A program made the position numbers and the translations under genes. The notes below the pieces were generated by a model. It was not told the DNA's origin. It did not search any database and worked only from the letters and a program-made list of their open reading frames with translations. Positions 1-64,000 of a stretch of 64,000 nt of DNA are shown here, piece by piece. Each line of letters starts with the position of its first letter. Positions within the stretch are counted from its first letter, which is position 1. This DNA comes from Eunapius fragilis (Eukaryota > Porifera > Demospongiae > Spongillida > Spongillidae): assembly GCA_963681505.1 (NCBI GenBank), contig OY811971.1, positions 21,481,353 through 21,545,352 of the forward strand. The letters are read 5' to 3'.

Positions 1-2099
1 TGTAGAGAAATGCATGCACCGCACACTTTTGCGCTAAATGTGCATGGAATTTTTTTCTCGACCGAATCTCAGAATAACACGCACATGTACCTTGAAGTTC
101 GTATTGTGGACATAACTATAACCTTGATCATGCAGGTATACAATGAACACCGGATCCGTGAAAATGGAATACGTTTTTGACCTGTTTTGTCGAACTCCCA
201 TGTTGGAAAATTAGTCGGAAAGGCTCTAATTGTAAATAATACAGGTGCAACATGGAGTTCTATTATCTAGACGCTGTTTAAAGCTATTCACGGAACCCTT
301 GCAAGTAAATCTAACGAGGACCTGCGTTCGTTATAAGTCGAGAAAGCAAGACCGTTAACCGAGAACGGTACACTTTCTTCTGAGAACGTTTCGGATTTCG
401 GAAACAGTATAGATCTGCTTACGTTAATCAAAGAAGTAAGTTACAATCAAATCCTGTCGATTGCCTATCGTGTTGGCGTCAAAACACTTACCCAGGTCTC
501 GACTCCAGGACTCAAGTATTGATCGTACCCAGGCCCAATGTTTGGGTCAGGAGTGACGTCATAGAAGTTGCAGCCAAATGTGGGGAAAATTTGGGGGTTA
601 AACCAAGGCCATGCCTTGCCAAGACGTTATAAATCAGATGCATTAATTTCGTGCTTAAATTACATGTGTTACCCTTCACATGTGCTACTTAAAAACTATT
701 AGCCTAGTACCCCTACTTGATAGTCCCCAGGCTGAAATCAATTGGCAGTCACTAGCTTCACGTCTGCGCGCGGGGCATAAACAGCTGCAAGTGAGTTTTG
801 AACACGAACTAAGCTTACTGGAAGCGTAACTCTTATTGTGGCCCTATAGTCGTCCGTAGATAAATTGAAATTTATATTAAAACTTGCTCATAATGGCCTA
901 GGGAAAAAGTGTACCCGGCGACGCTCCGAGATCGATAAAGTTAGAACCGCGTCACTTAGAATGCATACAACTTAGCCAGGGTCCAGTACAGATACGGGAC
1001 AGGAAACATCACCATGCTTCTTGGCGATGATTGAACTCTCTAACAATATACTTTATCCGGCCAGAAATTGACGCTTTTCCGACTAAAAGGTGGTATTTTC
1101 ACGGATCCTGTTTTAAAAGCAAGTGAATGTAAATGAACGAATTTCCTATTAATAATATATAGGCCTGGTTGAATGTACGATTGGGGTCCATGCATGGTGG
1201 TGTATATAAAAATCAATGATGGTGAGAGCCATATATGCATAAGCAAGTTTTATTGAACATCCATGTCCTATCGTGTAGGTACACTGTACAAAAGGAAATT
1301 ATTCTACAGACCTGTACGCATGGGCTTGCTAAATGAATATATTAAAACTAAGAATGGCATGATTTCCATCATCTCTCAATGTACCTACATGCGTGCAACT
1401 GCGTCATCAAAACTTGCATGTTTCAGTTGCGTCTTTCTCAAAGAGGTTTTGCTTACATTTTAAATTACTTCCTATAGTCCATCAGTCGGTCTGACCTATT
1501 GTTCTAACCGTGCCTCTGCTACCCGCTTGTCATCCGGCTTGGGATCTTGTCAATTCGTATTCCCGGGCCCTCTTGCCAGGTACATGTATTAATAGCTTGC
1601 ATGGTCTCAATGGTAAATATAATCTTCATATTTATATAATTGTAGGATTTTGCTGCTTCAAATGTGTGACATTCACCAGTGCGCTTAAGACAAATACTGA
1701 ACTGAGCGAACATCTTCTACGGCCCATGCACTTTTTATTTTACACAACCGGTTAATAAAATCGGTGAAGGAAATCCAAGGTTCATAGCGAGTCAGCAAGA
1801 GTGAGAGTGAGGGAATGAGAGTATTGAGCATTTGAGTGTGTGAGTGAGTGTGTCTGAGTGAATGAGGGAGCTGGTAAGTATAGTATAAGAGAGTGTGTGT
1901 GAAGGAGTGTTGTGTAAGTGTGTAAGGGGGAGTGATTGTGTGAGGAAATCAGAATCTGTGTGATGTGTTAGGTATGGAATAAGTGAGTGAGTGCGTGACA
2001 GTGTGTTCAGGGTGGGAGTGTGTTATAGTGCGTGGAGTAGGATGTCGGCCAGACCTTACAGTTTTGTCTATTGTTATACCAATCATTGATTGTATTTGA

Positions 2100-2760
2100 C
2101 AATAAACCTAGTACATTCAGTCAGACTAGATAGCGTAATGCAATACATACCATGAATATGCAGCACTTTGCTGCAAGTTTTTACTACTCAGAAGGCTGCA
2201 TTTATCTGCACCAAATGTATCTACTTCCGAGCTCATGCATGCGTCAAAAGACGCAAGCATGTGCACTGCATGAGATTTTGGATTTACAATATATTTACTG
2301 CTGATCAAATGTGGTACAAATGTGTTAGTAAATATGGTTATGCGACATCAACACCATAGGATTCATTTACTATCTAGCGGAAATGTCACGTATACAATAT
2401 TTATACACACTTGCATTGCGTTTGATCGGTAGTAGTTCCATATTATCATGCAGTTTAGGGCTGTTCCTATTTGAGTGAGACATTGTCTTGTAATACAGCA
2501 GCAGCATGTGATCTATACATCATTAGTTATAAATTTAATGTTACAAATGTTCTAGTACACATCGGAATTCAAATTCAACATATTTTGCTCCTCGCTCATG
2601 TCAGAAGGAGCACCAAAGAAGATCATCACCAACACAATGAATCATAGCATGTCTGTTACCATGCAAGGAAGCGATGGCACCTCGATGAGATTACTGGAGA
2701 ACCAGATATCATATTTACTTGGCTATGGATCTAACATTGTGTAAACCAATAACTTCTAAT
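2100..2760 (+). repeat. Repeat unit B, copy 1 (left arm)
   Basis: This unit of about 650 bp occurs four times: here, at 3085-3740, and inverted at 19905-20560 and 24030-24700. Shared landmarks are the start AATAAACYTAGTACATTCAG, a CTGATCAAATGTGGTACAAA segment and an end near GATGAGATTAC. Conserved short reading frames on both strands are a by-product of the similarity; no protein family is recognised. Confidence 0.85.
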
Positions 2761-3084
2761 CCTAAAGTATTTTGTATTTGTAAAAATATAATATTCATGC
2801 ATAAATATTCATTCTTATCAGCACTAACTCCTATTTAATGGACGCTGCATCACGTTGAAATTTGCAAGATTGACATGCACAGTCTTGTGAAAAAAAAGAC
2901 ACATCTGCTTCTGAGACCTGGCTTTTGTGAGATTGTGAGATGTGTATTGTATACTTGTGTGATGAATGGGGGAGCATGGGCCAATATACGTGTGATGAAA
3001 TGATTGAGTGTGAGCGAGGGAGTTAGTGAATGTTGAAGGAGTGATTAAGTGTAAGCATGTGCGAGTAAGTAAGTAAGTAAGTAA

Positions 3085-3740
3085 TTTGACAATAAACTTA
3101 GTACATTCAGTCAGACTAGATAGTGTAATGCAATACATGCCATGTACATGCAGCACTTTGCTGCAAGTTTTTTCTACTCAGAAGGCTGCATGTATCTGCA
3201 CCAAATGTATCTACTTCCAAGCTCATGCATGCGTCAAAAGATGCAGGCACATGCACTGCATGAGATTTTGGATTTACAATATATTTACTGCTGATCAAAT
3301 GTGGTACAAATGTGTTAGTACATATGGTTATCCGACATCAACACAATACGATTCATTTACTATCTAGCGGAAATGTGACAATATTTATACACACTTGCAT
3401 TGTATTTGATCGGTAGCAGTTCCAAATTATCATGCAGTGAGGGTTGTTCTTATTTGAGTGGGACATTGTCTTGTAATACAGCAGCAGCATGTGATCTATA
3501 CATCATTAGTTATAAATTTAATGTTACAAATGCTCTAGTACACATCGGAATTCAAATTCAACATATTTTGCTCCTAGCTCCTGTCAGAAGGAACACCAAA
3601 GAAGATCATCACCAACACAATGAATCATAGCATGTCTGTTACCATGCAAGGAAGCGATGGCACCTCGATGAGATTACAGGAGAACCCGAAATCATTTTTA
3701 CTAGCCTAAGGATCTGACATTGTGAAAACCAATTGCTTCT
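3085..3740 (+). repeat. Repeat unit B, copy 2 (left arm)
   Basis: Direct tandem partner of the unit at 2100-2760, separated by about 330 bp. Because the same tandem pair is present inverted in the right arm, the tandem duplication came before formation of the large inverted repeat. Confidence 0.85.
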
Positions 3741-4299
3741 AATCCTAAAGTACATATATTTTATTTGCATAAATGCAATATGGTGCTGTATACATAATTT
3801 AGTATACCGCTAACATGCGATCATGTACCGGTAAAATCCATACATACTCACGCTCGCAAGTGGCTGTGGTAAAAAATTTGATAGGGGCCCGGATAGCTAC
3901 GAGTAACCAGTACATGGAGTGCTATTCGTCGATCGATAGTGGCTAGAGCTTGACTTTTGTTCGCTAATAGGATGTTAAAATGACCATGTCAGCATCTGCA
4001 AACAAGTATGATTATAAGACAAGGTACGGTTTTAACCGGACCACTTATTCCCCGAGGGAAAAAAAAATTAGATGAGACCCCCTGACGTATGCATTAACCG
4101 GCCCTCCCATACCGGCCATAGTTATAACCGGAGCACTTACTATAGTGTGGCTACACTAGCCTGTAAGATGAGAAGAGCATTTTAGCTGTGGCCAATAAAT
4201 TTGCAAAGTGTAATAAGCGCGCAACGGGTTATTGCATGCTCATTTACATTTTAATCATAGATTGATCAGGTGCTTACTTTAAATATAATACTTAAGTAA

Positions 4300-5033
4300 G
4301 CAATCTTTAGCCCAAAACTACCAAAGCCCACGGATCGCGTATGATATTGAAATGGTGATTTTTGTATTGTAAAGGAGTTAAATTTTTTACGCCTCGTAAC
4401 TCTGGTTCAAAAAGAGCTTGCCTTACGAGCACATATGCGTAGAAAAAATGTTACGCGCTCTAATGATACGACATAGATAGAAACTAGAAAATGCTTTTAT
4501 TTTATACGGAATGCCGAAAAACTGCTTCAGCGGGGAGAGAATAACTGCCGATGTGTATCGAAGCCAAGAAAGTGGTCTTTGACCCTCATTCACCCCTATG
4601 ACAAGTAGTCTAATTATACGTGGGACATCCCTAACATTGCGTGAAATACGTAAAAGAAATAGCCTGGGTACGAGACATATGGCTGCGTAATTTAGTGTGT
4701 GGGCAGTATTTTGCAGGTTTTAGCAGTCTTCTGAAAATAGAGAACGTGAAAACCCCCATATTAGGTTCGTCCATCGATACGCTGTACTATCGTATGACAG
4801 ACTACGCAAGTAAAGTGTGTTATAGGCCTCGTATCGTTTTTTAAAAAATAATAAACGGGTTATTGCACACTTACTTGTTTTCATACATGGCATGACCATA
4901 ACTAGAAGAGTGAAGGCAAAATCTCCGTACTGTAGTGGTGCAGTATGAGTGGTGATACAGTGGTTTAAATTTGAACCTCTGGAAATACTTTTAAAGCACG
5001 AAACCATTGATTTTAGCTTGCTTACTTAAGTAA
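4300..5033. other. No gene recognised
   Basis: AT-rich sequence between the inner end of the left arm and the DUF6589 element. It contains two ACTTAAGTAAG motifs (near 4291 and 5023) that recur at the inner end of the right arm. No coding or RNA gene is seen. Confidence 0.5.
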
Positions 5034-5924
5034 GCGTCACGCGTAACGTAAGTTCGTACTGATCAATCAATGATTAATGGCTGCTTATGTAAACTGTGAC
5101 GCATGTGCGGTAGTGTATTCGTGAAATATACAACGTCGTATATTTCAAATGTACTGATCCGGCGTATATTCCAAAGTATACAGTATCGTATAACAAACTA
5201 TATGCACAGTGGTGGAATGAGGGTCTGGAAGAATGCTCGCATCCAGTCGTTCCGCGTGGGCGTTCGATTAATTCATGGCAGACGTTATGTCATCGTAAGC
5301 GTGACGTCATAGGTGTCACAGCGACACTCATTTGTTACGCACCTATATTAATCATTTCACGCGCGCTTAGAAAATTGGATTGCTGCAAACTATGCGTTGC
5401 CCCTGTGCTAAGCGGCATGCAAAGACAGACGGCGGCTCGATAGTCCATCAGTGTTGCAGTGTCGAGCTGTACTATAGCTGTCTAGTCTGCGATACCGGTT
5501 GGAGGAGCGAAGAGCGATGCGTCGAAAGAGTACTCATCTAGCCATGGGTTTATATGTAAGAGATGCTTCAACCTCACTACAAAGTATTCTGCATTGAAGG
5601 AGAACTTAAAGAGTGACTGGCAGGAGTTGCTTCGCCTACCACACCTTCCACTTCTCGCAGCAAAGGCACAAAGCGTACAGCTGACACTCTTCCAGAAGAA
5701 GCAAGTGGTGTTAAGGTAAATGCATGCGATTTGTCTGCAGCATTTATATCAATGGATTGCTAAAATTTTGCACAGGTTGTTATAACCTATCAAGGGTGTG
5801 AGAAGAAGCACGTACTGTCTCTATCAAGGAAAGCGATTGGGAGGTCTCTAAGCCGCAATGCAAAAGTAGCTTTTGCAAAGCATTCATTGCGATCTGAAGC
5901 AATGAGGAAGTACCTGTTGGCTAG
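5034..5924 (+). repeat. Left terminal inverted repeat of the DUF6589 element
   Basis: About 890 bp, pairing with 7867-8706. The best conserved parts are the first 80 bp, a block near 5215-5330 and the inner 200 bp. It contains the CRE-like site TGACGTCA near 5302, which is also present in the right copy. Confidence 0.88.
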
Positions 5925-6571
5925 GATTAACTGGATTATAAGAACGGAAATGAAGGACATCATAAAACATTGTACCATCCTGGTCAAGCTGTGAGGGATT
6001 TGCAACCAATTAGGCGAATAGCCACAGTCACTACATTACCCTCAATCGTGTAGCTCCTGTCCTCATTGGAATTTTAGATACTTGCATCCCAAAAAACAGT
6101 CCTAAACGTCTCAGCATAACACTTGCCTGCATAGCAATTCTTGTTAATTGCATGGGAGGAATACCATTATTCACTTTATTGTATTATCATTCTACACTAC
6201 TGTGGGCATGCAGGAAAGCAACTATCTGTTAGTGGATTAGATTTTATTTATGTAATATACACATACATTTAGGCATACTCAAGACTGCAAAAACTTGGTT
6301 TGTGTTTATCAAGTGACAGTACAAGAGAAGTGGTTGACATTCTCGGATCAAACCATGATGCGGTAGTGATGGAATGGGTAGCAGTATTGAAAACTTATAT
6401 ACAAACCATTCATGTAATTGTTGATACAGTATTCATTTCATTTACCCAAAACCTGTTTCTTTCTTAGGGTTACTGCTCTGTTGCACCAAAATTATCAGTC
6501 TATACTGATAACTACGACTCATTATCCAGCATAGATTTCTCCTTTAACAACATCATTGTCGTCATCCTGCA

Positions 6572-7654
6572 GTGAAAGTGATTTGCCATCTCATAATGTT
6601 TTACAAGATGGTAAGTGTAATTTTATGGCCCATGTTACAAGTGAATGCATTCTTATTCCTTTATACTACAGTGTTTGTGGATCCTACCAATCCTAATGAT
6701 GAAGAGGATTTGGAGTGGTTTGGATTCAAACTAGTAGGTGATATCATTGACAAGAATGTAAAACCTCGTGATATTAGATTTAGCAACCAAACCACATCAC
6801 TGCATTACTTTCATGTATATGCAGTAAAGGACAGGATTAGTTTTAAACACCTTAATAGCAGTCCTGCACTGATTACATCTGATGACATTGACTTCAATGT
6901 CTTTTTTCCTGCACCAGCAGACAATGAACAATTAGTTGCAAACTTTCAAATTCTAATCACACGAATGTTAGTCCATTATTTACCAGGTCGTCAGACATTG
7001 TCAGCTGGTACAAATCACCATATTCTTCACAAGTACTCTAGGAATATGTCTCTAAAGTCAAATGTGGTAAGTGATTGTAGTTTATTAAAACAATATTGTA
7101 ATGATTTAGTCCATTGCACAATACAGGTACCGTTGGGAGTGATTTTGAAAAATGAGAATGTGCTCAATGACATGGTACATTCCAAAGACCACAAGTGTCC
7201 AGACCTTCCAAGTCAATACTGAAGTTGGAGGTTCAGAAGTTGTCACCCTCAATATTGACCACTTCTATCACATTCTGATTGGTGGTGACAAGTTGACAGC
7301 TGCCAGAATTTGTGGTGGCCAAGGTATTCTCTCAAACTCAGTAAATGGATGGGAGCGTGGTGAGGGACTTATTCCTATCATTGAAGACTTTCACACAAAG
7401 CTGTGTTACATGAAGGTAGTGTATCTGGCATGTAGGGTTTAGATGGTGTGTATATGAAGTACACACGCAGGGCCATGTGTTACTGATTTCATTGGCATGA
7501 ATTCACTACCACAGTATGGAGAAGACTATACAAGTCCTGCTCAACTATTGATGGAGGAACGCTATTCCAGCTAAGGAATGTCATAAACAGGCGTAATGTA
7601 GTGTCTGATGTCTCCAAAGACCTCACTGCTTGTGCGGAATTTCTAGAACGTGTG
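6572..7654 (+). pseudogene. DUF6589-like transposon protein, broken, three exons visible
   Basis: Exon 6672-7066 contains the family-like stretch VGDIIDKNVKPRDIR followed by TSLHYFHVYAVKDRI. The next exon, 7127-7415, has VPLGVILKNEN and then, after a one-base frame change near 7175-7185, IGGDKLTAARI and LIPIIEDFHTKLCY. The third, 7515-7654, reads GTLFQLRNVINRRNVV. Introns 7067-7126 and 7416-7514 have GT-AG ends; an upstream exon may end at 6611 (donor GTAAGT). These motifs in this order are those I know from DUF6589 proteins of cnidarians, sponges and fungi, which are linked to transposons. The frame break and the missing 3' part after 7654, where the right TIR follows, mark it as defective. 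Confidence 0.7.
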
Positions 7655-7866
7655 GTACACGGTTGTTTGCGGCTAGAAACTGCGCTAATAATTAGACTAT
7701 TGTGGTATTGGTTTCGAAATGGTGAAATGACTGCTAATTAAAGACACTCAATGTTTTCAAGCTGTCCATAACTCAAAAGAACCAGCTAATGTATAAATGA
7801 TAACAACTGAGAGCACTAGACTCTAATAATTAGACTATTACGGTATTGGTTTCTAGTGCTTTTACA

Positions 7867-8706
7867 CTAGCCAACAGGTACTTCCTCATTGCTTCAGATC
7901 GCAGTGAATGCTTTGCAAAAGCTACTTTGCATTGCGGCTTAGAGACCTCCCAATCGCTTTCCTTGATAGAGACAGTACGTGCTTCTTCTCACACCCTTGA
8001 TAGGTTATAACAACCTGTGCAAAATTTTAGCAATCCATTGATATAAATGCTGCAGACAAATCGCATGCATTTACCTTAACACCACTTGCTTCTTCTGGAA
8101 GAGTGTCAGCTGCAGGCTTTGTACCTTTGCAGCGAGAAGTGGAAGGTGTGGTAGGCGAAGCAACTCCTACCAGTCACTCTTTACGCTATCTAAGTTCTCC
8201 TTCAATGCAGAATACTTCCTAATGAAGTTAAAGCATCTCTTACATATAAACCCAGATGAGTACTCGATCTTTCGACGCATTGCTCTTCGCTCCTCCAGCC
8301 GGTATCGCAGACTGGATCAAATAGTACAGCTCGACATGGACTATCGATCGAGCCGCCGTCTGTCTTTGCATGCCGCTCAACACAGGGGCAACGCATAGTT
8401 TGCAGCAATCCATATTTCTAAGCGCACATGAATTGATTACAAATGAGTGTCGCTGTGACACCTATGACGTCACGCTTACGATGACATAACGTCTGTCATG
8501 AATTAATCGAACGCCCACGCGGAACGACTGGATGCGAGCATTCTTCCAGACCCTCTTTCCACCTCTATTTGCCTGTATACACGCCGGATTAATATACGAC
8601 GTTGTAGATTTCACGAATACACAACCGCACTTTGCGTCACAGTTTACATAAGCAGCCATTAATCATAGATTGATCAGTACGAACTTACTTACGTTACGCG
8701 TGACGC
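7867..8706 (-). repeat. Right terminal inverted repeat of the DUF6589 element
   Basis: About 840 bp, inverted relative to 5034-5924. It is shorter than the left copy mainly through small deletions near 8575-8600 and 8420-8440. Confidence 0.88.
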
Positions 8707-8967
8707 GTTTCAAAAACAAATAGTAATACCATGGTTGGATAGGTGACAATGTGGCGATTTCAAATGTGCTTTCGTTTTTGTCAAAATGTTAACCGAGGAC
8801 AAGTTATGGGGCATCAAAATTTTCGACGCCATATTCCAAATAGTTGGCGTTTCGCAAATAAATTAAGACCGCCATTTGTTCCGTATATCTAATTATCAGC
8901 ATTTTATTGAAGGTTGTAGCTAATAGTAGTCTTAAAATACTTAGCATAGTATGTGCGTGCGTGCATC

Positions 8968-9150
8968 GTATGTGTGTGTATGTATGTATGTATGTATGTA
9001 TGTATGTATGTATGTATGTATGTATGTGTGTATGTATGTATGTATGTATGTATGTATGTATGTATGTATGTATGTATGTATGTATGTATGTATGTATGTA
9101 TGTATGTATGTATGTATGTATGTATGCATGTATGTATTCATGTATGCATG
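8968..9150. repeat. (TATG)n microsatellite
   Basis: About 180 bp of TATG repeats with a few TGTG, CATG and TTCATG interruptions. Open frames across it in several phases (Met-Tyr-Val-Cys or His-Thr-Tyr-Ile) are artefacts of the repeat. Confidence 0.98.
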
Positions 9151-9841
9151 TATTACGTATGCATGTGTGTGTATGTACTTGACACATTCCAGAGTACTGA
9201 ATGGCCATTATCTAGTATACTTGCTGCTGTTTCACCTGGTTCAGTTTCCACTGAAATTGCACAGCCAAAGAGAGCGTTTCAGGCAGCAGAAACAGGAACT
9301 TGTGGATAAAGACCAGAACATGCACACTCTTGAGGTGATGTCATGTGATATGTCATGTGACATGACTATGGTACAGAACATCTAGAGGTGATGTCATGTG
9401 ATGTATGTATAATTGGTTGAAGAATCACACTACAGTTATTTAATAATAATACCAGTAATAATTTACATCACACTAAATACACATACATTATATACAACTA
9501 ATAGCACTACAGTAAAAAAAAAGAATCATTTAAAGTTTAAATTTGCTGGTATATCCAACAAGTGCAGAATAGAGGAATATGTATTGTGCCTGTGGGGAGG
9601 GGGAGGAGGTAGAGGAAGGGAGCAGTACACTTAACGTACCAATGAGAAAATAACCAAGGTCACATGACATCACTGCTGTAAATGACATCATAACACTGGG
9701 TCCCAGACTCACACGGGAGATGAGTGTTAAGGGTCTGGAGAGGAGGGAGATTATGATAAATAAAGGTTAATTGTGAAGGGGAAGAGGAGGGTGTGGTATG
9801 CTGGCTTAGAAATAAAAATACAGACCTATATTATATCTTGT
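9151..9841. other. No gene recognised
   Basis: Unique sequence between the TATG repeat and the palindrome. A short purine-rich interval at 9588-9622 and a TGTCATGTGA repeat at 9335-9405 are the only structures seen. Confidence 0.5.
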
Positions 9842-11083
<1,242 letters not shown>

Positions 11084-11277
11084 TCAGTCAGCCGACTAGT
11101 GCAAAGTAAATTAAGATGAGATCACAGCTTTCTATAATAATAAGCTCTGAAGAAGTTTAAAACTTAATTTAGAAAACATAACACACCGTGCTTTTGGTAA
11201 ATCTCCCAAGACTGCTCTTAACTGTACCAGGGTATGACAAATAAAGAAATACACATCACGATGTAAAAGGAATAGCA

Positions 11278-11278
<1 letters not shown>

Positions 11279-11329
<51 letters not shown>

Positions 11330-11395
11330 GCGCGCACGCACACACGAGTGTGCACGCACACACGCACACACACACACACATACACACAAGACACT
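11279..11395. repeat. (CA)n microsatellite, compound
   Basis: CA repeats interrupted by GCACGCGCGCACGC and GAGTGTG. The alternating purine-pyrimidine run includes CG steps favourable to Z-DNA. Confidence 0.95.
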
Positions 11396-11609
11396 AGTAC
11401 TCATGCCCACACACAGTTACACACCGGTGTGCAATCAGGGATCGAGAATAGCTGCCTTGCGCTGCCTCAGGATGTTAACAACCCTAGCCTTGGACAAGTT
11501 AACAGCCCTTGGAAAAGTTACAGATGACGCTAGCGATGCATCTGGAAGCCATTTTTTTAAAAAGAAAAAAAACAAATGGCGTAATGCCTAAATCCATATG
11601 TAAACAACT

Positions 11610-11816
11610 GCTCTCAGCTTGTACGCATTTTTGCTCTCAGCTCCTGCGCGTTTTTGCTCTCGGACCGTACGCAATCTTGCTCTCGGACCGTACGCAATTT
11701 TGCTCTCGGACCGTACGCAATTTTGCTCTCAAACCGTACGCAATTTTGCTCTCGAACCGTACGCAATTTTGCTCTCAGATCGTTGCTCGTACGCATTTTT
11801 GCTCTCAAACCGCTGC
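11610..11816. repeat. 23-bp minisatellite
   Basis: About eight tandem copies of a unit close to CGTACGCAATTTTGCTCTCG with variable last bases (GACC, AACC, GATC). The palindromic CGTACG core gives each unit a small inverted symmetry. It lies just beyond the last recognisable phosphatase exon. Confidence 0.92.
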
Positions 11817-11898
11817 TCGTACCCGCGACCTACCAGGCCACTGTAACAATGTGAGACAGTGTGTATACACCTACCACCACATCACACTCCCCACACAC

Positions 11899-12788
<890 letters not shown>

Positions 12789-12994
12789 CTGGGATGGAAT
12801 GATGTTCAGCTACTAGGGAAGAGGAGGAAGAGGAAGAGTAAGAAGAATGGGAGGGAGATGGAAAGCACCCCCCCCCCCTCCTCCTCCCTGCCACACCCCG
12901 TTTTCGTTTGTGTACAACCCCATTTTCTGAAATCCTGGATGCTGAATAGACATGCTGTCACTTGAGTCAACGTTGTATATGGCTCTGTATACAG

Positions 12995-13026
<32 letters not shown>

Positions 13027-13440
13027 CCCCCTTGCGTTGGGCCAAATACGAGGTCTAATGATGTGTATGTGACTATGTGGGGTATATCTGGGTTAATAAA
13101 TTACAATTTGGCTGTGAATTTATTGTGCGTGAGTTTGAACACATTCCGGCGTGAGATATATAATCTTCAAGCGTGAGAGTGTGAGAGAAAACCTCAAATG
13201 CGTGAGGGTTGGCATGTCTGATAATAAACTTTTCTAGCCGTTAACCACTCCCCAACGTCACGATGACGCAAATTTCCAAAAATAGATTGCATTACAGCCG
13301 ACTACAGCCCTATACACTTCTCACCTTTTTTGTTTTTTGTTCAGTAAATACGAACTGACATCTTCATATACAGTTGTTGATAAGCGGTGCCTAAATTTAT
13401 ATTAAAAGACAACTATTTATTATAAATAAGTACAGGCATA
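12789..13440. other. Low-complexity interval, no gene recognised
   Basis: Contains a GAGGAA-rich stretch (12818-12855), a C-rich run (12868-12890) and a 30-base G homopolymer at 12996-13025. If the Ig and phosphatase exons form one gene, juxtamembrane exons would lie here or just upstream, but none can be recognised. Confidence 0.5.
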
Positions 13441-13552
13441 CCCAGCAAAAAGTTTTTGGACAAGATTCCCGCCCCCAAGATCTTGCCCAAGGTGCCAAGA
13501 TAATGCAGGCAAAGACCTTACCCAAGATCTTTCCCAATAACTTTTTGTTGGG
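13441..13552. mobile_element. Small MITE, CCCARCAAAAAG ends
   Basis: A 112-bp element beginning CCCAGCAAAAAGTTTTTGG and ending CCAATAACTTTTTGTTGGG, which are inverted copies. The interior has an AAGATCTTGCCCAAG inverted motif. No clear target duplication is visible. Confidence 0.65.
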
Positions 13553-13687
13553 AAATGCGTTGCACACAGTATATACTGATTGTTAGAGGTCAAATACTAG
13601 CACTTACTCATGGCCTGCTGCAGCGACTGATGGCCCAGGCACATCCTCGAAAGAAACAGATTAACAAGTAAGGATTTGCAATGCAGG

Positions 13688-13742
<55 letters not shown>
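13688..13742. repeat. (TG)n microsatellite
   Basis: About 27 TG dinucleotides between unique flanks. Confidence 0.97.
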
Positions 13743-13745
<3 letters not shown>

Positions 13746-13885
13746 CAAACTCCTTGGGTCTGAAGGTTATTCAACAATGCCCCTTCACCATTGAATAACG
13801 ATTTTAACATCTCGAAAGCATGTTTATTACGAACGTTAGCCAATAAGTTAGTATTCGTATTACTACCGTTCGCATTGTACAGAAC

Positions 13886-14184
13886 CTTGTGTAAAAGGTT
13901 TGTTATACACACGTTATACATACGTTATACGCAATGCAGCAGGGGCGGATACAGGATTTTTCAAAAAGGGGGGGTTGAGACCTGCGATACGAAAAGCGGG
14001 GTGGGGTGCTGTACGCTTCAGACACGATGCGAAAAGGTGGGAGAGGGGGGAGGCTGCTTAGCGAAGAGGGGGAGGTACCTTGTATGAAAGGGGGGGTTGC
14101 AACCCCCCCAAACCCCCCCTGCATCCGCCCCTGTGCAGCATTCTTTATAACGCATGAGTGTATAACAAACCTTTTTACGGAGTG
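13886..14184. mobile_element. MITE with GTAAAARGGTTTGTTATAC ends, split by a second MITE
   Basis: The left end, CCTTGTGTAAAAGGTTTGTT, pairs with the right end, AACAAACCTTTTTACGGAGTG. TATAC-rich subterminal sequence flanks a 194-bp element at 13940-14133 inserted into it. Related ends occur inside the CACTA element near 33440-33606. Confidence 0.65.
13940..14133. mobile_element. GGCGG-type MITE, copy 1
   Basis: Begins CAGGGGCGGATACAGG and ends CCTGCATCCGCCCCTG, with target duplication TGCAG on both sides (13935-13939 and 14134-14138). G-rich and C-rich interiors face each other. Sister copies are at 19307-19700 and 33968-34100, each with its own 5-bp duplication. A 5-bp duplication with CAG-type ends would fit the hAT5 group; that assignment is a guess. 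Confidence 0.9.
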
Positions 14185-15220
14185 CTGCTTGGGGAGGTTT
14201 GATTTCGGGTGTAAGGATGTGATTGAAAAAAGTTAGCGCCGTGCAAGATGCACAATCGAAACCGACGGGCGGATACAGGCGAGGGAAAAGGTTGCTTTAC
14301 GTAGAGTAGAACTTCGTATAAGGAATTCTGGTGTGGTTTGAAAAATATCTCGGCCACTTTAAGTGGTGCAATGAAGACAAACACATTTTTAAGTAGCGGA
14401 AGACCCAAACTAAATCACTAGGGTGTTCTTGGTCCGTTTAAACCTTCAGTTATTTTAATTCCACGTGACCCAACTTTACTCGACCACGCTCACGCGTTCA
14501 CTGCTCTTTCTAGGATATAACAATGGGTCTCGCTGTGTGGTTCGATCAAACTTCAGTGATTCCTATACCTATACATACCTTAAATAGCAATGCACCACTT
14601 ACCGTTTGTTCAAAACGACGATAGCTTAGAGAGCTGCCATCTTTTTCACACAAATTGGGTTTATTGAACAGTTATTAAAAATGAACTCCTTTTATTTTTG
14701 TTAACGGACGGTGCGCACGCGCTGCGTTTTGGCTCAACCCTACTCTATGGCAAGCCTTGGTGGAAAGAAACCTAAACCTGTGCATGAGAGAGAGTGGGAC
14801 AAGCTCTTATAAGGACAGATTCCTTGCACATCCATTAAAAGTGTGGATGATCGAGACGATCCGTTTACGTAGGGTCAGGGGAAAGTGGTACTTCATCTGA
14901 CATACAACCCAGTAGGACATTCGAAAAGCAAAAGATTGACGGTAGAGGATCCAGATGAGAGCTACGTTCTAGGTAGTAGGCAAAGGTTATTGGCAAGCCC
15001 ATTGTTCAAACAACAGGGATCTGCACGTGATCAACCATCAGCAGCCCCCCCCCCCCCCCCCCCCCCCCCCCAACTACACAATCAGATCCGCATACTCCAA
15101 CAACATCGATGACATCAACACTGCCGGGCTGTAAAAGTAAAACTCACATACCGAGCCTCTGATACAAGGGGAGGATCAAGACCCGGTGCAGGGAGGCGGT
15201 CTCTGTTAGGGACACAGCCT
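14185..15220. other. No gene recognised
   Basis: Mostly unique sequence. It includes a C-homopolymer at 15048-15071 flanked by open but unrecognised coding-like sequence (14885-15112, plus strand). No splice-supported gene could be built. Confidence 0.45.
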
Positions 15221-15511
15221 GTGGCCAACCACAATGCAGCTAGGAAAGCTGCATATATGGAGAGGGCTAAACGCAGAAGGCTTTACACACAAAGCAGCAG
15301 AAACCAACATAGACGGGAGAAGAGGTATTTCGGACTGGGAGGCATACAATGTAATGCCAAAGAATCAGTTCGAAAGGCTTCACTTTCAGCTTCAGGGGAA
15401 CCTGAAGCTGAAAGTGGCCAAGTAGATGACGATGATGGAGAAGATCATGACGAATTTGATCTAGCAGACATGGGTGATAGTTTTGTAATGTTGTGTAAGG
15501 TTGTGTTATAA
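15221..15511 (+). CDS. Hypothetical basic-acidic 96-residue ORF
   Basis: The N-terminal half is rich in Arg and Lys (for example MERAKRRRLYTQ) and the C-terminal half is acidic (DDDDGEDHDEFDLADMGD). It spans a perfect hairpin at 15382-15416 (ACTTTCAGCTTCAGG, short loop, then its complement). The basic-then-acidic layout is common in small transposon-encoded proteins, but no family is recognised and it may not be translated. Confidence 0.25.
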   Translation: MANHNAARKAAYMERAKRRRLYTQSSRNQHRREKRYFGLGGIQCNAKESVRKASLSASGEPEAESGQVDDDDGEDHDEFDLADMGDSFVMLCKVVL

Positions 15512-15832
15512 CTTCAATTATAAACTTGACAAACAAAAAAATCGAATAAAATTTTTTTCAAATAAAGTCTCTTATTATCCCCTTTATGTCACTACAAAGC
15601 TATGCATGTAAATAATAATATTTAAAAAGCATAGGTTGCATATAAACACGGTGCCATTACTGGGTCATTTATATGTGGTTCCACTCTACAAATATCCGTT
15701 TACCCCTGAACCAAGCCTGCCCCTGAATTCACTTTGTGGTGTAGCAAATAGCCTGTGGTTTTACTCCTGGCAAATGTTGTTACGTGTATTGTATTATATT
15801 GCAGCAAGCAGTTATACTACAGTATTAAAAGT
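15512..15832. other. 3' flank of the Ig gene, no gene recognised
   Basis: AT-rich sequence downstream of the minus-strand Ig gene. AATAAA-like signals near 15544 and 15560 lie on the plus strand and would suit the 15221-15511 frame rather than the Ig gene. Confidence 0.4.
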
Positions 15833-18428
15833 TTATATTACCACAAGTTCCTTCTTAAGGCATGACCACACCATCACAACGACGACGAGGACGACGATGA
15901 CCACCACCACCACCACCACCACCACCACCACCACCACCACCACCACCACCACCACCACCACCATGACTGGAATGACCACAGTATCTGAAGACAAAACAGT
16001 ATGTAAAAAATAAAATAGATACCATGATGTTCTCACTACCATCATATAATACTCACCTTCCAGTGCTAACAACAGCATGAAGGATGCACTGTTGTTGCCC
16101 AGGATGTTACTGACAATACATGTGTAGTTGCCCTCATCCCCAGACCATACGTTGGTCAGCACCAACAGTGTACTGTTACCCAGAGGGGCTCCATCCTTCA
16201 TCCACATGACCTCAGGGGGCGGCGCTCCACTTCCATTGCACACCACCCCCACCTGGCTACCCACCTGAACAGGATTGGCTGGTCCTTTCATCTCCACACC
16301 TGGGAAGACAGAACAGAGGGAGGTCTGTATCATAGAGAACAGGATTAAATGATTTAACGTACAGCAGTACACCAGGTCATGGCCAATAGAATAGTCAGAA
16401 ACTCCGTTTTCAGCAGAACATGAGTAATCACCTCCATCATGTGGTCCCATGTCGGTGATGGTGAGAGTGTTAGTGTTGGTGTGGGTGTGGTCATCTTGGG
16501 GGAGGGAGGAGTAGTTCTTGAAGAAGTGGACTGTTGGAATGGGATATCCATAGACCTCACACACCAACTGGACGCTACCCCCAGCCATCAAACACACTGG
16601 AATAGTCATACCAAGAACAGCAGCTGGTTCTGGAAATATACAGGATTAGAACTGAACTCAAGAGTGCAAAAACAATTTTCTATTATACCTGGATGTGTAA
16701 CAAAGATTTTGGATGTGTTGACCACACCCACATGACCATATAAGGAAGCCAAGTAGAATCCTTGAGTGGTGAGGTTAACAGATGAGATGGTGAGAGAGGC
16801 ATTGTAGGTGATGGGAACAGTTGAGGCATCAGAGACAGAGATGTTGAGATGAGGTATAGATCACTGGGCTTCACCATGGAGCCATCCATGTACCATTCAA
16901 TATGTGTAAGGGGGGGGGGGGGGGGGGGATGACATAACTTGTACCATCAGGGTACTATGACAACCTTCACACACTACTAGTACAGACTGCTTGAATGGTA
17001 CAATGACCAGACCTGAATATGAAAAAAGCATTGGCAATACATAAACAGGGTTTATTTTCATCCCTTAAAATGTTGCTGGATGTCAAACTCACTTGTCAAT
17101 GAGACCAACACTCTCCACTGTCCCCAAACTGAGCTGGTTCCATTGGACACTGAACACTGGTACATACCTGAGTCCCCCTCCAATAGACCATATATGGTCA
17201 TGTTGGACCCTCTGATCTCCACACGTGGACCAGGGAACACCTCCTCTCCATTCCTGTACCACATAGTCACCACGCCCATTGCAGTAGCTTCACAGGTGAA
17301 GGAGACATTGGTGCCCACTGAGTTGTCCAAACTGCCACCAGGACTTGAGGTCATCACCAGGTTGGTCAGAGGAACAAGGAAGGTTAGCAATATAGCTAAT
17401 TCATCACCCACCTAGGACAGTTAGTCTGGCTGTGTAGGACACACTACCACTGACCCTGCATGCCACCACTGCTCCACTGTCCACTAATGACACTGGACCA
17501 CCTACAAATCCAACTACTCTGGACTTAAGTGTAAGATATGATCCATCAGAAAGAAGCCAACAGGTCAAATCTATTAGTCCAACATCAGCAGCCACAATTG
17601 AGTACTGGATATTCGTATCTCCTTCATAAGCTGTGACATCTTGATGTGGTTTGTAGATAGTCAGTCCAGTCCTTGGAGAAGCTGAAGGAGAGGAGGGGGT
17701 GGGGGGGAGGAACCTCACCTTGTGTACTGGGGAAGAGAGGGGACTCACCAGTTATGTTAAACCGATACCTTGTTGGGCTGTTGATTGATAACTCTCCAAA
17801 GGCATTGGTTACTCTACAGTGAAATACTCTCTTTTCAGTCACCAATGATAGCAAGATATCGTCCTCCCTCCAGGTATAGGAACTTTGTCCCGTTAGAGGG
17901 TACAGTTTGGTTGAGGCCATCCACCCAGATGATTGAAGGTGGAGGGTTGGACCATAAGACATTACAGTGAAGGGCCACACTGTCCTGATCAGGTGCATTG
18001 GATGTGTTCTTTACACTGTATGTGATGTCTCCTCCCTCTGAAACTGAAAATATAGAACTGGTCTGAGCATGTGAACTCATATCATGTGTTGCCAACTCAC
18101 ATGCATAGTAGACATTGGCTGTTCTGCTTCGGATGGTTCCATACTGAGCACTGGTAGCTCTGCAGAGGTAGGGGATGCCCCCTCTGGAAGCATCCACTCC
18201 CTCCACCACAGTGAATATGACCAGTGAGCCGTTGACCACATGGGCACCAGGTCCAAGAACTAAGGAAGGGGGCTTCCCCCTATACCACGTTATGGTGGTC
18301 GGGGAGGGAAAGCCTTGGGCAGTACACCCAAGCCACAGGCTATTTGTGGCTAATGTGTCCTGTGGCTGCTGCAGGAAGCTCACAGCAGCAGCCACATGGA
18401 AAAGAAGTATCATGCACTGTAGAATCAA
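15833..18428 (-). CDS. Seven-Ig-domain type I membrane protein (receptor-like)
   Basis: Eight minus-strand exons: 18428-18101 (signal peptide MILQCMILLFHVAAA and Ig1), 18043-17749 (Ig2), 17681-17412 (Ig3), 17395-17093 (Ig4), 17012-16689 (Ig5), 16629-16363 (Ig6), 16299-16057 (Ig7) and 15984-15833 (membrane helix, stop). All junctions are phase 1 and introns are 57-80 nt, except a 16-nt GT…AG gap between Ig3 and Ig4. Ig hallmarks include GIPYLCRATS, VFHCRVTN, MYQCSVSN, DYSCSAENG and NYTCIVSN. The last exon encodes a helix dominated by 21 consecutive valines from a GTG microsatellite, then a short tail with Lys-Lys. Breaks: Ig2 has one extra base near 17837; Ig5 has two offsetting shifts (a 19-base C run and a site near 16860). 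These could be sequence errors or decay. It probably acts as a cell-surface adhesion or recognition receptor; linkage to the phosphatase exons downstream is possible. Confidence 0.82.
15902..15961. repeat. (CAC)20 microsatellite inside the membrane-helix exon
   Basis: Twenty CAC triplets on the plus strand read as twenty GTG (Val) codons in the Ig gene, extended by a GTC codon. Further Val, Ile and Leu codons follow. Confidence 0.95.
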
Positions 18429-19149
18429 ACAGTTGAAATATGGCTAGCGCAATGCTGTAATCTTTCAACACTCAATTATGATAAACCGCACCACCATATG
18501 CGTGTAGGCTATCTGACCTTCGCAACGGTCTGACAACCAACCAGTCGTTAATTTCTTGAAATGTTAACGTTCTCAAAATCCCACATCGATTTATAAATGC
18601 GCGGATATATGCCTAATTCCCATTGCCACGTGACGTGTTTCGTTGCTAAATGCATTAGCAGTGATGCCAGTGAACATTAGGACGCTAAAAAAATTGCTGT
18701 AACAGTGTCATGGTATGTTCATTAATGGTGTATATCATGCAAAGCTACTAGCTGCATGCAACAGGTAGCTAGTACACCCAAATTTATCCAGCATGCCACA
18801 ATTGACTTTTCAACTCGGATAATTTTTACGTTTAAACACGCAGTAAGCGAAAGCTTTAGTACAGGTCACTGAACGCTTATTGATTATGTGCCACAACTTA
18901 CCACCTACAAATGCAGCCATACAGAAATAATTCGAATAGAATTTCTGTTCTACATATACATTTAAAGTGGAATTGTTATTTTAACCCGTTATAAACAATA
19001 CGCCTCCTACACTTTCAGTAATAATCCTTACCAAGCAGCCAATGACACTTTTATACACTTAAAGTTGCTATATAAGATGTAAGGTGATGTACTATGGCTT
19101 CTTGGTTATAAATAAATGCCCCTGGCTTTAAAAAGTCGCTGCTGTTAAG
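18429..19149. other. Upstream region of the Ig gene
   Basis: About 720 bp with no recognisable gene. It would contain the Ig gene promoter on the minus strand, but no TATA box at a convincing distance is seen. Confidence 0.4.
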
Positions 19150-19306
19150 TAAGCAAATTCTTACTTAAGTAACCTGATCAATCTATGATTAAAATGTAAA
19201 TGACCATGCAATAACCCGTTGCGCGCTTATTACACTTTGCAAATTTATTTGCCACAGCTAAAATGCTCTTCTCATCTTACAGGCTAGTGTAGCCACACTA
19301 TAGTAA

Positions 19307-19700
19307 CAGAGGCGGATCCAGGGGGGGGGTTTTGGGGGTTGCAATCCCCCCTTTCATATATGGTAACGCCCCCTCTTCAGCTAAACAGCCCCTCCCCCTT
19401 CCCCGCTTTTTGTATCGAGCCTGAAGCGCTCGACAGCACCCCCCCCCCTCCGCTTTTCGTATCGGGCCTTAAACGGACAGCACCCCCCCCCCCCCCCCCC
19501 CCCCCCGCTTTTCGGATCGGGCCTGAATAGACAGCACCCCCTCCCCCCGCTTTTTGTATCGGGCCTGAAGCGGGCAGCAACCCCCCCACCCCCCCGCTTT
19601 TCGTGTCGGGTCTAAAGCGGACAGCACCCCCCCCCCCCCCCCCGCATTTCGTATCGCGGGTCTCAACCCCCCCTTTTGGAAAACCCTGTATCCGCCCCTG
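19307..19700. mobile_element. GGCGG-type MITE, copy 2
   Basis: Begins CAGAGGCGGATCCAGGG and ends CCCTGTATCCGCCCCTG, with target duplication AGTAA (19302-19306 and 19701-19705). The left arm near 4128-4137 keeps the uninterrupted site with a single AGTAA, proving insertion. Inside are four or five degenerate repeats of about 60 bp, each a C-run followed by a CGCTTTTCGTATCGGGCCT-like segment. Confidence 0.93.
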
Positions 19701-19904
19701 AGTAAGTGCTCCGGTTATAACTATGGCCGGTATGGGAGGGCCGGTTAATGCATACGTCAGGGGGGTCACAACTAATCTTTTTTCCCTCGGGGATTAAGTG
19801 GTCCGGTTAAAACCGTACCTTGTCCTATAATCATACTTGTTTGCAGATGCTGACATGGTCATTTTAACATCCTTTTAGCGAACAAAAGTCAAGCTGATTA
19901 GAAG

Positions 19905-20560
19905 TAACTGGTTTACACAATGTCATATCCTTAGGCTAGTAAATATGATTTCGGGTTCTCCGGTAATCTCATCGAGGTGCCATCGCTTCCTTGCATGGTA
20001 ACAGACATGCTATGATTCATTGTGTTGGTGATAATCTTCTTTGGTGCTCCTTCTGACATGAGCGAGTAGCATAATATGTTGAATTTGAATTCCGATGTGT
20101 ACTAGAGCATTTGTAACATTAAATTTATAACTAATCATGTATTGATCACATGCTGTTGCTGTATTACAAGACAATGTCCCACTCAAATAGGAACAGCCCT
20201 CACTGCATGATAATTTGGAACTACTACCGATCAAATACAATGCAAGTGTGTATAAATATTGTATATGTAACATTTCCGCTAGATATAGTAAATGAATCGT
20301 ATTGTGTTGATGTCGGATAACCGTATTTACTAACACATTTGTACCACATTTGATCAGCAGTAAATATATTGTAAATCCAAAATCTCATGCAGTGCATGTG
20401 CCTGCATCTTTTGACGCATACATGAGCTTGGAAGTAGATACATTTGGTGCAGATAAATGCAGCCTTCTTTGTAGAAAAAACTTGCAGCAAAGTGCTGCAT
20501 GTACATGGCATGTATTGCATTACGCTATCTAGTCTGACTGAATGTACTAAGTTTATTGTC
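19905..20560 (-). repeat. Repeat unit B, copy 2' (right arm)
   Basis: Inverted counterpart of 3085-3740, with the same landmarks and no gene recognised. Confidence 0.85.
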
Positions 20561-21277
20561 AATTACAATCAATGATTGGTATAACAATAGACAAAACTGT
20601 AAGGTCTGGCCAAAGTCCTACTCCACACATGATAACACACTCCCACCCTGAACACACTGTCACGCGCTCACTCACTTATTCCACACCTAATACATCAGAC
20701 AGATTCTAATTTCCTCACACAATCACTCCGTCCCTTCCACACTTACACAACAATGCTTCACGCACACTCTCATATACTATACGTACCAGCTCCCTCATTC
20801 ACTCAGACACACTCACTCACACACTCAAATGCTCAATACTCTCATTCCCTCACTCTGTCTCTTGCTGACTCGCTCAATTACTCACTCAAAAACTCACATC
20901 TTTTTTGCTCCTCATATACTCATTCGCTCACTCTCTCACTATACTTGCTCACTTACTCGCACATGCTTACACTTAATCACTCCTTCAACATTCACTAACT
21001 CCCTCACTCACACTCAATCATTTCATCACGTATACCGGCCCATGCTCCCCCATTCATCACACTAAAGTGGGGGACAGCATCGAGGAAGTATATAGAAATA
21101 CGGTAGTCCGGTGAAGCAGCTATATCAAGGTCCATGCATCAATGGATAGTATTTTTTATCTTCGATATTGGGATTAAGTATTTAGATGATTTTATTGCTA
21201 TGTAGAACTTTAATTTTTCAAGATAAAAAACAGTTAATTCTTTCAATTCCATATTTTGGACTCATTTCGGTACCGCG

Positions 21278-22996
21278 TTGATTTTTTCCCGCTATAGCCG
21301 GTTTCTTTGGGGCTTGAGGTACTATCAGCAATTTTTCGCACCTTTTTACTGTGTTCCGTTCGTTAACTACACATTTCTGAAGTTTTTACCCTACTTTCAC
21401 CTTTCTTACGTGGCTTGTGTCAATCTGCGGTTTGCTAAAGCAACCATGAAACTCAACACTTTAGGCCCGGATGTTTTGCTACATGCACGTAATCAATTAA
21501 ATATGGCTGTGCCTAGTGAGAACGCGAGCGCTTTACAGTTGAGATCCCTGGAGGCTACGATCGCACTATTGAAGAGAAAAAGGCCTCGCGCCCTTGCAGA
21601 GGAACAAAAACAAGATATTCTCGTCGCATACCACTCGCTGCAAGCCGAAGATGCCAAGGAACTGTTGGAAAATCCAGAACAGAAGCCTAAGGGACACTAT
21701 CAACAGCGGGTAGCTGCACTGCTGGGTTATTCGACAAAAACAGTCGGGCTGGTGTATCGTGATTGGCATCATCAGCAGGAGATTCAAGTCGCCATGCCAC
21801 CCGCCAATCGTCGTCCTAAACAGCAGCGCATACCCAAGTCGAATGACGTTCTCCTTGCTGTTCGCACCCTTGTGCGAGAGAAACGCTCAAGGAACGAACG
21901 GGTCGTTGCTCGACACGTGTTAGATCTGATGAGGCAGCGGATGTGGATAGTTGTGGACGAGCAGGACCCCAAAGCTTATGCCTCGTCATTGCGCTGTGTT
22001 CGACGCTATCTCTCGCAGCATGGCTACCGTCGCGGTGACTCAACTGCATTGCAGGTACGCGAAAAAGAATCTGTCGTTGTCGCGCGCATTCGATACTTGC
22101 AGCGTCTAGTTGACAATGATAGCGCACCAGTCAGTGAACAACTGCGCATTGTAGATCTGGATGAATCGTACATTCACCACCACTATCGTCGGGATCATGA
22201 CTCACTTTTTGATCCTCACGATACACAATCTGTTTGTGAGCGCACACAGAAAAAAGGCAAACGTTTTTGTTTTATTGCTGCTATTCAAAACAGCAGTCCT
22301 AGTAAAAGGATAAAGAATTCATCTGACAATGCTGGTTTGGTGCCTAACTCTGTGTGGATTTTCCAATCCCAAAAATCTTCAGGTGATTATCATCAAAATT
22401 TTAATGGAGCAAACTTTGTTCATTGGTTCAAAACGCAACTCTTGCCAAACCTTACAGAACCCTGTCTTATTCGTTTGGACAATGCACGATACCATTGTAC
22501 TAAACCTGAAAGTGTACCTAAAGTTGGTAAGGCAAAAAAGGCTGAGATTCAACATGTGCTAACTACACTAGGCATATCTTTTAATGCAAAGGATACGCTA
22601 TCAACTCTTAGACAAAAACTGAAAGCCTATGTTGCCTCAGTTGACGCTGAGATAGTGCAGTTAGCAAAGGAGCAGGGTCATGAAGTTTTGTATACACCTC
22701 CATATCATTGTGATCTGCAACCCATTGAAATGGTGTGGTCACAAGTTAAAGGGGAAGTAGGAAGACAGTATGATGTTTCCACTACCATGCAACTGGTACA
22801 TCAGCGCCTTGCTAAAGCATTTGAAAAGTTAGGTAGTGATACAACAGGTAGAGTGGAAAGACTATATGAGCATGTGCATCAAATAGAGCTAGAATATATG
22901 AGAATGGATGAGGATGATAGTGATGAAGCATCAGAAGAGTCTGAGGATGATAGTGATGAAGCATCAGAAGAGTCTGAAAATGAGTCTGATTTGTAG
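21278..22996 (+). CDS. IS630/Tc1-like transposase
   Basis: Up to 572 residues; the more likely start is Met at 21446, because the upstream part (Phe/Tyr-rich) reads like non-coding TIR. An N-terminal helix-turn-helix region contains QQRVAALLGYSTKTVGLVY. The catalytic triad is visible as Asp295 (VDLDESYIHHH), Asp401 (RLDNARYH) and Glu484 (DLQPIEMVWSQVK). The last two are about 82 residues apart, far more than the usual 34-37, because a segment with AEIQHVLTTLGISF and TLSTLRQKLK (SAP-like in appearance) is inserted between them. The C-terminus has two DDSDEASEESE acidic repeats. The frame is uninterrupted, so the element could be recently active. Confidence 0.9.
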   Translation: MIFSRYSRFLWGLRYYQQFFAPFYCVPFVNYTFLKFLPYFHLSYVACVNLRFAKATMKLNTLGPDVLLHARNQLNMAVPSENASALQLRSLEATIALLKRKRPRALAEEQKQDILVAYHSLQAEDAKELLENPEQKPKGHYQQRVAALLGYSTKTVGLVYRDWHHQQEIQVAMPPANRRPKQQRIPKSNDVLLAVRTLVREKRSRNERVVARHVLDLMRQRMWIVVDEQDPKAYASSLRCVRRYLSQHGYRRGDSTALQVREKESVVVARIRYLQRLVDNDSAPVSEQLRIVDLDESYIHHHYRRDHDSLFDPHDTQSVCERTQKKGKRFCFIAAIQNSSPSKRIKNSSDNAGLVPNSVWIFQSQKSSGDYHQNFNGANFVHWFKTQLLPNLTEPCLIRLDNARYHCTKPESVPKVGKAKKAEIQHVLTTLGISFNAKDTLSTLRQKLKAYVASVDAEIVQLAKEQGHEVLYTPPYHCDLQPIEMVWSQVKGEVGRQYDVSTTMQLVHQRLAKAFEKLGSDTTGRVERLYEHVHQIELEYMRMDEDDSDEASEESEDDSDEASEESENESDL

Positions 22997-23186
22997 TGTG
23001 ATATATCGAGTTCATAATGCAATTCTGATGATGCAGAACCAGAATTGTGAATTGCTTTATGCCATAGTGCATACTACTTAAATATAATCTCTTTAGTTTA
23101 ATTCCCTTTCGTGTTCTCAGTGCATTCAAGATTGAATTTGAATTGTCATGTGAATTTCAATCTAGATTTTCGAACACTGCGTGATG

Positions 23187-23832
23187 TCCGCTGTTGATAG
23201 TGTCCCTTAGGCTTCTGTTCTGGATTTTCCAACAGTTCCTTGGCATCTTCGGCTTGCAGCGAGTGGTATGCGACGAGAATATCTTGTTTTTGTTCCTCTG
23301 CAAGGGCGCGAGGCCTTTTGCTCTTCAATAGTGCGATCGTAGCCTCCAGGGATCTCAACTGTAAAGCGCTCGCGTTCTCACTAGGCACCGCCATATTTAA
23401 TTGATTACGTGCATGTAGCAAAACATCCGGGCCTAAAGTGTTGAGTTTCATGGTTGCTTTAGCAAACCGCAGATTGACACAAGCCACGTAAGAAAGGTGA
23501 AAGTAGGGTAAAAACTTCAGAAATGTGTAGTTAACGAACGGAACACAGTAAAAAGGTGCGAAAAATTGCTGATAGTACCTCAAGCCCCAAAGAAACCGGC
23601 TATAGCGGGAAAAAATCAACGCGGTACCGAAATGAGTCCAAAATATGGAATTGAAAGAATTAACTGTTTTTTATCTTGAAAAATTAAAGTTCTACATAGC
23701 AATAAAATCATCTAAATACTTAATCCCAATATCGAAGATAAAAAATACTACCCATTGATGCATGGACCTTGATATAGCTGCTTCACCGGACTACCGTATT
23801 TCTATATACTTCCTCGATGCTGTCCCCCACTT
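23187..23832 (-). repeat. Right TIR of the IS630-type element, mirroring the transposase 5' end
   Basis: Reverse complement of 21065-21709, including the first 140 or so codons of the transposase frame, so a truncated duplicate frame (about 157 codons) reads inward on the minus strand. Confidence 0.93.
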
Positions 23833-24029
23833 TAGTATACAATACACATCTCACAATCTCACATAAGCCAGTGTCTCAGAAGCAGATGTGTCTTTTTTCA
23901 CAAGACTGTGCATGTCAATCTTGCAAATTTCAACGTAATGCAGCGTCCATTAAATTCGAGTTAGTGTCGATAAGAATGAATATTTATGCATGAATATTAT
24001 ATTTATACAAATAAAAAATACTATAGGAT

Positions 24030-24700
24030 TAGAAGTAATTGGTTTACACAATGTCAGATCCATAGCCTAGTAAATATGATTTCGGGTTCTCCAGTAATCT
24101 CGTCGTGGTGACATCGCTTCCTTGCATGGTAACAGAATGCTATGATTCATTGTGTTGGTGATGATCTTCTTTGGTGCTCCTTCTGACATGAGCGAGTAGC
24201 AAAATATGTTGAATTTGAATTCCGATGTGTACTAGAGCATTTGTAACATTAAATTTATAACTAATGATGTATAGATCACATGCTGCTGCTGTATTACAAG
24301 ACAATGTCTCACTCAAATAGGCACAGCCCTCACTGCATGATAATTTGGAACTACTACCAATCAAACGCAATGCAAGTGTGTATAAATATTGTATACGTGA
24401 CATTTCCACTTGATAGTAAATGAATCCGTTATATTTTTTATTGTGTTGATGTCGCATAACCATATTTACTAACACATTTGTACCACATTTGATCAGCAGT
24501 AAATAAATATATTGTAAATCCAAAATCTCATGCAGTGCATGTGCCTGCATCTTTTGACGCATGCATGAGCTTGGAAGTAGATACATTTGGTGCAGATAAA
24601 TGCAGCCTTCTGAGTAGAAAAAAACTTGCAGCAAAATGCTGCATGTTCATGGCATGTATTGCATTACACTATCTAGTCTGACTGAATGTACCAAGTTTAT
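24030..24700 (-). repeat. Repeat unit B, copy 1' (right arm)
   Basis: Inverted counterpart of 2100-2760. It has a small TA-rich insertion near 24430 relative to the other copies. Confidence 0.85.
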
Positions 24701-25014
24701 TGTCAAATACAATCAATGATTGGTATAACAATAGACAAAACTGTAAGGTCTGGCCGACATCCTACTCTACACATTATAACACACTCCCACCCTGAACACA
24801 CTGTCACGCGCTCACTCGCTTATTCCATGCCTAACACATCACACAGATTCAGATTTCCTCACACAAACACTCCCCCTTACACACTTACACAACACTCCTT
24901 CACACACACTCTCATATACTATACTTACCAGCTCCCTCATTCACGCAGACACACTCACTCACACACTCAAATGCTCAATACTCTCATTCCCTCACTCTCA
25001 CTCTTGCTGACTCG

Positions 25015-26676
25015 CTATGAACCTTGGATTTCCTTCACCGATTTTATTAACCGGTTGTGTAAAATAAAAAGTGCATGGGCCGTAGAAGATGTTCGCTCAG
25101 TTCAGTATTTGTCTTAAGCGCACTGGTGAATGTCACACATTTGAAGCAGCAAAATCCTACAATTATATAAATATGAAGACTTATAATTACCATTGAGACC
25201 ATGCAAGCTATTAATACCTGGCAAGAGGGCCCGGGAATACGAATTGACAAGATCCCAAGCCGGATGACAAGCGGATAGCAGAGGCACGGTTAGAACAATA
25301 GGTCAGACCGACTGATGAACTATAGGAAGTAATTTAAAATGTAAGCAAAACCTCTTTGAGAAAGAAGCAACTGAAACATGCAAGTTTTGATGACGCAGTT
25401 GCACGCATGTCGGTACATTGAGAGATGATGGAAATCATGCCATTCTTAGTTTTAAAATATTCATTTAGCAAGCCCATGCGTACAGGTCTGTAGAATAATT
25501 TCCTTTTGTACCTACACGATAGGACATGGATGTTCAATAAAACTTGCTTATGCATATATGGCTCTCACCATCATTGATTTTTATATACACCACCATGCAT
25601 GGACCCCAATCGTACATTCAACCAGGCCTATATATTATTAATAGGAAATTCGTTCATTTACATTCACTTGCTTTTAAAACAGGATCCGTGAAAATACCAC
25701 CTTTTAGTCGGAAAAGCGTCAATTTTTGGCCGGATAAAATATACTGTTAGAGAGTTCAATCATCGCCAAGAAGCATGGCGATGTTTCCTGTCCCGTATCT
25801 GTACTGGACCCTGGCTAAGTTTATGCATTCTAAGTGACGCGGTTCTAACTTTATCGATCTCGGAGCGTCGCCGGGTACACTTTTTTCCTAGGCCATTATG
25901 AGCAAGTTTTAATATAAATTTCAATTTATCTACGGACGACTATAGGGCCACAATAAGAGTTACGCTTCCAGTAAGCTTAGTTCGTGTTCAAAACTCACTT
26001 GCAGCTGTTTATGCCCCGCGCGCAGACGTGAAGCTAGTGACTGCCAATTGATTTCAGCCTGGGGACTATCAAGTAGGGGTACTAGGCTAATAGTTTTTAA
26101 GTAGCACATGTGAAGGGTAACACATGTAATTTAAGCACGAAATTAATGCATCGGATTTATAACGTCTTGGCAAGGCATGGCCTTGGTTTAACCCCCAAAT
26201 TATCACCACATTTGGCTGCAACTTCTATGACGTCACTCCTGACCCAAACATTGGGCCTGGGTACGATCAATACTTGAGTCCTGGAGTCGAGACCTGGGTA
26301 AGTGTTTTGACGCACACACGATAGGCAATCGACAGGATTTGATTGTAACTAACTTCTTTGATTAACGTGAGCAGATCTATACTGTTTCCGAAATCCGAAA
26401 CGTTCTCAGAAGAAAGTGTACCGTTCTCGGTTAACGGTCTTGCCTTCTCGACTTATAACAAACGCAGGTCCTCGTTAGATTTACTTGCAAGGGTTCCGTG
26501 AATAGCTTTAAACAGCGTCTAGATAATAGAACTCCATGTTGCACCTGTATTATTTACAATTAGAGCCTTTCCGACTAATTTTCCAACATGGGAGTTCGAC
26601 AAAACAGGTCAAAAACGTATTCCATTTTCACGGATCCGGTGTTCATTGTATACCTGCATGATCAAGGTTATAGTTA
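25015..26676 (-). repeat. Block A of the right arm, interrupted by a retrotransposon
   Basis: Inverted counterpart of about 115-1793. The match resumes at 38449 (partner of 1-115), so the original block was contiguous before the gypsy insertion. A short frame conserved in both copies (25544-25750 and 1040-1246) is probably fortuitous. Confidence 0.88.
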
Positions 26677-26851
26677 TGTAACGACCTTGGTTAGCGCAAC
26701 CAAATGTATAATCACAGGAAAGACAAAAGACACAATAGTACAGCACGCATACACTTAAATAGTCAATTCCTAGAAGGTTCGAGATGTACATGCATTTCTT
26801 GCGCAAGCGCATTAGTAGCGACAATCAAGATTATTGGAGCCTCCTGTTACA
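26677..26851 (-). repeat. 3' LTR of gypsy copy 1
   Basis: 175 bp, TGTAAC…GTTACA. It carries A at the position where both 5' LTRs carry C (AGACACAATAG against AGACCCAATAG). Confidence 0.95.
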
Positions 26852-26886
26852 CTGCTCCCTCTTCTGAAAGGTTGAACTCCAACATA

Positions 26887-28036
26887 TTACGAGTACGGCA
26901 CAGCTCCATAATAGACCGGTGCACGACGATTTCGCCTAGGGTACCGATGTTGATTTTGCACCACCTCTTCTTGTGATGGGACCTCCTGTTGAGGAAGTTC
27001 ATCATGTTGCATGGCCACCTCTTCTTGTGATGGGACCTCCTGTTGAGGAAGTTCATCATGTTGCATGGCCACCTCTTCTTGTGATGGGACCTTCTGTTCT
27101 TCATTCTGAATGTCACGCTCTAGGGCTTCATGCCCATCCTCATGAGCCTGCAGTTCAGGTAGCTCCTGCTGTCTTGGCATTCTCATTTGTCCCCTATCCC
27201 TTGGCTGTATCTCCAGACTTTCCTCATCGTCGTCCACAATCCTCAAATCTGTACCCACATGGCAATGCTCCTGCATCAGAGGCAACTGATTTTCTACTTC
27301 CTGTGGTGAGTGGTCCTTCCCAGGTCTTGCTGCTTGCATAGAGGGGCAAGGTTTCAAGCGATCAAAATGGACTACTAACCGCTTGCGCCTGTTTGTGTTT
27401 TGAATTCTATAGACCACTGTGGAGAGCTTCTTCACAACTCTATAGGGCCCAGTCCATGGACAGTGTAATTTCCTCTTCGCTCCTTTAGGGATAACAGGGT
27501 TGTGCAGCCAAACTAAATCGCCCACCTGATATTCATCCCCATGGACTTTCCTGTTATACAACTCCTTCTGTCGCTCCAGAGCAGCCCCCGTGCGATTCCT
27601 AACTGTCGAATAAGCTTCCTCCAACGTTTGCCGCAGGTTTCTGACATACTCCTGTTTTGTCATCTCTTCCATAGGGGCAGTCCCATAAGCAAGATCGACA
27701 GGTAACCTCGCTTGACGGCCAAACAATAGAAAAAATGGTGAAAAACCTGTGGATTGGTGGACAGAAGTATTATAAGCCATACACACTAGCCTTAACTTTT
27801 TATCCCAATCTCCAGGGTGCTCATGCACAGTTGCAGCTAACATACTCAGAAGTGTCCGATTTAGACGTTCTACCAAACCATCAGATTGGGGATGATAGGC
27901 CGTTGTCCGCGTCTTGTCAATGTGCAGCAATTTGCAAACTTCTTGCATAAGCTTCCCCTCGAACTGTCGGCCCTGATCAGAGTGTAGCTGTTCCGGGATA
28001 GAAAATCGGCAAAATACTTCTTCCACTAACTTCTCA
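26887..28036 (-). pseudogene. Gypsy copy 1 pol, C-terminal fragment (integrase end)
   Basis: Encodes the second catalytic Asp region (SDQGRQFEG), the Glu region (YHPQSDGLVERLNRTL), the GPY/F module (WTGPYRVVKKL) and a tail with three near-identical QEEVAMQHDELPQQE-type repeats, ending in RYPRRNRRAPVYYG. It is cut off from the rest of pol by the element beginning at 28037; the Met-containing lead-in upstream comes from that element's terminus. Confidence 0.92.
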
Positions 28037-28440
28037 CACTGTGCAAAAAATAGGATATACGCTATTGTATATTTTGCGTATATTTCGAGTATACGCATGA
28101 ATATACGCGTGCGTATACGCGAAATATCCCACTGGTATATTTTGCGTATAGAACCAATTTCGCACTGCGTATATTTCGAGTATCCTCAAATGTATCACGT
28201 GCGCTTATGGAGGATTCTCTAATTAATGTCTCCGGATACTACACTGTACCTACGTTGACCGTATACTGTATTGGGTACGCCACCCGATTATGTTCGTTGT
28301 ATACTGGCTTGATTAGTATTAAAATTATTATCAATATTAAATAAAGCAATACAATCAATAGACAACGTTCAAGCTTTCCAGCCATCCAGGAAGGAGATAC
28401 TCCAGTAGTGGCCCTCCAACCCGCCGTTGCCACGAGTTGC

Positions 28441-28740
28441 TCAGAAATCCATTGCAACCTCTTCTAACGAAACGCGCGGCAGTAGTTGAGCGTGGGCTTC
28501 AAACTGCTTCCTTGTACTGTCACCATAGTCCATATAGCTACAGCAAAATAGAGCATCAAATGCAAACAGAGGCCTACACTGACGGCGGGATTGCTTGACA
28601 AGCTCAGCTGAATCTGAAGTTTCCTTGTCTAGCTGCAGGGAATATACAGGGTTAAAACAAACGAAGCCATTACCATATACTCCAAAGCAATCCGCTACTT
28701 CTCCATCTCCGCTCTTCGTATAATTTGTAAATTCTGACAA
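28441..28740 (-). CDS. Unrecognised 99-residue ORF inside the CACTA-like element
   Basis: Contains LVKQSRRQCRPLFAFDALFC and ends VSLEEVAMDF. It has non-repetitive composition and balanced codon use, unlike the surrounding satellites, so it may be a captured gene fragment or transposase remnant. No family is recognised, and exon boundaries are not evident. Confidence 0.3.
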   Translation of the reverse strand: MSEFTNYTKSGDGEVADCFGVYGNGFVCFNPVYSLQLDKETSDSAELVKQSRRQCRPLFAFDALFCCSYMDYGDSTRKQFEAHAQLLPRVSLEEVAMDF

Positions 28741-29460
28741 CAGACACTGATAAACAGCAAGTGTGAATGAAAACGCAATCTCTTACCCGCTCTGCCTTTG
28801 CTAGTTTTTATGACGTCTCTAAATTTGATCGAGAAAAAAAAGGTGATGATCACTGCTTACGCTTCGAGACTTCAGCTGGATTCTCCTCAGTAGGAAAAAA
28901 AAAGCCGATATAACGTTACTGTACCTGTACAGAAAGTGATGTCCTTTTCCCTCGAGTTGGTCTTACAGCATCGCTTTGAGACAGTTTTGGATCTGTAGTT
29001 TCGCAACCTCCTGCAGTAGTGTAACGGACCGTGCAAACAGCATCGCCATGCTGCCTAGGACCTAGGGTTTGGAGCGGTCTTCTTAGTCATCATCGTACTA
29101 GTATCGATATATATGTAGGTTCTGCTGTGACGACATGACTTCATCGTTTCTCGGGGACCTGTTAGAGGAGAGACTTGGGAATTAGCCACTAGCCCCTCAA
29201 TTTACTTGAAGACCCACCTAAGATATTTCTTCTGGATGATAGGAACGTACGGTTATAGTTGCAGTAGATTTCCCGACGATGACGCCATATATGCATGCGG
29301 CTTTGAAGAGTCTACGCATGCGCGTTACATTCATTTGACAAGAAGCCTCGTACACACTGTATTTGTTCTGCTCAGAGTGGGGTTTCAAAAGCAACTTAGA
29401 AATGACTTATTTGATGTACACAAGACTGTATTACAATACCTGGTCTGGCCACTAACCATT
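28741..29460. other. Interior of the CACTA-like element, no gene recognised
   Basis: Unique sequence with an 85-codon plus-strand open frame at 29206-29463 that resembles no known family. Confidence 0.4.
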
Positions 29461-30170
29461 TGATGCACACCTACGAACATGACTCTATTAGATGCACACC
29501 AGGGACTGCCACTTTATTTGATGCAAATAAGCAAACCCAAGTCTGGCCGCTATCCTGATTCTATTTGAAGCCCACCAGGTCTGGTCGCTACCAAGATTCT
29601 ATTAGATGCACACCAGGGATTGGCCACTACTAGAATTTAATGATTCAATTTGATGCAAACTGGGTCAGTTTGCTAACATGATTCGATTTGATGCACACCA
29701 GGGTCTGATCGATATCACAAACCTACCAGATGTACAACAGCGACTGGCCACTAGCGTGTCTTTACTTGATGCAGACGAGTTAATATGATTCCATTTGATA
29801 CACACCAGGTCTGGCTGCTAACATGATTCTATATGATGCACACCAGGGACTGCTGCTCGCATTACTTGATATGCTAGTACATGGCAATTCCTAATGTGAG
29901 GGTCATGGTAGCAGTGTGCATCAGACAGAATCATATTAGCGGCCAGACCTGGTGTGCATCAAATAAAGCTATTGGCCATTCTCTGGTGTGCAGCTGATAG
30001 GATTGTGGTATCAACCAGATCCTAGTGAGCATCAAATAGAAACATGGTAGCGACCAGACCAATGTGCATCAAAAAGAATCAGGATACCCTGATTTCATAA
30101 AAAAGATTCAATCTGATGCACACCAGGTCTGGCCGCTATCCTGATTCCATTTGATCACATGACCGTATTA
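29460..30170. repeat. Degenerate minisatellite, inverted about its middle
   Basis: Many copies of a unit of about 50-60 bp containing TTTGATGCACACCAGG and CTGGCCGCTA. From 29460 to about 29880 they run in one orientation; from about 29900 to 30115 the complement (GCGGCCAGACCTGGTGTGCA) is used, after which the first orientation returns. This gives fold-back potential inside the element. Confidence 0.8.
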
Positions 30171-31340
30171 GACATAGAAAAAGTGTACTGTGTCATTGCT
30201 ATATAGTAATATATGGCCACACCCCTTTGTAAGACTTCTATGTATATACATTAACATGACATGTACATGTATGGAAACGTTCGGTTACACCCAGCTAGTC
30301 TCACAAGTGGAGATAGAATAGTACACAACATGTACATGTAAAGATGTAACAATACAACAAATGTAAGTTCACATCAGATCTTTCAGTTTCATTCAATTGA
30401 TGTAAGGCTTGATCCTATCAGGCCGGTGAAAATGATATCATTTAAAGATATCACACCATGCAAACATACCATACATACAATTTGGATGAAGACTATTGAG
30501 AAGGATAGATTCTTAGTGCACTCAGCTACTAAATGGCAGTAATACTGGTGCCACCTCCAAGCGCCAAGCCTCTAGCTAAACATTTTCATTCTGAATGCTC
30601 CGAAATCACATTCGCCTCTTTCAAACCACATTCTTAGCATCTTCACCTACTCACACAGATATAAGCACGTACAGACAATTGTAAACATATGTGGATGCAC
30701 ATGCACATACTGGTATAAAATGCAGACACATGCATACACACATCTTGACAGAATTGTGCTTTCTTCTCCTAGTGACATGCAGACACAGATACACACACAT
30801 GCGTACCCTATCTATGTAGCTGCACACATGCCAATATCCTCCCAAAAGGTCCTTCAATACAACCATAACATGTAAGAATGTTCACAGAACAATGAAAGCC
30901 CTACACAGCTAGGCACCAAAACATATTGCTGCCTGGGTCTATTTGGCACTGACTAAACATCACACAGTGAACTATAAAAACTTCAGAGTGACACCAAAGC
31001 AATCAAACTTCAGTGCTAACAGCCCACAGTTAGTCCACCAACCCTCCCCTTTGGCAGGAGTGCCCCAGTTATCAAGACTGTAGCTACATGCATCATGGTA
31101 GCCTCATCATGGGGTGTGGCAAAGCAGCCATCCCACCAACTGTGTGAGTGTATTACCCCTTGGCAACTTCTTCAAGTATGTGTATGTGTGTGTATGTGTG
31201 TATGTGTGTATGTGTGTGCGCATGTGTGTGCATGCAAGGTGAGTGTTAAGATCATGTGATGTGGTTTAGTAGACATTATTAGGTGATTAGGGTAAGTAGG
31301 AATGCTAGCATTAAATACCAAACCATCTTCATCAGGCACC
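30171..31340. other. Interior of the CACTA-like element, no gene recognised
   Basis: Unique AT-rich sequence with a short (TGTATG) repeat at 31176-31235. Frames that cross it are short and of biased composition. Confidence 0.4.
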
Positions 31341-31342
31341 TC

Positions 31343-32515
31343 ATGACAGTATGAGGTGAACACATGACAGTATGAGGTGAGCACATGACAGTATGAGGTG
31401 AGCACATGACAGCATGAGGTTAGCACATGATAACAACATGAGGTGAGCACATGATGACAGCATGAGGTGAGCACATGACAGCATGAGGTGAGCACATGAT
31501 GACAGCATGAGGTTAGCACATGATGACAGCATGAGGTTAGCACATGATGACAGTATGAGGTGAGCACATGACAGCATGAGGTTAGCACATGATGACAACA
31601 TGAGGGTAGCACATGTCAGCATGAGGTGAGCACATGATAACAACATGAGGTGAGCACATGATGACAGCATGAGGTGAGCACATGACAGCATGAGGTGAGC
31701 ACATGATGACAGCATGAGGTTAGCACATGATGACAGTATGAGGTGAGCACATGACAGCATGAGGTTAGCACATGATGACAACATGAGGGTAGCACATGTC
31801 AGCATGATGTGAGGCTGAGCACATGATGGCAGCATGAGGTTAGCACATGATGACAGCATGAGGATAGCACATGATGACAGCATGAGGTGAGCACATGATG
31901 ACAGCATGAGATTAGCACATGACGACAGCATGAGGTGAGATCATGACAGCATGAGGTGAGCACATGATGACAGCATGAAGGTAGCACATGTCAGCATGAG
32001 GTGAGCACATGATGGCAGCATGAGGTTAGCACATGATGACAGCATGAGGATAGCACATGATGACAGCATGAGGTGAGCACATGATGACAGCATGAGGTGA
32101 GCACATGATGACAGCATGAGATTAGCACATGACGGCAGCATGAGGTGATGAGGTGAGCACATGACAGCATGAGGTGAGCACATGATGTCAGCATGAGGTG
32201 AGCACATGACAGCATGAGATGAGCACATGACAGCATGAGGTGAGCACATGACAGCATGAGGTGAGCACATTATGTCAGCATGAGGTGAGCACATGATGAC
32301 AGCATGAGGAGAGCACATGATGTCAGCATGAGGTGAGCACATGATGACAGCATGAGATTAGCACATGACAGCATGAGGTTAGCACATGATGACAGCATGA
32401 GGATTGATGACAACACGAGGTGAGCACATGAGACAGCATAAGGTGAGCACATGATGTCAGCACATGATGACAGCATGAGGTGAGCACATGACAGCATGAG
32501 GTGAGCACATTATTA
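31343..32515. repeat. 24/21-bp minisatellite array, about 1.2 kb
   Basis: Roughly 50 tandem copies of GCACATGATGACAGCATGAGG with a variable GTGA/GTTA/GATA end. Units of 24, 21 (one ATG missing) and 27 bp are mixed, and a higher-order period shows where 31430-31610 and 31625-31800 repeat one another. Long open frames on the minus strand arise only because unit lengths are multiples of three. Confidence 0.95.
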
Positions 32516-33350
32516 TCAAGGAGGCCATTGTTCATGTGCATCAGACTGTCAAACGGCATACGCTTGTCTCACCAATAACTCAGAACACACATATCATATA
32601 CATGCAATGTACCCAGAGCACCGATCCTGCATGCTTGATGCACAGATTACATCATGACCAATGTAACAGGAACATTGAATCAGTGAATATACACACGTTG
32701 AACGTGTACACATACACATGCTCACATACACATGTATGCGCATACATGCACACAACAAACACACACGCACACACATGTACCAAATGCACACACATATCAT
32801 ACATGTTACTATTACATACACATGTATACACACACACACAACACACACACACAATCACACACATATGCAGCATGTAGCCTGACCCTGGGCGTGTATACTG
32901 AGCTGGTTGCCACAGTTACAATCAGCCCATTTCAAAAGATGACTTTAAAAAATTGATTATAATAGTATGTATGACAACCATAAATTATTTATATACATGG
33001 TACAACCCAGAAATATTACAAAACTACATTGGCTTACCTTGCAGTGGTCACTCCATCCAACGCGACGTCTACACAACTTGGGGCTTTTTGGCTTCACACA
33101 TATCATCACTGAAACTGTATACAAGTACCGGTAGACGATTCAAATTCAAATGTGCGTAATTCATAAACTAAGCTAGTATGTGTATACATACATTTTATCC
33201 AGAACTCCGACCAACCAGATATACGCTTTCCTTCCGCGATTTCTTTATTTGACACTTCGGAACACGTATAGCCATCTTTCATTTTGAGTTTAAATTTAAT
33301 GGCCCATTATTAATGGCCAATAGCTCAATTAACAACGAATTACGCCCTCG
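32516..33350. other. Interior of the CACTA-like element, no gene recognised
   Basis: Includes CA-rich low-complexity sequence at 32690-32870. No gene is seen. Confidence 0.45.
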
Positions 33351-33369
33351 CTATGATGATAAAATTAGC

Positions 33370-33606
33370 ATCACATGTATACAGTTATACACAATGTGTA
33401 TAACAGTTACTTGTATAACAATGATATACAGGCGGATATACAGGCGAGTATAACAACCCTTTTTACACTGCGGTTTTTTAATTAGTACATACTACCATTA
33501 TACACAGTTATACACAATTATATGCAATATGTATAACAAATGCTGTATAACTACTTGTATAACAAAGTTATACAGGCGAGTATAACAACCCTTTTTACAC
33601 AGTGCA
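33370..33606. repeat. Two direct repeats ending TATAACAACCCTTTTTACAC
   Basis: Two related units of about 100 bp (ending near 33462 and 33602), each with TTATACAC/GTATAAC subrepeats and the same terminus. The terminus resembles the MITE ends at 13886 and 14184, suggesting truncated copies of one family. Confidence 0.6.
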
Positions 33607-33967
33607 AGTGCCAAGACCACAAGGTGTCACTGCTATTTCACTGCTATTTCAGTGGTGATCATACTGTTGGCCTATTTGTCAGGAACCATATCAGCTAACC
33701 TCTGCAACTCTAGGTCCTTCTCACTGGGGATCTTGACCATTCTCCTGCTCCCTCACACACTTTAAAACAATGGCTGATATAAATGATGAGCTGCAAATAT
33801 ATGGTTGCATGGGCGGCCAATTCACCACCCTGCTGGGCTACCTGGTTACAAAGATTGCTCCCGGTCAAACATGGCCTCCCATGCTTCCTACCATCCTGTA
33901 GACACATTGACCCACTGGTATACAGCATACAATTACGCATTCGTTAACTTAGCTAGTGTTGCCTAAA

Positions 33968-34100
33968 CACTGGCGGATACAGAGGGGGGGTTGAGATGAT
34001 ATTCACAATCAATTATAACCATATATGGACTCAACAACACCATACAATGTGAAAATTGATCGTGAATATGATCTCAACCCCCCCACTGTATCCGCCAGTG
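33968..34100. mobile_element. GGCGG-type MITE, copy 3
   Basis: 133 bp with ends CACTGGCGGATACAG and CTGTATCCGCCAGTG and target duplication CTAAA (33963-33967 and 34101-34105). The interior is a near-perfect inverted repeat (TTGAGATGATATTCAC with its complement), so the whole element can fold into one hairpin. It sits inside the CACTA-like element. Confidence 0.92.
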
Positions 34101-34553
34101 CTAAAGTACCCACTGGTCAACAGTGACGCATGCGATAACACATAACCCTGGCATACACCCCCATTCCTGTCCTCCTCACTTATCTTACCCACCTGTTAAG
34201 CCATGCCATGCATCATTAATATCTTACATACGTACCGACGCTTATAGTTCAAGTGGTAAACGTCCATAATGCTCTACGTTCGAATTCACATAGCAGGCAT
34301 ACTGCGGTTCAAATTATTCATATCAAAGTTATACATGTAAGTTATTTAGATTTGAATGCGTTGCATAATTCATTGCGGTGTGCGTATACGTGATATTTCG
34401 AGAATACGCACAATGAATAATTGTCACCTAGGGATTCTTGAAATATACCAGGTGGATATTCGAAATATACACTACCCTTGGTATATTGATGGTATACGCG
34501 AAATATACGCAAAAATATACGCTAGCGTATACTAGGTTTTTTGCACAGTGTCA

Positions 34554-37470
34554 GCAACTGTCACAGCTTCCTGATTTGGAATAGCAAATGCTTCCATCCA
34601 TTTAGAGAAATAGTCAGAAACCACAAGCACATAGTTATTTCCACTACAATATCGACTGCTATAATTTGCATGGGGTATCCCGCCTGCATACTTTGCAGTG
34701 GTGCTCGCCTCCTCTGCTACGGACTTTTCCTCGCTGCACAATCAGCACAACACCTGCACCACACTTTCACGGCTTCAACATGCCCTGGCCAATAAAAACG
34801 CTCCTGAAGTCTGCTCAAGGTCTTGGCTTCACCTAGGTGCCCTCCCGATGGTGCATTGTGCACTTTGTGTAACACATCATCCCGACTCACCTTGGGCACT
34901 ATCATTTGGAGATGACTATATCCATTGGCATCCTCATGCTGTCTATACAAAACGGCATCTTTCAACACAAGCTGGTTCCATTGCTCCACAAGTTGTGTGA
35001 ATTCTCTGCAGGCCCCTTTATACTTATCAGGATCCGGTCTCATCCCCTGACACATCGCATGATACAACGGCCCAATGGCTTCATCACTCTGCTGCAGCTG
35101 CTGTACGGAGTGATCTAGTACCGATGTCGAAGCAATGCAAGCTTCTTGACTAGGCTGGATGTTGGATCTGGAAAGGGCGTCGGCATTTCCATGATCCCGC
35201 CCCCTGCGATGAATCACCTCAAAATCAAATTCTTGTAGCATCTCCAGCCATCTGGCCGTTTGCCCTTCTGGTTCTTTGAAACTATATAACCATTGTAGTG
35301 CACTGTGATCTGTTCTAAGGACAAAGCGTCGCCCAAGTAAGTAAGACCTGAAATGTTTCGCAAATGTTACCACAGCCAAAAGTTCTTTCCTTGTTACTGA
35401 GTACTTCCGTTCTGCCTTGTTGAGGACCCGGCTAGCATATGCCACAACCTTCTCGCACCCATTGACTTCTTGTGAAAGCACTGCTCCCAGCCCGTACTCG
35501 CTTGCATCTGCATCCAAAATGAAATCATTGCTAAAATCAGGAAAAATAAGTATGGGGGCGGACACAAGAAGAGTTTTCAATTTCCTAAATGCTTCAGCAC
35601 ATTCTGACGTCCACTTGAAGTCCCTCCCTTTTTCCGTCAAACGGTACAATGGCTTTGCGATACCAGCAAAGTTTTTAACATACCGCTTATAGTACCCCGC
35701 CAGTCCGAGAAACCTCTGCAATTCCTGCACTGTTGCTGGAGTCGACCACTTGCTTACAACATCCACTTTGGACGGATCCGTTGAAATGCCCTCACGGGAA
35801 ATCTTATGACCTAAATATAACACCTCTTTGCGAAAGAATGCACACTTTGACAATTTCATCTTCAGTCCCGCCTCCCTCAACTTATCCATCACTACGCGTA
35901 AATTAAGCAAATGGTCATGAAATGACTTCCCCATAACAACTATGTCATCTATATACACTAAACATCTGCTCCATTTAACCCCAGCAAGCACCATATCCAT
36001 CAGCCTCTGAAAAGTTGCTGGTGCATTACACAACCCAAACGGCATTACCTTGAACTCGAATAATCCCTCCCTGGTTGAAAATGCTGTTTGTGGCCTGTCT
36101 TGCTCGCTCACTTCCACCTGCCAGTATCCTGACAGTAAATCCAATGTTGAGAACCATTTCGAGCCCCCTAATGCCTCCAAGGTTTCGTCAATCCGTGGTA
36201 GCGGGTATGCGTCTTTGCGGGTCACAGCATTTAGTTTCCTGTAGTCAATGCAGAACCGCATTGTGCCATCTTTCTTCTGAACGAGTACAACAGGTGATGC
36301 CCAAGGACTTGCAGACGGTTGAATGACATCTTTCTGGAGCATTTCGTCCAACAACTTGCGAACCTCACGTTGTCTTGCCACGGGAATCGACCTACTAGGT
36401 TGCTTTATTGGTGGGGCTTCACCTGTGACAATAGAGTGCTGCACCACTGCTGTACGTCCCAGCTCTTCGTCCTTATCGGCTAAAACATCTTCATACATTA
36501 ACAGCACGGTCAACAATTCCTCACGCTCCTCCTCTGACAAGTCATCACAGCTCTGCACACAGTTGTATAACATCTCTCTTTTCTGTGCCGATATTCCACC
36601 CACCACCCTATTGTCCACAGGACCATGTACAGTCGCTGCAATGTGACTATCTTCAATCCTCTCAGCCCTTGCAACTACCATTCCCTTGTAAACAGTAACT
36701 GCTACTGGCGAAGGATTTACCATACGCACTGGTATACACCCCAACTCACAATCCTGTATGGGCTTGACAACAGCACCCGCAACAAGAACTTGGGGCACAT
36801 TCTGGTCTCTCAGGCCTTCTACCAACCAGGTTCCGCTACCACATAGAGAATTTGTGCTTGCTAAAACTTCAACTTCGCTCCAAGCTGGAACAGTTACATT
36901 CTCCATCAGAGTGGCCCTGGCCTGACACACCAAATCAACCTCCTCACATCCTGCAGTCTCTAATGGAATCTTTAAGCCACGACACTGCATAACCATATTG
37001 GGTACATCAATAATACAGGCATGTTTTTTCAAAAAGTCAATGCCCAATAGAGACTGGACACTTAGTGTACTTACAACAACAAACTCTACTGCAAGCCTTT
37101 GACCCCCTACCAATATGTCCATGCTAACAACACCCTCCACATCAACAGGACTCCCGTTCACACCTACCAACGTCCCCCCGTTCCATTGTTCCATTTTAAA
37201 CTTTGCACCACCAAGTCTCATCCATTGTTCCTTTCCCAGAAGGCTGACTGCAGCTCCAGTATCAATCATCAACGTTAGGGGAACTTGATGCACAGATGCT
37301 GTGATGAAGTAAGATTTTGAGGGATTAACAGCAAAATTAGTAACAACAAAAGAAGATTGGACCTTTCTGATGCCCTCTTGCGCATGGTCCTCTGCGCTGA
37401 GGGCAGTCAGTTTCCCTGTTTCTTTCTTCGCAGAGCACAACCTCTGGCAAAATGCCCCGCCTTTCCACAC
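34554..37470 (-). pseudogene. Gypsy copy 1 pol, N-terminal part with protease, RT, RNase H and broken integrase
   Basis: Reads through protease (LMIDTGAAVSLLG), reverse transcriptase (LVYIDDIVVMG), RNase H (ILDADASEYG and RTDHSALQWL) and the integrase zinc region, then meets a TAG at 34717-34719 where the intact copy has a Gly codon. A 22-bp deletion at 34645/34646 shifts the frame further on. The retained YIDD and protease motifs show that the lesions are confined to the integrase portion. Confidence 0.93.
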
Positions 37471-38255
37471 CTATAACACAACAGTTCTTTCTTTTCCTGC
37501 TCTTCTTTCTTAGTTGTTCCTTTTCCCGAGGGTAGCTGGTCAGTCTTTCTTTCGTTTTCCAACTTTTCCAACCGTTTTGTGATTGAGTCTAGCAACTGCA
37601 CGACCCCGGGTTGCACCCGAACATTGCAAACATCATACCCATTCTCTGGTTCTTCCGCCTGCACCGCTGAGACCCTAGTCGGCTCCTCCTTCCTCATCAG
37701 TGCATAGGATTCCATTTCCAGAGTACACGACACTGCTTCTTCAAGCGTTTCTGGCCTCTGCTGACGCACCGCAAGTGCAATATTCGCATCACTCAACTCA
37801 CCCAAATACCTATCGAGGGTCAAAACTTCTTTGGCATCCTCGGAGAGGGTTGGAAACGCTTTGTCAGCCAGACACCGCAGCTGGTCGGCGAAGTCACCCC
37901 ACTGCTCTCCTTTCTTTCTTTTCCTTAGACGGAACTCCGCCGCGTAACGTTCTCTCTTACTGCTGGGCTCAAACCGGTTACGCAGAGCATCCATAGCAGC
38001 CTGAAAGTCTCCTTTCGCCTCGTCCGATAACCGCTTCCACGCCGTCTGTGCCTTTCCCGTTAACCTCACCGGCAACCAATTCAGTTTAACGGAGTCATCC
38101 CAGCCGTTCACCTTTGCTACCGCCTCAAAATGGTCGGCCCAGTCGGTCCAACTGGAATCCCCAGTATAGGCATCGGGAGTCACCACCGGTCTGGTAGCCC
38201 TCGTGGGGTACGCCGTTCCTGGTCCTCCCGAAGACTCCGGTTGCCTTTCCACCAT
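37407..38255 (-). CDS. Gypsy copy 1 gag
   Basis: About 283 residues from Met at 38255. It has a capsid-like region (WADHFEAVAKVNGWDDSVKL…) and a C-terminal CCHC zinc knuckle (CYRCGKAGHFARGC). It overlaps pol by about 60 nt in a different frame, consistent with -1 frameshifting. The frame is intact. Confidence 0.92.
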   Translation of the reverse strand: MVERQPESSGGPGTAYPTRATRPVVTPDAYTGDSSWTDWADHFEAVAKVNGWDDSVKLNWLPVRLTGKAQTAWKRLSDEAKGDFQAAMDALRNRFEPSSKRERYAAEFRLRKRKKGEQWGDFADQLRCLADKAFPTLSEDAKEVLTLDRYLGELSDANIALAVRQQRPETLEEAVSCTLEMESYALMRKEEPTRVSAVQAEEPENGYDVCNVRVQPGVVQLLDSITKRLEKLENERKTDQLPSGKGTTKKEEQEKKELLCYRCGKAGHFARGCALRRKKQGN

Positions 38256-38273
38256 CCTGCCGACTACGCCACT

Positions 38274-38448
38274 TGTAACGACCTTGGTTAGCGCAACCAA
38301 ATGTATAATCACAGGAAAGACAAAAGACCCAATAGTACAGCACGCATACACTTAAATAGTCAATTCCTAGAAGGTTCGAGATGTACATGCATTTCTTGCG
38401 CAAGCGCATTAGTAGCGACAATCAAGATTATTGGAGTCTCCTGTTACA
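38274..38448 (-). repeat. 5' LTR of gypsy copy 1
   Basis: 175 bp; differs from its 3' LTR at the C/A site and at one private substitution near 38437 (GGAGTCTCC against GGAGCCTCC). Confidence 0.95.
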
Positions 38449-38563
38449 CTTATGTCCACAATACGAACTTCAAGGTACATGTGCGTGTTATTCTGAGATT
38501 CGGTCGAGAAAAAAATTCCATGCACATTTAGCGCAAAAGTATGCGGTGCATGCATTTCCTTAC
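38449..38563 (-). repeat. Outermost visible part of the right arm
   Basis: Continuation of block A after the retrotransposon; the reverse complement of about 1-115. Similarity is still present where the window's left edge cuts the partner, so the true end of the inverted repeat cannot be placed. Confidence 0.85.
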
Positions 38564-38666
38564 AGTTTGCGGGTGCCAGAGAAAGCTTACTATGCACGTG
38601 ATAGTAAACTTCTCTGTGTTTCAATGTTGTCCATGCGTGCCTGTGCGTGCATGCATGTAAGTGGCG

Positions 38667-38674
38667 TATATAAA
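38667..38674 (+). promoter_or_regulatory. TATA box of the microexon gene
   Basis: TATATAAA lies 70 nt upstream of the ATG at 38744, which would place transcription start near 38700 and give a short 5' leader. Confidence 0.7.
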
Positions 38675-38743
38675 GGATCCGCAAGTAGCGCGAGATAGCA
38701 CGGGATTGTTATAAAACCTTCTATTTCCAAGAAGTCATCCAAA

Positions 38744-40612
38744 ATGATCAAGGTACTGATGGTTTTTGCTGCTCTGATGGTAGCCTCTCTCGAGGCTCGC
38801 GGTGTTCTCGAGAACATGATTGCGCATACACTTCGCGATGGTGCTCGGAACGCGGTGAGGGTGTATACATTTGCATGCATATATGGCGCCCTATACGTAT
38901 TTTCACATTCGTATTTCACATCCACTGTTCAGGAACTACTGGAAACAAGCGGCAGTGAGTTGCAGTATTAGTGTGACATTACGTCATGTATGACACTGAA
39001 TTCTACAGAACCGTACACCTACGTCAGTGTGGAAGATGATGGCAAAGTTAAGATTCGTAAGTGAATGCAAAATGACCAACATGAGCATGCATGCATGCAT
39101 GCACGTATGATTATTATATCGTAATTAATCGCGCTGCGTCATGGTTTAACGGAATAATATGTGCATTTTTACTTTTGTGCATGGCGATCGCTGCATGCAT
39201 GTATGTAACCGCGCGCGGGTTGCTTATTCGAAATAATTGTAGAAATGATGATTTTGTTGGCCGTTTCATCGTGCCTTTCATTTAGACACCGTGCACCCTG
39301 CGGGAACCAGAGAAAATTCAGAGTAGGCCATTTGCCGCCCACCGTGCACGCGAACCTGCGAAATAAACCGTCGTTGATTTCACCGCTAAATAGGACAGTT
39401 CGTGAAGAAATTGTACGTTGCATATTTTGCTTACTCTGTTGATCATTAATGTTTAATTTCATTTTTCGTTGTAGTGTGTGGTAAGAGGCGACATCGCATT
39501 CCGTTGATGCTTGGCAAGTGACATGAAGCGTTCACTCTCAACTTGTTCCCAACTGTCGCATATGTGTTTTCGTCAATCGTCTGTCCTATGAAATAGGCAG
39601 TAAGTAAATAAACCTGCGCAATAATATGCTGAGGAATGACTGCATGTAACTTCTCTCTCCTTCGTAAACATCGCGGCGAAGTGCGTAAGTTTTGTTTATT
39701 CGTTAAATGCTTTTCACGTGTGCTCAGGCATGCCCATTCATCTCCGTGTCGTGCATCTAATACAGATTGTAAGCACCTGTTTGTGGATCACATGCATGGT
39801 GTGCACCTAAACCATTTCAATCCTTTAAAAATATCAAACGACTTGTATATAGTTCGTAAGTGCTATACATGTATACTGTTTTGTAAATCGTCATGCATGA
39901 CTGTAACTGTACTTCCCTTTTGTGTGCATTGCATGCGGTCACCCAACGACAAATTAAAGGGAGTAAGTTTCTTAATCATCTATCTCCGTTTTTAATTCGA
40001 GCCCTGCTGACGGCATTGCATGGGAAATGTTTGCAGTGGTGTGTAAGTAACATGCATGCAGTCAATGTAGTGTATCAGTGTAACGGGGATTTTGTATTAT
40101 CCCATGCACGCAATGGTGCTATGCAGCCGGTACGTATATATCATAGCACTGCGCACGCATGCTGTATTTCACTTTCTACCACTGCGTGAACCCAACATGT
40201 ATAGCCTGTATGTTCCAATGGTTCCATTTGTATTGAACATACATGTTTTACGCACCAGTTTTTTTTTTTTTTTTAGCCACTGGTAAGTGCATGCATAATT
40301 CATTAAATTTGCGAAAGTATCACTTGCACGCTGGGACACGATTGGTTTCGGTGAACAACGAAGAAAGTAAGTTGTAGCTGCACTAATGCTATATATTTAC
40401 TGCAAACAAATGACATTTATTTCTTCCGTCAGTGCGTAAGTATTTAAACTCCTAGTCCATTGCAAGGAGCGTGCATTTATCCTTAATTTCTCCTTCTACA
40501 ACATCACGCATGCATGCACGCTTTTGTAGTGCGTAAGTCGATACTTCAGCATACGTGTCCCACAACAAATATTCATTGCTTTTTCCACGTGCGCGTTGTG
40601 CTATGCAGCCGG

Positions 40613-40654
<42 letters not shown>

Positions 40655-41391
40655 TTTGATGGTACTTTTATATAATTTGCACTCAACCCACAGGACGTAA
40701 GTGCATGTCTTACTACGAAATAACGCGCCGTCTTTATTCCTACTCCATGCAAACTATTTGTATCCTCCCACTATACGCAGAAAGTAAGGGAATAAGAGTA
40801 TATACATACATCATTGAAAAACATATTTTGTATGACCTTTTTTGCGCGGATTTGCTTCGTTTTCGGCTCTCAAAGTATGCAAGTATATCAATGGTTACGA
40901 TATTATTCAGTTGACTCGTGACATTCCTCAATTGCAAAATTCTCTATTGTCAGTGTGTAAGTTCCACAGTGCATGATGTGATTCTATCTCACATATAACC
41001 GCATTCTATTATTTCATAGTATGTGCCGGTAAGTGCACATGCATCGTTCATGTCAATAGCGATCTACATGTATGTACTTCGTTCTCTACGCCCAACAAAT
41101 CTGCGGTTGGATTCTTTAGGGAGTAAGTTTACCTTTTTTTGGCGGAAACTTACAGTTTATCAACTTGTCTGCTGCTCAAAAATACCGATCATTGTGAACG
41201 AAAATGAATAAGGCTGTAAGTACATGTACTCCTTTTTACATCGGCTATGTAACACAATCGACGTCGATTTTGTCACTGGCGTATATTGAAATGCTCAGGG
41301 TGTAAGTACTAATATTTTTTCGTGGCAGTTTAGCGTTGTTAGCATCACACAAATGCTATTACCCCTTTTTCAGTGCAATACGATTGGTTAG
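38744..41391 (+). CDS. Small secreted cysteine-rich protein built from 27 exons, 22 of them microexons of 3-9 nt
   Basis: Exon 1 (38744-38854) encodes a signal peptide (MIKVLMVFAALMVASLEARG). Exons 2-4 (38933-38954, 39009-39056, 39243-39412) encode a pro-region. Then come 22 microexons, listed as a separate feature, and a last exon at 41374-41391 ending in TAG. Phases agree at every junction and the total is 450 nt, 149 residues. The microexon segment and last exon contain seven Cys codons, in exons starting at 39475, 39682, 40037, 40433, 40530, 40954 and 41374; two are adjacent after joining. The rest are mostly Pro, Gly, Lys and Asp codons. Such composition after a signal peptide and pro-region resembles secreted knottin-like peptides known from demosponges; that function is inferred. 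Exon 4 also starts with a hydrophobic stretch (MMILLAVSSCLSF), a possible alternative start. Its acceptor at 39242 was chosen over 39285 because only it keeps the frame. Confidence 0.85.
39475..41391 (+). other. Array of 22 consecutive microexons plus terminal exon
   Basis: 3-nt exons begin at 39597, 39682, 39766, 39853, 39960, 40127, 40205, 40364, 40433, 40530, 40609, 40694, 40781, 40876, 40954, 41120, 41213 and 41299. 6-nt exons begin at 39475, 40037 and 40277; the 9-nt exon is 41020-41028; the last exon is 41374-41391. Each is preceded by AG and followed by a strong donor. Twelve of the 3-nt exons are exactly AG-NNN-GTAAGT; the other donors are GTAAGC, GTAAGG, GTACGT, GTATGT (twice) and GCAAGT at 40879, a GC-AG intron. 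Introns are 62-116 nt, most between 66 and 94. Every exon is a whole number of codons in phase 0. Confidence 0.87.
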
Positions 41392-43434
41392 GATCACATC
41401 ACTGGTCCTTAATGAAGACATCGAAACGGATTATACATGTACATGCTTCAATTGAACAATAATACGCATAGGTTTAGCTGTAGAGAGGTGGTTTGAGCTG
41501 CTATAAAGTGCACTTTTGAGCTGATTTCATCGAGATATTCATAGTTAAACTTGCCTGGTTCAAACCGTTCTGCTTTGCTTTTCACAGTCACGATTGACAC
41601 AATGGCACTGAGTCATTATTATACCATTAATTATCCTCCCACACCATCACACCAACCCCCGGCTTATTAGACTATCCTGTGTTTCCATTTGAACATGCAC
41701 TGGAAGTTTAGCTTCACAAAAGTGCGTCAAAAAGATGGGAGTGAGGCCTGTGAGAGTAGGTTGAACTGCTGTCCTGACTTAAAAACTGCAGCGCTTGATG
41801 ACTGAGTCATAGTGTTCTGAGTTCCCCCGTATAAACCTTTTACTTATTACGAGCTGCTACGAAATAGAAAGTGAGCAATTTTATTGCTAAACCGCACAAA
41901 CGAGGGAACATGTCACTCCAACCTATTTGAAAATAGGCTGGCCATGTCTATGTCAACGTATACAGAAATGGCGCGATCATCCTGTTTTTTTTTTTTCAAC
42001 ATTATGTTTAGTGTGCTCTGATTTGATTATAATATGCACTTTTTATGAAATAAACATCAAGCACCCTAGCTTTTACTAAAATCAAGACAAATGTCAACCA
42101 CGCATATTTTATTCACGTGTATTTAAAAGATGACGCAAGATAGTAACATTAAAATAAACTAAGTCTACATTTATGATAGTGTGCCAAGAGGGTGTGGCAC
42201 TACGATACTACTGTGGTACGCCCACGCATTTTGTGTATGTGCATGGATTGAAAGTTAGTTTATAAATATATAATGCAACGCATGCTGATAGGGACTCTGC
42301 GTGCTAGAGTATGGACCAAACATTGAGAAATCATGCGTGCACACATGCAATATGTTGTCTACTTGCATCAGCTAGTAGCTCGAACCAAGGATTATTAACT
42401 ATTACAGTACACTTGCTCATAATGCATAATACACTAGTGCATGATTCTCTTACTGCATTGAGACTGCAGTTGATAACGTGACAGTTGGACCTAATTGTCT
42501 TTATGTTTATTAGAAAATAAATTATCAATAAAACGATAAAATGAAAATCTGATTGCCCATACAGTGATGTTTTGTAATGATTTTTCAATAACAAGTAAAA
42601 ATTACAATAGTTATCTGACTGTAATGATTAAGATGCATTCATATTCTGTAACCCCTCTCCAATAAATACGTTTTGAAGGCTTTCTCCACGCCTAGCGGAG
42701 ATTGGGATGAAACTTGCTTCACAACTGCAGCTCGTTAATACAAAGCGTTTGGCCGAGTCGGTTGTTAAACGCCGGGAAAAGGTAAGGCGTTATAGTGCTT
42801 GAAGCTCCATTTTAGTTCCTCTAAGGTTAGCATTGCCGTTTTCTATTATGCTCTTAGCACAGTGCAGGAGTTTGTTAAATGATTGGAATATGCCTACATG
42901 ACCTACCGTAAAAATGCTCTTATCGGGTGCTATGGCGCACTTTTGCTGTACAAAATATGTACTCTTGCGTGACTCGTAGCCATTTTAGCATTTTCACAAT
43001 GAGTGTCATTTAAAAAGTGACGCAATGACAATATTCATTCATATGGCGGAGATCGAAAGTGGTGTTGATGTTTATGGAAACGGTTCTTTTCAGAACCAAA
43101 CCGAAGTCAAGGCTAAGCATTGCATCGATAGGCCGAAATGAACTTAGAACTTTTACTAAATTAGTATACTCACGTTCTGTCACGGCTGATTTGGTCTTAT
43201 CCTGAAATGGTCCTAGGACCGTTTCAGGCAGCCTGTTTTGGTCCTCCGCTGCTCATTTTGGGACCATTTAAGGCTGCTCATTTGGGTCCTACACTGACAA
43301 AGGATAGATTCCAATTTTAGGAGTTTATAAGCAGGATGATGAAACAAACTACAAAGATGTAAGATATAAGTACTGATAAACTATGACAAAAAGTCACGTC
43401 CTTGGCTTGATTACAATGCGAAGCAGTCACAAAA
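41392..43434. other. 3' flank of the microexon gene, no further gene recognised
   Basis: AT-rich sequence. AATAAA at 42049-42054 could be the polyadenylation signal of the microexon gene, giving a 3' UTR of about 680 nt. A segment at 42010-42130 is loosely repeated at 47510-47610 (GATTATAATATGCA…AAGACAAA). Another interval (43200-43290) repeats TTTTGGTCCT/TTTGGGACC motifs. Confidence 0.5.
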
Positions 43435-43438
43435 CGGT

Positions 43439-44017
43439 TCAAGTACGACAAAACCATTCTTTCGTAATCTTGAAAATAGAAGATGGTATAGTTTCACAAG
43501 TTTGGTGGAGCCATTCATGGCAACCATCACATCTTGCCATTTTGTCATCTCCCCCCATTAGTCTGCAACTGCAAAAAAAAACCTTCATATTGAGCATGCT
43601 GAATGGTCGTTGAGCCTTCCTTTCCTTAGCTGGAAAGGGCTCCATCATTCCAGGATCCAAGCATTTGGTCAGATAAGATCGCAAACAAGTCTGATCATAC
43701 AATAAATTGCTTGGGTTTGCTGAAAGGCAAATAGATGTAGCAAACGCAATGGCGAACACTCGACAATTATTAGAATGGTGTTGTCTTTGAACTGGTTCAA
43801 AGATGAGTGTGATTTTGTTTGTTGGAGTTAAAATCATAGCAGCAATTTGCTGTTTAACCTCTTGGGGTATGTCAGTATGCCCCATGCTATCAAACACATG
43901 TACCTCTCCCTCAACGCATCCTACATTTGCGATCATTATCCAGTGACTATCAGAGACATTTAAGATTTGTACAAAGTTTTCCCTTTCAATCTGAAATTGC
44001 ATGTTCTTTGCTAACAA
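43439..44017 (-). pseudogene. Ulp1-like cysteine protease plus PHD finger, fragment
   Basis: A 192-residue frame. The first 120 residues carry the C48 (Ulp1/SENP) layout: SDSHWIMIANVGC with the catalytic His, VHVFDSMG with the Asp, and SNNCRVFAIAFAT with the nucleophile Cys. The rest is a PHD zinc finger (FFCSCRLMGGDDKMARCDGC, HEWLHQTC, WFC) that stops one residue after its penultimate ligand position. Ulp1 domains fused to PHD fingers are frequent in transposon-derived invertebrate genes. The N-terminal part of the protease is absent, so it is partial or has exons not recognised upstream. Confidence 0.7.
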
Positions 44018-44189
44018 AGTGTTCTAAGTCCACCAATGGAGCTATGTCTGGCTTTTAAAAGCTATTGTGCCGCATTGATGACACTGTCAGATAGCTATTT
44101 CCCTTCCACAATATCTTGGTGGTCTTCATGAAGTAAATTAAGAGATGGTATCCAGTATTGTACGCTTTCATAATCTCTATGTTTCTACA

Positions 44190-44290
44190 AGTAAAGAAAA
44201 ACATTCTCTGACGAGAAAGTTGGTGGGTTATAGGAATTGGAGGCAATGGTGGAGTAAAACGGAGGGGAATAAGGTTTTGAGAAAAGGAAA
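44190..44290. repeat. Diverged half of the hairpin MITE seen at 58047
   Basis: AAAAACATTCTCTGACGAGA and the following 70 bp match the left arm of the 58047-58325 hairpin with about 75 percent similarity by eye. No second arm is seen here. Confidence 0.45.
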
Positions 44291-44339
44291 ATTCTATATT
44301 TGTATGTTTGTTTACTGTGACCACACCCTTGGGGAGACA

Positions 44340-46319
44340 GGAGGTCTTTTATTGGTATAGTCCCCAGTCCAGACTCACTGTTGTCATGGTACCAACACTG
44401 TTGTGATGTTATAGTGTCACAGGGGCATTGGAAGAGTGCTTCGAGGAGTGTCTAAAGTCTCCTGACACTACTGGACTCCTCCCTCATTGTATAACCCCTT
44501 TGGACGAAATCCAGCATGCACTTTTAAACTAATGGTACCAAATTAGCGATAAAATAGAGAACTGCGCAACGTTTTGGTATGCCCAGCAGCGAAGAAATTA
44601 TTTCAAAAGAAATCTTGGTTATGTTGGCGTGTTCTATCGGACCATTTGGAATGTTTACAAGTTATAAGAATCCATACAAAGTGGCAGAACATTAAGAAGA
44701 CATGCTAACCCACAAAAGTGCACTAACTATAATATTACTTATAACAGTAAGGAATAATCCAAACAGGAACAGAAGGTACTTATTTGTGTGCTCTACCACA
44801 GGAAACAGTAATTCTGTTTATGTGTCATCAACATTACTCGTGGATGATAAGTACAGTTAAGCATGCCATTGGTGAAAAAAATTTCGATTCTAGCATTGAA
44901 CTGTGCCAGTGTGTCAAAGTACCAAGGATTCTGTAATCAAACCAAACGTACGTGTATGTTTGGCTTAACAAAAAACGCAACCGAAAAATTTTTCTTCCGC
45001 AATCTTTATGTAGATACGATAGACACCATGCACGCTGAAGCATATCCGGTATACTGTATGATGCGTGTGTCTTCAAAATGAAATCTCACTTATTAAAAGC
45101 CAAATTGATTAGAAAAAAGCCTTCTACGTTGTTCCTATAGATCTAGAACGGTTACGCCTCTACACCTTGGACATGAGCCTGGAGATTAAAGATTAAATAG
45201 TAACCTTCATGGTATTCGAAAATGAACTTTACCCCCATACACTTCTATGGACGCGCATGCGCGGGAAATGTGACGGACGTTTGCTAAATTGCATGCTTGC
45301 AATGTCGAGGTCGATGGCGCCAGCGCTAGCGTCCTCCTCCCCGGCGTCCTCCTCTCCGGCCTCATCTCCTTCCAGGTTCCTGGTCATGTGGCGTGCCAGG
45401 GTGGCAGCAGAGGCCATGAGGGCCGGGTGGGGGGGGGGGGGGGGGGGGGGGGGCAGCGCTGGTGATGGCATCTGGTGCAGTGCCTTTGCCTTTTCATCTG
45501 TGGCAATTAATAATAATTGATTCGTGCGTGTCATTTTAGAACGACATGCACCGTTTCTTCAGAATACTACGTATGGTCGATAAAAGCCCAGTCTGCTTAC
45601 ATGCAGGGCTTGTAGGACTGTTTCGGGCCTTTCCGTTGGAATTGTTTGCGTAATATAGACTGTCGGCTTACGTCCTGGGCATGCGCAAATATTCATTCCT
45701 CATTATTTGCATCCATTAGAGGTATAGCAGGTTTGATTCTACGAACGTGATGCACACATTAATTTTACAAAACCTCTTTTACTGTTTTTATTCGTTGCAT
45801 GCCCAGAGTGAGGTGGCATCAGGCTGTGTACGCGAGGACACCGTTTATACTACTGATTCTCTCGTCCAAATTGATGGAGCTAGGCACGAATGTTTCATCG
45901 ATTTTTCGGCAATGGGCTTGAAAGATTGATCTTCTTTCAAGAGACAGATGTATGGAACTCCAATGGTCCAAGTTAAAACACCGTCTTCATTAGAAATGAA
46001 CTGGTTGAGGTCGATGGGTCATGGCAGAGGACTGGAAATCGCCATTGAGGTCCTTGAAATCAGCTAATAACACCGCTCTGGTCTGGCTTCACAGACAATT
46101 AAAAAACATTCTGATCTGTATTTGTTTTCAACGACAAATAGATAGTTCCGAGTCTTAGCTAACAAGTATTGACCAGCGCAACATCTGCTCTCCAACATTG
46201 ATGAGTCATTTGATAGTGCTCCTTGTATTACCAGTGTGCTCAACAACTACATCTATAAGTGACGACATATTCAACTTTGAGAAACGTACAATGCCCAATA
46301 TTCTGCAGATGTCCTTTAA
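44340..46319. other. No gene recognised
   Basis: Unique sequence; a G homopolymer (45429-45453) breaks an open frame rich in Ala, Ser and acidic residues on the minus strand (45229-45534). No confident coding unit. Confidence 0.45.
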
Positions 46320-46935
46320 TTAACTCTTTCACTTGATATAATCCATGAGTATATCATCACTCATGCTATCAAGCTGTTGCAAGAGCCCAAACACATGCAA
46401 TGTCATCATCACTGGTAGAGCTCCTGGCCACTGGTCTTTGTGCATCACTTGCTGATGGTGGAGGACTTCCAAGGTGCTGGAACCCAAGCGAATTTCATGC
46501 TTGATTCAATTGTATGCTGAGCTGCATCTGGACCACTTCCAAATCTTAAGTTGTTTCATGCAATAGTACTCAATGTGTTGTCAGCAACTGTGCTTGTTTG
46601 GCTGAAGCGGCGCATCACGAACCAACCAACTGTCCGTCGCTTCACAGTGATAAATTTAAGGATGCGTTCCATCACTGCCCAATCACTCATGTCAGTGATT
46701 GGAATTGGCTTGCGATCTGCATAGTATGGGAATAGAACAATTTCTTTGCGGTTTGTTTGCAGATGAAATGCTGTTCCATTTCCATTTCATGAAATAACTT
46801 GAACCATGTGCTTCATCATTTTTTGCCCACTCAGTGTAACTGGCACCCTGCGGTGTTATGACCCGTTGTCCAGCCCAAGGCTTTCTCTTTCCATTGGCAT
46901 CCGATATATGATTGTTCGGAAGCCGTATCACAGAA
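46320..46935 (-). pseudogene. Unrecognised decayed coding relic
   Basis: Minus-strand frames read coherently in pieces: PIPITDMSDWAVMERILKFI and VKRRTVGWFVMRRF near 46700-46600, and WAGQRVITPQGASYTEWAKN near 46860-46800. Changes of frame separate them. Composition is protein-like, but I do not recognise the family; a transposon origin is likely from the surroundings. Confidence 0.35.
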
Positions 46936-47074
46936 GTTGTGACACGTGTCCTATTTCACTAGTGGAACTTGCAGCTTCCCTCTGACTATAAGCAAGGTCA
47001 CGGTCAATACAGTTTTTCATGTGAACCTCTTCACTAGGGTCAGCATCGCGTCCTAAGCATATGCTTCTCATCAA

Positions 47075-47338
47075 GACAGCAGTGCATTCATTGACGCTCT
47101 GTCCCACCTGCTGTACGATTCCACCCAGTATGAAGAAGATGAGTCTAATGAGAGTGAAGAGGAGGAACCAGCACCAGCACCCAAACGATGCAATGTAGAA
47201 GTAGATGACGCTTTTGATGTGTTCTTTGGAAAGGAAACGTCATCAGTGGGACTCCCACAAGGTTCTTGCACATGATGTTGATATAGTTGAAGAGGAGCTA
47301 CAAAAGTATCTCGTGTCCAGAAATTTAGGACACGAGTG
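47075..47338 (+). pseudogene. Acidic C-terminal coding relic, hAT-like ending possible
   Basis: The plus strand reads AFIDALSHLLYDSTQYEEDE, an acidic run, then VDDAFDVFFGKE. After a one-base shift near 47275 it reads VEEELQKYLVSRNLGHE and stop. The ELxxYL ending resembles the C-terminal dimerisation segment of hAT transposases, but the evidence is thin. Confidence 0.3.
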
Positions 47339-49557
47339 ATTATGTAAGGTTATGATAGCGATTTGAGAATTCTGATTTCAGCAATACAATAAACTACAAT
47401 TTAGTATGATTCATCATATGTCACAACATCATATTATTAGTTCACATTTTATTCACTGAAATTAAAATTTTTAATTGAATTCCAAACAGGTTTAGTATTT
47501 ACTATAAATCGGTCTGATTATAATATGCATGTGTCATGAAGATAATATTAAGCATCCATTAATTATCAAGACAAAGTAATTAATTTTAACCTAGCATAAT
47601 ATATTCCTACACGGTTTTATTTATTAAGTACCTTGCGTTATCATCTGCCTACTAAAATGGCTTTTAATTATCTGCTAATGATCACCTACACGAGAAAACC
47701 CAAGCAATGGTACCGTAAAATACAACCCCTCCTCCGCCCCCATGAAAAAAAAAAGTGGTTCGCGTTTAAACGCCCGTATCTTCGAAGTCTCGTACGCTTC
47801 TGCGTACTATTTTATGTACGCGCATCATTGTACTTCCAGAATACTAAACAAATCCGCGGAGACATTATAGTGGTTGGAGTTGTGCGCATTTAAACATTGA
47901 GAGCCTTTTTTTTTTTCAAGGGGGCGGAGTGGGTAGTATATCTCTTGTACTTTAGAAGTTTTTAGTTGTTGCCGAAACACTAAATCCTACATCCGTATAG
48001 TTTAGTTGAGCGTATTATTAGTTCCCATGCATTGACAAGTAATTTTGTGCATTTTCACGTTGAATTTTCCGGGCCTCCTATGAGTACTTGGGGTGGGAAG
48101 CAATATTCCCCAGGTATTTAGAGCCACGTCCTGACCGGGCTTTCGGCAACGTCCCCGGGCCGGTAATAAATAGTTTCGGCTTCATGGCTACGTCTTACTC
48201 GCGCTGGCAGACTAAATTTTTTTTTGCGCCCAAACCATTAATACATTATTTTTATATGTGGGGCTCGGGAGACATTTTTGCCTCGGACCTGGCTTCTTGG
48301 CGGCCCTGCGGGGAACTAATCATCATGTTTTGAGTATGCTAATTTCTACACGATGTGTCGCTACATCTGGCGGGAATGTGAAGATATTTTGTTTTAACGA
48401 ACTCAGCCAAAAGCGTTCGAAGCTATCAAAAAGCACATTAGAGAAATTTCTGTTCTATACATGTAGTTATTTATTGATTTGAATAATTTTTCATGGTCAC
48501 TGTAAAAGGAGGAGAGATTAACTTTAGGAAAGAGGATCCTTTGGCTTGGTGAAAAAGAATGAGTCAGTGTATCCATTGTATCCAAATAGGCTAAAATATC
48601 TAGCTGTTCCAGCATCACGGCTCCTCTGAAAGAGTTTTATCTACTGCAAAGAACATACTGCAGAAGAAAAGATTGCGTCTCCTACCTGCACGGCTAGGGA
48701 GATGTATCTTCCTGCGTCATAACTCTAAAATAATATGACTGCTCTTATAGTGTTAATGTATAAGTACGCTGTAATTTTGTTCATAAATTTTGTCCGTAAA
48801 CTTCCGCTTTGTAATCGCAATATATAATCACAAAAATATCTCGATAGCGATATATCTGCGATTTATCGCGGCAACACTAGACCCAACGTATACCACATGA
48901 ACGCAATCTTCGTCTTCCACTACGAATATAATATTGGCAAAACCGTTTCGTATAGAATTGGGGATCCCGCGTCCCCAGTTCTACTTAGAACTGGGGACCC
49001 TTGCGTAGATATGGGGACCCTTATAAATTTCTTCTTAGTAAGCACGTGGCAGCACACATATGGCGGAAAGGTCAAAGTCAGCGAAGTTACTCAGGTTATT
49101 GCCTGTGCGTTCCCCCACGTGTATGGGGCAGATGAAGGCAGGGTTGTCAGTTGCTTCCAGCATTTGGAAGGCAGTGTGGTGTTCGAGTAGGACCATGTCG
49201 CCGCTGTGGTCAATGGTGGACTAGAGTCGCGAAGTGACGAAGTGAAAAAAAACGGGCGGTTATCCTTTGACGCTAGAGATACACCAATACCTTTTACAAG
49301 GCGTGTATCCTTCTACATTTTCGAAATCGGACAAGCAAGCCTTACGAAAGAGAGCCTAATTTTTCGCCGTAAAAGGCGCTGACTTATCAATACTACACGC
49401 GTCGAGGTGAGAATCAAAACCACGTTTTTCAGTCTCAGCATGTAACATCAGATTACTTCTCTTTTTGTGCATACAAGCAGACGATGGTTGTCAACACGCT
49501 GTTCGACTTGTAGCAGATCAGCGGCGCGGCAGAGAATTGTCTCCTTAACCCACGACG
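47339..49557. other. No gene recognised
   Basis: AT-rich, with a more GC-rich island at 48060-48330 and a 97-codon plus-strand frame at 48897-49190 lacking recognisable domains. No RNA gene is identified. Confidence 0.45.
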
Positions 49558-50822
49558 ATGGTCACTTCGGAGTTTAATAGGACAAATAGTACTATAACAT
49601 CGAAGTACTACTGGCCTGGGCTATATACGGATGTGAAATCATATATACGTAAGATTGTGATGATGTATTGTAAACATAGGCTCACGTATGTATTGCTTTT
49701 ATTAGGTGAACTCATGCGATCGTTGTCCGTGAAACAACAAAAAGCTTGATGCTTCAACTAAAGTTCTACATCCTATTCCTGCATGTCAGAGCTCAAATCT
49801 GGCACCAAGTGGGGATGGGTTTAATTGGTCCGCTACCACCTGGCAATAAGTATACTATCACCTTGACTGATTACTTCTCAAAATGGGCAGAAGCAACGGC
49901 TCTTCAAGACAAGACAGCAGTTAGTGTGGCTAGATTTATGTACTTGGTAAGATAAAGTAGTAAACTAAATTGCTATATACATCATATCAATAAAATGTCG
50001 CTTTGGAGCTCCTGAAATTGTAATAACTGATCAAGGTAGAGAATTTTTCAATGAGAACTCTATTTGATCACTAAGACTGAACACAGACTATGTAGTGCCT
50101 ACCATCCACAGGTATTTATTTTAATGCTTTTTCATTATGAAAATTACTATTTGCTTTGTTCCAAGACTTATGGTCTTACGGAACCTTTTAATCAGACCCT
50201 GTCTCGGTGCTCGTCAAAGATGGCGGATCAAGATAAGAAGAATTGGGATTTAAAGATTGAAACAGTTCTGATGAGCTACATGGCATCCAGACAAGCTTCA
50301 AAAAAGTATTCTCAGCATATTTTGCTGTTTCAGAAAGTGATGCGTCTTCCTAATGACAATGAAATTGTAGCAAATGAGGAGTCACATGTTCACATGGAGA
50401 ATGACCTCGAAATTTCAGTTGAAGCTGTTTTAAGGATATGGAGAAACGTTTTGAAGCCACTAGTTCTCCATATTGCTAACCCATCAAAGCAGAAGGAAAG
50501 TTATGATTGAAAACACATGCCAAATGTACTGCAGATTGGTACAAAAGTCTCGAAAGAGAACACTCATCGAAAACAATGCAAAGGCGATAAAATGGATGAT
50601 CGTTGGCTTGGCCCATATACGGTTAACAGATATAGTGGCCAAGGTGTGAATGAGTTAAAAGATAAGAAGAAAAACACGGTTTTAAAGACAAAAGTTAATA
50701 TTAAAAGGTTGAAAGTTTACACATGTTCATCTGAACAGAATGATTTGCATGCGATGATGAATAATGAAGCAGATGCTGAAGTGAGTGAAGGAATTGGTGA
50801 TAAAGGTGAAGGTGCATGCTAA
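49558..50822 (+). pseudogene. Gypsy/Ginger-type integrase relic with introns
   Basis: In order: integrase zinc-region remnant (SKYYWPGLYTDVKSYI), core start (GLIGPLPPGNKYTITLTDYF then SKWAEA), CRFGAPEIVITDQGREFFNE, AYHPQ, TYGLTEPFNQTLSRC and a GPY/F-like module (DDRWLGPYTVNRYSGQG). Two gaps interrupt the protein: about 49950-50000, and about 50112-50169, which has GT…AG ends and rejoins AYHPQ to TYGLTE. Introns inside an integrase suit the Ginger DNA transposons or host-domesticated integrases better than a retrotransposon. The first catalytic Asp is replaced by Gly in GMGLIGP (normally GMDLIGP), the first gap lacks a proper acceptor, and frames shift, so it is inactive. Confidence 0.7.
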
Positions 50823-51427
50823 GGCTAAAAGTGAAGAGAATGAAGGTGCCAGTGATAAAAGTGAAAGTGAAAAGAATGTAGCAGTTAAGTTAGATCTATG
50901 TACAGAACAATTATAATCACCTTCTCTGATGCAGCTTTGGAGAACTGGGTGTTTAGAACTATTGCATACTAAAGAAGACGATGAAGATTTTGATGCAATT
51001 TAAAACTAGCATTTGAATGGTGTTGTAAATTATGCTTTATCCTTACACTGTAGCCATCACATTTGGATCTACACGACGGAGAGTATGCACTAAGCAAAGA
51101 CCTGAATGCTGCTCTTTGGATCCAGTATCGCACATGTAATGAAGAAACGTCATTACGCGAAGTGTGATGTGGGAACATCGGTTATTTTGACTAAAGGAAA
51201 TCCTGAAATCGGTAACCTGCTATTCTACGAAGAGCAAAGTCGACCGAATAGGTAATCGCGAATAACCGATTAACCTATAAGACCTGAAAATCGGTAATAC
51301 ATGCACACTATACCTCTGGGAGAAGAAACTATTCCACTATTACCATGCATGCAGAAATCTGCTTAATTGTATAAAACAGTTCTCCCTCGTATGGAGCTTG
51401 TTTTTTGAATAAAAGAAGCTATGTTAG
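50823..51427. other. No gene recognised
   Basis: The first 100 bp continue Lys/Glu-rich coding-like sequence after the integrase relic (SEGIGDKGEG region). The remainder is unique up to the gypsy insertion. Confidence 0.4.
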
Positions 51428-51602
51428 TGTAACGACCTTGGTTAGCGCAACCAAATGTATAATCACAGGAAAGACAAAAGACACAATAGTACAGCACGCA
51501 TACACTTAAATAGTCAATTCCTAGAAGGTTCGAGATGTACATGCATTTCTTGCGCAAGCGCATTAGTAGCGACAATCAAGATTATTGGAGCCTCCTGTTA
51601 CA
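51428..51602 (-). repeat. 3' LTR of gypsy copy 2
   Basis: 175 bp, TGTAAC…GTTACA, carrying the A variant at the shared LTR difference. Confidence 0.96.
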
Positions 51603-51637
51603 CTGCTCCCTCTTCTGAAAGGTTGAACTCCAACATA

Positions 51638-54600
51638 TTACGAGTACGGCACAGCTCCATAATAGACCGGTGCACGACGATTTCGCCTAGGGTACCGATG
51701 TTGATTTTGCACCACCTCTTCTTGTGATGGGACCTCCTGTTGAGGAAGTTCATCATGTTGCATGGCCACCTCTTCTTGTGATGGGACCTCCTGTTGAGGA
51801 AGTTCATCATGTTGCATGGCCACCTCTTCTTGTGATGGGACCTTCTGTTCTTCATTCTGAATGTCACGCTCTAGGGCTTCATGCCCATCCTCATGAGCCT
51901 GCAGTTCAGGTAGCTCCTGCTGTCTTGGCATTCTCATTTGTCCCCTATCCCTTGGCTGTATCTCCAGACTTTCCTCATCGTCGTCCACAATCCTCAAATC
52001 TGTACCCACATGGCAATGCTCCTGCATCAGAGGCAACTGATTTTCTACTTCCTGTGGTGAGTGGTCCTTCCCAGGTCTTGCTGCTTGCATAGAGGGGCAA
52101 GGTTTCAAGCGATCAAAATGGACTACTAACCGCTTGCGCCTGTTTGTGTCTTGAATTCTATAGACCACTGTGGAGAGCTTCTTCACAACTCTATAGGGCC
52201 CAGTCCATGGACAGTGTAATTTCCTCTTCGCTCCTTTAGGGATAACAGGGTTGTGCAGCCAAACTAAATCGCCCACCTGATATTCATCCCCATGGACTTT
52301 CCTGTTATACAACTCCTTCTGTCGCTCCAGAGCAGCCCCCGTGCGATTCCTAACTGTCGAATAAGCTTCCTCAAACGTTTGCCGCAGGTTTCTGACATAC
52401 TCCTGTGTTGTCATCTCTTCCATAGGGGCAGTCCCATAAGCAAGATCGACAGGTAACCTCGCTTGACGGCCAAACAATAGAAAAAATGGTGAAAAACCTG
52501 TGGATTGGTGGACAGAAGTATTATAAGCCATACACACTAGCCTTAACTTTTTATCCCAATCTCCAGGGTGCTCATGCACAGTTGCAGCTAACATACTCAG
52601 AAGTGTCCGATTTAGACGTTCTACCAAACCATCAGATTGGGGATGATAGGCCGTTGTCCGCGTCTTGTCAATGTGCAGCAATTTGCAAACTTCTTGCATA
52701 AGCTTCCCCTCGAACTGTCGGCCCTGATCAGAGTGTAGCTGTTCCGGGATAGAAAATCGGCAAAATACTTCTTCCACTAACTTCTCAGCAACTGTCACAG
52801 CTTCCTGATTTGGAATAGCAAATGCTTCCATCCATTTAGAGAAATAGTCAGAAACCACAAGCACATAGTTATTTCCACTCTGCACTGGTGTAAATGGCCC
52901 GACAATATCGACTGCTATAATTTGCATGGGGTATCCCGCCTGCATACTTTGCAGTGGTGCTCGCCTCCTCTGCCCCGGACTTTTCCTCGCTGCACAATCA
53001 GCACAACACCTGCACCACACTTTCACGGTTTCAACATGCCCTGGCCAATAAAAACGCTCCTGAAGTCTGCTCAAGGTCTTGGCTTCACCTAGGTGCCCTC
53101 CCGATGGTGCATTGTGCACTTTGTGTAACACATCATCCCGACTCACCTTGGGCACTATCAGTTGGAGATGACTATATCCATTGGCATCCTCATGCTGTCT
53201 ATACAAAACGGCATCTTTCAACACAAGCTGGTTCCATTGCTCCACAAGTTGTGTGAATTCTCTGCAGGCCCCTTTATACTTATCAGGATCCGGTCTCATC
53301 CCCTGACACATCGCATGATACAACGGCCCAATGGCTTCATCACTCTGCTGCAGCTGCTGTACGGAGTGATCTAGTACCGATGTCGAAGCAATGCAAGCTT
53401 CTTGACTAGGCTGGATGTTGGATCTGGAAAGGGCGTCGGCATTTCCATGATCCCGCCCCCTGCGATGAATCACCTCAAAATCAAATTCTTGTAGCATCTC
53501 CAGCCATCTGGCCGTTTGCCCTTCTGGTTCTTTGAAACTATATAACCATTGTAGTGCACTGTGATCTGTTCTAAGGACAAAGCGTCGCCCAAGTAAGTAA
53601 GACCTGAAATGTTTCGCAAATGTTACCACAGCCAAAAGTTCTTTCCTTGTTACTGAGTACTTCCGTTCTGCCTTGTTGAGGACCCGGCTAGCATATGCCA
53701 CAACCTTCTCGCACCCATTGACTTCTTGTGAAAGCACTGCTCCCAGCCCGTACTCGCTTGCATCTGCATCCAAAATGAAATCATTGCTAAAATCAGGAAA
53801 AATAAGTATGGGGGCGGACACAAGAAGAGTTTTCAATTTCCTAAATGCTTCAGCACATTCTGACGTCCACTTGAAGTCCCTCCCTTTTTCCGTCAAACGG
53901 TACAATGGCTTTGCGATACCAGCAAAGTTTTTAACATACCGCTTATAGTACCCCGCCAGTCCGAGAAACCTCTGCAATTCCTGCACTGTTGCTGGAGTCG
54001 ACCACTTGCTTACAACATCCACTTTGGACGGATCCGTTGAAATGCCCTCACGGGAAATCTTATGACCTAAATATAACACCTCTTTGCGAAAGAATGCACA
54101 CTTTGACAATTTCATCTTCAGTCCCGCCTCCCTCAACTTATCCATCACTACGCGTAAATTAAGCAAATGGTCATGAAATGACTTCCCCATAACAACTATG
54201 TCATCTATATACACTAAACATCTGCTCCATTTAACCCCAGCAAGCACCATATCCATCAGCCTCTGAAAAGTTGCTGGTGCATTACACAACCCAAACGGCA
54301 TTACCTTGAACTCGAATAATCCCTCCCTGGTTGAAAATGCTGTTTGTGGCCTGTCTTGCTCGCTCACTTCCACCTGCCAGTATCCTGACAGTAAATCCAA
54401 TGTTGAGAACCATTTCGAGCCCCCTAATGCCTCCAAGGTTTCGTCAATCCGTGGTAGCGGGTATGCGTCTTTGCGGGTCACAGCATTTAGTTTCCTGTAG
54501 TCAATGCAGAACCGCATTGTGCCATCTTTCTTCTGAACGAGTACAACAGGTGATGCCCAAGGACTTGCAGACGGTTGAATGACATCTTTCTGGAGCATTT

Positions 54601-55726
54601 CGTCCAACAACTTGCGAACCTCACGTTGTCTTGCCACGGGAATCGACCTACTAGGTTGCTTTATTGGTGGGGCTTCACCTGTGACAATAGAGTGCTGCAC
54701 CACTGCTGTACGTCCCAGCTCTTCGTCCTTATCGGCTAAAACATCTTCATACATTAACAGCACGGTCAACAATTCCTCACGCTCCTCCTCTGACAAGTCA
54801 TCACAGCTCTGCACACAGTTGTATAACATCTCTCTTTTCTGTGCCGATATTCCACCCACCACCCTATTGTCCACAGGACCATGTACAGTCGCTGCAATGT
54901 GACTATCTTCAATCCTCTCAGCCCTTGCAACTACCATTCCCTTGTAAACAGTAACTGCTACTGGCGAGGGATTTACCATACGCACTGGTATACACCCCAA
55001 CTCACAATCCTGTATGGGCTTGACAACAGCACCCGCAACAAGAACTTGGGGCACATTCTGGTCTCTCAGGCCTTCTACCAACCAGGTTCCGCTACCACAT
55101 AGAGAATTTGTGCTTGCTAAAACTTCAACTTCGCTCCAAGCTGGAACAGTTACATTCTCCATCAGAGTGGCCCTGGCCTGACACACCAAATCAACCTCCT
55201 CACATCCTGCAGTCTCTAATGGAATCTTTAAGCCACGACACTGCATAACCATATTGGGTACATCAATAATACAGGCATGTTTTTTCAAAAAGTCAATGCC
55301 CAATAGAGACTGGACACTTAGTGTACTTACAACAACAAACTCTACTGCAAGCCTTTGACCCCCTACCAATATGTCCATGCTAACAACACCCTCCACATCA
55401 ACAGGACTCCCGTTCACACCTACCAACGTCCCCCCGTTCCATTGTTCCATTTTAAACTTTGCACCACCAAGTCTCATCCATTGTTCCTTTCCCAGAAGGC
55501 TGACTGCAGCTCCAGTATCAATCATCAACGTTAGGGGAACTTGATGCACAGATGCTGTGATGAAGTAAGATTTTGAGGGATTAACAGCAAAATTAGTAAC
55601 AACAAAAGAAGATTGGACCTTTCTGATGCCCTCTTGCGCATGGTCCTCTGCGCTGAGGGCAGTCAGTTTCCCTGTTTCTTTCTTCGCAGAGCACAACCTC
55701 TGGCAAAATGCCCCGCCTTTCCACAC
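51638..55726 (-). CDS. pol: Gypsy copy 2 pol polyprotein
   Basis: 1362 codons. Aspartic protease near residues 65-80 (LMIDTGAAVSLLG); reverse transcriptase about 370-560 with YIDD near 505; RNase H about 640-780 (ILDADASEYG, RTDHSALQWL). The integrase HHCC zinc region lies at about 865-912 and the DDE core at about 935-1035 (AVDIVGPF, SDQGRQFEG, GLVERLNRTL). A GPY/F module is near 1175 (WTGPYRVVKKL). The tail carries three copies of an 18-residue acidic repeat (VPSQEEVAMQHDELPQQE) before RYPRRNRRAPVYYG. It overlaps gag by 64 nt in the -1 frame, so it is expressed by frameshifting; the listed start is simply the first Met in the overlap. All catalytic motifs are present. Confidence 0.96.
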   Translation of the reverse strand: MWKGGAFCQRLCSAKKETGKLTALSAEDHAQEGIRKVQSSFVVTNFAVNPSKSYFITASVHQVPLTLMIDTGAAVSLLGKEQWMRLGGAKFKMEQWNGGTLVGVNGSPVDVEGVVSMDILVGGQRLAVEFVVVSTLSVQSLLGIDFLKKHACIIDVPNMVMQCRGLKIPLETAGCEEVDLVCQARATLMENVTVPAWSEVEVLASTNSLCGSGTWLVEGLRDQNVPQVLVAGAVVKPIQDCELGCIPVRMVNPSPVAVTVYKGMVVARAERIEDSHIAATVHGPVDNRVVGGISAQKREMLYNCVQSCDDLSEEEREELLTVLLMYEDVLADKDEELGRTAVVQHSIVTGEAPPIKQPSRSIPVARQREVRKLLDEMLQKDVIQPSASPWASPVVLVQKKDGTMRFCIDYRKLNAVTRKDAYPLPRIDETLEALGGSKWFSTLDLLSGYWQVEVSEQDRPQTAFSTREGLFEFKVMPFGLCNAPATFQRLMDMVLAGVKWSRCLVYIDDIVVMGKSFHDHLLNLRVVMDKLREAGLKMKLSKCAFFRKEVLYLGHKISREGISTDPSKVDVVSKWSTPATVQELQRFLGLAGYYKRYVKNFAGIAKPLYRLTEKGRDFKWTSECAEAFRKLKTLLVSAPILIFPDFSNDFILDADASEYGLGAVLSQEVNGCEKVVAYASRVLNKAERKYSVTRKELLAVVTFAKHFRSYLLGRRFVLRTDHSALQWLYSFKEPEGQTARWLEMLQEFDFEVIHRRGRDHGNADALSRSNIQPSQEACIASTSVLDHSVQQLQQSDEAIGPLYHAMCQGMRPDPDKYKGACREFTQLVEQWNQLVLKDAVLYRQHEDANGYSHLQLIVPKVSRDDVLHKVHNAPSGGHLGEAKTLSRLQERFYWPGHVETVKVWCRCCADCAARKSPGQRRRAPLQSMQAGYPMQIIAVDIVGPFTPVQSGNNYVLVVSDYFSKWMEAFAIPNQEAVTVAEKLVEEVFCRFSIPEQLHSDQGRQFEGKLMQEVCKLLHIDKTRTTAYHPQSDGLVERLNRTLLSMLAATVHEHPGDWDKKLRLVCMAYNTSVHQSTGFSPFFLLFGRQARLPVDLAYGTAPMEEMTTQEYVRNLRQTFEEAYSTVRNRTGAALERQKELYNRKVHGDEYQVGDLVWLHNPVIPKGAKRKLHCPWTGPYRVVKKLSTVVYRIQDTNRRKRLVVHFDRLKPCPSMQAARPGKDHSPQEVENQLPLMQEHCHVGTDLRIVDDDEESLEIQPRDRGQMRMPRQQELPELQAHEDGHEALERDIQNEEQKVPSQEEVAMQHDELPQQEVPSQEEVAMQHDELPQQEVPSQEEVVQNQHRYPRRNRRAPVYYGAVPYS

Positions 55727-56511
55727 CTATAACACAACAGTTCTTTCTTTTCCTGCTCTTCTTTCTTAGTTGTTCCTTTTCCCGAGGGTAGCTGGTCAGT
55801 CTTTCTTTCGTTTTCCAACTTTTCCAACCGTTTTGTGATTGAGTCTAGCAACTGCACGACCCCGGGTTGCACCCGAACATTGCAAACATCATACCCATTC
55901 TCTGGTTCTTCCGCCTGCACCGCTGAGACCCTAGTCGGCTCCTCCTTCCTCATCAGTGCATAGGATTCCATTTCCAGAGTACACGACACTGCTTCTTCAA
56001 GCGTTTCTGGCCTCTGCTGACGCACCGCAAGTGCAATATTCGCATCACTCAACTCACCCAAATACCTATCGAGGGTCAAAACTTCTTTGGCATCCTCGGA
56101 GAGGGTTGGAAACGCTTTGTCAGCCAGACACCGCAGCTGGTCGGCGAAGTCACCCCACTGCTCTCCTTTCTTTCTTTTCCTTAGACGGAACTCCGCCGCG
56201 TAACGTTCTCTCTTACTGCTGGGCTCAAACCGGTTACGCAGAGCATCCATAGCAGCCTGAAAGTCTCCTTTCGCCTCGTCCGATAACCGCTTCCACGCCG
56301 TCTGTGCCTTTCCCGTTAACCTCACCGGCAACCAATTCAGTTTAACGGAGTCATCCCAGCCGTTCACCTTTGCTACCGCCTCAAAATGGTCGGCCCAGTC
56401 GGTCCAACTGGAATCCCCAGTATAGGCATCGGGAGTCACCACCGGTCTGGTAGCCCTCGTGGGGTACGCCGTTCCTGGTCCTCCCGAAGACTCCGGTTGC
56501 CTTTCCACCAT
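55663..56511 (-). CDS. gag: Gypsy copy 2 gag
   Basis: About 283 residues from Met at 56511, chosen over the upstream in-frame Met at 56607 because that one lies inside the LTR. A capsid-like helical region is followed by a charged segment and one CCHC zinc knuckle (CYRCGKAGHFARGC). The ATG directly abuts the primer-binding-site-like sequence, so there is almost no untranslated leader. Confidence 0.93.
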   Translation of the reverse strand: MVERQPESSGGPGTAYPTRATRPVVTPDAYTGDSSWTDWADHFEAVAKVNGWDDSVKLNWLPVRLTGKAQTAWKRLSDEAKGDFQAAMDALRNRFEPSSKRERYAAEFRLRKRKKGEQWGDFADQLRCLADKAFPTLSEDAKEVLTLDRYLGELSDANIALAVRQQRPETLEEAVSCTLEMESYALMRKEEPTRVSAVQAEEPENGYDVCNVRVQPGVVQLLDSITKRLEKLENERKTDQLPSGKGTTKKEEQEKKELLCYRCGKAGHFARGCALRRKKQGN

Positions 56512-56529
56512 CCTGCCGACTACGCCACT

Positions 56530-56704
56530 TGTAACGACCTTGGTTAGCGCAACCAAATGTATAATCACAGGAAAGACAAAAGACCCAATAGTACAGCACG
56601 CATACACTTAAATAGTCAATTCCTAGAAGGTTCGAGATGTACATGCATTTCTTGCGCAAGCGCATTAGTAGCGACAATCAAGATTATTGGAGCCTCCTGT
56701 TACA
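56530..56704 (-). repeat. 5' LTR of gypsy copy 2
   Basis: 175 bp; differs from the 3' LTR of the same element only at the A/C site (C here). Confidence 0.96.
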
Positions 56705-56708
56705 TTAG

Positions 56709-58046
56709 TATAGAGTGAGGACTGGCAATCTCTTGGTATGTTTATATAATTATCCCTACTGTTTGCTATATATTCAAGACAACTGACATCGGTACTCGCG
56801 GGTGGCGAACACTACCTACGCTACCCTATGCTTGCACCCACAGGGTACACATTTCTTACCAAGTACTCATATGCTCTTCTACTAGTTTCCCATTTCTGGC
56901 ATCTCCCCCACTTGAATAATCAATTTTCACGTAGACTAAGACTAATATCGTGACAGGACAATTCAGCCAGAGATCAATATATGATCTCTGATTCAGCTGT
57001 CATCAAAGCATCTAAAAGGAGTCGGTATTGGAATGACCCCGCCGTCCGATTGGCCAAATGTGCTTCTGAGAGGACGCGGTACCACAGGGTTCACAGAACT
57101 AGCACTACCATCCAAAGGTATGTTATACAACATGGTGCATGTATTAACATTAAAAAGCTGTGCATGCAACGTTTGTACAGCATAGTTAGGAGGCGTTTGG
57201 TAGGGCTTCTCACCCTACTACCTGACCAAACGCGGATCAGCACAAAACCATTCACTTCACATGTAAATCATGCATGGTGGCTCAACTGTGTGTTGTGTCT
57301 ATTGTTTTAATCTGATAAGGCTTCCTTACTTATCGATCAACACTTGAGCCATGTACGTGAAGTTCCCTTCCTAAGTTCCCACACTACATGTATCTTAACT
57401 GCATGTAGGCTACACCTCCATGTTTAGATGGGAGCATTTGTACAGGATCAAATTTCACCAATAGATTTTTAGCACCACTAACACACATACACCCCTTCCC
57501 TCCCTGTCACTTATATGATGGAATTGGACACATAGAATTATAGCACAGTCTTCAACACACGTGTTAAGGCTTTGCAAGGTATTAAAGTCACTCACCCGCT
57601 GAATGGTGCACTTTGCAAAAAGAGGTAAAAATTTAATAATACTCTGTGGATTCTAGGCTTTGCACTTTGCTTGAAAAAAGACAGAGGTAAAATTTTATCA
57701 TACTCTCTGTCACGTACATGTAGATGGCAGCTGAAGACCTCAGAGGTTTTTTCACCAACGCGGAGGAGGAAGAGGATGCACATCCTGAAGCAGCGCTGCC
57801 CCACCACCACCACTAGTGCTGCCCCCACCACCACCAGCAGTGCTTCCCCCCTGACCCGCATGGTCACTGCCACCCTGGCCCACCTGGCCAGACCGAGCAT
57901 GGCAGGGAGGCTGGGGAGGACTTCCCTGAAGAACAAGAAGAGGGTGCATGTGAGGACATATCATCATACATCAGTTCTACTAATTCTTATAATTATAATT
58001 AAAGACATTTGATTACTCACTACGACAGGTCGAAAAAAACTTATGA
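56709..58046. other. No confident gene
   Basis: A possible exon at 56981-57117 (plus) reads KRSRYWNDPAVRLAKCASER and ends at a GTATGT donor, but no partner exon is recognised. At 57725-57960 plus-strand sequence encodes an acidic, His-rich stretch interrupted by a stop. Confidence 0.35.
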
Positions 58047-58325
58047 AACTAGAAAATAAAAACATTCTCTAATGAGAGAGGTGTTGGTATATAGGATTGA
58101 CCAATGTGGTGTTAAAAGCACGGAAACGAGAGTGACAGAAAGTTTACTGGAAAATTGATATAGGCCTATATTTAGCACACTCACAATGTAACAGCGCATG
58201 CCTGAGTAATGGGATAAATATAGGCCTATTTCAATTTTTCAGTAAAATTTCTGTCACTCTTGTTTCTGTGCTTTTTACACCACCATTGGTCAATCCTATA
58301 TACCAACAACTCTGAATGTTTTTAT
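58047..58325. mobile_element. Hairpin MITE
   Basis: Arms of about 120-130 bp (58047-58175 and 58207-58325) are inverted copies: GTTGGTATATAGGATTGACC with its complement, GAGTGACAGAAA with its complement, and ATAGGCCTAT in both. A diverged single arm is at 44190-44290. Confidence 0.75.
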
Positions 58326-58394
58326 TTACTTGTGTACATTGAAATTATTTAAAATAGTAATCATTAATACCTACCACTTTAGAGAACTTCATCT

Positions 58395-58560
58395 GCTACC
58401 TACATGGCTCGCCTCTCTGTTTTCATTTGATGCCTCATGTAGAGCTTGGTAGCATCTTCACCCCCATTATGCATTAGGTGGTGGCTGGGAATGGATATCT
58501 CCAGAGGGCTTCCCTGCCGTCTCTGTCCTAACATAGGCATATAATCCTTTCGTTTATGGT
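58395..58560 (-). CDS. Unrecognised short coding-like exon
   Basis: The minus strand reads LDHKRKDYMPMLGQRRQG… to …MKTERRAM and stop, after an AG acceptor at 58562. It is charged and non-repetitive, but no family is recognised. Confidence 0.25.
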
Positions 58561-58599
58561 CTAGCTGTGTGCAATGTTAACATTGATGTGTATTCATGT

Positions 58600-59177
58600 A
58601 AAAATTAATAAATCATTGATTGCATCAATAAGCATAATTTTATTTGTCAAAGCAAATAGACACAAGGTATGCACTTATATACGCCAAAAACTAAATGTGA
58701 AATGGGTATAGCTTCAGATTACACTGAGATGAGTTGACAAACGATGAGACCTAAATAACATATGACATGGGCAAAGTGACACAATCTTCTGGTCCGAAGC
58801 TCAAAATTGAAATTATACGTTCTGAGAAATAACCATTTCTGAATGCACAGTGTGTAGGAATTCAATATGCCTTAGTTTCATCGAATAAACAATTAGTGGA
58901 TTTTTGTAATCCAATTATGAAAGGGTGGATCACCCAGCCCATAAACAATATTTGTAGCACATCACTAGATCTGAAATTATTATGCCATGTTCCGAGGAAG
59001 CAAGAGTTCGAGATGCATAGTCATGGTTCCCATTTTGACCATGTGATGCAGTTCATGAAGAGGTTGAAATTCATCACCATAAAAAGAAATGAGACAGTCC
59101 CACATGAAAGGTTACTAATGTACTATCTATGTTCAAAGTTGAACTATAGTGTGGGATGTCACTAGATCGATGACTAT
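58600..59177. other. No gene recognised
   Basis: AT-rich interval downstream of the ADAM gene on its strand. No further disintegrin, EGF or membrane exon of that gene could be found. Confidence 0.45.
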
Positions 59178-60996
59178 CTAACATTTTGCTCCACTTTTCA
59201 GCCAGCATTTTCGAGCATTGCAACATGGATCTTTGCACTCCTAGTATGCAGTAGAAGAATATATATTATGAGCCATTCCAGATAATGTAGACTACTTATG
59301 GGTTGACATTATACACACATGCGTGCACCATCACACAGATGGACTGCTCACCTCAACAGATCCACAGTCACATTGTTCACTTCCTTCACGGATACCATTC
59401 CCACATATGGCATGGGCATAAATGGTCTTAGGAACAGAAGTTTTAAGGCAGGATAGCACCTTTGGATCCTTCAAAATTTCACTAAACTTGTCATAACTGC
59501 AAGAACTCCAAAGAGTTTTGATGGCTTTAGAACCGGAATTAGTTGTCATAATGCACCCTTGCTTATCGACACAGATGCAGCCCTCTGTCGTGTTTGTGAC
59601 CATTGAGAGGAGAAAAAAAACAGGTGGAGATTAAGCTGTCAATTTTTAATACTACTTACTTATATCATTGTCTTGATCCAGGCCAAACGTGTGTCCCAAT
59701 TCATGCGCAGTAGTAGATGATGCTTGGTACAAAATGTCTCTTTCTTTTATAACTGCAGTAGATAATGGATCGCACATTGATTCCAAGTCTGAAAGTCCAT
59801 TGATTGGTTCGCCATCTTTGTATATGAAATCGTACCCTCTGCATGCAAATTAAAGCACTCTTGTCATAAACGCACGAGATTTTACATGCAAGACTGAACG
59901 TACGATAGAAGCACGACGGAATCCTTTTCAGCAGGAATTTCTTTCGCCTTGCCCACATACTTCTTAAAGTTGACGTATGCTTCATCCATTCGATACGCTA
60001 CGTGGGCCTTGTCTTCATCGGACCACGTGATGATTTTTACCAAAACAATACGAATTCCTACACTCTTATACATCTATATGCACATAAGATTTCGTATCAG
60101 GAATGCATATGTAAAATGTACAAATAACATTCATACGCTATCAACGGCGTTGACGATATCAATGGCTCTGTTCTCAGTCTTCGCAAGATCGCTCCCGTAC
60201 TTTTCATACTATTATATGCAAGTTATGTTATTTCAACATGTGCCCAGCTTATGCATGAGTTAACATACCATTGCTAAGTCGTTGACAATAACTAATCTGA
60301 CTATTAAAGGAGCAGCCTGAGCTCCAACCTATTTAATTAGGTTAGGATGTTTATAAAACCAGTGGTCCGCCGTAATTTAGGAATTGCACTACTTTACCAT
60401 TTCTCTCAAATTGTACAATCCCTGGTGGAGGTTTTTCGATACTGCTGCGTTCTTCTGTGAATTTTCTGCATGGAAAAGGTGCGTTAAAAAATTGAGACCA
60501 CATATATGTGTGCTAACGTACTGCTTCCGTCAGGGCTTTCGATGTTCTGATACAGTACGTGTGGTTGATCCAGCTGCAGTGATAATAATATAGAGTCATG
60601 AGGTGATTAGCAATTGTTTTAAGGACTTACAAAACTTCGAATATTGTTCTTTTCCCCGTGTGGTTCGATGTAGTATAACGAGGTTTCGCTAGACATGTCT
60701 CCAAATGACCCTCTGATAATGCTCATAATTAAACGCACATGCGTTTAGTGAAGTAAACATTTCCTCTGGTCACCTTATTCCGCTGCATGTACTAATTGTA
60801 GCAGTCCAGGATGGATGTCCAACCACCTCCCCATGGTAGAAGCAGTTGGGAAGACCCTACATATAGGATGTGATATGTCAGTATGCGCTGTCAGTGTTTA
60901 CTTATAAGTGGAGAAGGTCAATCTGTTGTGATTAATGCCACCTTTGGTACATTTTCCGGGGAAAATGATACTGTGCAATTCAGGCGCAATGTTACT
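59178..60996 (-). CDS. ADAM-family metalloprotease, partial, eleven exons
   Basis: Minus-strand exons: 60996-60942, 60856-60774, 60712-60631, 60573-60522, 60465-60398, 60328-60269, 60208-60137, 60073-59904, 59838-59660, 59584-59352 and 59240-59178, with phases that all agree. The prodomain reads GLPNCFYHGEVVGHP, STCSGIR (cysteine switch), GSFGDMSSETSLYYIEPHGE. The reprolysin domain has RLVIVNDLAM, YEKYGSDLAKTENRAIDIVN and SVGIRIVLVKIITWS. The zinc motif reads HELGHTFGLDQD, so the third His ligand of HExxHxxGxxHD is Gln. The C-terminal metalloprotease and disintegrin start (CGNGIREGSEQCDCGS, then ECKDPCCNARKCWLKSGAKC) follow, ending in TAG at 59178 unless the weak GTTAGA donor there is used. 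A sheddase-type role is usual for the family. Signal-peptide exon(s) were not found; the 61068-62718 element lies upstream. Confidence 0.88.
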
Positions 60997-61067
60997 CTGA
61001 CTCCAAAGAGCATTTAAATTTAAACGTTTATAAAGGACTGGTACCTAGCTGGATTATATATTTATAT

Positions 61068-62718
61068 GGGACAGTGTCCAGCAGAATCACCCTTCTTGCT
61101 AGTTTTTCAAGTTTTCAAATTTTTTGATTTTCCTTGAACACCCATGAGCTTCTGTCAAATGGTCCTTACGCATTCTAAATCGGACTATCCATCACAAAGT
61201 TACACAGCAATTCACGCGTCTGATTGCGTATGACTACATATCACGTATTTTATGAGACCAACGGGGAGTTCACGTAACAAATGTTTACGGGCATCGCAAA
61301 CCAGAATGAGCCTCGTACTCAGACTCAAATGTACGTAACGCCCATTCAATGTCCTCTAATTGTTCTAAATGCTCACAAAGTGCCCTGGTGATTCTGTTAT
61401 ATTTTCGTTTCCGCCAGTAGATGACCTTTTTGGCAAAATGGCTGTTTCGAGACATGTTTCGTTAATTCCGTGTTCTATACAAAACTGTGGTGAGATAGAA
61501 AACCCATCGTACGTATTCTGTCTGCCTTTTTACATTTTTTGCAGCCCTCAGGAGGGGCACGTTTTACACGCGTACGTTTGCTGCTGGTAGCCATTCATTC
61601 TACGACGTACTAGTAAGTGGCACACTTCGTTTAAAGGGTGCATGTTGCGCTGCGTACTGATAAATATTGTGCTCGACATAGGTGCGTGTTTTCTAGTATG
61701 GCTCTGAAACAAACAAGTCAAACAAGGTATGGCACCAACACGATGAGGTTTTTTGTTTTGCTCCGCGTGTCATATGCCTTGCAGGTCAATCTGTTGCCTA
61801 CAGTTGTGTCACCCCGGTTGAGGAAAACTACACTGATCCGTGAAGGTTAGCGGCTTCTTCACAGGCAGATTTTTACAGCGTCCCTCGGCGGTGGATCGCT
61901 TTTTTATTCACACCTAGCGTCTCTTAGCAGGATTGAATAGAAGAACATCGATAAAGAGGAGGTTTGTATAAAAGGTTGTGCTGTTGGTGAATTTTACAGT
62001 TTAACCCTGTATCGACCCTAATAGGTGACGATTCAGCTAGGCGTGCCAAGCGATCCCTACGTATACAAAGTTAAGGCCTCTCTAGCTGCGTGCATGCAGG
62101 CGGCGGGATCAAGCACATCATGAAGGAGTATTCATTATACCAGGTAGAGCAGATCGTCCCGCATGCCTGTGTTTTATTAGTGCTCTTTGGCTAGGGTGCG
62201 TGTCTCCCAGGCATATGTAGCCTGGGTGGAAGAGGCTTCTGCCATGATCTCTTCAATTGGCTGTACTTGTAACATTGCTATATTCCCCTCCGTACATGCA
62301 TATGTAAAAGGTTATTAAATTTTATTTGAAAGAAATTTATTAATGCATGTTACTGCTGGGAACGAGTCATTATCGTGGGGACGGGAATGAAATCACGGTG
62401 TAATAACGTAGTCTTGCGGATGTTGCTCACGTACTCACGCGCAAACACACGGATGAAGATTACGACCGTAATCCTATTCCCGTGAGTAATCGGTCCGAAC
62501 GCGGGTACGTAAGCCTGAGGACAACGTAATCCGTAACGTCAGGGTTACAAATGAATTTACGTGACCTTACGGGCCCGCGGCAGGGCAATTGAATCGCTGT
62601 GTTATTAGGCACTGAATTTATAATTAGCCATACATTTCAATGCGAGCGTTACTTTTCTTTTGCTTGTTCTGGAAATTTTGAAAAAGTACCATAGGGTGAT
62701 TTAGCTGGACACTGTCCC
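61068..62718. mobile_element. TIR-bounded element of 1.65 kb
   Basis: The left end, GGGACAGTGTCCAGC followed by AGAATCACCCT, matches the right end inverted (AGGGTGATTTAGCTGGACAC then TGTCCC). Both ends sit in TATAT-rich flanks, suggesting a TA-rich target. No transposase is recognised inside. A short plus-strand frame (61745-61850) starts MRFFVLLRVSYAL but has no partner exon. Confidence 0.6.
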
Positions 62719-64000
62719 ATATATATAAATTTGAAAGGTGGCTAAAGATGCCATTATGAAAGGTAAATATTTAAATTAAAACAATTAAAAAGAATCGGTG
62801 TGGTACAAATAACAGCGAAGATAGAAGAAAATCACATTGATTTTGTGCGAATTTTTCCTTCATATAAATTGACACTTTGGTCTTCCAGTACAGCTTCAAT
62901 TAAACATCTGAAACTTTCTATGACCATGAAGATGTTCATGACTCTTGGACTGTACTTAGGCTCTACATGAGATGGTAGGCATTATATAGGGTAATTTTAA
63001 GTGCTTTCTAGAATTATAAGCTTGCATTACAAGTGCATTGTGATTAGCTATTTTTTCAACATGGAGCAGCTAACTCCTGGGATAACCGCGGTTACAGACA
63101 ATTTGATGAATGATTAGACGTTCGCAGCCCTTAGAAATGCGTGTAACCGTATTTAACCGTGGCGCACGAAAGCTTAGTCAGGTTGGAAAACCGCCCAAAG
63201 AAACCGCCCATAAAAATTTATGTATCCGCGCGGCAACCCTGACTATGGGTGCACCCTGGCTATGGGTGCTTTTGTGATTAATACATGGGAGTTATTCACA
63301 TCAGAGTTAGCCCCAATTAATGATTAACACCCATAGAAAGGTATAGAACCAGTGTTGCGGCAATACATCGCGATGAAGGATTTAGCCATAAGGCAAGTAA
63401 GGACGGATGTTAAATATAGGTTTCGAATTTCTGTAAAGCTTTTTATGCGTCCGTACACTTTCAAACGAGCAGCGAATAAATATATGATGCAATTTGAATT
63501 TGTCATCGAAAGATTCATTTCAGTGCCGAGCCTTTCAGCTAACATCCGCCTCCTTTTTCCTGATAAATAGTCTTTGCAGTGGAAAATACCGCAGGCGCTG
63601 TCGAAGCAGGAATGCGCAAGCACTTCCTTGCTCGTGGTCGGGGCGGATGACTCATGATTCCTCCACCATTCCTCCACCATAGCAATGGTCATCAATTGTC
63701 GTTCGAATGCATCTTGTATATGCTGTAGATGTTTCTCACTTTTTACCTATGTCTCCAGATATATCTTTCTTTGTAGCCATAATCATTCACCTCAGCTATC
63801 AACAATCGAGTGATAATTGATCAAGAAATCCGATAATTGATCATAAGTAATTCAATATATTGCGATATTTATATCGCGACATGATAAATGGTAATGTTCA
63901 TATCGCGATATAGAAGATTAAGGATGAGGCTTCACATTCCTATGGGCAGGTTCTTTAAGCGCTACGATTCTTTGAACGATTAACCATTGACCACCTATGT
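62719..64000. other. No gene recognised
   Basis: AT-rich. A 123-codon minus-strand frame at 63324-63695 has Cys, Ser and Arg but no recognisable domain and no splice support. Near 63850-63910 ATATCGCGATAT-type palindromes cluster. Confidence 0.4.

Follow-up and report, generated by a model that had tools for sequence, protein, structure and literature searches.

How much of a protein can be encoded one codon at a time, in successive exons of three nucleotides each? The window, a stretch of 64,000 nucleotides from Eunapius fragilis (G000:C1:21481353-21545352, from an assembly of 218.9 Mb in 24 contigs), raises this question because of one short region. The pattern AGNNNGTAAGT occurs 19 times on the two strands of the window, against 2.07 expected (sd 1.45; maximum of 6 in 100 shuffles), and 12 of the 19 matches are packed into 1.7 kb of the plus strand (39595-41307). 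These are the twelve exact sites counted in the initial annotation, whose chance figure of 1 in 65,536 per position is correct for eight fixed bases at equal composition. We read the region as part of a protein-coding gene for a secreted, Cys-rich precursor, with a mature part divided among 22 microexons and with relatives forming a genome-wide sponge class. Judged from sequence, this reading has a probability of about 0.88; its origin, splicing and role we infer.

The window gene and its exon model

The exact assembly yields a model of 28 exons on the plus strand (38744-41391) that stays in a single frame between an ATG with signal peptide and a TAG, as had been proposed. Its 336 nt of coding sequence give a 111-residue precursor, predicted to be secreted and Cys-rich. 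The signal peptide and pro-region come from exons 1-5 (111, 22, 48, 37 and 19 nt), and exons 6-27 are the microexons (39475-41301; 18 of 3 nt, three of 6 nt and one of 9 nt). The run of 22 microexons, the 18 one-codon exons among them (one of which, TAT, requires a GC donor) and the terminal exon with its stop had all been called before, and the assembly agrees. The earlier model had four upstream exons and 27 in all; its single frame is kept, but five upstream exons are needed, the extra one being the 19-nt exon at 39394-39412, so that the total is 28. The features are:

38744..38854 (+), exon 1, 111 nt, start codon and signal peptide MIKVLMVFAALMVASLEARG...; donor GTGAGG, phase 0 end
38933..38954 (+), exon 2, 22 nt; acceptor TTCAG, donor GTGAGT
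39009..39056 (+), exon 3, 48 nt; donor GTAAGT
39286..39322 (+), exon 4, 37 nt; donor GTAGGC, the weakest of the model
39394..39412 (+), exon 5, 19 nt, phase 0 restored; acceptor AATAG, donor GTACGT
39475..39480 (+), microexon TGTGTG (CV); donor GTAAGA
39597..39599 (+), one-codon exon GCA (A); pattern match and exon model
39682..39684 (+), one-codon exon TGC (C); pattern match and exon model
39766..39768 (+), one-codon exon ATT (I); exon model, donor GTAAGC
39853..39855 (+), one-codon exon TTC (F); pattern match and exon model
39960..39962 (+), one-codon exon GGA (G); pattern match and exon model
40037..40042 (+), microexon TGGTGT (WC); exon model
40127..40129 (+), one-codon exon CCG (P); exon model, donor GTACGT
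40205..40207 (+), one-codon exon CCT (P); exon model, donor GTATGT
40277..40282 (+), microexon CCACTG (PL); exon model
40364..40366 (+), one-codon exon AAA (K); pattern match and exon model
40433..40435 (+), one-codon exon TGC (C); pattern match and exon model
40530..40532 (+), one-codon exon TGC (C); pattern match and exon model
40609..40611 (+), one-codon exon CCG (P); exon model, donor GTATGT
40694..40696 (+), one-codon exon GAC (D); pattern match and exon model
40781..40783 (+), one-codon exon AAA (K); exon model, donor GTAAGG
40876..40878 (+), probable one-codon exon TAT (Y); exon model, GC donor (GCAAGT)
40954..40956 (+), one-codon exon TGT (C); pattern match and exon model
41020..41028 (+), microexon TATGTGCCG (YVP); exon model
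41120..41122 (+), one-codon exon GGA (G); pattern match and exon model
41213..41215 (+), one-codon exon GCT (A); pattern match and exon model
41299..41301 (+), one-codon exon GGT (G); pattern match and exon model
41374..41391 (+), terminal exon 28, CNTIG and stop TAG; acceptor TTTTTCAG

The array peptide, with its terminal residues, is CVACIFGWCPPPLKCCPDK(Y)CYVPGAGCNTIG. GTAAGT is the donor at 15 of the 22 microexons, and the array introns measure 63-116 nt (median 82). The model is least secure at the donor of exon 4 (GTAGGC), at exon 5 with its 19 nt and at the GC donor of the TAT exon; if the TAT exon is dropped, 21 microexons remain and one intron measures 170 nt. A one-codon exon (AAG) with donor GCAAGT recurs in L013, L015, L016 and L017, mutually related loci of another family, which makes the TAT exon plausible.

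A genome-wide class and the reading of its triplets

Across the genome, pairs of the pattern at intron distance number 593+926 = 1519, against 145+283 = 428 for a reversed-pattern control, and triples 233+352 = 585, against 84+146 = 230. The high control counts probably come from short tandem repeats, and pairs opening with a Cys codon give a cleaner comparison (139 against 8). The first 100 of these 139 place paired one-codon exons at no fewer than 53 sites on at least 15 of the 24 contigs, counting sites more than 3 kb apart and excluding two plain short repeats; a few lone pairs among the 53 may be chance. On contig 24, a cox1 gene that uses code 4 (nine TGA codons stand for W in the translated stretch) lies near nad4L and full-size tRNAs for Arg, Ser, Asp and Cys, features that we take to fit a demosponge mitochondrion.

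Further analysis used the window and 28 array loci (L009-L024, L031-L042), to which L046-L050 were added later; L025 and L026 (without array) and L030 (truncated exon 1 only) were excluded, and L018 gave no chain. A finder of exon chains, with lengths left free between 1 and 15 nt, was applied to 29 loci including the window. It returned 461 exons of 3 nt, 25 of 6, 13 of 9 and 4 of 12, so that 503 of 527 are multiples of three; part of the 24 of other lengths (24/527) are probably finder errors. As controls, the complement, reversed and reverse-complement sequences yielded 4 short chains. In 34 loci (n = 537), the nearest AG upstream of GTAAGT lies at 3 nt in 446 cases, at 6 nt in 20 and at 9 nt in 9, while distances of 4, 5, 7 and 8 nt occur 4, 4, 1 and 5 times; distance 1 occurs 25 times, as AGN codons would produce. 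Selection of the loci through the 3-nt pattern accounts in part for the peak at 3 nt, but has no such bearing on the 6s, the 9s or the tests for stops.

Stop codons are avoided. With exons of 3n length concatenated, the predicted frame had 0 stops in 462 codons and the other frames 13/438 and 32/438, where 25 are expected; this test covered 23 of 32 loci, some of them related to one another, and left out nine close relatives including L016, holder of the sole in-frame stop (one TAA). The genome-wide test covered TAA and TGA: AG-TRA-GTAAGT followed by another unit occurs once (control 3), and AG-TRT-GTAAGT, which holds TAT or TGT, 154 times (control 8). Cys codons account for 84 of the 461 triplets in the 29 loci. 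These sequence patterns support the view that array triplets behave as codons. The coding reading of the initial annotation thus gains from genome-wide stop avoidance, exon lengths in multiples of three and relatives of like plan.

The window gene appears to belong to a class spread through the genome, whose members encode small secreted peptides codon by codon between short introns. A signal-peptide exon was found upstream of the array in 13 of 31 loci examined, among them MLKEL...DARP, MLVLIAALFALSAIAVEARS, MASIIVKVAVIAAVFVIAVHG and that of the window itself. Seven of the 31 had less than 0.5 kb of upstream sequence, and no convincing signal-peptide exon was seen in 11 with more than 0.5 kb (L009-L012, L015, L017, L032, L035, L037, L038 and L046). 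The assigned exons are:

MLKEL...DARP: L019-L024, L039, L041
MLVLIAALFALSAI(A/T)VEARS: L013, L014, L016
MASIIVKVAVIAAVFVIAVHG: L034

By eye, L049 also starts with MLKEL. One-codon exons follow one another in runs of up to 29 (in L047), and Cys-Cys-Cys ends are common to the arrays of L031, L033, L036, L041, L042 and L046-L048. Predicted array peptides include:

L036: CHTRPACPLSGNCRSGVKIGGQTYCCCMV
L033: TALACPKLPGCIFYPTTGSCCC
L049: GKGGKRGGPRGGGPRGPKIGGGG
L050: LRRRPRPRPDPLRLLPPLLPPIRG

None of seven array proteins or peptides scanned against Pfam scored above cut-off, a PDB sequence search with the window array peptide only gave one match that is not significant (E 4.6), and Rfam, at its own thresholds, had no matches in the window. 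The first 79 residues of the window gene matched, within the genome, themselves and a truncated copy of exon 1 (C1:21480980-21481153) followed by unrelated sequence, with no full-length paralogue. Against protein databases the window protein matched only its own unspliced ORF (P0001), and the predicted precursor of L013 had no match. Composition (Cys-rich, Gly/Arg-rich, Pro/Arg-rich) and predicted secretion suggest defence-type peptides, of which the class would then provide a diversifying set.

The named proteins that match the L041 precursor are from Ephydatia muelleri, and several E. muelleri gene models contain the exon 1-2-3 joins of the MLKEL family. Three of 25 matched sequences (P0006, P0010 and P0015) run on as X-VSI(N/H/T)(D/N)V, the expected reading of a codon and the unspliced intron start GTAAGTATCAATGATGTT; arrays are therefore probably present in E. 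muelleri too, and mis-annotated. The models end at the array or read into it rather than splicing through, which fits mis-annotation and is not counted as support for splicing. P0006 had been considered as a spliced array ending in CCC, a candidate rejected when its end was matched by eye to the ordinary 3′ region of L041 and L033; its first 70 residues match only signal-peptide exons in the genome of the window. Genome papers exist for Ephydatia and Spongilla (PMC7385117, PMC12141999), and the exon and intron parts of PMC7385117 do not mention microexons. The difficulty of placing 3-nt exons may hide families of secreted peptides from current annotation.

Tandem units and the probable growth of arrays

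The introns within an array range from nearly identical to almost unrelated, as the median within-array identities show:

L049: 0.95
L050: 0.86
L009, L010, L039: 0.84
L031: 0.80
L047: 0.78
L042: 0.77
L024, L048: 0.72
L041, L019: 0.68
L013: 0.55
L040: 0.53
Window: 0.52-0.53 depending on unit choice (shuffled introns 0.49)

The youngest array, L049, is a tandem repeat of about 91 nt, an 88-nt intron and a codon, in which the introns are about 95% identical and the codons differ. Could such a repeat be a non-coding minisatellite that merely contains CAG-NNN-GTAAGT and is not translated? The young arrays L009, L010, L049 and L050 are indeed tandem repeats of similar units, and the stretches read for L009 and L010 contain no convincing signal-peptide exon. 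We consider this account very improbable. It is opposed by the avoidance of stops, genome-wide and by frame, by the upstream signal-peptide exons, and by pro-region exons that, by eye, end in phase 0 before the arrays of L024, L041, L049 and L019. Old arrays keep their splice signals and 3-nt spacing with intron similarity almost gone, and variation at the codon exceeds that of its flanks in L049, L039, L024, L031, L042 and L010, but not in L041.

The coding arrays instead seem, from their sequences, to grow by duplication of codon+intron units, a probable mode of origin that shows in the relatives and not in the window gene itself. One 88-nt intron has at least 574 matches (E<=1e-3; 40 of 162 candidate regions scored), many of them exactly 88+3 = 91 nt apart. 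Variants of codon and intron in L049 often reappear as joint blocks, which indicates tandem duplication of the whole unit. For most amino acids, young arrays have a strong preference for a single codon (CCT 29 to CCG 5 and ACT 10 to ACC 1, for instance, but GGA 20 to GGT 7). When loci were grouped by intron identity (>=0.70, 0.58-0.70 and below; 9, 8 and 10 loci, six near-duplicates dropped), synonymous homozygosity was 0.63, 0.44 and 0.41, and the fraction of T at third positions 0.64, 0.51 and 0.35. This lower codon diversity of young arrays points to copying of codon and intron together. A hand-made age grouping (homozygosity 0.64, 0.48 and 0.41) was replaced by this one, having split L042 from L024 despite their similar identity. 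In a second young intron family (C5:10690591-10691816, from the listing), CCA takes the place that CCT has in the first, a pattern to be expected from codons copied along with their units.

The same data bear on an introner origin, in which copies of a mobile intron would have come to separate the codons of an older, uninterrupted coding sequence. Introners would be expected to place one element in many unrelated genes, often with target-site duplication. Near-identical introns do lie between unlike codons, one intron family is spread over many contigs, and introners are enriched in aquatic species (PMC9860276). Against insertion, the spacing is repeatedly exactly one codon, the L049 variants of codon and intron often move together in duplicated blocks, codon diversity is reduced in young arrays, and among the matches listed the 88-nt intron copies mostly cluster in arrays; we regard an introner origin as unlikely.

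With duplication of units as the preferred reading, arrays would start and lengthen in tandem, the unit being one codon and one short intron, so that each duplication would add and each deletion remove exactly one in-frame residue. Introns would then drift until splice sites and codons were nearly all that persisted, as in the window gene. Arrays of every age would coexist in one genome, and a gene could grow or change residue by residue with no frameshift, exon shuffling taken to its limit.

Within L049, the two copies of the longest duplicated block differ at 4/528 intron positions and at 9/18 codon positions (Fisher 2.9e-12, post hoc); for the five codons matched by introns on both sides, 6/15 differ (Fisher 2.9e-8, post hoc). 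This excess could reflect diversifying selection, codon exchange among units, or the two together. Nine paralogue pairs were compared over unambiguous units only, and codon and flank divergence differed significantly in none of them (p 0.075 to 1), so we do not claim a general acceleration. A paralogue test of L031 and L047 (codons 55% and introns 9.5% divergent) was dropped, as their units are not orthologous. Tentatively, the class might form a codon-cassette system, with a pool of hundreds of similar one-codon units used to build and rewrite defence peptides residue by residue. Each cassette would be a codon between the halves of one shared intron; tandem duplication, deletion and short exchange would do the rewriting, with introns providing the handles for recombination and a ratchet of splicing steps connecting the codons. 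Such proteins would evolve through codon shuffling rather than base mutation.

Proposed splicing route and known systems

We infer that every array exon is spliced. The two ends of a 3-nt exon can scarcely be occupied simultaneously, a point also made for the 1-nt exon of APC11 (PMC4674806), and since such an exon cannot accommodate two splice complexes together, introns would have to be removed stepwise. The most plausible route is intron definition with strong donors in a stepwise, recursive-like order. Near-perfect GTAAGT donors would drive intron definition, and joining an exon to the next NNN would leave NNN|GTAAGT, a new donor three bases downstream; with a new donor after each joining, the simplest course would be stepwise removal from 5′ to 3′. 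The exon-junction complex represses recreated 5′ splice sites near junctions (PMC6224609), and such repression would need to be avoided. If the model is true, the spliceosome joins dozens of successive one-codon exons, which exon-definition models disallow, and the order of intron removal, the crowding of splicing factors and the placement of exon-junction complexes become directly testable.

The exons might also be real and often skipped, so that one gene yields many peptides lacking different single residues. Skipping would be frame-neutral at the 503 of 527 chain exons that are multiples of three, and schistosome micro-exon genes (MEGs) are reported with alternatively spliced isoforms (PMC10399815). 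The near-optimal donors and the shared Cys-Cys-Cys ends of several arrays argue instead for a fixed product, and we find such combinatorial use somewhat doubtful.

We found no published example of genes built in this way, codon by codon between short introns, an absence that is weak evidence because subscription journals and preprints were poorly covered; a literature search for exons of a single codon led only to work on fungal mitochondrial genomes. As is predicted for the array genes, Schistosoma MEGs encode secreted proteins mostly in tiny 3n exons, and both are difficult to annotate; and the array genes share their plan of a signal-peptide exon followed by many short 3n exons. In S. mansoni, MEG exons are mostly 15 bp, with 10-20 short exons per gene and introns of 0.1-5 kb (PMC10526429, where the text gives a minimum of 6 bp and the abstract a range of 3-81 bp). 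The window gene lies outside these sizes (6-81 bp, mostly 15; introns 0.1-5 kb), with 18 of its 22 microexons at 3 nt and array introns of 63-116 nt. Unlike MEGs, the sponge genes have up to 29 one-codon exons in series, introns of about 82 nt and visible tandem units.

Both the sponge class and the bicycle genes of aphids are large families of many-microexon genes with putatively secreted products; the bicycle genes diverge fast, are implicated as secreted effectors and include one 'megacycle' gene with more than 100 microexons (PMC9168663). Internal bicycle exons are almost all in phase 2, however, whereas the sponge array exons are in phase 0 and one codon long.

The proposed order of splicing also resembles known systems. 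Ratchet sites of zero nucleotides recreate a 5′ splice site. RS-exons, too, restore one at the junction on joining (PMC6224609). Ratchet sites split long introns and leave no residue, whereas each sponge step would leave one codon. Exons of 1-3 nt can be spliced in, among them a 1-nt exon of APC11 (PMC4674806, PMC8831610), for which the authors favour intron definition with recursive, successive removal (PMC4674806). As described there, these tiny plant and animal exons stand singly or at most two together (PMC4674806, PMC8831610), unlike the long series in the sponge. Introners, finally, resemble the array introns as families of near-identical introns (PMC9860276, PMC4974935), but the sponge unit includes a codon and accumulates inside one gene.

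Surroundings of the window gene

Several other features lie in the window:
15833-18443, minus strand, open frames resembling, by eye, exons of an immunoglobulin-domain receptor
21227-22996, plus strand, DDE transposase-like open frame (identity judged by eye)
23146-23670, minus strand, inverted partial copy of the start of that frame
31336-32510, minisatellite, 49 copies of a unit of about 24 nt
34717-38351 and 51638-56607, minus strand, two retrotransposon-like copies

The retrotransposon-like copies have long open frames that are nearly identical to each other, and the start of the first copy lies just upstream of the window gene. Long open frames are also found on the minus strand of the minisatellite.

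A truncated copy of the window gene's exon 1 and upstream region is found at a locus without an array (L030; C1:21473000-21482500, minus strand). The two are 94% identical across 258 bp, beyond which the sequences are unrelated. Elsewhere in the assembly, C9:9625139-9675257 contains cox1 fragments with stops, which are probably nuclear copies of mitochondrial DNA.

Codon content of other arrays

A further young array, with a second intron family, lies at C5:10690591-10691816 (minus strand). Thirteen of its triplets could be read, each from the start of a listed row, and 11 of these have A as their final base, not T; the A-ending triplets are CCA, ACA, AAA and ATA.

Among the array triplets examined, the sole in-frame stop is a TAA in array locus L016 (positions 3573-3575, minus orientation; C1:18029344), where the sister loci L013 and L015 have TAT. 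L016 may be a broken copy, or its product may be truncated.

Gene models in Ephydatia muelleri

Three Ephydatia muelleri protein models, P0006, P0010 and P0015, which are matched by the precursor of another array locus, run from a one-codon exon on into the array intron. They are probably mis-annotated genes of the one-codon-exon class, in a second species.
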